From Branchiostoma lanceolatum (Eukaryota > Chordata > Leptocardii > Amphioxiformes > Branchiostomatidae), in contig NC_089724.1 in the NCBI RefSeq assembly GCF_035083965.1, positions 30,402,435 through 30,466,434 of the forward strand: a stretch of 64,000 bases of DNA. The letters are read 5' to 3'. This document shows, one piece after another, positions 1-64,000 of this stretch. Made by a program: the position numbers and the translations under genes. How positions within the stretch are numbered: position 1 is the stretch's first letter; the number at the start of each line of letters is the position of its first letter. The notes below the pieces were generated by a model. That model saw only the letters and a list, made by a program, of their open reading frames with translations, was not told the DNA's origin and made no database searches.

Positions 1-358
1 TAGTTACTCAAGCAACTGGGTAAAATTTTGAAACAGTCAGACGTTTCAGACAGCATCCGCTGTCTTTCGTCAGTGACTAAGGATAGGACTGGGAAACGAG
101 ATTTATACCACACCTCACCTCACCTATTTAGGATGCAGAGGAGTAGCGGTTAGCGCTCTTTCTGCAATGTTCATTGTACCTTTGTCTTAGTGGTCGACTA
201 GTCTCCCCAATGTACATGTTATTGCAGTTCGGTTCCTTACATTTCCGTCTGTAAATGACATTGGCTTTGGTGCCTTTTTCAGGCCTGTCTTTTGGATGGG
301 TTTCAGGGGCCAGTTTCTGTCTGGATACAAGTATGCTGGAATCACACAATAACTGCAT
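1..358 (-). mobile_element. Penelope-like element remnant with GIY-YIG endonuclease fragment
   Basis: The minus-strand reading at 128-358 contains VIYRRKCKEPNCNNMYIGET followed by SRPLRQRYNEH. This is the cysteine-flanked GIY-YIG motif carried by the endonuclease of Penelope-like retroelements (tyrosine of MYIGET, downstream arginine). Only the start of the nuclease is readable; the frame then breaks. The left 100 bases (GTTACTCAAGCAACTGG and a short hairpin around CAGCATCCGCTG) look like the element's 3' non-coding end. A piece of the same end recurs near 20225-20245. This is a 5'-truncated dead copy that runs off the window edge. The endonuclease assignment is from motif recognition only. 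Confidence 0.6.
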
Positions 359-690
359 TAGTGTTCAAAGTAGAGTCACAAGGTACTGCTATACTTAGAG
401 CATATAGGAATGCACAGCAATTAATCCTCAAGTGTTGCCGATCTTCCTGAAGTTACCATTAAGCATGATCACCAGACTTTCCTAAATTCATTGCCTGAAT
501 ACAGACCTTCTTAGAAACTTAAGTGATGAACATAAGGTACAAAACTCTACACCCAGATTTTAAAAAAAACATGTACCCTATCTTCTTGGTTAAAGCAAGG
601 AGGTTATTTTGGCAGTAGTACGTGCACAAGCCAGGACTGGCCCCTTGCTTAGAGTTGTAACACCCTTTTTATGGGGCGACATACCCTTTC
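359..690. other. No recognisable feature
   Basis: I see AT-rich sequence with no coding potential and no repeat that I can match elsewhere in the window. Confidence 0.4.
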
Positions 691-699
691 GTTGGCTGT

Positions 700-1140
700 C
701 ATACAAGACGGGGATGCGCCAGGTCTCTCAGTGAATGGTGTAAATCACCGTATGGCTGATACAAGACGGAAGTTCGCCAGGCCTCCATCCGGGTGATTTG
801 TAGTGAATCACCAACTCCAGACAAAAGGATTTGGACCATCGCACACCGGGGCATGCCCCTACTCTTTTTCTAAAGGTGTGGTGGGTTCTTTTACGTGCGC
901 GGGGTGTGGCTCTCCCCAAACACGGGACCTCCATTTAACGTCCTATCCGAGGGACGTCCCTAATTGAAGCTAGGTACTCATTTACACCTGAGTGAAGTGA
1001 GGAAAGTTGTGTTAAGTGCCTTTCCCAAGGGCACAACGTCGAGGCGCAAGTTCGGACACGTCTCTGGGTCAACAACCCGGGATTGATCCCGGGTCCCATT
1101 GTTTGACAGCCGCGCACTCTACCGCTTGCGCCACACGACG
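700..1140 (-). repeat. tRNA-derived SINE, family 1
   Basis: On the minus strand the 5' end is tRNA-like. An A-box-like stretch TGGCGCAAGCGGTAGAG lies at 1117-1133 and a B-box-like GGGATCAATCCCGG lies at 1078-1091. Further 3' is the tRNA-unrelated body with CCCTTGGGAAAGGCACTT and GTGGGTTCTTTTACGTGC. Related copies occur at 47620-47740 (minus) and as 3'-body fragments at 53250-53460 and 21590-21760. The family name is unknown to me. Confidence 0.65.
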
Positions 1141-1540
1141 CCCTTCTTATACTTTGTCCTTAATTCATATCGTATCTATCTTAGTCACTACAATTTACCT
1201 GGTTACACCCCTTTCCACTAGAGGCAAGACCGCTGAGAAACCAACAAGTGACTAAATATTTGACAGAATGATCATGAACAAATTTCATGAATAAAGAACG
1301 ACTTTACATTTTGTGTGTTTTGTGGTCTTTCAAATCATACCTTTGTATCGTGCCTCATATCACAATTATAAAATCAAGGGTCACACAAGTCCAGTTTTGA
1401 ATTTGGTCGTTCAACGGTTGCTCAGCGATCACCATCTAGTGGAAAGGGGGCCATAAAAGCACTACTGTATCTTTCCAGAACTTAATAAATTTCTTTGAAA
1501 TCTTGCATATCTAGAACCATTCAAATAGTGGGGAACCTAC

Positions 1541-3070
1541 CTTTGCAGTGGATCCTTCTCTTTGTGCTGGTGCCTGTGCTGTACGAATTGTCTCTTCATC
1601 CAAATGGTACATAGAAAAAATCCGCTTATAGAAATACAGACTAATATTGCACAGAAGATTCTGAAGTTCGCCAGGTTCTCCTTGTCCCATATTGCATAGG
1701 ATAGAAATACGGAGAGCGATCCGAAGGCACTGAAGACGGAGCAGTAGGAGTTGAGTCTGGTGCGCTCCTTGTCTGACACGGCCAGATCGGCCAGTAAGGC
1801 ATTGTGGTGCAGGTCTACCATGGTCAGGAACGTGTCGTACAGGCACAGGCACACGACGAACTGCACCGCGGGGACGGCCCACGCCACCCAGAACGTGAGG
1901 AACGACAGCGCAAAGAGCGGCCCGTTGATGAAGAGGGCCTGGAAACGCCTCAGGACAATCTGGGGTGAAGAGCCGTGTTCTGATGAGCTGTTGGAGGAAA
2001 AGTTATAAAAAAGGTAAAAATGACATGATTGTTCCGTTTACGGCTGGGCCATGACATATGCTATGTTGTTTTCTGATTTGTGGAGTGAATTTGACCGACT
2101 GGTACCAGTGTCCCTGTAGCTCAACTGGTAGCAGCCTGACAGTTGAGCTCCTGGTTTCAATTAGTTGGTAACTGGTTCTATCCTGGGAAGGGTATATATC
2201 TTGGAAGGGGCTACACCCGTCTTACGGAAGGGATGTAAAATGAGGGTCCCGTGTTCGAGGAGGCTATAGCAACCCCTCCCTCTAAAACTGCTGCTGAAGC
2301 ATAAGGAAACTTGCTGCCCTATGTACATTGAATTTGTAGCAACTCGTTGAGCTGTTCTTATGATAGAAAGCTTTACAAAACACTAAAAAATGGGTCTCCG
2401 AGTATTTGTTTAGTTCTAAGAAAACCTGAATGAGAAAAACATTGTAAACACCATTGCCATCTGACTACTTTGTTTTCTGTGCTTGGGCCTCCATTTGCCT
2501 TCCTCACCTGTCAGCCTGCAGAAATGCCTTGTCACTCATCCAGCCAAACAAGGGGTCATTCAGAGAGTTCCAGATGAGGAAAATGGTCTGAAATGGTTGA
2601 TGGAGAAGATAAACAAATTAGCTCTTGTACCTTTCATTTTAATTTGCCATTATATATATATGTCATACCTGGGCCGCGAAAATGTTCAATACGGGTGTTC
2701 AGGGAAGTGGCTACTGACAGGATGATCTGTCAGCAATGCAGATTTTTAGCAGTACAATTTTTTCTACTGCTGACAGGATGATCCTGTCAGCAGTGCAAAT
2801 TTTTCTACTGCTGACAGAATGATTCTGCCAATAGCCTTAGGCTTTGTTCTGTCAGACGAGTATTGTTTTGACAGTCAACCTAAATCCCCACGAAAATAAG
2901 CAACTTAACAGTATGCTAATTCTTACCTCCCCAATCCAGAAAGACATCTTGTCGATCTTGTAGACGGACACGAAGATGTCCACATAGTAGATGAGGAACA
3001 CGTTGTGCAGGATGGCTGTGAACAGCACCAGGGCTCCATAGCAGAGCGGCACGGACATGACGGGGCCCAT
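1541..3070 (-). CDS. MFSD13A: MFSD13A (TMEM180) major-facilitator-like membrane protein, 5' exons only
   Basis: Three exons are visible: 3070-2927, 2587-2508 and 1987-1541, with phases 0, 2 and 2, all bounded by AG/GT. Exon 1 starts [20 protein letters not shown] and contains [20 protein letters not shown]. Exon 2 reads [20 protein letters not shown]. Exon 3 contains [20 protein letters not shown] and [15 protein letters not shown]. These are the signature segments of vertebrate MFSD13A/TMEM180, a multipass protein of the major facilitator superfamily fold with no established substrate. About 223 codons are present, roughly the N-terminal half of the human protein (about 517 aa). The remaining exons must lie left of the window. 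For exon 3 I chose the acceptor at 1988 (TTTTCCTCCAACAG) because it restores phase, while the nearer CCCCAG at 1960 does not. The ATG at 3070 matches the vertebrate start; a GTG three codons upstream is not needed. A SINE sits in intron 2. Confidence 0.88.
2109..2335 (+). repeat. tRNA-derived SINE, family 2
   Basis: The head is tRNA-like (TAGCTCAACTGGTAGCAG, A-box type, then TCCTGGTTTCAATTAG in the B-box position). The body contains GGGGCTACACCC, GGAAGGGATG and AGCAACCCCTCCCT. A second copy with the same order of blocks is at 51542-51812. It lies in intron 2 of the MFSD13A gene, antisense to it. Confidence 0.6.
2705..2832. repeat. Short tandem hairpin-forming repeat (CTGACAGGATGATC...CTGTCAG)
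   Basis: Three imperfect units of about 45 bases each carry a small palindrome around GACAGGATGATCCTGTCAGC and the tail TTTTTCTACTG. A related CAGGATCATGGACATCCTG block occurs at 56130-56220. It is intronic in MFSD13A. Confidence 0.5.
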
Positions 3071-4029
3071 GTTACTCACGGTCCCAACTTGGCACAGCAG
3101 AAGGCTTCATAATATCAACTTAGCTGGAAATGTCAACAATACAGATTGGTAGAATATTGTATAGCATCTCATTTATTCACTCATCTCCGCATATCGTATA
3201 GCATACTAAACATCTATTGCAAAAAATTCCATAAGAGGCCAAGCCTTGAGGCCCAGAAAGGGTAGAATGCTGAGGTAGCCCACCCCACTAGCCCACCCCA
3301 CCGATTCCGCAAACCCGTTGTAGCTTATAATTAGATAAGTTAGAAGAACAGAGTATATCAATTAGTCCTGACATTGTAGAGGGTCTGCATGCCTTTTTCA
3401 GTGAGCCGTAGCAAGCTATCTTAATGCATCGTTAATCGTAGAAGGCCAATTCAATGTTATTCATTATTGGCGCTGTTGGTTAATTATTTCAGAAGCGTAA
3501 ATAACTGGTCGCTTTGATTCTACGTATCAAGTTAATTGTTATCCAGAATTTACTGTCAAGCGTTATTGACAAATTTGCTGTATGAGGGTCTGTATGGGGG
3601 GCAACACTTAACGCTGAATTCAGAAGAACCCCGTAATGTATTACGCTAGAATCAAGGAACTTCCGAAGGTAATTATGCAAAAAATGGTTACCTCACTAAA
3701 TATGAATAACATGTTAAAGAAAGACAGCTACATGTATCCCTAGTAATTACAGCAAATCAAAATAAGCACAGTAACATAGTCAATACATGAAAGTTCATCG
3801 GCTTTGGTAGTCCATGATGCAGATTCTGAAGCTATTTCTAAAATTTCCAATTTTTCCCTCTGTTGGTAAGTAGAGTAATAGAGTTGGGTACTATAGAGAG
3901 AGACACATATCAAAGTAACCATGCTTAGTTAATTCATGCTTCACAAACAGGACTGCAACCCACAAAAATTCATACATCATAATGAGTGAATATATGGTTA
4001 ATATATAGTATATTTTTATGCAACATATG
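3071..4029. other. 5' flank of MFSD13A; diffuse repeat fragments
   Basis: No coding exon is seen. 3375-3680 holds degraded copies of a TTAACG/CATGCAGGCCCT-type repeat that also appears at 9187-9300 and 22130-22300. Promoter elements for MFSD13A should lie just above 3070, but I cannot point to a clear TATA or initiator. Confidence 0.35.
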
Positions 4030-4512
4030 GTATACTACGAAGCAGAAACACTGTCACAAAAATCGTATATATGTTTTTAAAAAGGGACATGTTTTTTTAT
4101 AAGGGGGCAAATTAAATCCACATATGTTTTGAAAATAGGGCCGTTTTTTTAAAGGGGGCAAATTAAATCCACATATGTTTTGAAAATGGCACATGTTTTT
4201 AAAAAGGGGGCAAATTAAATCCACATATGTTTTGAAAATGGGACATGTTTTTAAAAATTAAATCCACATATGTTTTGAAAATAGGACATGGTTTTTCTTA
4301 TGGGTCATATCTTTTAAAACAATATGCATCTTAAAAATAACCAAAATGAGAATATGAGACGAAAAAAAAACATACACCATTTTCATTTTGTACCGTGTAT
4401 AAGTTTATTCCCCAATCCAGGACAGCCACCGGTTTGCAAAGTGGTGCTTTCAAAATGGTCTATCGTTTCCGATTTACCCCCCATTTTGATAGTGGTGCTT
4501 TCCAGTTACGCC

Positions 4513-4570
4513 GATTTCAAACTGGTCGATTTCAAACTGGTCGATTTCAAACTGGTCGATTTCAAACTCC
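4513..4570. repeat. 15-bp tandem array in left foldback arm
   Basis: About four copies of GATTTCAAACTGGTC lie here. The mirror array at 6450-6535 in the other arm has about six. The copy-number difference shows that the arms have diverged since they were identical. Confidence 0.8.
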
Positions 4571-6449
4571 AAACGGAAATGACTTAAGGTTCCGGGTCGG
4601 AGTTCAATTGTGACCGGGGGGTTGGGTCATGACCCGGTAATCTGCCGGAAGTGCGTGGTCGTCACCCTGATTTCTGCCCGAGATTGCTTGGTGATGGTTT
4701 TAGCTGTGTATGAATATTTTGAATCTTCTGAAAAGCCCGTGAGTTGTAGTATTTTTGGGCGCGGTGCAGTTGGTTCGCTATCGAAGCCTTTTTTGTATTA
4801 GTCCGCGGGAACGGTGATGCGGTTTTCTCGCCTGATGACCCAAATAGCATCGTTTTTAATGCATTTTCACCGAATTTGCGTCATCGGAGATTGCGAAAAA
4901 GTTATCACATTATGCGGACTTTCCGTCGTTTCGGCGCTGCATATTGGCAGAAAAGCCTCTTTAAGAGTTGGCGTCGGTGACGTCACGCAGTGACGTCATG
5001 GTTCTCGAGGAAAACAGCAGGGGGTCGCGTTTTAAGTTCGTAGCTTTTAACTGAAACGAAGAATATGTCAAATTTTGGTATAGACTGGTAGACCACGGGT
5101 CGCACATTCCGAATCAAACGCGTCCGACATCAAATTCTTCACTACTTCGCCGTGAAGGCCCCTTAAGCAGCACAATACTCCCTAAATGTGTAAAAGAATG
5201 CATTCTGGCACAGTCCAAAGCGCAACCTGGAGCATATCATCAGAGCTAGAAGCGGGCAGTTTAAATAAGTGCGTCCGAGATGTGTAGCGCGCCTAGTAGG
5301 CTGTCACTTCACACCATCAAAAGAAGAAAAGATCGCGACGTTAAGGAGCGATGAACCAAAAGTCAGAAAACCAAGTTTCGCCTTAAGAAGGCTTAAAGCA
5401 CTTAGAGTTTAGCTTAATTCACCCATTTAAGTCATCATAAAGGCGGGGCATCGCGAAAATCATACCGAAGGTCAAGTTGAGACATGGGCTTCCATCAAAT
5501 GACGTAGTCAGTGAATTCCTTTTAAAAACGGTTTGGCGGCCAGAAATGATTAAAGATGGCCGTATTTGAGGTTTGGGGGGGGGGGGGGCACATGGGGGAG
5601 GGGGGCGCCAAGCACCTGTCCATGGATATATCGAATTTAAAAGAGAAAAAAGGGCAAACTTCGGGGTTTTTTCAAACAAACTTACAGATTTTGATAAAAG
5701 CTTTCGAATGCGTCGAAATAACGTCATCTATGACGTCCTCGACGTAGCCGCTGCCGTCCTTTTAAGGTCTCGGACCGGAGTTTTTTTGCGATTTCGTATG
5801 TAGGCCGACACCCTCAGGTCGACGGGCTACAATTCCGCCGAGAAAAGTAGGACGGAAAATGTAATCACATGGTCGAAAAGCGGTTTTCTACTGTTTTCCA
5901 ATGTATCTATCGGTATTGTCCGTTGTCCCTTTATTTTGGGTAGAAACCATAGTAAAATGTAAATTTGGCATCCGAGAATTATCATTTTTTTACACTTTTT
6001 TGATCGAACCTGCTCGGAAAAAACGAGTTTTCCTGGGGTCACGGCATATATGCTGAGAAAGCTTAGTAAATGGTGTCTCTGAAAAATGAAAAAAAATAAA
6101 AAAGTCATGTGATAACTTTTTCGCAATCTCCGATGACGCAAATTCGGTGAAAATGCATTAAAAACGATGCTATTTGGGTCATCAGGCGAGAAAACCGCAT
6201 CACCGTTCCCGCGGACTAATACAAAAAAGGCTTCGATAGCGAACCAACTGCACCGCGCCCAAAAATACTACAACTCACGGGCTTTTCAGAAGATTCAAAA
6301 TATTCATACACAGCTAAAACCATCACCAAGCAATCTCGGGCAGAAATCAGGGTGACGACCACGCACTTCCGGCAGATTACCGGGTCATGACCCAACCCCC
6401 CCGGTCACAATTGAACTCCGACCCGGAACCTTAAGTCATTTCCGTTTGG

Positions 6450-6535
6450 AGTTTGAAATCGACCAGTTTGAAATCGACCAGTTTGAAATCGACCAGTTTG
6501 AAATCGACCAGTTTGAAATCGACCAGTTTGAAATC
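6450..6535. repeat. 15-bp tandem array in right foldback arm
   Basis: About six copies of GACCAGTTTGAAATC lie here, the reverse complement of the left-arm unit. The open minus-strand frame through it gives a repeated QTGRF pentapeptide. I consider that a by-product of the 15-bp period, not a protein. Confidence 0.8.
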
Positions 6536-7019
6536 GGCGTAACTGGAAAGCACCACTATCAAAATGGGGGGTAAATCGGAAACGATAGACCATTTTGAAA
6601 GCACCACTTTGCAAACCGGTGGCTTTCCTGGATTGGGGAATAAACTTATACACGGTACAAAATGAAAATGGTGTATGTTTTTTTTTTCGTCTCATATTCT
6701 CATTTTGGTTATTTTTAAGATGCATATTGTTTTAAAAGATATGACCCATAAGAAAAACCATGTCCTATTTTCAAAACATATGTGGATTTAATTTTTAAAA
6801 ACATGTCCCATTTTCAAAACATATGTGGATTTAATTTGCCCCCTTTTTAAAAACATGTGCCATTTTCAAAACATATGTGGATTTAATTTGCCCCCTTTAA
6901 AAAAACGGCCCTATTTTCAAAACATATGTGGATTTAATTTGCCCCCTTATAAAAAAACATGTCCCTTTTTAAAAACATATATACGATTTTTGTGACAGTG
7001 TTTCTGCTTCGTAGTATAC

Positions 7020-7560
7020 TACCTGGTGGTATAAAACATATGCACCGTATTAAAAACTGACATGATCAAACTCACTCATCAAGTTCAACTCAACTTTTAA
7101 TAACGGTTCCTCGAAGAAAGTTTTTGTGTTCTATAAAACGTGATAGGCAATATTTACTTACATGTTGTAGCCACGGGAACCTAAAAGGACGAATCACACA
7201 CATCTGTAGACGTCAGAAAAGGACACATTCATGTGAACCAAAATTGGAAGTTTGACCTGCCACGAGCCACGACTCACTTCCGCGTACCCAAAGAACGCAT
7301 CGACAAATGAATCTAAGAAATAAATTTAAAAAACGCGACAAATTTAGACCACGCAACTAAATAAAAGTCTACAACTCACGGCATTGAGATATTTTTTTTT
7401 CGTATTAAAATGATATGATAATCTATTCAACTCCCGAATGGTGACGCTATGCGTCGAATCATTCTGCCTTTGTTTGCATGCGGTTGTCGGGAAAAAAATC
7501 ACACTACAGTTGACACGGAATCCGCTAGAGGGGGCTGTGAAACGGTCATCGTCACCCAAG
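7020..7560 (+). promoter_or_regulatory. MMS19 5' flank / probable promoter
   Basis: This is the 540 bases between the foldback tip and the MMS19 start codon. No TATA box is obvious. The frame of the first MMS19 exon stays open upstream to 7438, but similarity to MMS19 begins only at the ATG at 7561. A promoter here is inferred from position only. Confidence 0.35.
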
Positions 7561-10500
7561 ATGGCAGCGCTCAGTGGGAACGTGCAGGAAAACGTCTTGG
7601 AATTTGTACAAGGACAGCAAGACAGCGCCTTGCAGAATGTCGCTAAAGGTTTGTGGTTGTCAACTTGTACGTTTTACGTCTGCCAGTTAATAGTTGAGCA
7701 GAGCTGACGTTTAGAAAGCCAGTTTTATTAAAGGTAGACCGTAGACGTGATGGCGGCGATATGGGACAAAGGGGAGGGGCATAATATATGCCCACAACTT
7801 ATGTAAGGATCAGATTTTTAATGCAACATTCAAAACTAGTGCTGCTTGTTAAAAGAATTTTGACCAAACCTTTGTAAATGTGATGTACTGCTGCAAAAGT
7901 ACCGGGGTCACGGGTTCCTCAGTAATCACTCGGTGTCCAGCACCGAAGGTGCCTTCATCGCTAGACTTCCAGTGATGACGTTTTGTCATCTGTGGGCGTC
8001 CAGCAATGAGGCGACTTCGTTACTGGAAATCCCTGAGTTATCACTGGAAACCGAGAGATGAGAGTACCTGTCCCGTCACATATTGAACGGGGCTCGGGCG
8101 ACGTCCGTCGAACACCAATAATCATAAATCCCACATAAGACGCAGATTTATATTGACTTAGTGGACTTTGAACTAGTCATTTTGTGGGGGAAAAACTCAG
8201 AAAGTCAAATGTTATTTTAGCCTCAGTTCATTAATACATAAATTGAAAAATCTTTCAATAGGGCCGAAGCCCGCGGAATCGCCAGGACGTCGGTCGTATT
8301 TGGCCGAAAATCCCCATTTGGATCTTGCCGACAAGTCGGCCGAGCTAAATTGTTGATTTGTGACGGGGGCTTAACGGCATCGACTCAAAATACACACAAA
8401 ATATTGTCTAACAGTTAGCACTGGAACATTCCAGTGATAATAGGACGTGATCACTGGAAGGCCACTAACGAAATAATGTCATCACTCGGCTTCCAGCACT
8501 AGAGAGTCACTCATCACTGGTAAATCTAGCGCGGAACCCGTGACCTGGGGACTTTCGTTACTGGTGACCAGTGATGAACGAGCCTACTTGTCTGGCACCC
8601 GAGTGACGAGCGGGGATCGTCACTAGAAACCGAGTGATGAGCGGAGTTCATTTCTGGAAACCGAGCACCGAGGCAAGATTCAGTGCTGGAATTCCAGCAC
8701 CGAGGGGGCTTCATTACTGGAATAAAGCCGTTCGTTACTGGATTTCTAGTGATGAACTTTCTTCGGTGCTGGACGTCCAGTGACGACGCCACTTTGTACA
8801 CGCGTTCATTACTCGGCGCCCAGTGAGGAACTCGTGACCCGGGTACCTTTGCTGTACTGCTTATCTCTAGATATGTTAATTCATGTTATAGCCATTATTT
8901 TGATTTTATATTTCAGCTGTGTTTGATGGGGAAACCAGCCTGTTACAACTGGTGGAAAGTCTGGGGTAAGTTATCAGCAGGGATTACAACACTCATTACC
9001 TTCGCCAAGAAGGTTATGCATAGGGTAGCGTTTGTGTGTATGTATGTATGTATGTGTGTATGTATGTGTGTGTGTATAACTTACCAGCATAACTCGAGAA
9101 GGTTTGGATGGATTGTCTTGGTATTTGGTATGTTGGTGTTGATGAGACCTGGAAATGATTACTAGTAGATTTGGGGTCCCCTAGCGGAGGGCCTGCATGG
9201 GGGAGTAGTGATTACAAATTACGCAACATTTTCGCTGCCGATTACGAATTACGTTAAATTCTCAGAGCTCATTACGAATTACGTTAAATCAATTACCCCA
9301 CCCCATTCCTACCCCACCTCAACACGCGTACGTGTATGTATTTTACCACCCGAATAAATAACTTTTGGAACAACTTTTTCGTAACTTTTGAGCATTCAGT
9401 GCAAGAAAGCCTGTCAGAAAGCGTGGAAAACTGTTCTAATCTTTGGTTTTTAAACAGAGTTAGCAGCAATGGTAGCACCTGCCTTCTACTATGAAAAAAG
9501 TTTAACTATAACATATACATACATAAATTTCTATGTTGCAATGCAAACATTCCTCAGAAATCTAGAATTTGTACAGATAAATGTATTCCCACATATATGA
9601 CGCACAAATCGGACGACAATGTTATATCTTAGTGATGATCCGCCACGGTAGAACCTGTCTGGTCGCTCTGGAGCTTATTGTGAGTTACATTGTGTACCTC
9701 TGACATGGGAGTGACAAAGAATATTACATGACAGCTTGGCCTTGAATGAATTAGACAATGTGATATGATTTTCGACAGTGCAACAGATTGTTATTTTTGT
9801 GCATTGGGTAAACAAATACTAGATCATAGAGGGACCAATGTAAGACCTCGGGGTTATGTATACGTAGTTATAGTTACAAGTCATCGGTCGAGAGTGAGGC
9901 TATTGCATCCAGGTGTTCTTTACGAAAAAGGGCATGCAGGCCCTCCTAGCGGCTTGTTACGATACTGCAGCAGAAGTTCCTGTTTTGATATCTCGTGTTC
10001 TGGGCATGCTATGGTCCTGTTTTTTGAGTAGTAGATAGCTCTTTGGACAGAGAGTATATGTTTTGGCCGCACAATGAAAAAGATATTGCGGTTGTTTTAA
10101 ATTTGTGGCAAAGAGCTTACCATAAAAGCCGCAAAAATAAAACCACCTCGAACATTGCTGCATTTACAGCATATAATGTCCTTGCTATACAAGTCAGTGA
10201 GTGTTTGAAGTTAACTCTGAACGCGACCTTTGAACCACACACAGGTCCTCTCTCACCAGCACTGAGGTCACAACCAGAGCAAGAGCCACCCAGCTGCTGG
10301 CAGAGGTACTGCACAGGTCGCCTAGCAACAGGTTGACAGAGAAAGAAGGTCAGTTGGCAAATTTATAGGTTGTCTTGTTCATATGCATTGTATATTGGTA
10401 AGATACTAATATAGGTACATGTATTCCCAATTACGGTTATGCTAGAGATAGACTAAACATCTTGTTTTTAGATAAGCCTAAAAACACAAGATGGTGGCAA

Positions 10501-13500
10501 AACAGGATCATATCCAGGGATTTCCCATTGGCAAGGAGGCCAAGGACTTTTGACCATATGCAATCTCCCGAGCAATAGCCAGGCTTTTCAAACTACTGAT
10601 GACAGGCACATGTATAGCGTTAGAATCCTTACTACATAGGTGACAAGGGAAACTATGCAAACTTAACAGGTTTCCATGTTTTGACTCATTGGCATGAACC
10701 AGTTACCCACTTGTTTCTGTCCTAGGTATAGTATAGGCCAGACAGTTCAAGACTGCAGTACCATCTTGGATTACCAGTTGGCGCTTCAGTACCACTGAGC
10801 TCCAGGATTCCAATAAAAACCTGATTTCCTGACATAACTACAACATGTAATTTTTACTCCTTCAAATTATGTCACCTAGTACTTACAATTTTTCCCTGAC
10901 ATATATTACACTATAACGCAAACCTGTCTGCATTTGCTGGCAATTACTTATTTCTCTTTTAATTTCACGTCTCCTTTCGTAGCTGAGGTCTTGTCTGCCT
11001 TCTTCTGTGACCGCCTGTTGGACCACCACTCAGTCCAGCCTCATGTTCTACATGGACTGCTGGCCCTGGTAAGGCTCAGAACTATCCTGCTCTTGGAAAC
11101 TGGAAGAATTTCTGATTCATATGAAGCCAATTCTGTTTGAATGTTTGCATGTTAAGTAATATTTCAATCTGTGGTTTTTATATGCCTAAAGGCCAATTGC
11201 AAGGGAACACACCTGTAGATACGTTGGATTGTTATGATATTAGGCAAAGTTGATACGTTGCTATACAGGCCTACTAGTAGGTACGTAAGTATTGGGAAGA
11301 CGAAAATGATGGATGATTTTGGGCCTCCGAGTGGCTATCCTTGGTACTACAGTAGGCTCTACCAGCCTCCGCCGGTTGCTGGGAAAATAGTAGAAATTGG
11401 CCCAAATAGAATCAATTGTATGAAGGGAGTCGGCTACGGAGATAGGGTCCAATATTGCAACCCGAAGTAACTGCGGCTGCGAATGTTACCCTCCATGGCC
11501 AAAGTCCCCAGGCAAATGTTCTCCCTATAGCCAGCGCGGTTAGTCTGGTAGAGACAAGTACTACAGCATGACTTTAAAATTATTTCAATAACACAACCTA
11601 ATCTGGGATACCAGTAAATGTCTTTATTTAGGTTTTGAAATCTAAATCACCCATTTTTGGTCTAGACCATCACCCTAGCTCTTGTAATAATTACTGATTG
11701 AATAATGTATGGAAACTGACAGTTGTATAATATACGCTATCTATCCCACAGAGTGCCAGTCCAAAGCTACCACAGGGAGATGAAGTCAAGATTGTACAGG
11801 TCATCTTTAAGGAGGTCTATGTACAGGTCAGCCTTAGATTTATTGTCTTGGACTGCTGTAGAAAGCATGTGTGCCACACAGGGCTGGAAATACATGATTA
11901 CTTTAAATTTGTCATTTTTTTACAAAGGGTGTACCAAATTGAATGCACCTAGACATTAGTATAGGGTCGCCTACGTAAAGGTGCTATTTTGATAATTTTA
12001 CACTTAGTCTAGTATATGGCATATTGAAAATATTGACATTTGAATTTGTTTTATTAGAATAAGAATATGCATAGTCTGATAATTTGTACTACAGATAGTT
12101 TAATCTCCCATCCAGTCCCTGGTGCAAACTGACAGAAGAGCCGTCTACAACATCCTGGCTAACTTCCTGGACAGCAGACTGGAAGGTACTGGAACAGCAG
12201 TCTTCAGTTTCTGTACTGTTGCATAGTTAAACTTCAGTTTTACTTCAAGGGTGCTTCTGATAACAGACATGCAAGTGGCCATAACAACACTGTGTTAAAG
12301 AATACTAAAAGATCCGGTTGAGAAGTTTACTATATTATACTAAAGTTCTCACCGTTATGACACCTGTCCAGTTCTTCTGAATTTGTGACTCCCGTAGCCA
12401 TTTGAACATCGCGCCCCAAGCGGGTGCCTGGCTCTAGCGATGACTTGTGACGTCATCAGACAGACCCAGCCCTCGCCAAAACGCGGAGCTGGGGAGGGGG
12501 AGCAATGGCGTCCTGCTCTGTTGTAACCTGTTGTCATCCTTTTGGAAAGTGAAAAAGAAAAAATTTGTTTTGCTCTGGTTAGCGGTATAATTTTTACATG
12601 CCACAGAAGCAGGCATGATGGCATGGAGAGCTAATTCTCCCCCTCCCTGTCCTCATGCGTCTTGTCACAGACTGACTCAGTCTGGTGATGTCACTGGGTA
12701 TTACTAGTACTAGAGCCAGGCACAATCTTCATGCCTACGTGAGTCGCAAAAGAACAACTAGATTAAGTGTAATACTGGTGAGAACTTGACTTTGGTGTAT
12801 GTTTAGCATAGTATAGTTACGCTTTTCAAACGAAATGTTTTGTTTCCATTAATTGCAGAAGGGTATCTAAGACATAACTTGGAAATGAAATTTTTCAATC
12901 AGAAACTGATATTGTAGTTTTTTATGCCTACCGTATATTTTATATGATCTCTCAATGTCTTTCCTCCACTGCCACATTTTAACCCCTGCGTTGCCCTGTC
13001 CCCAGCCCTGCAGACCCTGGGTGCTGACTTCGTCTGGGGGTTTATACAGGCCATGGACGGCGAGAAGGATCCCAGGAACCTGAATATTGCCTTCAGCATC
13101 GCCAGGATCGCCGCACAAGCTTTTCCTATTGGTTAGGAAAGATCAATATCATTTACATGATTGTATGTTTGATTGACAAACTAGAATAAAATAAGATGAT
13201 TGGAGGTACGTACAAAGTCGCTGATTGAAGAATATTCTAGTAACTGATGATTGTATGGTATTTATTGAATGTGTTACACTTTGTTTCCCCAATAATGAAG
13301 TCTTTTTTTTTACAGGAACATTCACAGAGGAGTTGTTCGAGGTCGTAGCTTGCTACTTTCCGATTGACTTCACTCCGGTAGGTGTCTCATTGCTAGCCTA
13401 AAGTGGGCACCATTCTGTTGAGCTCATGGTCTTCCCATACTCAACGTTTGTTATAAGTTAATATAGGCGTGAGTGTAAGTCAGGGCTGTCTCCAGGACCT

Positions 13501-16500
13501 GTCACTCCCTATCTTAGACTTAGTAGCAGAAGCCTGGAGGAAATCGCCCTGACACCCACTTTTACGTCTTAAATTTGCCTTCTGTGTGACACTTGTTTCG
13601 CTTGTATACAGTCTTGGGCATAGGCCTGGAGATCAGTCACTGTAAATGCATTTACTTTGGCTTTTGTTTTATTTTGCGGTAGGAGAGAAGAAGAACTTTT
13701 CACAAATGAACAATTATTTCTACAGTTAGTACATTGGAAATGAATATTCATGTTGTCATGAATTTGCAGTTGAGGGACCACTGCAGAAATAAGACCACTG
13801 TAAAGATTTACCGTACAGTTACAATTTACAGTTAGTGTAGATTGAAGAAAGATTTTGATTGTGACTGAAGGTCTTGTCCCCTGCAGCCAGCTGATGACCC
13901 ACACGGAGTGAGTAGGGAGGACCTGGTGCTGGGACTACGGCAGGTGTTGGCTGCCACAGACAAGTTTGCAGAGGTAAGAGTTAGAGGGAGGAATAGTCCA
14001 CCTGTAGATGAAATAGGTGTTGGCTGCCACAGACAAGTTTGCAGAGGTAAGAGTTAGAGAGAGGAATAGTCCACCTGTAGATGAAATAGGTGTTGGCTGC
14101 CACAGACAAGTTTGCAGAGGTAAGAGTTAGAGAGAGGAATAGTCCAACTATAGATGAAATAGAATCATCAGTAAAGTAATGCAGGGCTCTAGCCAGCGCC
14201 AGTTTTGCCGTAAATTTATGGAACTTTGCTGCGTGTTACGGGACAAATTCAAAACCAATCCGTAAACCTTGACGGACAGAAATCGGGAGAAAAGATATAG
14301 ACACTGTCGCAGGGCTTGAACTTTTGCAAAGATCTCCAGAAAAGAAGCGGAAGTTTGAAGCGAAGTCGATTCAGGCCATTTCTATCTTCCGCCGGCGACA
14401 GGTGACAACCCCAAGGTGGCTTTGTAGCAGCATACAAACGGAGGCGCCGTGGTTGCCAGTGGTTCGTGGGCCGAGAGAAATTACCGTCGTGCGCCCCCCC
14501 TCCCCACTACCAGTGGCCCAGTACAAATTCTGGCCGGTCGCATCGGGCTGACGTTTTTCTGCTGTTTTCCCCGGTTCACCGCCAGCTATAGCCACACAAA
14601 AAGTACTCCCGTAGTTACCAGGCTTTCCGTTTTTTTTTGTTGTGAACATTGTTAAAGTTTTACGTCGAGTTAAACGCACTTCTTCCCGCGAAAACTGGTG
14701 TTTAGAGTTTGAGACCTCAGAATCAGATATTATCTACCAATAACAGCGTTCGTTCACGCCGGGTCACGGAAAATGGACCAATGACATACAATTCTCGCGG
14801 TTCACGAGATGTTGCCTGAAGCGCGAATCCGCGAGGTTTTATCGGAAATTGATATTTGGTGCGACGATGGGGCTGTTTGAAGGCTTGAATCGACGAAGTG
14901 GATCAAATCAAGTAAAAGTTACCGGAGAAATCGACCATGGAAAACATCGAAGGAAAATATTGAACGTCTTTAGGGCGTTCTGTCCAAAGTAGGGTGTCTC
15001 ATCTCCTATTATATTTAACGTTAGTACAGGGCGCAAACGGGACCGTTGTTTTATTTCTGCCGACTTAAATTCACGTGTATATTTGTCAAAGTTTTGTGGT
15101 GCTAAATTTCATTTATTTGCCAATTGTATACAACGAAGGGCCAATTTTTCACCAAAAGAGATGGCATTATTAAAGCAATGTCTACCAGCAAAACTTGCCC
15201 CTCAAAATGCCGGAGATAGCGTTTCAGAGGGTCTAGATTTAAAAATTTCCTGGGGGAGAATACCCCCGGACCCCCCTAGAATTGTCGCGCCTATGGCGCG
15301 ACGCCTAGCGCCTTCGGCGCTCAACATGTTAGGTTTATACACAAATTTTGGGCTTACGGAATTAAATTTCAGACTGGCTAGAGCCCTGAAGTAATGTTTG
15401 TTTCTATGAATAACAGAAGCTTTCTCCTCCATATAGCCATACGTTATTTTAGTAGACCAATTCCATAGCCCTCCCATGGCATAAAAACTGCAAAACTTCG
15501 AAACAATATTAGAAATGCAAATATATGATGAACATGCAGCCACTCTCTCATTGGTCAAACCGCTAATTGCCATGTTATCATTGGTTGAACTGCTAATTGT
15601 GTTGGACAGTACTTGGATTGCTGCAGTCTTTTACTTCATACTCAACAAATTCAGAATAAGGAACTCAGATGGGATCCATTTTCAAGTAGTCAATGCTATG
15701 TGAAGTTTTTTCTCATAAATCTATGTAATCTTTAAATCAATTATCTACTGTGTGCTCTTTGGTGGGACAAATAAGCAACATGTCGTAATGTCCCACAAAA
15801 AAAACAATTAGTTTAAACATTATGTAGATGTTGTCAGAAAAGACTAGTATCTGATAGAGGAAATTTCCTTTTGCGGGCGTTTTACATTAACCACCATGTG
15901 ATACAGATGACCGTTCATGTTAACACAAGTCAGTTTTGTGCTTCAGTTCTGTGTCCCCATGTTGCTGGAGAAGTTGTCGTCTGATGTGACCAGTGCCAAA
16001 CTGGACTCCCTCCATACACTGGTAAATCTGCTGTCTTGACCCATAAGGCCATACTGACTTAATTAAATAACATCTACGTGTGCATAAACGTTTGTCTTTG
16101 TTTTCAAAAGAGAAAAGTTTGTGACCATATCATAAATCATGCAAAGAAGCTTCAAAATGAGCAAAGATAAGCCGTAAATTTCAAAACAATATCGAAATGC
16201 AAAATTAATACATTTGTCATAGAATACCTTTTTCTTATCATAATTTTTTTGCCATGGCATGTGTATCAGGAGAACTGACCTGAAAAATGATTTTGAACCC
16301 TAAGCAAGAAGAAGATGTGACAATTGTACAATTGTTGCGCAGTAAAGCTATCTAATTATTATGTACATCAGGGCAGTCTAAATACTGGATGCATATGCAC
16401 TTTTATGCACCCAAAATTGGAGCTGGCCATGGACACCTGATTGTTGTGATACAAACGTATTTGTGTAGGGTTATGATGTACGCTTGTCTAGTACATGTAT

Positions 16501-19500
16501 ATACAGCATATTCTTAACATTTAGTGTAAAAGGGGATTAGAAAATGTATGTGTGGTATTTCTTGTTTGAAATTTTGAAGATACAATACTGCTGCAGAATT
16601 TGCATTCAATTTTTCAAATCTCAAAATGTTCCACTAATTTTGTTTGTGATGTAATACAGTAAAATTAATGCATTTAAGTTTGCATGGTATTTATTTTGCT
16701 GTAGGGAGAAAATGGAGCATTCGCAGTGGTTTTAAGTTCGCATTTGAACCAATAGTAGGGCTACAGTCGTAGGTGGACAAAAAGTTTGGCGGTGGTTTTA
16801 AGTTCGGGCTGAAAGTTCACCGCGAAAACCGCGAACATAAAACCACCGCAAATATTTCTGCATTTACAGTAATGGTCTTATCTTACAAAATGCTTTGTTC
16901 CTTCTTCACACCACAGGCAGCCTGTGCAGAGGTGTACGGTGCCGAGAACTTGAAGTCTTTCCTGGATCTCCTGTTGTCTGCTATCAGCAGGGAGGTTTAT
17001 AACTCCAGTCACCAGGACATTGAGAACGCAGCACTGACTGGGCTGACTGCTGTGGTGGCAACACTGTCGCATGCTGTCACAGAGGTAGAGGTCTCCTCTT
17101 ATCCCAGCTTCGTCTAAAGCACACATGTATCGTAGGCCTAGAAAAAATGTTTTGTTTCCGCTTATGGCAACTGACCCTATGAAAAGCCTGCTGGCCCTAT
17201 TGTTTAGAGGGGGGTTACATATTTGTTTTCCAACATGTTCGCCTTCTGTCTGTTTCAATAGAAAAAGTGAAATAACACACCCAACGAACCTAGGTCCCTT
17301 TTATGTTGATACCTTGTTACAGAAATTCTGTATGTTGACGGCCAAAATCTAGAAAAAAAGATATGATTTATATTTACCAACCCTAATTCACCACTATTTC
17401 TCAGCATAAAAGTTCATCTGTGTTGGTTAATAATATTATACATAACTGTTGTTGATTCGTCCGTCAGTCTGACGAGGACCGCTTTAGTCATCCATCATTT
17501 GGTTGGGTCGCATGTGTCCTCATGTGGCTATAGAGTCCAATTGAACTTAACAATACCAACACTGTGAAGATTAGGACTTACCCCAATTTTCAGTCTACAG
17601 CTGCTTCAGGGGCGTGATGTCGGAATCTGATGTCGGAAACACATGGCGGAAGCCAGATTTCTTTGCAAGGGGAGTGAAGGAAACAGTTAAGATTCAAGCC
17701 CACCGTTGGACTTTGAACAAAGACAGGGAACGACATACATGTTACTTGTAGATTATCCGGCACTCGGTCCATGTCAGCCAAAAATTTGGGTAGGTCCCGA
17801 TCTTCACAGTGTCGGTATTGTTAAGTTCAATAATTATTCATAACCACTATTACCTATTTGATTTCAGACTGGCTCTGTGTTCTCCCTGCATCATTTCCTG
17901 GACAGTGTTCTGAAGGGGTGCCGACACCACCTGTGTGAGCCCGAGTTGAAGCTGATGTGGCCGAGCGCCAAGCTGCTGCAGGCGGCGGCGCGAGCCTCGG
18001 ACCCCGCCTGCGTCCACGTCCTGAACACCGTGGTGCCCCTCATGGTGGAGCAGTTTCAGGTCCACCCCCTCCCCCAGCACCGTCAAACCATGCTGGAGGT
18101 CACCACCGCGTTCATCCACGTAGCTCACACCTTTACCTCTGGAACTGATGCACCCAATCCCATCATCCCCCACAGCGACAACCTCCTGACCGTGTTCTAC
18201 TCAGTTCTAGAGGCGGCTGACGCAGGACTGAGGAGTAGTGGAGTTGGTGGGATGGCGGCCATGATGGGTGTTGGTGATGTTGTTAAAGGGAAACATCTGG
18301 ACTTGTGTGCAAAGCACCTTGGGAGGCTTGTTCTCCATGATGCGGATTCTACCGTACAATGTAGGAGCACTGAGGCACTCGCTGCCATGGCAACGGCTCA
18401 TCCTGACGTGATACAAGCAGAAGTTCTGTCCAAACTTCTTGAAGTGCTGGAGAACAATGGCTGTAACGCCATGGACACGAACCAGAGGGAGCAAGTCAGC
18501 GCCAAACATGTGACTAACCAGTATGTGTTGAACACTCTGGCTGCAATCTCGACTCACCCCACCATCGTAAGATGCACCGTTCCCAAACTGGTGAATCACC
18601 TCCAAGCTTTAATCGACAGTAGTGCAGATGAAGCCAACCAGGAAGCCATCGCTACGTTACACTGCATCCATGGAATAGTTGAAAAAACTGTCATCGATGA
18701 CTCTAATGTACAATACTTTGTTGATACGATAGTACAAAATCTTATGTGTATGGCTCTAGCCGCTGCTGTGAATACGTCAGATAGACACTTAGTCCACGAT
18801 ACGTCACTTCTAGATGTTGTGGCTAAGGCGTTGAGGGCAGTAACTCAAAGGCTTCCAAACAGTGCAGGGAACAGTATTGTTGGCAAAACTGTCCAGGCCT
18901 TCCTGGATGGCAATATGGCAGCACTCGGTCTTAACACATCAGCAAACTTCAAACCATTTGATGTTTCATCGCCATGGCAACAGACCCAAACAGTTCTGCT
19001 CCTAAGTGCTATAGTATGTAGCGTGGCACAGAATGTTGACATTCCCTCAAAAAGTGAACTTGCCAAGAAGTTACTGATGTTGTCTTGTGCATCGGACCAC
19101 GAGCCTACCTCCCTTGCGGCTACAAAGTGCCTGTCTGGTATTGTTAACAAGTGGGAGCTGGGGAAAGCGCTGGAGATGTTTCTACAAGAGACAGGAGGAC
19201 AGTTGGAAGAAATGCTGAGAAAAACTGTGGACGAGAAAGGCAGATATCGAGCTGTAGCTGTTCTAGTGTGGTTGACGAAGGCCCTGGTGATAAGGGGTCA
19301 TCCTTCAGGTTCCCAGTTCACAAAGATCCTCATGGCACTGTTTGAGGATGAAGCTATCGGGAGACGGGCAGCCGAAGGTTTCCATGTCATCCTCAGCGAC
19401 TCTTCGGATGTTTTGTGTAAAGAATCCCACGCCAACATCCGCCTCATGTACAGACAGCGCTTCTTCATGGAGAACCTCCCCGCTCTGGTGGACGGCTTCA

Positions 19501-19958
19501 ACCAAGCAGACGACGGGAGGAAGCAGTCCTTCCTGTGCGCCGTGTCCCACCTCCTCACCTTCATGCCTCGTCAGGTTCTCTTGGGTGCTCTCCCCCTGCT
19601 GGTTCCCCTCTTGGTACAGTCCCTGCTAGGCGAGGATCCCAGTCTCCAAGTGTCCACTTTAGAGATGTTCTCCAGTCTTGTCCAGGAAGCCCCCCAGGTC
19701 ATTTCACAAAACATAGATGCTCTCATCCCGCAGTTACTGGAGTTGTCTAAAAATGGCCCGTCCATGAGCGTGAGAATGGCTGCCCTGAAAAGCTTGGGCA
19801 GCATGACCAGCCTCCCTCACGCAGTAGTGTACCCGTATAGAAACAGAGTGGTACGGGAGCTAGCATTGGCAGTCGGTGATAAAAAGAGAATGGTTAGGAA
19901 GGAGGCAGTGGCAGCAAGAGGAGAATGGTTTCTACTAGGAAGTCCTGGAGGAAAATAG
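7561..19958 (+). CDS. MMS19: MMS19, cytosolic iron-sulfur assembly / nucleotide excision repair HEAT-repeat protein
   Basis: Twelve exons: 7561-7648, 8917-8965, 10245-10348, 10983-11068, 11752-11826, 12116-12185, 13006-13131, 13316-13377, 13887-13973, 15947-16021, 16917-17084 and 17868-19958. All junctions are AG/GT and in phase; the sum is 3081 nt, 1026 aa (human about 1030). Diagnostic stretches are FVQGQQDSALQ (exon 1), WGFIQAMDGEKDPRNL (exon 7), EELFEVVACYFPIDFTP (exon 8), CRHHLCEPELKLMWPSAKLL and the C-terminus KKRMVRKEAVAARGEWFLLG (exon 12). In known family members the C-terminal HEAT repeats dock onto CIAO1/CIAO2B to deliver Fe-S clusters to XPD, DNA polymerases and other nuclear enzymes. 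The protein is built of helical repeats without a catalytic site. Oddities: exon 12 encodes 696 aa without an intron, where vertebrate genes have many, and the end of exon 9 is tandemly triplicated. The introns hold several mobile elements. Confidence 0.96.
7893..8852. mobile_element. 960-bp TIR element with 9-bp target duplication (Mutator-like?), MMS19 intron 1
   Basis: The left terminus GCAAAAGTACCGGGGTCACG matches the reverse complement of the right terminus (GCAAAGGTACCCGGGTCACG). The element is flanked on both sides by TGTACTGCT (7884-7892 and 8853-8861). A 9-bp duplication is typical of Mutator-like elements, but the class assignment is inference. The interior is mostly short palindromic units built on CACTGGAAACCGAGTGATGA and CCAGCACCGA variants. 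I see no transposase frame. Confidence 0.8.
9000..9185 (+). repeat. Interspersed repeat family A, short copy
   Basis: It begins TTCGCCAAGAAGGTTATG, passes through a GTGTATGTATG stretch and GGATGGATTGTCTTGGTATT, and ends near GGGGTCCCCTAGCG. The same order of blocks is found at 38700-40200, 48970-50010 and 55553-55900. It is in MMS19 intron 2. Confidence 0.7.
9187..9300. repeat. ATTACGAATTACGTTAAAT-type short tandem repeat
   Basis: Units of about 30 bp with core ATTACGAATTACGTTAAAT lie beside GAGGGCCTGCATG. Related sequences lie at 3375-3680 and 22130-22300, so this is a small repeat family. Confidence 0.5.
10055..10170. repeat. Small inverted-repeat element, MMS19 intron 2
   Basis: TTGCGGTTGTTTTAAATTTG is mirrored by GCAAAAATAAAACCACC further on, ending in GCTGCATTTACAG. 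A longer relative sits at 16665-16875 in intron 10 of the same gene. Confidence 0.5.
13943..14161 (+). repeat. 73-bp tandem triplication spanning the end of MMS19 exon 9 and its splice donor
   Basis: Copies begin at 13943, 14016 and 14089. Each carries GTGTTGGCTGCCACAGACAA, GTTTGCAGAG and the donor GTAAGAGTTAGAG, followed by GAATAGTCCA and GATGAAATAG. Copy 1 contains the true exon 9 end (13973). Use of the second or third donor would lengthen the exon by 73 or 146 nt and shift the frame. Alternatively each 30-nt block lies between AATAG and GTAAGA and would keep frame, but the 43-nt spacers are too short for normal introns. Confidence 0.9.
14182..15388. mobile_element. 1.2-kb hAT-like non-autonomous element, MMS19 intron 9
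   Basis: The ends are CAGGGCTCTAGCCAG and, on the right, CTGGCTAGAGCCCTG. They are perfectly inverted and flanked by the 8-bp duplication AAGTAATG (14174-14181 and 15389-15396). An 8-bp duplication and CAG.. termini fit the hAT superfamily. The interior has a CCCCCGGACCCCCC block and the GC-rich hairpin TATGGCGCGACGCCTAGCGC, but no transposase. Confidence 0.85.
16390..16435. repeat. Fragment of the 'GGTGCAC' element family
   Basis: TGCACTTTTATGCACCCAAAATTGGAGCT resembles the block at 59560-59640 and its inverse at 62590-62650. It is a short relic in MMS19 intron 10. Confidence 0.35.
16665..16875. repeat. Foldback MITE, MMS19 intron 10
   Basis: TTAATGCATTTAAGTTTGCA and GGTGGTTTTAAGTTCGGGCT are mirrored by CGCGAACATAAAACCACCGC and ending GCATTTACAGTAATGG. 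It is the longer relative of the element at 10055-10170. Its right end lies only ~45 bases before the exon 11 acceptor. Confidence 0.55.
17536..17832. repeat. Short TIR element (~300 bp), MMS19 intron 11
   Basis: TTGAACTTAACAATACCAAC plus ACTGTGAAGATTAGGAC on the left is mirrored by CTTCACAGTGTCGGTATTGT plus TAAGTTCAA on the right. The arms are about 50 bp. It ends 36 bases before the acceptor of the giant last exon. Confidence 0.65.
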
Positions 19959-20260
19959 CAACATATATTTACCTGCTAGATATAGCTATTATAGCAAATT
20001 AATTTCCCCAAAGGCTGCCTTTTGTACAGTGACACTTTTTGTTGAAGTGTTTTGTATCATGTCTCTCACAAGTGATAACAGTAGCTTGATTAATTTTAAG
20101 TTTCAGCTGAAATGTCTTACTTGCATTATGTAGTTACTAAGGTGATCCTTGTGGGAAATGAAAAGATTTGGGTCGTCTGCAAATAGAAGAGTGAATAGTT
20201 TAGTGCGTTGATGAAGGTTTATCCAGTTGCTTGAGTAACTATTTTTGGTGAATAGTTTAG

Positions 20261-20450
20261 TGATACATGTGCTAAATCGTTTATATAGATTAGAAACAGT
20301 AGAGGTCCCAGTAATGATCCTTGAGGAACGGCACTTGAAATAATAATTTGACTTTAAATTGTAGATGCCATTGGTAGCATATTCTTTTCTGTTCGGAATC
20401 TAATCTTTTAGCCAGATATGAACTGTGTCTTGTAAGCTGTACCTTTGCCA
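20261..20450 (-). pseudogene. Non-LTR retrotransposon reverse transcriptase fragment
   Basis: Read on the minus strand, 20344-20261 gives SAVPQGSLLGPLLFLIYIND, the classic fingers/palm block of LINE-type reverse transcriptases. Just upstream in a shifted frame, 20450-20345 resembles the preceding WL..YL.NRK block. It is a frameshifted relic between the MMS19 stop and the candidate poly(A) signal. Confidence 0.75.
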
Positions 20451-20653
20451 AATGATGTTAACTTTTACAAATGATGAATTAAGGTGCGAACAAGGTTGCA
20501 TATACTGTACAAGTTGGTCAAAGTATGGAAGGCTATTCTAGTATTTTCTTATCAGTTATAGTTAATGTTTGATGATGTCCACCTTCAACTAACTTCCAAA
20601 TGCAGCAGGTATTAAATACCACAGTGACTATGGAAGTATAGCATTTTCTCATG

Positions 20654-20659
20654 AATAAA
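20654..20659 (+). terminator. Candidate MMS19 polyadenylation signal AATAAA
   Basis: This is a canonical hexamer about 700 bases after the MMS19 stop codon. Assignment is by position only; the RT relic lies between, so a nearer non-canonical site is possible. Confidence 0.35.
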
Positions 20660-20949
20660 GCAACTTGTGTCCTCTTTTGAATAATTGATATAGCAATTGA
20701 TGTTCCTCTCTGTCAGTTGCAGTTCTTATATTATACCCCATGAAAAAAAAACGTACAGAAATGTGATGCATCGATGCATCAAAATCTGAAAATAGATGTA
20801 CTGAAATTGTAGTGAAATATATATATCATATTGATTTTTTCCGTGTGTTTCGTGACGTTTGCCTTGTTGCTGGATGGTCTACTTTTTGCACAAAAATAGA
20901 TATATAAAAAAAGCTTTGTTGACAGCCTTTACTTATTGTATTCCTATTT

Positions 20950-22817
20950 CTCCATTATTAGAATTACTACAACCGTTTCTAGGTTATCGAGAGGACACTT
21001 TTGATCCATGAGGATGATGCGTCTTGGAATGTAGAAAATTACTTCTAGTCAGGTTTACCAGACGTCTCGTCTAGTCCAAGAGCAGAAAGAATCTGATTCT
21101 ATAACAGAATGACTTTTACTTCTGATCAATATTGATACAGAACAGTTGTCAACACACAAGAAAACAACCTGTCCTTGGTGCTGAACGCTATTACCTTATC
21201 AAGTACAATATAGGAAGCGTTGTTAAATTGCCATATCATATCTAGCTATAATCTTAACCATAGGTCTATAAAACCAAACATAACAAGAGTCTGTAGGACA
21301 CAGCTCTACGAAGTAACTATGGTGTTTGTCTTTTGGGGTAAGTGTTCTCTCACTCACTCTCTCCCATAGCTTAGTCAGCCGTCGGGGCAGCATGGCTCTC
21401 AGTGAAATCTCTCCACTGCTGGCGGTCTTCCGCCAGTCTGGTCATCTAGTTGGCTGAATGACCGCTCTAGGTGTTCTCTACCAGGAATATATGTAACTGT
21501 TACAATGTCTTTAGAACCTGTTTCTATTTGATATGTTCAGGTAGTTGTTTATCATAGCACGCTGTCTCTTACCACATCTGGTTCAAATTCCGTGGAGCCA
21601 GTGGCCAGTGTTCGCGCCTGGACACGACTGGAAAAGATGCGCATCGCCTTTTCGGATGGGGACGTAAAGCCGACGGCCCCGTGTACTAGTGAGGGAGCTT
21701 TAGGGCGCCAAACCTCTGCACGTAAAAGAACCCAACACACTTATCAAAACGGTACCACTCTGTTTCTATACGAGTAGGGGTGACCCGGTGTGCTTGGTCA
21801 AAAACACGCGAGCCGTAGTGAAGCCGCATTGCACTACTAGCTAACGAAAAAGCGTCATCATGCTTCGTTTTCCGGGTCAGGACGCTCGACAAAGGACTTC
21901 TAAGACAACCCATAACCTTACTTCTGCTTGGGTTGTATCTAATCAGCGCTTACCCGGCGAACGACGTCTGAAAGATTAAAAGTTGCTGTACCACACTACC
22001 ACGGAGATGGGGTGTCTTGCTATCATCTTACATTACCTGAAGAACACGGCTACGGTGTCCAGCTGGTAACACAAATCCAGTTTAGGACGCAGCGATGCCG
22101 CCAGCGTGCCGCGGGTCCAGTGAGAGGGGGACTTTAACGTTGAATTCAGGATGACAAATAACGCGCTGCGTAGAATTGAAACGACCAGTAACGCTTCACG
22201 ATTAATATATTGATAACGTTTAATGTTGAATTAGAGCAGACCGGTTACGATTAACGGTGAATTAAAATAGCGCATAACGGAAAAGGGCATGCAGGCCCTC
22301 ACCGGAATACATGTACATGTACAATCAAATGCATCAAAGGGATCTTGACTTATAGCTGCGAACACTCAAACCAAGAAGAATACACAGTCGACAATACCAT
22401 CGTGGGAGGTGAATCCTACCAAAGCCACATGAAAACCACGTCATAACTCCGAACGAAATAATATTAGGATGCTTATCACCGATAGTCAAAGGTGGAATTT
22501 CGAAAAGATGCGTAACAGCATTAAGTTTCATGAATCTTTTGGTAGCTCTTAGATTTGTCTGCTGAGCTTTTTTCTCAAAACAGCATTATATGTATTCCAT
22601 TTCGGCATCTTTTTTAATGATCAACCCAAAGATGTACAAAAATCTTAAAGAGTACCAATGACATCAACATTCAGAATTTCCTGAAATTTCATAAAACATA
22701 GTACTATTGTTTAATAACATAGAAATTTTCACAACATATTCACACTTCGGATGTCATTGAACATCGAACCATAAAAACATCATACCTCCAGCTTTTGATT
22801 CTTCCCATCAGGTAATT
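20950..22817. other. Intergenic, repeat-derived
   Basis: No exon is recognised. 21590-21760 has a SINE family-1 3' body (GGATGGGGACGTAAAGCCG, CACGTAAAAGAACCCAACAC). 22130-22300 has the TTAACG-type repeat ending in AAAAGGGCATGCAGGCCCTC. Confidence 0.45.
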
Positions 22818-23062
22818 ACATTAATCTGTGACTTACCTGCTCATGACGTCACAACGAACATGGCAGCCGATTTGGAACTTTGCACAACGGCTCGGAAAGA
22901 ACGTTATCTTTACAAGAAAACGAAATAGATATGTTATCACGATAATCAAGCAATGTTTGCTTATCAAATAATGTTTTTCGCAAGCCGTTGTGTAAGGTTC
23001 CGAACCGGCTGCCGTGTTCATTGTGACGTCATGAGCAGGTAGTAGTCACTGATTAATGTAGT
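22818..23062. repeat. MITE with ~70-bp terminal inverted repeats
   Basis: The left arm contains ACCTGCTCATGACGTCACAA, then CATGGCAGCCG and TTGCACAACGGCT. The right arm at 22978-23062 is its reverse complement with about ten differences. The interior is under 100 bp and non-coding. The outer tips extend to CATTAATC/GATTAATG. Confidence 0.75.
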
Positions 23063-23206
23063 CACCTGGTGAGAAGATCAGATAAGAATAAAGAGCTGGA
23101 TCCATGGAAGCGTGGTTTCTGATGGTTCAATGTTAAATAAGTATCCAATGTTGCACGTTACTCATTAACAACAAGAACGAAAGTATCCACTGTTGCACGT
23201 TACTTA

Positions 23207-23640
23207 TTATCTCCATGAAAAAATGGAGATATGGCTTGTGTGTTTGTGTGTGTGCGCGTGTGTGTGTGTGTGTTTGTGTTTCTGGACTATTGTAGTCAGC
23301 ATAAGTCAAGAAACTCTGAATGGATTACGATGATATTTGGTATGTGGGCAGGTGGAGCCGAAATTTAAGGTAGCTTTTGGGCCCCCTGGTATGTGACCTT
23401 GGTACTGCAGCAGAACTTCCGTTTTTGTATCTTTTGACCTGGACGTGCTGTGGTCTTGATTTTGGGGTGGCAGATAGCTTGTGATTAAGAAGTGGTGTAG
23501 GTTTGGGCCCCCTAGCAGCTTGCTCAGGAACTGCAGTGGCGTTATTGTGAAAATCTTCTAAGGAGAATAACTGAACAAAAGGACGACGGATTTCCATGAT
23601 ATTTAGTATGCAGGTAGCTTAGACAGAGATGTACAGAACG
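23207..23640 (+). repeat. Interspersed repeat family A', headed by a hairpin
   Basis: It starts with the hairpin TATCTCCATGAAAAAATGGA GATA, then a GT-rich stretch, GGATTACGATGATATTTGGT, GGGCCCCCTGG and ends near TTAGACAGAGATGTAC. An inverted copy occupies 28210-28750, ending in the same hairpin. It shares middle blocks with family A. Confidence 0.65.
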
Positions 23641-24184
23641 ATGTGAAAATTATGCTAATCGACGATCAATTTGCATAAATAATGAAGACGTGTTTTCCAT
23701 TATAAGACCCAAATACATGTAACATATGTAGTTTATGGCAAGTGGAGCATCAGCAGATACAATTTATAGATTCCTTATTTGCATAATTAAACCAAAAGTG
23801 CTGGAATTCATCCAAGTGGAAAATGATAGGACTGACAAAATTGCATCATGTCCAAGTTAGATAAAGGTATTCATGACCAAGCATATATTATGTGAATGTG
23901 TGAGTCATTTGCATAAACAGAAAAGTTCACGGAGATATGAGGTTGCGGAACATTGAGCTCTGTTTCTGTAAAGAAAGAAAAGGGGAGAGAGAGAAATAAT
24001 AAAAGAAAAGAAGAAAGAGCCTAGTATTAAGAAAGAAAAGAGGAGGAACAGTAACGATGCTTGTTTGACAATCATTTAAAAAAAGCAATAAAAAAACTAC
24101 CATAAAAGAAACTGTTCCCCAGGGCATTTGTGAAGACAACAGAAATATGATGATATTCTGCCTATACCACGTTTCTTACCTTAG

Positions 24185-25987
24185 GTGGTTCGCTTGGCAA
24201 GGGAATGGCCATGCATGCGCCATCAAGTCAAAGTCTGACATTGACTGCGTGCTGTTCACCTCCAATCTGCCTTCAATGGACAGCTATGACTACAAGCGTC
24301 AGCTAGAGCTTCACCTCAAGTGGGCGGAAATCGAGCTAAGGGAATCTAGGTTTGTTGAAGTATTTTTCATAGATTGGCCTATCGACTTTTAGATTCCCAG
24401 GAACGGCAAAGTGGCGAGTGTTTGTCAACGCTAAATCAAACGAAGTGCTTATGGCGGGTCATAACAAAAGCAAATGTATAATCTTTAAATATCTATATTG
24501 TTACTTGAATTTCGTCATTTCCTTGTTTCACAAAAAAAATCATTTGAACGTTTCTATTCCGTATTAATGGTATTTTGGAGTATATGTAGAAAAAAGTATT
24601 TTCCAAAAATTCAAGATGCCGATTCAAGTTGGCGGAAGAACTTATGACGTCCTTCTCTTGCATAATTTAGACGTCAATGCGGTTGCAATTGACACCAGAA
24701 ATCTTACAAAACTTCAATATCAATAAGACACCCTTTTTTGTCTTTTGTTAATACTTTTACATTTAACGATTTACATGTACCCCCTGCAAATTTGGTGATC
24801 ATACACCATACTGCTTGGGCGTTTTGATGAGGGGAAGGGGGGATACCCCCCGTCCCAGGAATACCCACAAGCCCGATCTAAGTCTAGATGACAATGGATT
24901 CTAACTTCAGTTCCAGCATCGCCAATAACCCGGAGGTACTGGGACGCACCAGCCACGCGGTGAAGCTGAGAGTGAACAGGTCAGACCACGCCTCACATGA
25001 CGTGGACCTACGCCTGGCAAGAGATCTACTCGGGGAAAATCCAAGCCGTGGTTAGTTTCGTTACTTTTGCTTCATTTCTCGAAATCATATCTATCATCAT
25101 TATATAAGCTGACCGCGCTACAATGAGAATTCATGTATTAGAATTACAAATTACAAACAGCAAACATGGCACGATCCATTCAAGGGTGTGTTTTAAATCT
25201 TCTCACAGAAAAGAAGGCAGCACTGTACGCAATGATGGACAAGTTGAGCAGTAGTGTCAGGGAGAACTGTTCAGCAGCGCTACCCGAGCTGCAGCGGGAC
25301 TTTGTGAGGAAGCAGCCCGCAGAAGTGAAGGACCTCATCCGGCTGGTCAAGATGTGGAGGTGGGTAAAACCTCATAGTAGATACTTTGAGTCAGTATGAT
25401 AACTAAACCTTAAGATTTATTGAATTTCCTTGATTCTGATTGTTGCTATTTATATTTCACACGACTCCCACTGAAATGGGTTTCTTTATCTAGTTTAAGT
25501 AATGTGTTTTCTCCGAGCCTGATTTTTTTCTTTGCACTTGGAACAATGTCATCTTGTGTGTCAGAAACCAGCCTGACGCCCTACCCACTGGAGCTTCTGT
25601 GCATCGACAGAGTGACTACAGAAGCATCAACGCCTTCTCGGTCGAGAACTACTCTTACACCCGCATGTTGGAAATGACGAGCCTACGGTCTGCATTTATG
25701 GACTAATATTTTACACGAGAGCGAACAGATAAGATTGCCATAAATCATCCATTCTTTTATCAATCTTATGTTACACAAAATCTTGCAGCTCTGTCGAAAA
25801 CACATGTCTTTCTATGCCCGAATTCAGCGTAATCCTAATACTGACTGTTCGTTCTCATTGTTGCAGCCCCCATATCCTGGACCCCGCCAACCCCCACAAC
25901 AACGTGGCTGACCGCTGTAAGGACTGGCCTGCCGTGGCTCTGGCTGCCCAGGAGACCCTGAGGAAACAGTTCTTCCCTCGCTACTGA
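24185..25987 (+). pseudogene. 2'-5'-oligoadenylate synthase-like gene, N-terminus missing and frame-disrupted
   Basis: Recognisable exons: 24185-24349 (GGSLGKG then KSDIDCVLF), ~24911-25049 (TSHAVKLRVN, HDVDLRLARDLLG), 25209-25359 (LPELQRDFVRKQPAEVKDLI RLVKMWR), 25565-~25690 (PYPLELLCI in one frame, NAFSVENYSYTRMLEM in another) and 25867-25987 (ILDPANPHNNVAD, stop TGA). These are OAS signatures: the P-loop-like GS motif, the SDID acidic pair, the third aspartate in HDVD and the LQRDF/LIRLVK helix. OAS enzymes make 2'-5' oligoadenylates on double-stranded RNA and activate RNase L in vertebrates. GGSLGKGMA (ending 24210) and IKSKSDID (from 24222) are in different frames, separated by an extra 11 bases. 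The first exon is not visible and exon 4 mixes frames. It is either a decaying gene or carries assembly errors. Confidence 0.7.
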
Positions 25988-26219
25988 GAATCCTCCTGCG
26001 GTCGTGCACACGTCATAACAAGAGGTCAACAACAGCTTTGCCTCCTTAACGATATTGTTGTATTTGTAGAAAATATCCAGAACATACCAAATCTGGCCAG
26101 ATAGTCATTGAAGATACACCTAGTAGTGTCTTAGATTTGTGAATTAAAATTTTTAGTACTAATGCTACCGTTATGAATGCTCAACTATATGTTTGCCAAG
26201 ATAAGCAGAAATTAGAATT

Positions 26220-26450
26220 ACATTGTTGTTGTTATTTGCTGTCAATCCATTTTGGTTGTTCAGGAGAAGTTCAATGCCCTATTGGGACTGAAAAAAGTGG
26301 TTGCTGGTTGGGGAAGACAGGTGGTTGCTTGGGAGACGGTCTTAACCATGTAAAAATGGACGGGACTTTTTCAATGTGTCCTTTGAAGGCGGGTGGTTGC
26401 CTGCGCCAGGTGGTTGCTCAACCAGGTTTGACTGTACAAGAATTAAACTA
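26220..26450. repeat. GGTGGTTGC-type interspersed repeat
   Basis: Several GTGGTTGC/GGTTGCTTGGG blocks lie before CCAGGTTTGACTGTAC. The open plus-strand frame through it has no family similarity I recognise and I do not call a gene. Confidence 0.35.
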
Positions 26451-26590
26451 TGTCATATCTTTGTGAGATGGAGTCATTTCATTTCAATGAATTAGTGCTT
26501 TTTATGCTTTGATTCGTCCGATGCAAGAGAGATAGAGAGAGAGAGACAGAAAGAGAGAGAGATGTATAGATATATAGATGTATAGATGTA

Positions 26591-27390
26591 TAGATATGAA
26601 TTAATATCTATTTACATTATATATATGGTGTGATAAACACCAAAACAAACACCGCTATCTCACTCCAGATTTATAGGGATAGATACGAGAAGGTTGAAAC
26701 TCGATTTGGCTTTAAGCACGATTGGGCTGTAAACTAGTTTACTTTTGTTTTCCTGCACATCAGATACCGTTTCAAACTCATGAACCCAGCGAACCACCAG
26801 TACACAACCATCATATATAACAACGGCTGACAGACGAACAGCACAGTCCACAACCGGTATCCACAACTGTCGAAAAAGGAAAAAAGGAAAATGAATGAAA
26901 AGTATAGATACAAGAGTTCTGATATCGTTGCAAGTAACAAAACAGCTTGACGCCTGATAGTTCCATATCTTGCTGTTTGTATTAGGATATTTATATTCCA
27001 CCATATATAAAGAAAAAATATTGATCGTTTTGTGGTGTTCACTTAGCTTCATAGATTTCTCTGTGCAGTACTAGAAATAAAATTTGACTAAGCTCACATT
27101 TAGTTTGTTTCCCGTTGCACAACTGACATTTATGTTGGTAGTACGTACCTTTTTATCTCGTCCATCTGAGGTAGGACTAACGAGGCAAGGTTGTACAAGT
27201 AGAAAGGCAGGACGAGAACCTTGATGTACAGATAGAAGACTAGTGTCCCTACCTACAATTCCAGGTACCCCGGTGCATGTCGGGAAACACCCAGCGTCCG
27301 TAGTATAAATCTGGAGTGAGATAGCGGTGTTTGTTTTGGTGTTTATCACACCATATATATAATGTAAATATGTATTAATTCATATCTAGA
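26591..27390. repeat. Inverted repeat pair (~84-bp arms) enclosing two exons
   Basis: The left arm 26591-26674 and right arm 27304-27390 are near-perfect reverse complements (shared core TGATAAACACCAAAACAAAC, then ACCGCTATCTCACTCCAG). GA-rich microsatellites (AGAGAGAGAG) sit outside both arms. The 630-bp interval contains the last two exons of the minus-strand membrane-protein gene. No clear target duplication was found. Confidence 0.8.
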
Positions 27391-30300
27391 GAGAGAGAGA
27401 GAGAGATGTATATTTATATATTTATTCATACTCTACGTATATATATAGTTATATAGATAGATAGATAGATACCGTAATCTGGCAGGTATATTTATCAACT
27501 CCATTCTTTGATGAAACATCACCACATACGGGTCCAGACCGTTAATCTATTAAAAAGAGCAATAATGAGAAATCAGTTTCACTACTCTTTGTGTGCAAAC
27601 GTCTTTTTCTTGTCACCAGGGCCAAATATACATTGCTTTATGCCATATTATAGCAATCTGTGATGTTTACTCGTACTGTATTTTGGTAGATTTAACCACA
27701 CTTTTTGTGTAAATGACTCAGTTACCGCTTTAAAAAAAACATGGCGTATAAGTGTAGTCTGATGAGAGTTGATTAGAACAGACTGTCTGTGGCATTGCAG
27801 TTTCAGTAATCCTGAGATAACACCGTACCAAATTATAGTGTTTAGTTAATTACCAGGGCTAACATTTTGTAATAGCCGTCAGCTAGTTGGGTAGCCCTGG
27901 CTGTACTTTTTTACAGGCAAATTAAAAAATCTCATACAAATACATTATTTCATGCCGAAATATAGCAACCTGTAATGTTTGCTCATCGAATCATACTGTA
28001 TTTTGGTAGATTTAACCGATCTCGATGTGCATTTTGTGTATTTTGTGCATCGGTCAAGAATGCAGTCCCAAACCTGTCTATCCCCCCTCCTATCCACCCC
28101 CATCACAATGCATGGCTGGAGTTGCAACCGTTGAACAGCACCTAGCTAAAGTATGAAGTAGAACTGGTCTGTATTGCCCGAAGGAGGATATCACCAACAA
28201 GAGTCTGAAGACCCAAAATTTCCATGAAATTTGGTTTTATATATGATGTGTTTTATTATGGAGGTATAGATTTTCCTCATTACCAGCTGTTGGGACCTGG
28301 GCAATTCTTGTCCTAGATTTGAGACTAACAATGTGACAGGTATGGCCTCCAACCACATGCCTAGAATGGAGGTGTAGATATTCCTCGTTACTTATGCAAA
28401 TTCAGTCCCAATTTGCTTGATTTGCACTTCAGTTTGTACATCTCTGTCCAACCTACCTGCATACTAAAAAAACCCATAAAAATCTGTTGTTCCTTTCTTC
28501 AGTTATTCTCCTTAGAAGATTATTACAAATACGCCATTGCAGTTCCAGTGACACATACCAGGGGGCCCAAAATCGACCTTGACCTTTCCCCTCCCAACAC
28601 CTACCCACATACCAAATACCATTACAATCCATGTACACGTTCTACAGTTATGCTGACTTTAAGCATACGGTGACACAAACATATACACACGCAAACGCAC
28701 ATGCAAACGCACGCAAAACAATATACCCATGAAAAATTATTTTTTTCATGGAGATAAAACACTACACAACAGTAGCGTGCCTGGAAGTGGTGATACATGT
28801 AACCTTTGGTGATGATGATATGATGGATCTTACCAGTGACGTAAGCTCTGCAAAAGCCGTAATGGCGTGATGCAAAGCCAAATAAGAAGTCCCGGCTGTA
28901 TCTGGCACGGTCAGTGGAACACTTATTACGCTGATCACTACGTCTGCAAGAACAGGGGAAAGATTGTCAACATTAAAAGGTCTCTGAAAATAAACATTTG
29001 TCCGATGGGCTGACGAAATATGATGTTTAATGTTTGCTTTTATCTGTTCCTGCTATATCCGCTCATGATAACTGCTTATTCCAACACACGATGCTAGGCC
29101 CTTTTATCAGCCTTTGCATACATGGACAAAAGAAAACAATGTGACGAAGAAGCCTGGAAACAAATGCAAATGTTACAAGGCCATGAAGTTTTATCTGGGT
29201 AGAGTTGGTAAATCACATTATGAAAAGTACCAACATAAACATTGGACTCAGGAAGGAATCAGTCAGTATCTCCCCCCGTCCCGGTCGGGGGAAGATTGGT
29301 GCGTCAAATCACGTGTCCAGAGGTATTGGGTCAGAAAGATGAAAACTATGTGAGTGAGTAAAAAATTTATACATGTATGACGAATTAAACATGATTTCAC
29401 CTGCCAAAAGAAGCCCCAGGTTGAAGGCAGACGTAAGCCGCACTATACTTATGTCTTGGCTGGAAAAAAAAAACATTCGAGTAAGGGATCTATGTTTTAT
29501 GACCCTATCAACGTCTACTTCTTCTAGATATTCTTGTGGGGTTGACAAACTCCACACAATATGCATTGTCTACTATACTAGTTACTATACATTGAGGTGG
29601 CCTCCTCAGTACGAGACCAAGGCATTTTAGTTGTCCCTTTTACCAGGCTCCAGACTTGCCTGGAAAAGTAGATATAGGCCGAATAGACAGATAACATACC
29701 AGAGGAGTCTGTAAGACGATAGATACAGTTTCCCACGTCAGGCTGTAACTATATCTATCGGCTGGCCAACTTCTATTACCTATTTAGATGCGGAAATAAT
29801 AAAGTACTCAGCACTGGCAATATACATTCTATATATTGATCATGAGCTTGAGCTTGAAAATGGGCTGAGACATTCATTATTTCAATGCGCTCAATCGGGA
29901 TTACATTTTTGCTATACCACCTTTGCAATCTTACCAACCGTTGAATGGTCAATTAATAAGACAATGAATGACATATACCTTATCAAGTCCAAAGTTAGAT
30001 GTCCAAGTAAACTGACATAACCTGCAAGTATGCCGATTATTCCGCAACAAACACCGGTCGCTGCCCTAAAATGTAACATCAATTTTTAATGTTATAACAA
30101 TAAAAAGAGTACCGTAACTGACCCTTATCTAACAATGCTGGACATAAGGACAGAAGAACAAATTTCTGCCCATTATGAAGCCATGGATACGGGACCAATA
30201 TGCTTACATGCCCAAGTCATCAACCACTGTTGCTCTTCTCAAAGCATATCAGCCATATGGTTACAAGGTTTGGATACCAAGAAAGCATCAATGGTCCGTG

Positions 30301-32666
30301 TGCTGCTGGCTGAGTGTCAAAAGCTTTTGACAGAGTCGACCACGGAATACTGCTTCAGCACCTCGCCGTTCGTGGCACGCCCTCGAAGATGTTAGCCTGG
30401 ATTAACAGCTATTTGTCTGGCAGAGCTCAACGTGTGATCGCCAACAATCAGTGCAGCAGTTGGCGTTACGTCACTTCTGGCGTTCCGCAAGGGGGCGTTT
30501 TGTCCCCATACCTGTTTCTAGTCTATATGTCCTCCAGAACCACAAGGTATGAGACCACAGACAACAATGGCTACGCGGACGATATTGGTCTGTCTCGAAC
30601 CATTCCTTGTGCTGATGTCGAGGCGGACGACACAATGCAAGAAGAAACCACACACTTGGACTCCTGGGCCGCCGAAAATAACATGATCATGAATGGAGAC
30701 AAATCCTTTGAACTCAGAATGTGTTTCGCGAAAACCCCTCCGGAACCACCGCCCCTTATTCTTGGAGGAAAGGAAGTACCAGTGGTTACTTGTGCTTCTT
30801 ACCTGGGATTTAAGGTACATTCCAACCTTGGATGGGACAGTCAGATTACACACGTAACAAAGAAAGGTTCCAAGCGTCTACATTTCCTTCGCCTTCTTGC
30901 GAAGGGAGGTATGCCTCCCGAGGACTTGCTCACCGTCTACACGACTCTTGTTAGACCGGTATTGGAATATGCTCATGTTTTGTATGTTGGATGCACTGTA
31001 TCGCAAAGAAACACTCTCGAGGCTGTGCAGAGAAGGGCACTGAGAATCATCAACAGAAACAGTAGCAGTCCGACGTCTTCCCCCCTGCCAACCCTGCAGT
31101 CAAGACGAGAAGAAGCAGCGAGAGACTTGTTCACGCAGATGCGGGCAAACGACCACCCCCTGCACTACATGATCACCAATGACAGGAAAGAAGAAACTGG
31201 GAGGACTTTACGTAACCACACCCATCTTTCACTGCCGAAATGTAGAACTGAGAGACTTAAAATATATTTTCTGTACCAAGCGACGCTGCTGCATAACAAA
31301 TCTCTCTAAACCTCATAATGTCGAATACCTTCATACAGATTACAAGCACTCGTATTATTTCTGTATTTTAATGACTTATATAATGCGTATTTTAGAACTT
31401 GTTATTGTATGTTTGATCTCTGTGATTTTTAAATAAGTACTTTCCACTTGAAAATTATGAATATTTAAATTAATTTGTGTGAATTAGCTGTAATTCAGAC
31501 TTATATTCAATGTCTGCAAATGCTAATAAAGACCTTTTGACTTGACTTGACTTGACTTGACATAATAATTATTGTTCGTTACTATAATCTAGTTATCATT
31601 GTTGATATTTCTTTGTATTATTTTGAGTCAACTCTGTTGACCAAGAATATGAAATATTTGACCCCTCGACACTCCTCCTGAATCTCGACCTCTACGAAAA
31701 GCAGCCTTATGTTTAATAGAGTTAAACATCGAGTTTAGATAAAGGCACAAACAAACAAACAATGATTCAATCATGTCTAATAATGCATGATGGCATGAAA
31801 CCAGATGAGGCGACAGCAAGCAAAACCTATGGATTGTATCCACCCGCATATTGAGTTCCGTCTTATTGCACCACCGAATTTTACTTCTCCTCTATGATGG
31901 TTATGGAAAACACCGAAAATAGGAAAACATCTCGCGAGGTAGTCTTGAGGTAGACTGAAGTGACACTATTGAAGTATCCACGAGTGCAGTTGTAGAAGTG
32001 CAACCAGTTTGGTAGGCAAGCAGGTTAACCTTCTTGGTAGAAGTGACACTAGCGTGGTAGCCTTAAGCGCAGTTGTAAAAGTGACACCAGTGTGGTAGCT
32101 ACAATGTTTAGCCTTGAGTGTATACATAATCGAAGTGATAGTAGGCACCCACACTAGCGTTACTTTCTACACTTCTTGAAAACAGATATAAAGGATAGCT
32201 GCTGTGATACCATGTTTAGTTTCTTCAAAGAGGTTAAAAAGGGACAGCCTTGGTTTCTTCAATTCTTGTTATAACGTTTTTGGTATCTATTTCAAAGATT
32301 TAGGCTTCTTATTTTTTGCCCATCTGGCTATCTTTTAAACCCTCTGGCATTAGATTCGTAGTATGCGGAGGCGCGCTATTACGCTTTTTTTTGCAGAAAT
32401 GGTCTAATTATCTAGCTAGATACCTACCTAGCTAGATCGATGACAATACAGATAAAAAGACACATACAGGTAGAAATAGATACGTACTTATACCGAACTT
32501 CAGCCTGCTTGTCTGGGCCAAAAGAGCAGAACGCCGGTGACAATCGTGAAAACAGTCGCCCGGAACAGTAGAACACCGCGGCAAACACCGCGCCTCCACC
32601 GGCAAAGGCCACGAGATGTGTCCAACTCAGCGGAAGAGTTGTCAACATGCTGCAATCGGCACTCAT
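26734..32666 (-). CDS. Small multipass membrane protein, possibly TLC-domain-like (tentative)
   Basis: Candidate exons: 32666-32494 (start MSADCSMLTT, hydrophobic AFAGGGAVFAAVFYCSG, then LSPAFCSFGPDKQAEV), 30065-29979 (AATGVCCGIIGILAGYVSLL), 28943-28834 (with LALHHAITAFAEL in one frame), 27546-27473 (INGLDPYVVMFHQRM), 27252-27149 (VGTLVFYLYIKVLVLPFYLY) and 26866-26734 (LWTVLFVCQPLLYMMVVYWW, stop TAG). Exons 1-2, 3-4 and 5-6 join in phase, but 2-3 and 4-5 do not. So a short exon may be missed, an indel may be present, or the gene may be dead. Total length near 225 aa, several hydrophobic spans and an HH pair after a membrane segment resemble TLC (TRAM-LAG1-CLN8) proteins such as TLCD4/5. The similarity is weak and no function is claimed. 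Intron 1 carries an antisense non-LTR retrotransposon. Confidence 0.4.
27420..27472. repeat. (TAGA)n/TA microsatellite at an exon border
   Basis: ATAGATAGATAGATAGATAC directly abuts the putative splice donor of the exon ending at 27473. It may have altered that junction. Confidence 0.6.
28210..28750 (-). repeat. Interspersed repeat family A', inverted copy
   Basis: It mirrors 23207-23640: GTACATCTCTGTCC, then GGGGGCCCAAAAT, then a CACA-rich tract, ending in the hairpin CATGAAAAATTATTTTTTTC ATGGAGATA. It is intronic in the TLC-like gene. Confidence 0.6.
28944..29978. other. Intron of the TLC-like gene; no further feature
   Basis: Only short unsupported frames are present. I see no known repeat block or exon similarity. 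Confidence 0.4.
30140..31561 (+). mobile_element. 5'-truncated CR1/L2-like non-LTR retrotransposon with reverse transcriptase
   Basis: An open frame at 30314-31309 encodes the reverse transcriptase from SKAFDRVDHGILLQHLAVRG through VPQGGVLSPYLFLVYMS and the catalytic GYADDIGLS, then the thumb region. 5' of it, 30195-30315 continues the domain (QYAYMPKSSTTVALLK, then LDTKKASMVRVLLA) across two frameshifts, so the copy is dead. The catalytic YADD is intact. The 3' end is marked by AATAAAGAC followed by repeats of TTGAC (31540-31561). Such 3' microsatellites, in place of poly(A), are a feature of CR1/L2-type elements; the clade is inferred. It is inserted antisense in intron 1 of the TLC-like gene. 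Confidence 0.9.
31970..32150. repeat. Degenerate two-unit minisatellite
   Basis: Two ~75-base units share GCAGTTGTA.AAGTG, CCAGT.TGGTAG and AGTGACACTA. They are intronic in the TLC-like gene. Confidence 0.4.
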
Positions 32667-33409
32667 TTTCAGGGCAACGAGAATGTAGAACTAGAAGACG
32701 TCGACGTGTGTGGATCAGTCGTGTCGCAGTTCTACAGTACCGGCACCGTCTAATTTAACGGGTTTTATATAATACGATCGTAGTCGAGCGAACACACCCT
32801 CTTGTGACGTCGCACGTTTCATAAGCACGCCGTGAGCACATTTACGACAGTGCGAGTCACTTCCTATAAAGCTTCGCAAATGTTGCAGTTTGAGACGACC
32901 GTTGACATGTCCAAAAGTCACCTTTGGATTGCACATCTGCTCTCATGTGAGGTTATTTACGTAGACTAGATAAAGTAGTTGACATACCTCTCAAATTGTA
33001 ACAGGATAATTGATCATTAAAGGTAGGTAAATATCACACACATCGCCCCTTGTGACGTCCGTTATTGTTGAGGTTATATAAGGTCACCCTTTCTTTAAAA
33101 CACCATGCATATGCGAGGCTGACGTTCAAAAGTTTGCGACCCCTGAATAAAGGAGCATTACTGAAATTAAGCATGACTGTCCAGTAACCATAAAGCCTGC
33201 CAACAATATCCACCAAAATTTAAACAATTCGTGAAAATGCCTGGCAAACCTTCACTTGTGGCCATTTGGCAAGATGTTACAAGGCGGTCAATGGTCATCC
33301 TACACCAGTCTCTACCAGACTGACTACGCCGGCCTATGGGGAGAATAATTTGACAGGGGAGTTTGGCTACCAGGCGGTTTTTAAACGGACAAAAATCGAT
33401 GCCCGCGCG

Positions 33410-36220
33410 AATGATGATGATGATTTTATTCGGTAAGAAGCTCGCGGATTACGTTACAACATAATCCGAATTCCGTTCTTATTACAAAAAGGGTTTCCAC
33501 ATACAATCTTGATACAATTCCCATAATCACAATATCATTACATTTCGAAAAACTTGCACAATAAAATCCAAACTTTCTTAAATCGAGTTAGCCACGTCGA
33601 TACATTATCACGTATGACATAACGTGAAAAGAAAGAGAACAATATAATACATATAACATATGATACAATAAAAACAGTGCTGATGGTACTGCTGATTGAG
33701 TTCATTGTTATAGAGCCGAATAGCAGTGTGCAGAAAGGAGTTGCTCAGCCTCTTAGTGCTTTCGGAACGCTTATTGAGCTACAGTTTCCGAGTGAGAGTC
33801 CCGTGGCTCCTGTTCTCGTGGGTGGCACCAAGTCGTGTAGGGGATGGTCCACACGGAGCATTCGTTGAAACAGGTTCACTGCTGCCTCTTCCCTTCTCGA
33901 CTGCAGTGTGGGCAGGTCAGGTACGGATCGTCTTCCTCCCAAGGAATCCCGGGGGATTCTCTCAATGGCCAGTTCCTGCTCCTTAGTGCACCCAACCAGT
34001 AACACGTGACAGTACTCGAGTACTGGCCGTACAACGGTGCAAGATAGATTTGTATAAGGTCCGGTAGGCTGGTGCCTTGTTTGGTCGGTAAACGCAAGTA
34101 GTGTAATCTACGCGATGCTTTACTGATCATTGAAGTAACCTGTTCGTTGAAGGTAAGGTTCTTATCTATGACGAAACCTAGTCCTTTGGCACAGTCCACA
34201 GATGGTACTGGTTGGCCTCCGAGAGTGACCGTGGGTGGAGTAGGAACTGATCTGCTGAAACAGATCTGAAGAAGCATGCTCTTTCCACCGTTCAGCGTCA
34301 TCTTGTTGTCTAGTACCCAGGAGTTGAGGTTAGAAGACTCTTCCTCTACAGTTGTGTCCTGGTCGGCTAAGGGCACAGAGAGAGTTCTTGACAGAGAAAC
34401 GTCATCGGCATACCCAACGTTCATGGTGTCGTCATGTACAGTGGTGCGTGTGCTCATAAAGAGAAGAAACAGGTAGGGGGAAAGAACCCCTCCCTGTGGC
34501 TCCCCCGACGTTAGGGTGCGCCAGGAACTGGACGCGCCGTCGGCTACGACTCTCTGCTGGCGGTTCTGAAGGTAGCTGTGGATCCACCTCTGCATGCAAG
34601 GGCTAACGTGGATGTCAATGACTCGCTGTAGAAGCCGAGCGTGGTCCACACGGTCAAACGCTTTACTCATGTCCGCAAAGATGGCTCTGACCAGGGTCGG
34701 CTTGTTTGAGTCCACAGCCTTCAGCCACGTCTGCACCATTCGAACCAGAGCCAGGGTCGTTGAGGAACCCTTAACGTAGGCGTACTGGTCCTTGATGACA
34801 GTCTGGATGGAAGGTAGTAGCCTTTTCAAGATGCACCTCTCCAGAAGCTTTGCCAAGACTGAGAGAAGGGACACTGGTCTCATGTCACGGGCTTGAGATG
34901 CGCCGGCAAATTTAGGCACCGGGACCACGTTTGCTGACTTCCAGGCTACGGGTACTGTTCCTTCTTCGTATGAGGTGTTGAATAAGTGGGCTATAATCGG
35001 GGCAAGGTCATCTGCAAACACCGTTAGAATCCAGTTCGGTAGATTATCTGGACCGCATGCCTTCTTGGGTTTGACAGACTTCAGAAGACACTTGACCTCC
35101 CCAATTGAGCACAGTTCAGGACCAGGTTCACCGAGTGGTAGAGGAAACATGTGGAGTGGCGCACCCTGACACCATGCCTCAGAAAAGTGTTGGCTGATCG
35201 TTTCCGCCACTTGCTCTGGGGTCCCATCCGCTACAGAACGTTTCGGCTTCTCCTGCGATCTGCCAAGCTCTCGGTTTATGCAGGACCACCATTTGCGCGG
35301 TTTTTCCTGTTTTAGATCCTGTATACAGTTCCGGTAGTGCCAGTTTTTCGCCTGCTGCACAACAGTTTTCACCTTGTCCCTCAGTTGCTTCCACAAGGGC
35401 GACTTTCCGTGTCGCAGGAATTCCGCTTGCCTCTGTGAAATCGCTCGTTTCACCCTTTCCGTCATCCAGCTTTTGTCGTTCGTCCGAACTGACTTAACCT
35501 TCAGCGGGAAATTATGCTCCACCAGACTCATGATGGTGTCGTAGAACGGCGAGACTTTCTCTTCCACGGACGTGGCTCGAAGCACACGTGCCCATTCAGT
35601 GGAGGCAATGGCGAGGGCAAAGCTTGTTTTGTTGGAGTGAGAGACTACTCTACGAGACAGCTTGACTGGAGCTTGCTTCTCATCCGGAGACCGAGCTTGT
35701 AGCACGACGCAGGCGTGGTCACTTCTACCTATCGGTGCGATTACCTGGGGATCGCGGTAGAACCGAGCAACATTCGTGATCACGACGTCGAGAACAGCTG
35801 TGCCCCTGGTGGGCTGCTTGACGATTTGCCTCAGTGACGGATGGGCGGCATGGATACGTCGTAGGGGTAGTCTGTTTACATCTCCACAGAGCAGGACTCC
35901 GGCTTGAGGTTGGCGACGGTGTATAACATCGATAGTGTTGACCAGGTATTTCAGAATCTGATCATTTCCATCTTTGTTATTTCTACACGGAGGGTGGTAA
36001 AAAACACCAAGTATTAAAACAGGAACAGACCTAGGGATCCGACGTGGCCGGACCTCGATCCACAGGACTTCTAAGTCCTTGACCTCAAGGTCTTGGAGTC
36101 TGTGGGCAGGAATGTTGTTCGAAATATACGTGACCAGTCCACCACCCTTTTTACCTAGTCTGTCTTTCCGAAACAGTTGAAATCCATGCAATGACAAAAG
36201 ACAGAGACCACCGTCGCCAT
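33410..36220 (-). mobile_element. Near-intact non-LTR retrotransposon: AP-endonuclease plus reverse transcriptase
   Basis: A minus-strand frame of 832 codons (36374-33876) carries an AP-type endonuclease (GFQLFRKDRLGKKGGGLVTY, LLCGDVNRLPLRRIH, IGRSDHACVVL) and then the reverse transcriptase (RDMRPVSLLSVLAKLLERC, FADMSKAFDRVDHARLLQRV, GGVLSPYLFLLFMS, GYADDVSLSRT). Catalytic YADD is present. The endonuclease N-terminus is missing, so similarity starts near 36220. A single missing base near 34032 puts the last ~90 residues (LVGCTKEQELAIERI) in another frame. The 3' end has AATAAAATCATCATCATCAT at about 33410-33425. It belongs to the same family as the copy at 30140-31561. The two converge tail-to-tail on the first exon of the TLC-like gene. 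Confidence 0.92.
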
Positions 36221-36888
36221 GGCAAAATCTTTTTATGTTGCCAATCTTGTTGTTATTACGTTTGATTTTAAAGTGTACAAAGTGGCGGTTGGTGGTGATG
36301 AAACGCCATCCAATAAACTTGAAAGTTGATATATTTGTTCGGCTGTATGAATACATAAAACTAGGGCTATTCAAGTAGCCAACGGCTATTGCAAAGGAGT
36401 ATCAATACACAATACAGGCGGTTACAATGCGTCCATAAAGCACAGGAGCTAGGTACTACTTTTTTTGTTTAAAATTGCAAGCTTTCGATCAATTGTAAAA
36501 GTGTAAAGTTTCAACTGAAACATAAGTTTAGATTAATCATTATTTGGTGTTTCTCATTTTGTAACCAAAATTTAAGTAATTTCATTTTCTTAACAATACT
36601 TTATAGATAAAAAGAGCCGTTCACAGATCTTAAGCCATGGCGTTCTAGTGTTAGCAATTCTGTTTCTCAATAAAAATATTTATTTTTTCAAATTTAGCTT
36701 GAGCTGCAACAACTCAAAAAAGCAAAAGTGTTTTGACGTACATGTTTAAAGATTCTGATGCTAACTTTACTGTAAGTTGACTTTAATTGAAGCTTAAAAT
36801 ATGAAGGCCTTGTTGCAATTGTAACAGGTGTAACAGGGACTATCATGTAGCAGTGATAGCACCACACCAACTGCTCAACCTATGGGGT
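36221..36888. other. Intergenic, AT-rich
   Basis: The open frame of the retroelement runs into 36221-36374, but this part shows no endonuclease similarity. The rest has no recognisable feature. Confidence 0.4.
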
Positions 36889-36967
36889 CGCGACCTTTTA
36901 GCCTAGTGGTTAGAGTGCGTGAGATTGTGATCCGAAGCTCGGGGGATCGAACCCCGGGGCCGGCAGT
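36889..36967 (+). repeat. tRNA-like sequence (SINE head or tRNA pseudogene)
   Basis: TTTAGCCTAGTGGTTAGAG matches an A box and GGGGGATCGAACCCCGGGG contains a B-box-like GATCGAACCCC in a stem. The spacing is tRNA-like, but the acceptor stem and anticodon loop do not fold convincingly. It ends ~45 bases from the stop codon of the channel gene on the opposite strand. Confidence 0.6.
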
Positions 36968-37010
36968 TTATGTTCCTCCCTTTCCTTGTTCCACAGGCAA
37001 CAGTATTTCC

Positions 37011-40000
37011 TCAGGCATAATAGGTAAAGTAGCCGATCAAAAATGCCACAAAGATCACAGAAAAAACGATCCTGGCAAAGAAGTCCACTCTGCTCGCCTC
37101 TCTCTCAGCTGACTGCAGCTCGTCCTCTTCCTCCCCGGCCCATGCTGTGGACGGTCGTGGCGTTGATTCCACCATGGTTGACCACAGTGCCAGCTGTATG
37201 TATGTGAGGGAAGAAAAAAAGAAAGAATTAGGACGAAGGGTCATCTGTTCTAGGAAGACTTAAGAGTCGGATGTACATGTACAGTGTTTTTCTTAGTATT
37301 GACGAAACATTTTAAAGACATTTCAATAAGGAGATCTTACATGAGATTTAAATTGATGGGTACTTTAAGCACTAGCAAGCCTGTAAAATCTTTAGTTATG
37401 CATCTTGTGCAACCATATATGAACACTTTTCACTTAGATGATTTAATGTTGAAAATTTAACACTTGTCAACATGGCAAAAGTGGAGTTCAAAACTTAAAC
37501 TGTAGAGCGTTCTATACTTGTCGTGGTAACACTCATTGCAGATTTACAGAAATTAGAGCATTTGGAACTGTGGCAACCTTGAATGTGAACGAGAAATCTA
37601 GCTTTTAGCATAGCTTTCCACTAACAAATCTAGCTGTAAAGAAAAAAAAATCTGTTTGAAACCCTGAATAAGAAAAAAATATATCAACCTTTCCTCCTGA
37701 GCAGATGTAGTTGACCAGAACAGTCTCCAGCAAGGTGAGCATCACCACAACGAGACATCCGATCATCCACACTTCATAGGCTCGCACCAGGTTCGTCTGG
37801 GAGTAAACATGAGACGCATTTATAGCCTCTACCAGACTTATTAAGTTGCTGTTAAAACGTCGCCAAAAAGGCCAAATACTGAAAATAAAAAGTCTAGATA
37901 ATTTGCCAGAGGAGTTAGCCATAGAGTTGCAAATGATTCAGCATGTTGCTACCATTTTCAAAAGAGTGGGGTATAAAAACTATGAATGAATCATAGTACA
38001 AAGCAAAACCATTAAGGGACAATCGCCTATGTCAGCCATTGGTCAAGACCAGCTATGACTCATACCAGTCCCAAAGGTCTGGTCATTTGGTATTTCTGGC
38101 GAAGACTTCAGTAGCATAACTTTTTGAGTATTTATAAATTTAAAAAAAAGCTGAATAACTACCCAACCAACGAACAAACGCTCGTGAAAACATTTCTTAG
38201 TGGACGAGGCTCACCTGGGGTTTTCTCGTATTGCTGCTCTTGATGATCAGAGACAGGAGCGTGCTGATTCCCAATCCGACCCTCCCATTGACCTCCCGGG
38301 GGTGCAGCCAAGTGCCGAGCCATGACGTACACACCACTGAGGCAGTGGGCAGGAAGGTCTGGAGCACGTGGCTCTGCAGACGGCGGGAAAACTGCAGCCG
38401 GACGTCCAGGGTGGAGATCTGAGTCAGACCTGAGGCATGAAAACATCATTCGTTACTCTCCTTTGAAAGTTTTAAGAAGCAGCGACTATCAAGACATTTA
38501 ATTGCATGATACTTTTTTTTCAAGTTGGGTGTCTATTACTAGTATTATTGGTTTCTAAACATTTTTGTTTCTATGCCATTAATGAAACATTTGTGCCTGT
38601 GTTTGTGTTTGAACAATTCGTTTTTTTTAAACATTTCTGCAGTTCATTTGGAAATGTCTAAGTGTGGTATCATCGAGACAAAAATAACAAGAGTTCTACG
38701 ACCTCATACCTTCGCCAAATGATTTTGACCTTTATGACTGACGTATTAGGAGTGTTTTTCATCAATCAAAAATCATACCAGTTGATCCTCCTCACCCAAA
38801 TAACATAAGTTGTCCAAACCTCCTTGTTATGATTATGAGCATAACAAAGAAGGTTATGCTAACATTTATCATCAATAATGCAAATAAGCTCCTTATTAGC
38901 ATAATTTGATTCAATGGTGTTCACATTCACACAACTTCTAAATGCCACAAGTATGAAATTGCCGTTATTTACTAGTATGGAATGATAGTAGTTTCTCATT
39001 AATTATGCAAATTAGGCCTACATTTGCATAATGTCTATCTATTGACATTCCTCTCTTCCTCAGTTACAAATGTTACATATTTGAATAGTCATATCATGGA
39101 ACACAGCAGGTTTTTAAAATTGCCTCATTAATTATAATCTGATTTGCATAATTATCATCCAATCATACAAAGCATCACGTAAGCTATCTACATACCAAAA
39201 ATCATGACCATCCATCAAGCCCATCTCGAGTTATATTATTTTCTCATTAATTATGTAAATGAGGTTCTCATTTGCATAGCTGATATCTATTAATATTTCT
39301 CTCTTCCTCAGTTACATATGTCACATGTTTGCGAGTCCTATCATGGAAATTGATGGATGTATAAACTTTCCTCATTAATTATGCAAATTAGTTACTGATT
39401 TGCATAATAAGTATCCAATCATGTACATCATCGCTCAAGCTATGTACTTGCAAAAAATCATGACCTTCCATCAAGCCCTTCTTGAGTTATTCCCTTTCAA
39501 AGTCTGAAGCAAAACCTGCCCCTGCAGTTGCTAGGGGGCCCAAACCTATACCACTTACTCTCTGCCCAACGAGCTATCTACCACTCAAAAATCAGTTCCA
39601 TAGCATGTCCACAACACGAGATATCATAACAGGAAGTTCCGCTGCAGTACCGTAACAAGCCGCTAGGGGGCCCAAAATCTAATCATTTTCAGGTTTCATC
39701 GAGACCTACCAACATACCAAATACCAAGACAATCCTTCCAAGAATTCTGGACTTATCGTGTTCACTAACAGACACACAGACATGCTCGGTAAAATATAAC
39801 CTTCTCGGCGAAGGTACATTCCACACCAATGAATACAGCTGGCTGACAGCCAATTTGTCCCTGGCAGTAACTGACGTTTCCTGCCTGCCTCATGACCCCT
39901 CATGACCAACTTAGCACCCCTGCCCGTATCAATATCCCTTGAAACAACACAGACCACACGTCGCAACCAGAACGCATAGTATGAGCATACAATTTAACAC

Positions 40001-43000
40001 ATTTTTACACTTTTCTCCTTAATTATGCAAAGTACTTTGCCCAAAATCTAATCATCTTGAGATTTCCCACATACACACGGACACACCAAATACGACAACA
40101 AACCATCCAGGCGTTCTCGACTTATCCTGTTCACTAACAGACACACAGACATGCATGAAAAAATAACCTTCTCGACGAAATTTCGTCGCGAAGGTAATTA
40201 TAGGAGATAAAAAAAAGCAGTTCGCCTGATGTTTTGGACTTCTTGCACTCGTTGGTGTTGTACAGGCAGTTGCCGAAGTAGGCTTTGCACACGGCACACT
40301 TGTTCCCTTGACTGCACCCCCTCATATCAGGGCAGTGGTCGGCGTTGTAGGCACACTTGCCTGTGAGCAGATGGCAGGCTGCAAGAAAACATCAATTGCT
40401 GCAAGTTAGTACTGTACACTGTCAAGGATACAACAACTATAATATACGTATTTAGACAGATGTTACCATTTTTGCAAGGCCCGGTAACATATAATAGTTT
40501 TGGGGATGGGATCTTTTAGAGACCGCAAATGATGCCAAAACGTTGACTGTTGACCCTTACCTGGCTCATATTTGTCCATTTGCTGAATTGAAGAATGAAC
40601 CATCAGCCCTGTCAGTTCGAACTGTGACACGATGGCGGTCATGTCTGTCGTCACGGGCCCGGGAGAGCTGGCGTTCTTTCCCGGGAGGAGAGGGAAATAC
40701 AATCCGCTGTCTGCAGAAAACACCACATTAATACCCGATAATATGATTTCATCAGGTTTGTGAATGACTGAATAGCAAAGTTCTTTTATTCACAACCACG
40801 TATGTACACGACCTCAACACCACATGTTAGTACAAGAAATGATTCAAGATACAAGTCAAAACTCAGAAATGAGAGGGAAGTTGCCAAGACTTACAAACAA
40901 ATACTGGCAATCTAATCGTGTGTCGTTTATTGAAAAGTCATGCCCAAGTGCTAATTGTACAGCAATTTGTAATTCTAGAGTAGCTAGAAAACAAGTGCAT
41001 AAATACAACAGTTGAAAATTATTAATATACAAGATTGAAATTCACCTTGATTTGCAATCGCTGTGACACACCATTTTGGTTAGAAATGGCACAATCTTTC
41101 ATCAGAATCTTTCATATCAAATGTAATGTTTGCTTTTCTATAGTGTAATGCATCTACGACATCAAAAAGGGTTTCTTACATCCATGTAGTTTGAAGCTGC
41201 ATTCCTGTTGATCCAAGGGGTACCTCGCCATACTCGGCACACAGGTCAGGTACAGAGTCCTCCTGTAGATGGACAATCTACAGTTATTCACATTTCCCAA
41301 AACAAGCAACAAGTTTTAAGAGTCTCGATGCTACAGACTGTTTTGAGTACATATTCAAATGCAACAATCCCCACAATGCGAAAATAGGTAAATATCTAAA
41401 CGACTGCTTTCACATTAGAAACAATATCGAAACTAATGATTAAACCAACTCGATTATGACACTATATCAAGAACGTAATACTATGCTAGCCCTTATTGCA
41501 TTGTATTAGTAATTAGAATGTTAAGTTGTATTCTATACTTCTACTTTGTATTATGTTTACGAATTCTTGCCATACTTTGTACCATGTACAATTGTCGAGC
41601 CTTAAAGTTTTTCTTCTTCCTGTCAGTGTGGTGTCATTCGTCTAAAACTATAGAATGGTAGTAAAAAAGCAATAAGCACAAGCAATACAATATAATTCAT
41701 AAAGATAGCGTTCAACAGACATAGAAACATACCTCAGAATGTATGATATGTACATATACAATAGTACCTATACACAACACAATCAGGAATGGGCCACGGT
41801 GTCAAAGTAGTAATATTTCATTTTTAGCATGTGTCTAATTTTTTAAATTCCTGGTGTCTTTGCAAATTTGATGTGAGTTAGGTCATAAATCTGATAGCAA
41901 CAGGACAGAAAACTTAACAGGATTGGCGTGTTTCATTTCAAGTACAAGTAACTTGAGGGACTGGTGGGAGAGATACGGTGAGATATACAAGGAGGAAACT
42001 CACGTTAGCTCGTGAAGTAAAATTCCAGACGGGTGAAGCCACATGCTGATGTCATTATCGCTCCCTCCTCTCCCGCGCTTTCTCTTCTTGGTGACGTCAG
42101 CAGCCCTCCGCACGGCCGCTCCAAACGCCATCGGAGGGGCCCACATCAAAGATGTCGGCACTGGTGTCCAGTGGGTGGTCAGACCGCGGAGACGGGGGTC
42201 AGCCCACGCCATGTTGTACTCCACCGTCACTGACAAGTTCTGTAAACAACCATGAACCACAATTATCACCTTTATCACATTTCGTGATTGTTACGTTAAC
42301 TTGTTTGTTTGGAAGAAACTTCCCTTTAATCCTATCCAGACTGGGCTTTTTTGGTATATCTGGGACTGGGGGGGGGGGGGCTGATTCGGCCCCCCCCCCC
42401 TCATAATTTCCGAACGGTATGATGTATCATCACCAAATTTGTAGGGAGTGATATTCACGTCAAGTTTTATAATTCCTGTAATTTTGGTGACGTTATGACG
42501 TAATATGACGTAATTATGACGTCATTTATGTGATTTTATTGGCTAAATAGGGAATTCCCGTAATATCTATAGGAATTAAACAAAACGGTTTGTATTATTC
42601 ATTTTAAGGTATGCAAAGACATACAACGTCAATGGTAGGTACGTTGACGTCAAATGACGTCATAGAATGGCGTCATGTGTTGTTAGCGATCCCTTGGGAT
42701 CCGCCATCTTGGATCGGCCATTTTGAAATTTACAAAAATCCTTTTTTTTCCACTTATGACCCCAAAGGACGCTGAAAATAGACTAAAAACGTTAATCTAA
42801 ATGTTTCTGATAAAGAAAATGTCAGGTATTGACGATTTTGAGGACGAAAAAGCCTGCTGATACCTGAAATAGTGATATAGTCCGCCATCTTGGATTTTGG
42901 CTGATTACGTCATCAAATTAGCATAAATTATGAATATTAAATCAGGAAAGTTACATCTAATTACATGTTATGTTATACATGAAGGAAAACTAGTGTAGTT

Positions 43001-44641
43001 GTGCAAGAAAACCCGAGAAATATCATTGTTTTAAAAATATTAATGATTTTTGCATAAAATGCCAGTCAGAAACCCGTTGCCATGGCAACATGAAAAAATG
43101 ATAAACTTAAACCATTATTATAAAATTGTTGCCAACAAAATTTTAGGAAAAGTCAGCAAGTTTGGTTGTCCTAGCATACATCGTTCGGCAGTAATACGAT
43201 GTCAAAGTTGGCGCGGGCACTTTTAGCCCCCCCCCCCAGTCTGGATAGGGTTAATTTCGAAGTACTGCTTCTAAAGCATCAAGCCATGTGCTTTAGTACA
43301 TAGAAGCCTTTTATTTTATTTAATTTTATTCAAATTGCAGCAGGCAATACATGACAACCCAGGCAGCAGTAGCTGATATCGGGCGTCTGACACATAGCAC
43401 ATACAATAACAATGTTGAACATTGAACATTGAACATAGAAGCCTTGGTGTGTGTGTGTGTGTGGGGGGGGGGTGTAGCTGGGTCAAGAAGGCCTATTGAT
43501 ATCAATATTATATTGTAACAGTCTTAGTATGTCAGTATCTATTTAACTCCATTCTATCATCATCTTCTATTTTTCCTGGTCAATAATAATGTTATCTATT
43601 TCACTAACGTTCGTGGGTTATGCTTATTCACTCTAAGGTTACCTAGTGAATTGATGTACCTTATCAGTATTTCATGGCATACACGTTTAACCGTAGGCAA
43701 AAAAGTAATATTTTTTCTAATGGCATGATGTGCTAGAGACAAAAAATTGATATGATGATAGTTAATTCTGCCACTGACCGCGTTCTCTTCAAACAGAGGT
43801 CCGACATGAAGAATCGTCACCGTTGATGTCACTTCAAACTTCTCTTCTGTCATACAATGAAAAATAAACAAAACGGATATTCTACAAGTTGCCTGTGAGC
43901 ATGCACACTATATCGTCAGACCATATAAACGTTTGACATGTTTTTGCACTTTGTTGTATGGGCATTTATGTAAAATAAACATAACAATTATTCTAGAATT
44001 TTGCTCTGAGCATACAGACTATATCATCATACAATACAGCCATGTTATACGTTACTGTATAGGCTTTTTTGTCACGCATGAATTAATATCAGAAACATGC
44101 CAGTTCTAACGAGGTTACAGCAAAGCTGTCAATCATGGCATAGCAACAGTTTATTATGCCCATGGTAACGTACACTTACACGACTGGGGTGAGGTACTGA
44201 CATCGATAGGTGCAAAAGGTTTGTATTGAGAACTCTGAGAGCACTAATTTACTTTTAGTGCACATTTTGTAGCTCAAGCGTTTTCATCTAGAAATCTTCT
44301 GGCGCTCTCAAATAACCCCTATCAAATGCGTAAAGCTCAAATAGAAGAACAACAGAAGAATGCATATGCTCCTTCGAACTATTATAAAGCGCCGTTTACG
44401 TTTGATCATCCGTCCATTGGAAAGCAAATGAAGGCCAGCAACTGCCTGCTTCATTTACATGAAAAGTGACTTAAGACGCTCTGTAAGGACAGTTGTCTCT
44501 AAGGCCCAGTTTACACACGCGTTTTGGGGTTGTACAAGGAGAACCCTAGGTGGCTGTAGTAGCCTTTTCTAGTAGAAAAACTCCACCCGAGCAGCCCAAA
44601 GTTTCTCACACACAGCCCCGAGTCGACACCGAAAACATATG

Positions 44642-44710
<69 letters not shown>

Positions 44711-47700
44711 CTATCTAAACCGGGCCTGACGTAAAGAGAACGCTGCTACACACCTGTTTGTGGGCCGACGTTGTTGTCGTACCCTTCAGGCATGCGCGCT
44801 CCGGTTCTCCATTCGTCCCATTCTTCCTGTGTCGCGTGGTCCTCGCTGACCAGCTCAGACTTGAATGCCGACAAGTTTTCAGACATTCTCTTCAGAACAG
44901 TATTCCACTCTTTCTCCACTTCTGCGAGAACTGTATCCTCTGATGCCCCTGTGATTGTACTCGTAGCTGTCGATACCAAAGCACCTGTTGTTGTCCTTGG
45001 AGTACTTTTTCCCGAGGTTGCAGCAGTGGAGGTAATATCAGCAGTAGTAGTTGCAGCAGTAATAGTATCAGTAATAGTATCAGTAGTAGAAGCAGTAGTA
45101 GTAGCAGTAGCAGTAGTAGTAGAAGCAGTAGTAGTATCTACAGCAGTAGTTGTAGCTTTAGTAGCTATAATAGTGGCAGTAGCAGCAGTAGTTTCGGGAG
45201 TAGTAGTAGCAGGTGCAGTAGTAGCTGCAGTAGTAGCAGTGGCAGCAGTAGTACCAGTAGCAGTACTAGCTGCAGTAGGTGCAGCAGAAGTAGTAGTAGC
45301 AGCAGCAGTAGTAGTTGCAGCAGCAGTGGTAGCTGCAGTTGTGGCCGAGGCAGTAGTAGTTGTGATAGTAGCAGCAGTATTTTCGGGGGTAGTAGTAGCA
45401 GCAGCAGTAGTAGCTGCAGTTGTGGTAGCAGCAGCAGTAGTTTTAACAGTAGTAGCTGTAGCAGTAGTTTCAACAGTAGAAGCTGCAGCAGTAGTGGTCG
45501 TAGCAGCAGTAGTTTCGGCAGTAGTAGTAGTAGTAGTAGTAGTTTCAGGAGCAGTAGCCGAAGCAGTAGCTGCTGCAGCAGTAGTAGCTTCAGTAGTAGT
45601 AGAAGTGGCAGTTGTGGTAGCTGCAGTTGTAGCAGTAGCTGTAGTAGTGATAGCTGTAGCAGTAGTGACTGCAGCAGCAGCAGCAGTAGTTGCAGCAGTA
45701 GTAATAGTTGTCCTTGTAGTCAGAGCAGTTGATGAAGGTGCAACTGTTGTTGTTTGGGCTACAATTGGAAAAAAGAAAACTATGACATCATGACGTCAAT
45801 CAGTCATACAGTTGAGGTAAATTGTTTGTAACAGAAGCATGAAAAACAACACTTTTGTCAGAACGGTCTTCTTCTTGTCCTACACCTCTGTGGAGACTCC
45901 TGGAGTTGGACAGGTAGCAGTCGGTGAAATCGAGAACCACTGTGGACTAGCTGTGCTCGCTGTTGTTCCTTGGGCGCTTGGACACCTAAGAGTGTTGGCC
46001 CACTTAACGCTTGTGCCAAATTTCAGGCCTAAAATGACTGAGCTTGAAATGAATTGATTTGAACATTTGACAGGAGAAGGAAGAGAAGTAATGCCAGGAA
46101 AAACAATATATTCAATCCAAACATGTAGCATGGAGTGAAATATAAAAAGTTGTATACTGTCTCTTCAAGACAATATCAACAAAGTTTGTTTTTGAGATAT
46201 ATATTATTGAACGCGACAGAAAGGAGACACATACCAAGTGCTTGACTTGATAAATGTTTAGGTCTTTGAAGGCTTTGCAAGTGGTAAATTGGTGACTTTT
46301 GTATTTGTGAGGCTGCTGTCGACTCAGCTAAATGTCTAGTACATAAATGACGCGTGCAGTAACAAAATGAGATTCTGAATTGATAGTTTGCACTGACTGA
46401 CCTACAAAAAACTGTTTTTCTGTTAACACCAGCCAATGCATGTACCTCCCCAAACCTCGGGAATTTCATATGCAACTGCACACAAAAAAAGAAATCAAAC
46501 CTAACTAGTAAAAACTGTTTAGAAGTAGCGCTAGTCGACGACTTTCATTTTACTTTGTGTTTAATTCATTACCGTGTACTGTAACTTGTCATTATGATTA
46601 TCTTGTATTCTTGCAATTAGCCGGGAACGAATTTGCAATTAAGTTATTATTGATAATGATTGGTAATAATCATGATGTTGGCGAATGTAAATGTGGTGAA
46701 ACCCCTGAGTTTTGTGGTTGTTTTGCTTGTTGGGAATCAAACGTCTTTGCACTGAAGTGTCACATCTGGAAACCTGTATTTTAGCACAGCCGAGTAATCT
46801 GTATGAAGCAGAGAGAGAGAGACTCAACTCCATGACATGTGTGACGACAATGCCCTGCGTCTCGCGTGTGTTCTTCTCGTGGACATGTAACGTTAGCATC
46901 TAAGTCCCTCGTGCAGCAATTCCAAAAGGAACCGGGCCATAACATCACCCCACTTATACGAATACACTCATACCTTGATATAGCTGGCAGATGAAATTGT
47001 TTCTATCGCTGCATTTCTTGTCCTCCCACTCGAGATCATCCGGCCGGAGGACGGCACAGTGTTTATCGTCGCCATCATTCGGTTTATTGTCTTTCCAGTT
47101 GGAATAGCCTGTTGTCTCCAGGGCTTCGCCGTCCTCAAACACCCACTGGCCTTCGCTGTCGGTGTCTTTCAGTCCAATCCATCGTCTGTCCTTGTCTCCT
47201 CCCAGGCCGGCGATAAAAGTGTTGTCCGCACTGTCCTTCGGCATGGCCAACATTCCCCCGTCTGCGGCACACGTCTCTTTGGCCTCATCGTACTTCTTTT
47301 CATCATCAAAGTACTTGTAGCAAACTCCGTTATTACACCCTGTAGAGAATAATAATAACAATAATTGTAATTCATTATGATTTGTAGTAAACACATTGTA
47401 GTAAAAAATGAATGGTTTATTGGTCCGAAATTACCCGTGCAATGGTAGCCAGCGCTGAATTGCTGCAGGGTTTACAATCACGTAATACACAAGATACATA
47501 TCTACTCCACACTTGCACTTTGTGGAACTGTGGCAAGGGTCTGGGCGGCTGCCATTCGGCGCCAGCAGGTGACCTCAATACGACCCTCCCCAACCGAAGT
47601 CATGTACCCGTGATTCACACCTCGTGTAAAGTGCCTTTCCCAAGGGCACAACATCGGGGCATACCAATGGTTTCGAACCCGGGATCTCTCGGTTCTGGGC

Positions 47701-48113
47701 GAAACACCCTACCGATTGCGCAACACGATGCCACACAGTAAGCGAGTGACTCTTCAACTACAGTAGATAGGTTTGAGCAGGAGATATATAGAGAGACAGA
47801 AGCGTTTTTATGTCGTATCCAACTAAAATGATTTAGTACAGATTCAACGCACTTGAAGCAAGCCAAAACAGAGATATAAGCACTCGTTGAATATCCTATG
47901 CCTACTAAACACATGGCGGGGCCAATCATACAGGGTCATAAGCGGTCTCCTACTGCCGATAACATGTTAGCGCAACTAGTTAACACACACACAAAATATA
48001 GATACAGTTAGAAAGAACACAAAATGTTCCTTACCGGACAGTGGTAGAGAAGAGACGACAATGAAAATGGCAAACGCAACGGCAACAGCCAAGCCTAGGC
48101 CCAGCTTGTCCAT
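37011..48113 (-). CDS. Chimeric receptor: signal peptide, C-type lectin domain, mucin-like stalk, Cys-loop ligand-gated ion channel
   Basis: Eleven exons (high to low): 48113-48035, 47339-46974, 45758-44754, 43846-43779, 42239-42004, 41262-41180, 40710-40561, 40378-40226, 38429-38215, 37796-37689 and 37193-37011. Every junction keeps phase and the sum is 2646 nt, 881 aa. Residues 1-27 are a signal peptide (MDKLGLGLAVAVAFAIFIVV). 27-148 are a C-type lectin domain with WIGLKD, KPND, WEDKKC and FIC motifs. 149-425 are Thr/Ala-rich. 423-483 are a charged linker. 484-713 are the neurotransmitter-type binding domain with the Cys-loop C592-x13-C606 (YPLDQQECSF) and an 8-Cys insert at 664-707. TM1 is ~731-752, TM2 ~762-780 (GRVGLGISTLLSLIIKSS), TM3 ~788-812 and TM4 ~858-879. 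The protein should sit in the plasma membrane as a pentamer with lectin heads on stalks; that is inference. Exon 8 uses a GC donor; all others use GT. Confidence 0.88.
38700..40200 (-). repeat. Interspersed repeat family A, long copy in channel intron 8
   Basis: Repeated CTCATTAATTATGCAAAT(T/G)AG blocks, GGGGGCCCAAA(T/C), ACCAAATACCAAGACAATCC and terminal hairpins such as AACCTTCTCGGCGAAGGT (39798-39815) and GACGAAATTTCGTC (40175-40190) mark a composite of at least two family-A units. It lies between exon 8 and exon 9 of the channel gene and comes within ~25 bases of the exon 8 donor. Confidence 0.7.
42330..43250. mobile_element. piggyBac-like MITE (TTAA target duplication), channel intron 4
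   Basis: Termini TCCTATCCAGACTGGG on the left and CCCAGTCTGGATAGGG on the right are inverted and flanked by TTAA (42326-42329 and 43251-43254). TTAA plus a CCCTA-type end fits piggyBac-like elements. The interior contains long G and C runs next to both ends and many TGACGTCA/TGACGTAA palindromes, with no transposase. Confidence 0.8.
43447..43472. repeat. (GT)n followed by a G run
   Basis: GTGTGTGTGTGTGTG followed by GGGGGGGGG is a simple repeat in the channel intron. Confidence 0.8.
44637..44705. repeat. (TA)n microsatellite
   Basis: It is almost pure TA for about 65 bases, 50 bases downstream of the exon 3 donor of the channel gene. Confidence 0.95.
45010..45758 (-). repeat. Triplet-repeat tract coding the Thr/Ala mucin-like stalk
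   Basis: Plus-strand AGT/AGC/TGC triplets read as ACT/GCT/GCA on the coding minus strand, giving runs such as TTTTTTTT and AAAAA with scattered E, P, S and V. I read every triplet from 45756 to 44761 in the coding frame and found no stop. The tract is entirely within exon 3 (45758-44754). Dense threonine implies heavy O-glycosylation, an inference from composition. Confidence 0.9.
46140..46973. other. Intron 2 of the lectin-channel gene, no feature recognised
   Basis: Short open frames on both strands have no recognisable similarity. I see no strong repeat match here. Confidence 0.4.
47590..47740 (-). repeat. tRNA-derived SINE, family 1, intron 1 of the lectin-channel gene
   Basis: On the minus strand it reads TTGCGCAATCGGTAGGGTG (A-box type), CCCGGGTTCGAAACC (B box) and then GTTGTGCCCTTGGGAAAGGC, the same order as the copy at 700-1140. 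Confidence 0.7.
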
Positions 48114-48356
48114 TTTTTGTGTGTGTCCGACCGACTCAAACGTCGCGGCCGAAAATGTTGAAAACAGAAAAGCATTGAGACCCCCGTGGGAAATTACACT
48201 GACGTACACTCGTTAGTAACGCGCTTCTGAGTCCTTACAAGTCTATGAAACATAATTAGTTATTTGGATCTTAATGGCCATATTGAGTAATGACATTTGA
48301 AAGATTGATGATGCCCACGATGGCAAGCCACAAGCCAATGCCAGAACCATTGTTGG
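48114..48356. promoter_or_regulatory. 5' flank of the lectin-channel gene
   Basis: The start codon context on the minus strand is AAAAAATGG, with A at -3 and G at +4. No TATA box is obvious upstream. A promoter is inferred by position only. Confidence 0.3.
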
Positions 48357-48400
48357 CAAGGACGCAAAATATAAATGGCCAATTATATTTTGCGTCCTTG
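48357..48400. repeat. Perfect 17-bp-stem hairpin
   Basis: CAAGGACGCAAAATATA and TATATTTTGCGTCCTTG are exact reverse complements separated by 10 bases. It may be a small MITE relic or a structured RNA; nothing decides between them. Confidence 0.8.
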
Positions 48401-48969
48401 TGAGATGGTAACAATCATTCGCTTTGACATACACGTGTTGCTCGTTTGTCCTTTTGAGAAGATACATATACAAATCTAGTACATGTATAAAGTAAAAAAA
48501 AATGAAGGGGAAGGCAATATACTTCTGATAATCTTTTATACTAAAATATAACGTACTATAGACGTCAAATACCTGCATTTATATGTTTTTATTTTGCATT
48601 TCAAAGTTTTGACGGAGGAGGGCGGGACCATGGAATCGGTCAATGTGGCTCTAAATATACATTGATTATTCCTTTCTGTGATTTACACTAGTTATAAAGT
48701 TGAAAGTTGGATATCACATTTCAAAACTTGTGTATTTACCATCAGTTAGGAGGAAAACTAAATCTGTAAATGACTTTTGTTTGTTTGCCTCGTTTTCATT
48801 CTATCATGTCCAACACGTGAGAAATGTGTAAGAGTAGTTTTAGAACCATTGTTTTGTGATTAGTATTCGAAGTCCTGTCAGTGTCATTATATGTACTTTA
48901 CCACAAACTTTGTATCTGTATGCCTGTACTTAGCCTGATAGGGCATGAATGTACAATATAGGTTATTGT

Positions 48970-50010
48970 CTTCGCCAAGAAGATTATGTATTGGGTAGCG
49001 TTTGTACGTATGTATGTGTTTATGTACAATGTATGTAGAAAAGCAGAATAACTGGAGAATGCCTGGATGGATTGTCTTGATATTTGGTATATGGTAGGTC
49101 TTGATGAGACCTCCAAATGATTAGGAGACCCCCTAGTGACTTCTTACGGTACTGCAGAGGAACTTCCGGATTCGATATCTCGTGTTCTGGGCATGCTATG
49201 GCCACGATGCTTTAGTGGTAGATAGCTTTTAGGGAAGAGAGTAAGTGGTATAGGTTTGGGCACCCTAGCAGCTTTTTGGCACTGCAGGAGCAGGTTTTGC
49301 TTCAGACTTTGATAGGGAATAACTCAAGAAGGGCTTGATGTGGCCTCCGATGCAGACTCCTCCCGGCTGTTTTCTTTTTCAAGTTATTGTTTTTGCACTT
49401 TTACATTTTTTTTCTGATTGCTGGCCAACAACAAGAAAAAAATGTAATAGTAAAACTGGAACTTAGAAAATGACAGCCAAAAGGAGTATCGGAGGCTAGG
49501 CTTGATGGATGATCATGATTTTTGGTATGTAGATAGCTTGAGTGATGATTTACATAAGTAGATACTTACTATGCGAATCTGTATCTAATTTGCATAATCA
49601 ATGAGGAAAGTTATACATTCGCCGCATTTCACAAGACTCAAACATATGACTGTCACTGGGGAAGGGAGAAATATCAATAGACATCAACTATGCAAAATGA
49701 AGACTGCATTTGCATAATTGATGAGAAAATACTATAATTCAATATGGAGTTGACGAATCATCATGATGTTTGGTATGAAGATAGCTTAAGTGATACTTTG
49801 TATGATTAAGCAATAATTATGCAAATCAGATTCTGATTTGCATAATTAATGAGGCAATTTCAAAACCCTGCTGCGTTCCATGATCTGACTATTCAAATAT
49901 GAAATTTGTAACTGAAGAGAGGAATGTTGATAGATAGAAAATATGCAAATGAAAACATAATTTGCATAATTAATGTACAATATATGGTCAAAATCATTTG
50001 GCGAAGATAT
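48970..50010 (+). repeat. Interspersed repeat family A, long copy
   Basis: It opens TTCGCCAAGAAGATTATG with a GTATGTATGTG stretch, GGATGGATTGTCTTGATATT and ACTGCAGAGGAACTTCC, then several TTTGCATAATTAATGAGG blocks, and closes near TTTGGCGAAGATATGAGG. The palindromic CTTCGCC start and GGCGAAG end are inverted relative to each other. Confidence 0.7.
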
Positions 50011-50164
50011 GAGGTCGTGGAACTCTATAGTTATCATTATTATTCTTAATTCGTAGCTTATAAAAATAGGTTGACCGTTCAGTCTCTTGACACAGTATTT
50101 GAAGTATCCCGAAATGATAAGAACATGCTGCACATTTCAAGTCTGTTATACAAAGTAAACTAAA

Positions 50165-50265
50165 ACAAACTACTTGGTTCAACCGATTTTGGCACAACCA
50201 ATTTTGGTACAACCAATTTTGGTACAATCAATTTTGGAACAACCAATTTTGGTACAAACAATCAT
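50165..50265. repeat. 16-bp minisatellite CAACCAATTTTGGTAC
   Basis: Five to six units vary at one or two positions. The minus-strand frame gives repeated YQNWL, a by-product of the period. Confidence 0.85.
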
Positions 50266-50511
50266 TAGACAACCCAAACTACACCTCTTAGAAACATTGT
50301 AAATCACTACATGGTAATCCTCAATGTTTCAAGATTTCTTGATCACATTTTTTTGTCAATGTAGCTATGAAATGTAATCAGCAGCAAACTTGGCACAATG
50401 ATAGAACTACAGAAATCATATCATTCTGTACATCACATGACTTGTACAGTACCCCTAGCACCAAGTTAGAACACCGCAACAAAAATTTTACATGACCTTC
50501 CCTGCATCAAC

Positions 50512-50801
50512 AGCGGGTAACTCACTGGACTGCCCCAAATTGCACCAGGCATAATGGCAAAGTGGTGCCAATGGGTGCAATTTGTGGCGTGAAATTGCAA
50601 TTTCGTTGAAATTTAAAAAATGATTCACAACTGACAAAATGGGACCAATGGAGTGCAGCCATTCTGCTTGGTTCATCTGGGCTTCATATGCAAGTACACA
50701 CGTGATTGTGACCCCAAGGGAAAACTGGCACAAATATGCAAAGTTGGTGCAATTTCTTTAACCGCAATATTAATGTGGTGCAGTCCAGTGACATACCCGC
50801 T
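50512..50801. repeat. 290-bp MITE
   Basis: Ends AGCGGGTAACTCACTGGACT and AGTCCAGTGACATACCCGCT are inverted with two mismatches. The interior has GGTGCAA/TTGCACC blocks. A related end (CAGTCCAGTGAGATACACG) occurs at 61345-61363 in HOGA1 intron 4. Confidence 0.7.
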
Positions 50802-51541
50802 AACAAAGGTCCACAGCAAAGAATAGCTATATACATTATACACTTAAGGTACTAATCACCCAACACAAATTCCAACCATTCATGTCCAAAATTTACTGCT
50901 CAAATTGTAACACCACACATTTTCACAAGTTGAAATCACCCTTCTCTTAAATTTTGGAAAGTCTTAAAATAGTATAATCATGATACTATCAAAAGCAGTA
51001 CAGAATGCATTTAAGTAAAACAATTATGCATTCTTAATCATTGATAGCAGCAAGCTCTGGAAGAAAGATCGGTTATCAAGTGGTCCCTAAACCATGACAC
51101 TATTTGCAGCACTGTTGTAGGAATGTCAGATTTTTGCACAAAATGACAAAATAGTATCTTCAAAGGCCTTGGAAAATTGAATTTGTGTTTTCAATAACCG
51201 TCCTGAAAAAATGGAAGGTAGGTATGATTTTAAAACACATTTTTTAGATTTGTGATCCAACAAGTATAGTTTAACAATGTAAAACTGAAATACATCAGGA
51301 CATTTGGTATTCATATTATCCAGATATACATTGTGCAAGCAGTTCTGCACAGTTTTCCATTGCAACAACATGAGGAGAACATGTTTTCAGCGGTCGACCC
51401 CCAAAAAAGGCTAGGATTGGAAGGTTCTACTAGGGTTAACCGGGTAATTGGAAACACAAACATTTTTCCGAGGCCTAACTGCGGCTATATCTGATACATC
51501 TGTCATGGCATGATAATAATTTGCAATTAACTACAACAAGG

Positions 51542-51812
51542 ATGTCCCTATAGCTCAACTAGTAGAAGCCTCAGTTGAGCTCCTGGTTCCAATTAGTTGC
51601 TAACTGGGAGACCCCTGTCAATCCTGGGCAGGACATCTTGGTTGGGGCTGCACCCATTTTTTGGAAGGGATGCTAGCTAAATTGGGGTCCCGCGTTTTAG
51701 GAGGTGCCTCGAGCATATTAAAGGGGAAGTGTTAGCAACCCCTCTCTGTAAAAATATACCCTGCTTCTAAAACAGCAAGAAAACTCCCTGCCCAGCAATG
51801 TGCCACTAGGGG
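51542..51812 (+). repeat. tRNA-derived SINE, family 2
   Basis: TATAGCTCAACTAGTAGAAG, TTGAGCTCCTGGTTCCAATT, TTGGTTGGGGCTGCACCC and AGCAACCCCTCTCTG line up block by block with the copy at 2109-2335. Confidence 0.65.
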
Positions 51813-52229
51813 CTACAACGGTCTTATCGAACAAATTATCAATTACAGCATTTCTCAATAATCTGAAAATCTGCTCCAGTTGGTCTTGTCTGGATGACTG
51901 GCTACACACATTCTCCAGCCTGTTGTTTCACACTAGTCACAGAACTCTGTCCTCTCCCCTCGGCTGCCCTGTAGTAATATCATACACGTTAGCTTTCACT
52001 GGAGAATACAGCAGCATGGGGTTTGTAAATGTGTAATGTAAGCTGTGATGATGACAGTATAACAAGTTTGTTAGTATGTCAACTGAAAAAACAATGATTG
52101 ATCAAACTGCTGTTGAAGCACTTTAAATTATGTGTCATAGTGACAGTTGAAATCAAAAGTTGAAGTGATGTGACAAGAAAGTTTCAAGAAGCATTTACAG
52201 TGAGAGACACACTAACAAGTAACAGTCAT

Positions 52230-52475
52230 GTACACACATTTGTCAAACATTCACACACACTCACATACAATAACTACACACACTTACACACTCCCTCACA
52301 CACACACACACACTCCCTCACACACACATACACACACACACACAAAAAAAAAACACACACAAACACACTTTGTCACAAACACACACACACATACTCACAC
52401 ATAGATATCACACACAGACTCATGCATACATATTACACACAGACACATACACTCACAAACACATACACACATGTA
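52230..52475. repeat. (CA)n-rich simple repeat
   Basis: About 240 bases of CACACA with interruptions lie downstream of the zinc-finger gene stop codon. The open frame through it is low-complexity. Confidence 0.9.
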
Positions 52476-52491
52476 AAACACACATAAAACA

Positions 52492-55205
52492 CTACCTGAG
52501 TTGTCCTGTGTGTTGTGGCATGAGAACACTGTTGTGTTGTGCCCTGAGGTGTGTTCTGAGGGATCTCTCTGTAGCACACATCTTCTCACACAGGGGGCAG
52601 GCCAGGTCCTTGGTCTGCTCGTGAGATCTGCGAATGTGCCTCTTCAAGTCACCTTAAAGCAACAATAAAACAACAGTTTGAAGATATCATACCCCATAAA
52701 GTATTCAAACTGCGAAAGTTGTAGTTCATTAATCATACAAAAAAGGTTTAGATTTACATTACATGTGTCCATTGATCACTTCTTGTCACTCTATGGAAAA
52801 TACTGTGAAAACAAAGACAGATTAAAGACAATAACTCCCTGTGAATTTAGTAGCCTCTTCCATTGACGCCATGACCTGGAATGTCTGTCAGCTTTCAGAC
52901 AAGATTGAACCACCAACACTGAACTTTCTTTAAAAAAACAGTGTCCTTGTCAGTCTAAGGAGGACATGTTACAGTTGTAAAATGCAGCACTACCACATTA
53001 ATGTAAGACTGTATGTTACCTGACTGGTAGTATGTCTTGTCACACAAGGCACACTGGAATGGCTTCACCTTGTTGTGGAACCTGAGATGGGTGCTGAGAT
53101 CACTGCGTCTCAGGAAACCCCTCCCACACAGCTGACAACGATACGGCTCTGTGCCTGTGCAATGTCAAGTACATCAGTGGGTAAGTTTTTACATTGTGAA
53201 ATCAGTCAAGCAATTCGAACATACAAAAAATCCTACAACATAAATCTGAAACATGTTGTGCCCTTGGGAAAGGCACTTTGCACCTGTTTCCTTACTTAAC
53301 TCAGGTGACAGTGAGTATGTACATGTGTATCTAGCTTCGGCTCTGGATGCTTTTAGATGGGATGTAAAGCTGGGGACCCGTGTTTGAGGATTGTGTCAAG
53401 CACGTTAAAAACCAACCACACTTATTGAAAAGAGTGTCCTTCCATCCCAGTGAGAGTGGATCAAACAGTCTGGTCTTGTACAGAACTGTGTGTAACACCT
53501 AAAGTAGTCTGTATAACGCAAACTCCCACTGTCCGGAGCTTTATGGCCTCTACTAAGGGCTGACTGGTAACGAGCGGCTGCTGTAAGTGCGATTCAATCA
53601 GGCTACACCTAAAGGGCTAAAAGGCGGTTTACCAGTTATCCAAAACAAACAAAAAATTCTGACCAAATTTCATGAAAAGAGTTAAGGACTCGGTGTCAAT
53701 AATGAAAGCACAAGAAAGGAATATACAATGTCATGATATCTTGTCTTCACATCCTGCACGGATTTTTGTCCTCCACTTTATGTTTGACATGTGATGATAT
53801 AAGACTTATATAATACTACACTTAAGGAGAAGATGATCACCTGTATGTGTATGTAAGTGTCTCTTCAGATCTGAGATCTGGTTAAATCTCCTGCCACACA
53901 GTTCACAAGCAGGCCTGCTATCCTCCTGTGGGAAAAGACAATATTATGATACACTTTCAGTTTAGTCGTTCTCCAGCTAAATACAGTTTACAAATTAAAG
54001 CCTAGGAAAATTAGTGTTGTGTTTTCGATATACCAGTCCTGAAAAAACTAGGGTCACTAGGTAGGTCCAACAAACAGTTCAACAATGTAAAAATGCATCA
54101 TCAGGACCCTGGTATTTTCAACATCATATTCTATGTATATTGATAAAGTGAACAAAGAAGAGTACTACATCCTCCTTACATCAACTGTTATGCCTTAGTA
54201 GCTGTGAGTAACAAGTCAGTAACAAAAATTTGCAAGACTACTGGGAAGTTATCATTAGTCAGACAGTGTTTTGATTTCCTTCCTCAGATGTCAGATCAAA
54301 AATTCTATGTCCCTTGCCAGCAGTCAACTCCACAAAAAGAGCTAGGGTCAGTAGGTTTTTGCTAGGGTCAGTTAGGTAACTGGAGACACAACTATTTTTT
54401 CCTAGACCTAACCCAACTTTCTGTGTGCTGGACTGTCACAGTAGTGTGATACAAGGAAAGACAAACTAACCTCCGTGTCAGCCTTGTGAAGTTGCTGGTG
54501 ACGTAGCAGGTTGTTTTTCGTAGTGAACCCAGCGCTGCAAACATCGCACACAACCCCATCATTCCTCTTGTGCTTTTCCTTTCCCAGGATGGACTTCTCT
54601 CCTGCTACAGGCACCTTCACATTACAGATACCGTTTTGGTTCCCCATTTCGTGTGGCAGTGTGACGATGATAGACCCGGGTGGCAGGGTGGCCATGGTGG
54701 TGCAGGGGACGGAGGTGGCTGCTATGGGCTGCATGTTCAGCGGCACTCCTTGCACCATCAGTTCCTTCGCTGGTTGGGAATGTGCCAAACGCGAGTCACT
54801 GAAACTAATCTGACCCTGGCCCTTTGGCGTGAGGATGACAATAGACTTGGCAGTGATCTCTACAGTGTCTTGTTCACCATGGGGGTTTGACGCATCAGTG
54901 TTAGTCTCACCACTAGTGATAGACAAGTCTTTCTCGCCCTGGGACTCTCTTTGGGCATCAGGAACAAAGGAAAGCGACTGGAGGATATCAGAAGCAGTCA
55001 AGAGGACAGAATTTCCCCCTCCCGAGCTTTCTGAAGCAAGAGTGTCTTCTTGTTGGCCAAGCATTCTTGCTGCCCTCTCCTGAGGACCCTGACTAGCAGA
55101 GTTGTCAATTCCTGATAGTCCATTGCTGGTAGATGGAACAAAAAAGACTTGTGCCAATTGGTCAGTGGTAGATGGTGATGTATCCAATGGCATAGCCCCA
55201 CTCAT
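52492..55205 (-). CDS. Five-finger C2H2 zinc-finger protein, likely transcription factor
   Basis: Four exons: 55205-54471, 53925-53841, 53154-53020 and 52652-52492. The phases fit (735, 85, 135 and 161 nt; 1116 nt; 371 aa; stop TAG). Residues 1-215 have no named domain: they are Ser/Thr/Gln-rich with hydrophobic patches (TAKSIVILTPKGQGQISF, GSIIVTLPHEMGNQNG), as in transactivation regions. From about residue 219 come five C2H2 fingers: CDVCSAGFTTKNNLLRHQQL, CELCGRRFNQISDLKRHLHT, CQLCGRGFLRRSDLSTHLRF, CALCDKTYYQSGDLKRHIRR and CPLCEKMCATERSLRTHLRA. An HTGTEPYRC linker joins fingers 2 and 3 across exons. Sequence-specific nuclear DNA binding is expected from the family. I cannot assign an orthologue. 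The last junction uses a less usual AAG acceptor. AGGTAGTG at the end could be read as a splice donor, in which case more exons would follow. Confidence 0.85.
53250..53460 (+). repeat. SINE family 1, 3' body fragment
   Basis: TTGTGCCCTTGGGAAAGGCA, GATGGGATGTAAAGCTGGGG and CACGTTAAAAACCAACCACA match the bodies at 700-1060 and 21590-21760. It lies in intron 2 of the zinc-finger gene. Confidence 0.6.
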
Positions 55206-55552
55206 TTCCTTTTCTTCTGTTTGTTAACTTGTTGTGTGTTAAATCTCAATGCTGTGCAAATGAAGACGGGGGGATCGTTCATGACCTGTGGAGAATTTAG
55301 AAAAATTCTTTATGGTTAGTAAAGCTTTTAATGAGTTGTAATATTACTAACTAGTACACTACTTTTATAAATGTTTGGATGTAATTTGCATCTGCATGTA
55401 ATTAGCACCCTTTTATTAGCTTGCTACCCAGCACTGTCTGTAAATATAGCCCTAGGCCTTCTTCCATATGGAAATGTAATTTGGCAATGTAGTATATCAT
55501 TCACCAAGTATTTCTAGCATGTGAGTTGTCTTGACCTGAACCTAAATTATCA
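55206..55552 (-). promoter_or_regulatory. 5' flank of the zinc-finger gene
   Basis: No exon or clear core promoter motif is seen; it is assigned by position. The 5' untranslated region probably continues here. Confidence 0.3.
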
Positions 55553-55900
55553 CCTTCGCCGGGAAGGTTATCTTTTCGTCATCTTTCGTGGGTCTGTGTG
55601 TGTCTGTGTCTGCATGTAAACACGATAACTTGAGAATACCTGGATGGGTTGTCTTGATACTTGGTATGTGGCCATGGGTTAAGGTCTTTAAATTATTGAG
55701 ACCTAGACATGATTAGATTTTGGGCCCCCTAGCGACTTGGTATGGCACTGCAGTGAAACTTCTGGTTTTGATATCTTGTGTTCTAGAGATGCTATGGTCA
55801 TGATTTTTGAGTGGTAGATAGCTCTTGGAAGGAAGAGTAAGTCGTATAGTTTTGGGCCCCCTAGTTACCAGGCTTTTGGAATTACAGGTTGGCATCAGTA
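55553..55900 (+). repeat. Interspersed repeat family A
   Basis: It starts ACCTTCGCCGGGAAGGTTAT (a small palindrome), then GTGTGTGTCTGTGTCTGC, GGATGGGTTGTCTTGATACT, GGGCCCCCTAGCGACTTGGT and ends near GGGCCCCCTAG. Confidence 0.7.
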
Positions 55901-56806
55901 CCGGCAATCTGAAGACCTGTGCTCATCCAGGGTTAGCCCTAAACATTAGCCATTTGCTAGTTGTGCAACCCTAGCTGTTCATGTAACAACGTGTGCATGG
56001 TGAACAATTAGATAAATAAATGAATAAACATCCAGTCAATAGTTTATTACTTTCAAGAGTTCATTATCATTTCAATAGTTAATCACAATCTCGCTCAGGA
56101 ATGTCAATTAGCCTTTTTTTGCAGAGTTAGGGTTAGGGCTGGCAGGATCATGGACATCCTGTCAATAGTGCCATTCTTATTGACAGGACCATTCCATCAA
56201 TAGCCTTCTTGGATACATTTAATTCTTTGCAACTCCTTTCAAATTCAACTACCTGAAACAGCTCCCCTCTAAAATATCTATTAATTAACGATTCTTTCCG
56301 CTTACCCAATCAAAATGTGACCCTTATTCATTATCTAAGACCTTGACATGTTACGGGCCCGTTACATATGAGTGTTGGAATCTGAACACCTTCCCCTCGC
56401 ACAGTTACCTTCAAAACTCCACAGGAAGACACTTAAGACATCTTAAGACCTTCTTCACAGCCTGAACTTCCGTACAGGGGTTGTCAATCCTCAAACGGTA
56501 CAAGGAAGTATGTTTAAATTTCCCACCTTGTCTTTTTTCTTCGCTCCTCTACTTTATAAGTATACATGGCATGTGGGCCAGGCATCCGAACTTTGACCTC
56601 AACTGTTCTATTATAGAAAAGGGGGTTCATGTCATCTAAAATAACACACAGTTCATACTATATGGTACAAATATTTCGGGTTTAAACATTCTATATATGA
56701 CAAATACTCAGTTCTATCCTAATGATAGAATTTATGATTAACCAAGAAATATTAAAATGTTGCTATCTTCTTTACACCCCCTAGTTTGTAAAGTAGATTG
56801 CTCGAA

Positions 56807-56964
56807 ATGCAGTATGGCGGACGGAATGAACTGTTGAACTTTGTGCAGAACTTTGTAACGTTTATTACCGCCGAAAAATATTGGCCAGGAGCTGCTTTTA
56901 CGCTAACACCAGACAGGGTACTGTTTTACCTGAAGCCTGCAGCCCGCAACAGATACGACAAAAG
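56807..56964 (+). CDS. Possible orphan first exon
   Basis: From the ATG at 56807 the frame reads MQYGGRNELLNFVQNFVTFI, then YWPGAAFTLTPDRVLFYLKP and ends RNRYDKR at a good donor (AAAAG|GTACGTG). Composition and donor look exon-like, but I recognise no family and find no downstream exon before HOGA1. It could start a separate gene or be an alternative 5' exon spliced to HOGA1. Confidence 0.3.
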
Positions 56965-57086
56965 GTACGTGAAGCTTGCTACCGCCTGCTCTTGGCCGTA
57001 GACACTGTTGACGTTGCAAACAGGGCTTTAGGTAAAACTTTCTAAAGTAAAAGTAACTTTTACTTGCTGTCTTTTGTAAATATTAG

Positions 57087-57171
57087 CCTGGATGCCAGAC
57101 CTGCAATCTCTAAAATATCTATCCCCCATACGATAGATATTTTAGAGATTGGGGGTCTGGCATCCAGACTA
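57087..57171. repeat. Compact hairpin, ~38-bp stem
   Basis: CTGGATGCCAGACCTGCAAT CTCTAAAATATCTATC is mirrored by GATAGATATTTTAGAGATTG and GGTCTGGCATCCAG with a loop of about 10 bases. It is a MITE-sized foldback. Confidence 0.85.
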
Positions 57172-57227
57172 TCTTGTAATGAGCTATAGTGCTATACAAA
57201 AGACAAAGTAGCCCTACAACAGTCATC

Positions 57228-57255
57228 AAGAGTAGAGTAGAGTAGAGTAGAGTAG
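57228..57255. repeat. (GTAGA)n microsatellite
   Basis: Five to six copies of AGAGT/AGTAG occur in a row. Confidence 0.8.
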
Positions 57256-57918
57256 AATTTTCGGTCAGGTAGGACTGTTCCAGTTTAGACCGCTCTCCAT
57301 TGTTCAATCAACATTCCAAAACTCAATCTTTACCAAAAACACACCAATTTATATTGAACATTGAACTCAAGGGTCCTCCGGGGAATTAGAGAATTAGATC
57401 ACTGTAATGTTTGCCCTGCATTCATGCTTCAACTTTTGGTGAATTTTACAAAACAAAAGTTGGATTCAACCAAGGAGGTAATTAAATACTGTATTAATTT
57501 AGCCTCTTTGATTCAACCATAACAATTTAATCTCTGATGAATTATAATACCCGCTTCTGAAGTGGAATGCTCCTATAATTATAAGCGATGCTGGCCCTCC
57601 AACATTGCATTGCTAGGATCCCCCTTTACAGTTCCTACCTTCCATAGAAGTTGAAAGAAAGTTTGTTGTTACAAATATTTAGCTTTCCTGATTAAGTCAG
57701 ATATTTTCTGGGTCAGCCACATGTATGGTTTATTTATTTTTACCTGTGCTATGTGTTTTACAGTCGCAGCTGATCTGATAGGGCCAAACAACCAACTTTG
57801 ATCTGGTTAAGCCGTGGACCAATCATCAGAGGGTAACTGTGTGACCAACATCCAATCACCTCTCTGATTTCATCTTCTCCCTGTGTGTGCTGTCTACCTG
57901 CTTCAATTCACTTCCACC

Positions 57919-60900
57919 ATGGCCTTTGTTTTGAATAACCTCCGAACTCTGTCTAAGCTTGGCACCTTGACTGCCCACCAGCCGACTTTCCGTAAGGGTG
58001 GTGTGAGGGTGTTGGCCTGTGTTCACAGAGGAATGACCAGCTTTAAGCAGATTGACCTATCCGGAGTGTTCCCGCCTCTGCCCACGCCATTCAATCAGGA
58101 TGAGACGGTCAACCATGAACACCTCAGAAACAATGTCGCAAAGTGGAATGAGATTGGCTTCAAAGGTGGAATGTTTGTTTTGTTCTGTAGAGTTCAGTAT
58201 AGTAATGGTATGTACACTAATAAAGTATTACTAATAAAGTATGTACATGTCACACATAGTTTTGATATCTTGAACACTACATTGCCGACTGCATCCAAGT
58301 GAGGTATCAAAGCTACTTCTAACAGCAAGTTACATCGTACAGGGAGGCCGGGTGGGTATACGTTTAACTCAGTTAAGTCAGATAATTCACAATCACATGA
58401 GATAAGTTAACTTAGTACATAGAGGCCTGGGCTGGTGTACAAGGTACGAGGTACAAAGTTAGCCGTCATGTAAGTTGCATGTGACATGTACGAGTTTAGC
58501 TTTCAACTTTCCACATCTTACACAGCTGCGTATATGTTGTTGTATATCTGACTCCTTTCCAATCAACATGTAACAACTGTTACATTTGTTACATGTTGAT
58601 TGGAAAGGAGTCGGATATACAACAACAGATATGCAGCTGTGTGATTTACCTTTGTCGTACATTTAAGTTCATACCATTCACCCCAGTACTGGACACTATA
58701 CAGTGTACCACTCTGACTTTATGATAGCAGTGTCGCGTGTTAGGATGCATACATGTTTTGTAATGTACTAGTAATGGCTCCACTGTTAGTATATATCAGT
58801 GAGTACTGGGCTTTGAGCCTGATTTTCAGGGCACTAACTACATGTACCCTCTTCATCTTCTGATCCACATATTCAATTAAACATACAGCCTCCCTGTTTT
58901 TTACATGTTATCTCTCCAGGCTATGTTGTACAAGGATCAAACGGAGAGTACACGTACCTGAGCGATGAGGAGCGTGTTGAGCTGGTCCGAACAGTCAAGC
59001 AAGCCGCTGCCCCAGGCAAACTCATTATTGCTGGATCTGGCTGTGAATGTGGGTATCCACACACACTTTCCCTTATTTTTCTAAATGTTTTGTAAATCTA
59101 CTTCCCTATAAGTATAACCTGCACCAGTTCATGTACTGTATATAGTTAGGAAGACAAGGTTGAAATTATGAACAAACTTTACAAAAATATCACTGGAATG
59201 AATGGAGACTTACTCTATATCAACCTTGTTCACTGAATGGACCCTTTCCCCAGCTTCTACTGCTACTTTTGACACATGTACATCAGAGACCAGGGCTCGG
59301 CATTCTTTTTTGGAAATACAAAAAAAAATAGGTGCACAGAAAAAATTTGGGTGCACCACATAAAATAAAGTTGAATGTCAAAAAAACATAAGTTTGGTGC
59401 TATTGCCTCTCTTAAGAACTTTAATCTGTAATGCTATCCAGATTTCAAACTTCAACCATGCAATACATGAAATAAAGTACAAAAAATGACTTATATTGCT
59501 TTTTCTGATACTTACATTTCAAGAATATTCTGTATGGTAGTGTACAAGAGAACCGTTACCCTATAGAGTACAAAATATATCACAGTCAAAAATTAGGTGC
59601 ACAGCTCCAATTTTGGGTGCACACAGATGCACATGCACCCACTATTTTGAGCCCTGGAGTTCGAGACACCTGCCAGATAACCCAAGTCGCCCCCCCCCCT
59701 TCTCTGTTCACATGCTGGAAGTAGCAGTACATGTAGACAGGGCGATTCCATGAGCAAAGTTGATCGAGTTAAGCTGAAAATTTAGTGTGAGTCAGATAAT
59801 TTACACTGGTTTAGGATTAATTTGCATAATTAAGTTTAGTCCTTTGTTCATATAATCGTATAACTTCACCAACACGGATGTCTTAAGGTTGAAGATGCTG
59901 TACTTTCTGTTCAGCTACCCAGGCCACCATCAACATGACTCAGAAGATGGCGGAGGCAGGGGCGGATGTTGCCATGGTGATAACACCTTATTACTTCAAG
60001 GGAAGGATGACAAACCAGGCCTTTAGGCACCACTATGAGAAGGTACTTTGAACTTCATGTCTTCAACCTGTTGCTAATGGCTTTGTCAATGTGTAGAGTG
60101 TATTCTGATTCAGCACAGTGTATCCCCTACCACCTGAGGTACCAGTCTCCGACCACAGGATAGGGTGTCCGAGGCTAGAGGGCAATCTGACCCACGGGAG
60201 CGTTGGAACCGAGAGTATGTGGAATACACAGTATTTTTTTAATGTAATACCCATCGAGAATAAAAACATCTTTCAATGCGAAATGCACCAGAAGTTTAGA
60301 AAATTTTTGTCCTCAAATTAAAAATTGCAAGAACATCAATTCCAATGTCAGAATCCTGTATTCAACTTTTTGACAGCGGTGCATGCAAAGCACATTCAAA
60401 TTATTTTACGGAAGCCCATGTGATTCAAGTAGAAGCTCAATCGACATGTGATACTGTAAAATACAGACTGGTCTGGAACACCCATAAGGAATGTTATTAC
60501 GGTTCAAGTATGACATAAAAAGATATTATAAATGTTGTATACATATATCCATGACTGTACTGATCTGTATTATGAGATGGAATGTAGTGCTTCCTTAGAT
60601 TTGCTCGCAAACAAAATGGATATGCCTGCATTTTCAGATGTTTGTCTCCAATATGTACTGTAGTTGTTGTAAGTCACCATATGCTGTGTTGTTGTTCAGG
60701 TGGCCTCAGCCAGCCCTATCCCAGTGATCCTGTACAGTGTACCGGCCAACACTGGAGTGGATCTGTCTGTAGACGTGGTGGCGGCACTGTCACAACATCC
60801 CAACATCATCGGCATTAAGGACAGTGCAGGAGATGTGAGAACGTTAGAATACCTAGTGCACCAACTTTGTGGATTTTTACCAATTTTCCCTTGTGTTCAC

Positions 60901-63707
60901 ACTGACGTGTAAAATATGTGACCTCTGCAAGTAAAATGGTTGCACTGTCTTACAATGTCACATTCTCACTTTCAGCTCCAAATCAGATACAAATAACTTC
61001 ATATTGCAGTGTTACTTCTGAATTAGAAAGCAATATACTATCGTTGAAATTCATCAAAAAGAGATTTGCAGTGATTGCACCATTTTGTTCCCATGCTTGC
61101 CATTTTGCTGTTTGAAATTGGCACCAGTTTGCACCAGTTTGCACACCTACAGTTTGAGAACTTTATTGTGCGACAATTGTGTTTGGTACAATGTAAGGCA
61201 ACGTAAGCACATAGAAGTTGAACTATTGCTAATAGTTAACAAATACAAAGAACTAGTCTAAGCTATGACCTACAGTAGAAATAATCTATAGAATGATGTA
61301 CATGCTAATGCTCTAAAACAGCACATGCCTTTTGTAATTTGGCACAGTCCAGTGAGATACACGTGTTAATGTAACATCAGGTATTAGGTGTAGGTACAAG
61401 TCTGGACCAATATGAAGAATATGACAAAGTTACCTGTGTTCTGGTACCTTTTATGATGAAATGTCAACTATCCATACTGTACATTGTTGTTGTTAATGGT
61501 TAGATTTGTGTGACTCCAGGTGACCAAGTTTGGATCCATGGTGCAGCGAACTGAAGCCTCTGGTTTCCAGGTCCTTGCTGGGTCTGCCAGCTTTATGCTA
61601 GGCACTTACACCGTTGGTAGGTCGACTTTATCCATTCTTTATTGTATACCCCTCTCAATAATGACCTCACTAGAGATGATGACAAGTTCACCTCTTCTCA
61701 TTCTCCTATGCAGAGCCTGACCTACAGTCTATACAATATACTCTGCTCTGCTAAACCGGGCTGAGGTTTCTACTTTTGTGTACATGTCCTCTAACCAGCT
61801 GTCAGCCAATCAGAGAATCGCCTAAATGTTTTCTTTAGGTAAAGCCCATTGGCTGACAGCTGGTAAGAGGCAACGCCCCAAAAAGTGGAAACTTCAGCCC
61901 GGTGTAGCGGAACCCCCCTAAGATACAAAAATGTGTATTGTATAGGCTGGGGGCCAGGCTCTGTGTAGGAGAATAGGGGATACAGGAAATGATGATGATG
62001 CAGGACTTTATATGAACCTGTCCTTTTACACCCTGACCAATCAAATCACGTGAATCTCATTGAAACTCAGATTCGTATCACCCATTTCCCGACAAATCGC
62101 TTTCTAACTTGGCTTACTTGCGTTTACGACTACATCTGACCAAACAAACTTACCAGTGAGATGGTGGAAGGTGTCAGCTTTTAAAAGACGTTTTCAGATT
62201 GACAATTTTAGCACTTTGGAAGTAAATGAATCCGCCCGCGATTTAACATTTAGAGAAAAGTAATAGAAACACGCGGGTGGATTCAATCACTTCCAAAGTG
62301 CCAAAATTGTCAATCTGAAAACGTCTTTTGAAAGCTGACACCTTCCACCATCTCACTGGTGAGTTTGTTTGGTCAGATGTAGTTGTTAATGCAAGTTAGA
62401 AAGCGATTTGTCGGGAAATGGTTGATACGAATCTGAGTTTCAATGTGATTCGATTGGTCGGGGTGATTTTTGATAACATGATTCTCTGACAAAATATTTA
62501 GGTCTTTCAATCATGGCAGAGACACTGCAAAGATAATTGACTTATTTATCATACAAAGTACATTTACAAGGTGGATAAAAATATTATGCACTTCTGAGTT
62601 CTGTGCATCTAAAATTGGAGTTGTGCACCTAATTTTTGACTGTGGTGCACCAGCGCTCCTAGATATTTGTGTTAGGGGTTGCCTACATTAAGGTACCATA
62701 ATTGTACACTATTATACAGCTTATATTCGTGATATTTAAGTGTCAGAATAGATAATAAAACCTTTAAAATTTAGAGGGTAGATTCAAGCTATGAAGAAAC
62801 TAGTAAAGTCTGATACATGTACTAGTATTAGGTTTGTTTGTTTATTTTCATTTCACCAGGGAGTCATGTCAATCGCCAGCTAGGTTTTGCTAACATTCTG
62901 TGAAGCTAAATTCTTACGTTAGGTGTGCCAGTGCATCTATTCCCAAAAATGAATTTGCGTCCCTGCGTGTACTTGACCTGCTGTTGTGTTTGCTCCAGGT
63001 GCTGTAGGCTGTGTTGCAGCTCTAGCGAACACGCTGGGTAAAGAGGTGTGTCAGCTGCACAGTCTCTGTAAGGAAGGGAAGATGGAGGAGGCCAAGAAGA
63101 TTCAACACAGGCTGATAGCACCAAACTCTGCCGTAAGTATGAGTCTGACCATACTACAGTGTGAACTGTCATGTCACATATACAACTCTATATAAAATCG
63201 AGACATTGTTTACATTCCTGACACAGAATACTATCATCGTCATCATTACATTGTATACTGTTTTAGCCATTAGAATGCACATTATTAGATCGATTGTTAT
63301 TCATGTTATAGATATTTAAGTTCTTCGTAATTGTTAAATATTAGAAATAGTCGATTGTTATGTATCTACAAATTGCCATACATCATACCCGTTACAATTG
63401 TTGCGCAGTAAAGTTCTCCTTCATATTGTCTTGACAACGCTGATGGGATACTCCAGAGTAAACCCACTTATTGGCCAATGACATGTATTGCTCTCTATGT
63501 GCAAACTTCCAATGTTTGTTTATGTGGTGTTTTTCAATGGTTATGTTTTTCTCCCAGGTGACTCGTAAGTTTGGGGTACCTGGACTGAAGGTTGCGATGA
63601 GCTGGTTCGGGTACTACGGCGGTCCGACCCGTTCACCCCTCCTTCCCCTCACACCAGAGGAAGTGGACAGCATGAGGGCTGACTTCCAGAACAACGGATT
63701 TCTCTAG
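57919..63707 (+). CDS. HOGA1: HOGA1, mitochondrial 4-hydroxy-2-oxoglutarate aldolase
   Basis: Seven exons: 57919-58165, 58920-59048, 59915-60042, 60700-60834, 61520-61616, 62999-63132 and 63558-63707. All are AG/GT and in phase; 1020 nt, 339 aa (human 327). It is a class I aldolase of the DapA/N-acetylneuraminate lyase TIM-barrel family. It cleaves 4-hydroxy-2-oxoglutarate to pyruvate and glyoxylate, the last step of hydroxyproline breakdown. Visible signatures: [48 protein letters not shown]180 in [11 protein letters not shown] (active-site tyrosine) and K208 in [11 protein letters not shown] (Schiff-base lysine), and [13 protein letters not shown]. About 45 N-terminal residues, rich in Arg/Lys and hydroxyl residues and low in acids, fit a mitochondrial presequence. 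The ATG has an ideal context (CCACCATGG). Introns 1 and 5 hold long inverted repeats. Confidence 0.97.
58521..58642. repeat. Foldback element, ~54-bp stem, HOGA1 intron 1
   Basis: CACAGCTGCGTATATGTTGT and GACTCCTTTCCAATCAACAT are mirrored by ATGTTGATTGGAAAGGAGTC and ACAACAGATATGCAGCTGTG with about three mismatches. The loop is about 12 bases. Confidence 0.85.
59291..59657. repeat. hAT-like MITE with GGTGCAC blocks, HOGA1 intron 2
   Basis: Ends CCAGGGCTCGGC and TTTTGAGCCCTGG are short inverted repeats. Inside, GGTGCAC(A/C) and CCAATTTTGGGTGCACAC recur. I could not find a convincing 8-bp duplication. A partial inverted copy is at 62590-62660. Confidence 0.5.
61751..61915. repeat. MITE with ~80-bp inverted arms, HOGA1 intron 5
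   Basis: TAAACCGGGCTGAGGTTTCT and CTAACCAGCTGTCAGCCAAT are mirrored by ATTGGCTGACAGCTGGTAAG and GTGGAAACTTCAGCCCGGTG. Confidence 0.8.
62034..62462. repeat. Foldback element with ~200-bp arms, HOGA1 intron 5
   Basis: The left arm (62034-62235) runs GACCAATCAAATCACGTGAA to CACTTTGGAAGTAAATGAAT. The right arm (62275-62462) is its reverse complement at roughly 95 percent by eye. The spacer is only ~40 bases. Confidence 0.85.
62590..62660 (-). repeat. Partial inverted copy of the GGTGCAC element
   Basis: CTAAAATTGGAGTTGTGCAC and CTAATTTTTGACTGTGGTGC are the reverse complement of blocks at 59575-59625. Confidence 0.6.
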
Positions 63708-64000
63708 CAAACAACAGTTTGGCCACACTGATTGGATTATATGGATGACATCCTCTTGGCACCTCAAAAGTGATGCAAAAGGAAAAAGTTGCCTTCATTA
63801 TGAAATCTAACTTTCAAAGTAGGAAGGATTTTACAAATGACTGAACTTATTGAAAATGCTATATGAAACAATGAATTTCTTATTTTTGTTCATTCATTTT
63901 ACAATAGTAAAAGAGGCATTGTTTGACATCAGTATCCTTTTTCTGACGTTTTGGGCAATGGCATACACATGAATATGACATAAATGATATTTTGTGACAT
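63708..64000 (+). other. HOGA1 3' untranslated region
   Basis: The 3' end continues past the window. I see no AATAAA or ATTAAA in the visible part. Confidence 0.5.

Follow-up and report, generated by a model that had tools for sequence, protein, structure and literature searches.

A candidate Cys-loop receptor subunit gene with a C-type lectin-like head and a Thr/Ala-rich stalk in Branchiostoma lanceolatum

Gene model and channel part

The minus strand of the stretch of DNA analysed here (64,000 nucleotides, referred to as the window) carries a gene model of 11 exons, running from 48113 to 37011. In-frame splicing gives 2646 nt that encode 881 aa and a single terminal stop. The initial annotation had claimed 11 same-strand exons in matching phase with this total length, and its model was reproduced. 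The exons, in the order of transcription, are as follows.

Exon 1, 48035..48113, minus strand: start codon (ATG) and 26-aa signal peptide, phase-1 donor; peak hydropathy 3.42
Exon 2, 46974..47339, minus strand: whole C-type lectin-like domain with its six Cys, in an exon of symmetric phase 1-1; Lectin_C 75.9 bits
Exon 3, 44754..45758, minus strand (1005 nt): Thr/Ala-rich stalk, then the N-terminal beginning of the ligand-binding domain (..PEGYDNNVGP..), phase 1-1; from alignment and composition
Exon 4, 43779..43846, minus strand (68 nt): ligand-binding domain, first strands; from alignment
Exon 5, 42004..42239, minus strand: ligand-binding domain, region of loops D, A and E; from alignment
Exon 6, 41180..41262, minus strand (83 nt): Cys-loop, whose cysteines enclose 13 residues
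Exon 7, 40561..40710, minus strand: remainder of the ligand-binding domain as far as the loop C tip, phase 1-1
Exon 8, 40226..40378, minus strand: of doubtful or optional status; would add 51 aa, 8 of them Cys, at the loop C tip; GC donor, phase 1-1
Exon 9, 38215..38429, minus strand (215 nt): end of loop C, M1 and M2 (anion-type pore); from Pfam and alignment
Exon 10, 37689..37796, minus strand: M3, weak donor; from alignment
Exon 11, 37011..37193, minus strand: short intracellular loop, M4 and stop; from hydropathy

The 881 codons are read without a frameshift or an internal stop. Nine of the ten introns are GT-AG, the remaining one, 3' of exon 8, being GC-AG (CAG/GCGAAC). Splice sites were scored against all candidate sites of the gene region (716 GT, 552 GC and 631 AG sites) with a matrix of generic splice-site frequencies. 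On this scale all ten acceptors lie at least at the 93.7th percentile of AG sites, and nine of the ten donors at least at the 93.9th percentile of GT sites, or of GC sites for exon 8. The donor of exon 10 (AAG/GTTGAT) is weak, at the 72.6th percentile. Exons 2, 3, 7 and 8 are symmetric, in phase 1-1.

The three Pfam families named in the initial annotation were all found in the spliced protein above their cut-offs: Lectin_C at residues 40-145 (75.9 bits, above the curated cut-off), Neur_chan_LBD at residues 472-613 (42.6 bits, cut-off 26) and Neur_chan_memb at residues 739-817 (39.4 bits, cut-off 28.1). Elsewhere in the 64-kb window neither the lectin nor the channel parts recur at E up to 1.

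With its ligand-binding and membrane domains both above the cut-offs, the C-terminal part classifies as a Cys-loop receptor. Taken without exon 8, it gave 121 distinct PDB matches at E up to 0.001, led by GABA-A beta-1 (1.9e-26; 81 of 280 aligned residues identical), and the best 60 of the 121 are anion-type by name. The Cys-loop lies between Cys 592 and Cys 606, with exactly the 13 intervening residues previously claimed, and the exon sizes of 68, 83 and 215 nt agree with those of the glycine and GABA-A receptor genes of vertebrates. Helices M1-M3 were placed by alignment to GABA-A beta-1 and by Pfam, and M4 by hydropathy together with a non-significant second alignment stretch; a hydropathy scan alone detects M3 and M4, with M1 and M2 resting on the alignment.

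The M2 segment reads NGRVGLGISTLLSLIIKSS (also given as NGRVGLGIST). Position -1' lacks Glu, 0' is Arg and 9' is Leu. The absence of Glu at -1' together with Arg at 0' marks anion-selective channels; anion selectivity is thus predicted from these M2 residues, and the pore looks anion-type, as do the closest matches. Over nine agonist-site positions, a single residue is identical to GABA-A beta-3 (Y157), one is changed from Phe to Tyr (F200) and seven differ. The agonist-site residues are therefore not those of GABA-A or glycine receptor ligand specificity, and a natural ligand, if there is any, probably does not bind in the way that is standard for GABA. A search of the channel against viral contigs gave no confirmed relative, a scope that says nothing about animals.

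Head, stalk and loop C insert

Exon 2 matches positions 2-106 of the 107 in the Lectin_C profile and carries six Cys, as in the C-type lectin-like fold. A PDB search gave 158 matches, and among the best 60 of the 158 the leaders are the phospholipase A2 receptor, the yolk sac IgY receptor, lymphocyte antigen 75 and the macrophage mannose receptor. Single-sequence structure prediction gave an unusable model (mean pLDDT 39.5).

Does this head bind sugars? The site-2 Ca2+/sugar ligands of mannose-binding protein A are Glu, Asn, Glu, Asn and Asp. In alignment with that protein the head has Lys, Asn, His (or Lys), Glu and Asp, the third position reading Lys when the alignment is anchored on the next Cys. 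Two of the five ligands are thus retained, and both canonical Glu residues of the sugar site are substituted, one by Lys and the other by His or Lys, so that the full set of site-2 ligands of a Ca2+-dependent sugar-binding C-type lectin is absent. Because only two of the five remain, classical glycan sensing is doubtful; the sequence predicts a C-type lectin-like domain and does not predict classical Ca2+-dependent sugar binding. A head that serves as a classical Ca2+-dependent sugar sensor is the less likely case. The initial annotation had supposed that glycans or microbes could gate, tether or cluster the channel, and the glycan part of this proposal finds no support in the sequence; some other partner may tether or cluster it.

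The stalk occupies residues 149-430 and corresponds to the Thr/Ala tract of about 275 residues noted earlier. Its 282 residues include 130 Thr, 84 Ala, 16 Ser and 7 Pro; Thr and Ser together make up 146 of the 282, giving it a mucin-like, Thr/Ser-rich composition though with just 7 Pro, and it is probably O-glycosylated. The tract is trinucleotide-like, and additional reading frames across it are also open. The open frame through it is therefore no evidence by itself, and it is the non-repetitive ends of exon 3 that give the exon its credibility. Departures from the repeat fall at codon position 3 in 55 of 229 cases against 28 of 229 at position 2 (p=0.004, in a test that presumes independent sites), which gives weak support for selection on the stalk.

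The join between stalk and channel is firm. In three PDB alignments of the channel part (without exon 8), the first residue matched is number 49 or 50 of the query (..ARMPEGYD..), a position encoded by the 3' end of exon 3. A single exon of 1005 nt thus carries both the Thr/Ala tract and the first residues of the ligand-binding domain, and for this reason it is close to certain that stalk and channel belong to one gene.

Exon 8 is of a different standing. It would insert 51 residues, eight of them Cys, into loop C, between the residues aligned to T202 and G203 of beta-3. Without it the model has 10 exons and 2493 nt and is still in frame, and the junction of exons 7 and 9 reads seamlessly (..KYEPGLTQISTLDVRL..). 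The ligand-binding profile then aligns over positions 9-214 of 216 (46.2 bits), compared with 9-147 of 216 (44.4 bits) when exon 8 is present; the gap in score is small, and the interruption is clear. Since the profile aligns at full length in its absence, exon 8 may be optional or decaying. If spliced in, it would alter the ligand-capping loop C and yield a second isoform.

The splice sites of exon 8 are good, with the acceptor at the 96.2nd percentile and the GC donor at the 97.8th percentile among GC sites. A stronger GC donor, CAG/GCAAGT (score 8.68), lies 18 nt inside the exon in the same phase, making a six-codon micro-exon a possibility in place of the full exon. Behind exon 8, a repeat with further copies in the window starts at 27-47 bases. 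The GC donor, the Cys-rich loop C insert and the nearby repeat had gone unmentioned in the initial annotation. Exon 8 matched nothing in Pfam at E up to 1 and had a sole PDB match, at E=1.1, and its single-sequence structure prediction was unusable (mean pLDDT 49.8). In 20000 shuffles of its bases 2596 were stop-free, and none was stop-free with at least eight Cys. Within the window itself, 129 of 13067 stop-free 51-codon stretches have at least eight Cys, including one in the antisense frame of the place of exon 8, so that the Cys-richness of the exon is not decisive.

The probable join of head to stalk

Are the lectin-like head and the stalked channel parts of one gene? Exon 2 has an acceptor and a donor at the 99.7th and 98.9th percentiles, among the best of the gene, and the donor, which ranks 7th of 716 GT sites, stands at the end of the lectin domain and in the correct phase. 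Exon 3, for its part, has no Met until the end of the stalk. The channel therefore requires an upstream exon with an initiation codon, a signal peptide and a donor in phase 1, which exon 1 offers with a hydropathy of 3.42 and a donor score of 5.24. From these features of the sequence, it is probable that the head is joined to the stalk in one gene.

The main competing explanation, which we regard as rather unlikely, is that two adjacent genes lie here: exons 1-2 would encode a small secreted C-type lectin that ends in intron 2, and the other gene a mucin-stalked anion-channel subunit with a signal-peptide exon of its own that has gone unrecognised. Reading through the donor of exon 2 adds GMSVFV and then a stop, six codons on, and an ATTAAA lies at 46565, inside intron 2. 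Because of these two features a lectin-only transcript, encoding a short secreted lectin isoform, is possible. There is also a lancelet precedent, a Lectin_C-fn2 prediction for which, according to a passage of PMC4967905, the outcome was indeed two genes. A strict scan (donor >1.0, hydropathy >2.4) of the minus strand of the 64-kb window returned two candidates, exon 1 itself and one at 30079, beyond the 3' end of the gene. The same scan of the plus strand, as a background control, returned 10, some with a common start or stop, showing that such exons arise by chance. With the donor limit kept and any hydropathy allowed, one rival appears in intron 2 (0.97) and two in intron 1 (best 1.14).

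Looser limits (donor >-3, hydropathy >1.6; positions above 54000 were covered by the strict limits alone) yielded weak candidates both within the introns and upstream: eight in intron 1 (with two starts in one frame, hydropathy 2.14), two in intron 2, two in intron 3 and 11 in 48114-54000, where low-complexity sequence near 52.4 kb accounts for seven among the 10 listed of the 11. The pair in intron 2 have hydropathies of 1.79 and 1.71 and negative donor scores (-1.15 and -1.31), well short of the values for exon 1. A candidate at 50836-50797, of 13 codons, has a hydropathy of 2.38 and a donor score of 3.69, and a distant alternative first exon of this kind would not be absurd. In the stretches scanned, no rival signal-peptide exon comparable in strength to exon 1 was found. 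The case against the fusion includes the lancelet precedent, a Branchiostoma Neur_chan_memb architecture listed as possibly artefactual, the possible lectin-only transcript, the weak donor of exon 10 and the first-exon candidates found under loose limits, and it leaves the fusion probable, not proven.

Two further explanations can be given. The lectin exon, being in phase 1-1, is removable in frame, and if exon 1 were usually spliced directly to exon 3 (both in phase 1), the main product would be a mucin-stalked channel and the head a minor isoform. A precedent for a long N-terminal insert is provided by rodent GABA-A epsilon, whose second exon has an insert of 483 aa without an extra domain, as described in a passage of PMC1975676. 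The strength of both splice sites of exon 2 argues against habitual skipping, which we think improbable. An artefact of assembly or of mobile elements that joined unrelated exons, or a gene in decay, would be in keeping with the GC donor of exon 8 and the repeat behind it, and with reverse-transcriptase frames at 33879-36401 and 30314-31306. Against this stand the uninterrupted 881 codons and the domains above cut-off, and we consider it very improbable.

We favour, with a probability of roughly 60%, a single gene for an exon-shuffled, anion-type Cys-loop subunit with a lectin-like head and a stalk. Such a gene would have originated by the insertion of symmetric phase 1-1 exons into the gene of an anion-type Cys-loop receptor. 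Its product would be a membrane subunit composed of a signal peptide, the C-type lectin-like domain, a Thr/Ala stalk of ~280 residues, a Cys-loop ligand-binding domain and four TM helices. Five subunits, all of this type or mixed with partners, may form an anion channel whose recognition heads would be held above the membrane on probably O-glycosylated stalks. It could be viewed as an orphan anion-channel subunit whose head is adhesive or a tethered modulator. The lectin/stalk/channel fusion of the initial annotation accordingly stands as a gene model; the stalk-channel part is upheld by the shared exon, whereas the lectin join is probable only, on the strength of a complete phase 1-1 exon and the lack of a strong rival signal-peptide exon.

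A bolder proposal is that the lectin-like head on its long glycosylated stalk controls gating, giving a contact- or surface-gated anion channel, with the Cys-rich module spliced into loop C as a switch between small-ligand and contact control. We think this distinctly unlikely.

Comparison with known systems

In its core, the predicted subunit resembles GABA-A beta and glycine receptor alpha subunits, with which it shares the ligand-binding and membrane domains, the 13-residue Cys-loop, a YPLD motif, and Arg 0' and Leu 9' in M2. It differs from them in its lectin-like head, its Thr/Ala stalk and the optional Cys-rich insert in loop C, and from GABA-A beta-3 in that seven of the nine agonist-site positions differ in kind. 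Such a build is unusual for an animal channel. Among the papers listed in literature searches, no title or opening of an abstract describes a fusion of lectin, stalk and Cys-loop channel. In rodent GABA-A epsilon, too, a Cys-loop receptor gene has gained length, with a 483-aa insert in its second exon, but the passage in PMC1975676 mentions no lectin domain, and the likeness rests on the length and the exon of the insert, not on its composition.

PMC4967905 is the work of Banyai and Patthy, and PMC4795631 that of Jaiteh and colleagues. In the Lectin_C-fn2 prediction (018300_PFF0 / XP_002588697.1, from two lancelets), Lectin_C similarly precedes another secreted part in a lancelet gene model, and ESTs show two genes, in that the lectin is followed by a stop and the second part is preceded by a signal peptide, according to the passage in PMC4967905. 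Here, by contrast, no strong second signal-peptide exon was found in the stretches scanned. The same source lists as possibly artefactual a Branchiostoma pair, 269420_PRF0, in which Neur_chan_memb occurs in a novel architecture; with this candidate, a gene model of the lectin-headed channel may already be on record. For channel architectures combined with other domains, a passage of PMC4795631 regards the association as evidenced only at the genome level. Whether the novel domain combinations of lancelets are real or are errors of gene prediction is a question raised in passages of PMC4967905 and PMC6071037, and the present locus lends itself to a clean test of it.

Beyond the lancelets, polycystin-1 is the nearest functional parallel and DeCLIC the nearest structural one. 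In polycystin-1 and PC-1L3, too, a C-type lectin domain is part of a channel complex, formed with channels of the PC-2 family. The passage in PMC7728438 reports that the lectin domain of polycystin-1 is essential for activation of the channel complex and that N-terminal fragments of PC-1 containing this domain activate the channel, and its authors propose that the domain acts on a glycan of PC-2. Theirs is an unrelated, TRP-type channel. The degraded classical sugar site of the present head makes a direct copy of the PC-1 glycan mechanism less likely. If the present architecture is true, cell-surface recognition would be linked directly to anion conductance, in parallel to the polycystins on an unrelated channel.

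DeCLIC resembles the predicted subunit in having additional domains ahead of the ligand-binding domain of a pentameric channel, and these N-terminal domains influence its gating kinetics (PMC9897478). In DeCLIC, however, they are two jelly-roll lobes packed on a prokaryotic receptor, without a long stalk and without a C-type lectin fold. The authors stated in 2022, in the same passage of PMC9897478, that extra N-terminal domains on pentameric channels are prokaryotic and have been observed in no eukaryotic homologue. A lectin-headed animal subunit, if confirmed, would break this statement, and would provide a natural system for the study of how an added domain controls gating.

The internal donor and the nearby repeat

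Eighteen nucleotides into exon 8, the doubtful or optional exon that encodes the Cys-rich insert at the tip of loop C, lies a near-ideal GC donor in phase 1, CAG/GCAAGT (40361-40378, minus strand). Its use could replace the insert with a micro-exon of six codons. A repeat element is located behind this exon (38800-40225, minus strand), and related copies occur within the window near 49048-49975, 55599-55864, 39670-39812, 9060-10056 and 23301-23730.

Other frames in the window

Further frames with profile matches are as follows.

1540-2037, minus, MFS_2 transporter fragment (42.9 bits)
17862-19955, plus, long frame with MMS19_C match (355.1 bits)
30314-31306, plus, reverse transcriptase, RVT_1 (67.2 bits)
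33879-36401, minus, reverse transcriptase, RVT_1 (81.5 bits)
54411-55223, minus, C2H2 zinc finger (sub-threshold, 20.3 bits)

Both RVT_1 frames are retroelement remains or copies, and the frame at 17862-19955 belongs to an MMS19-like gene, of which it covers the C-terminal part.
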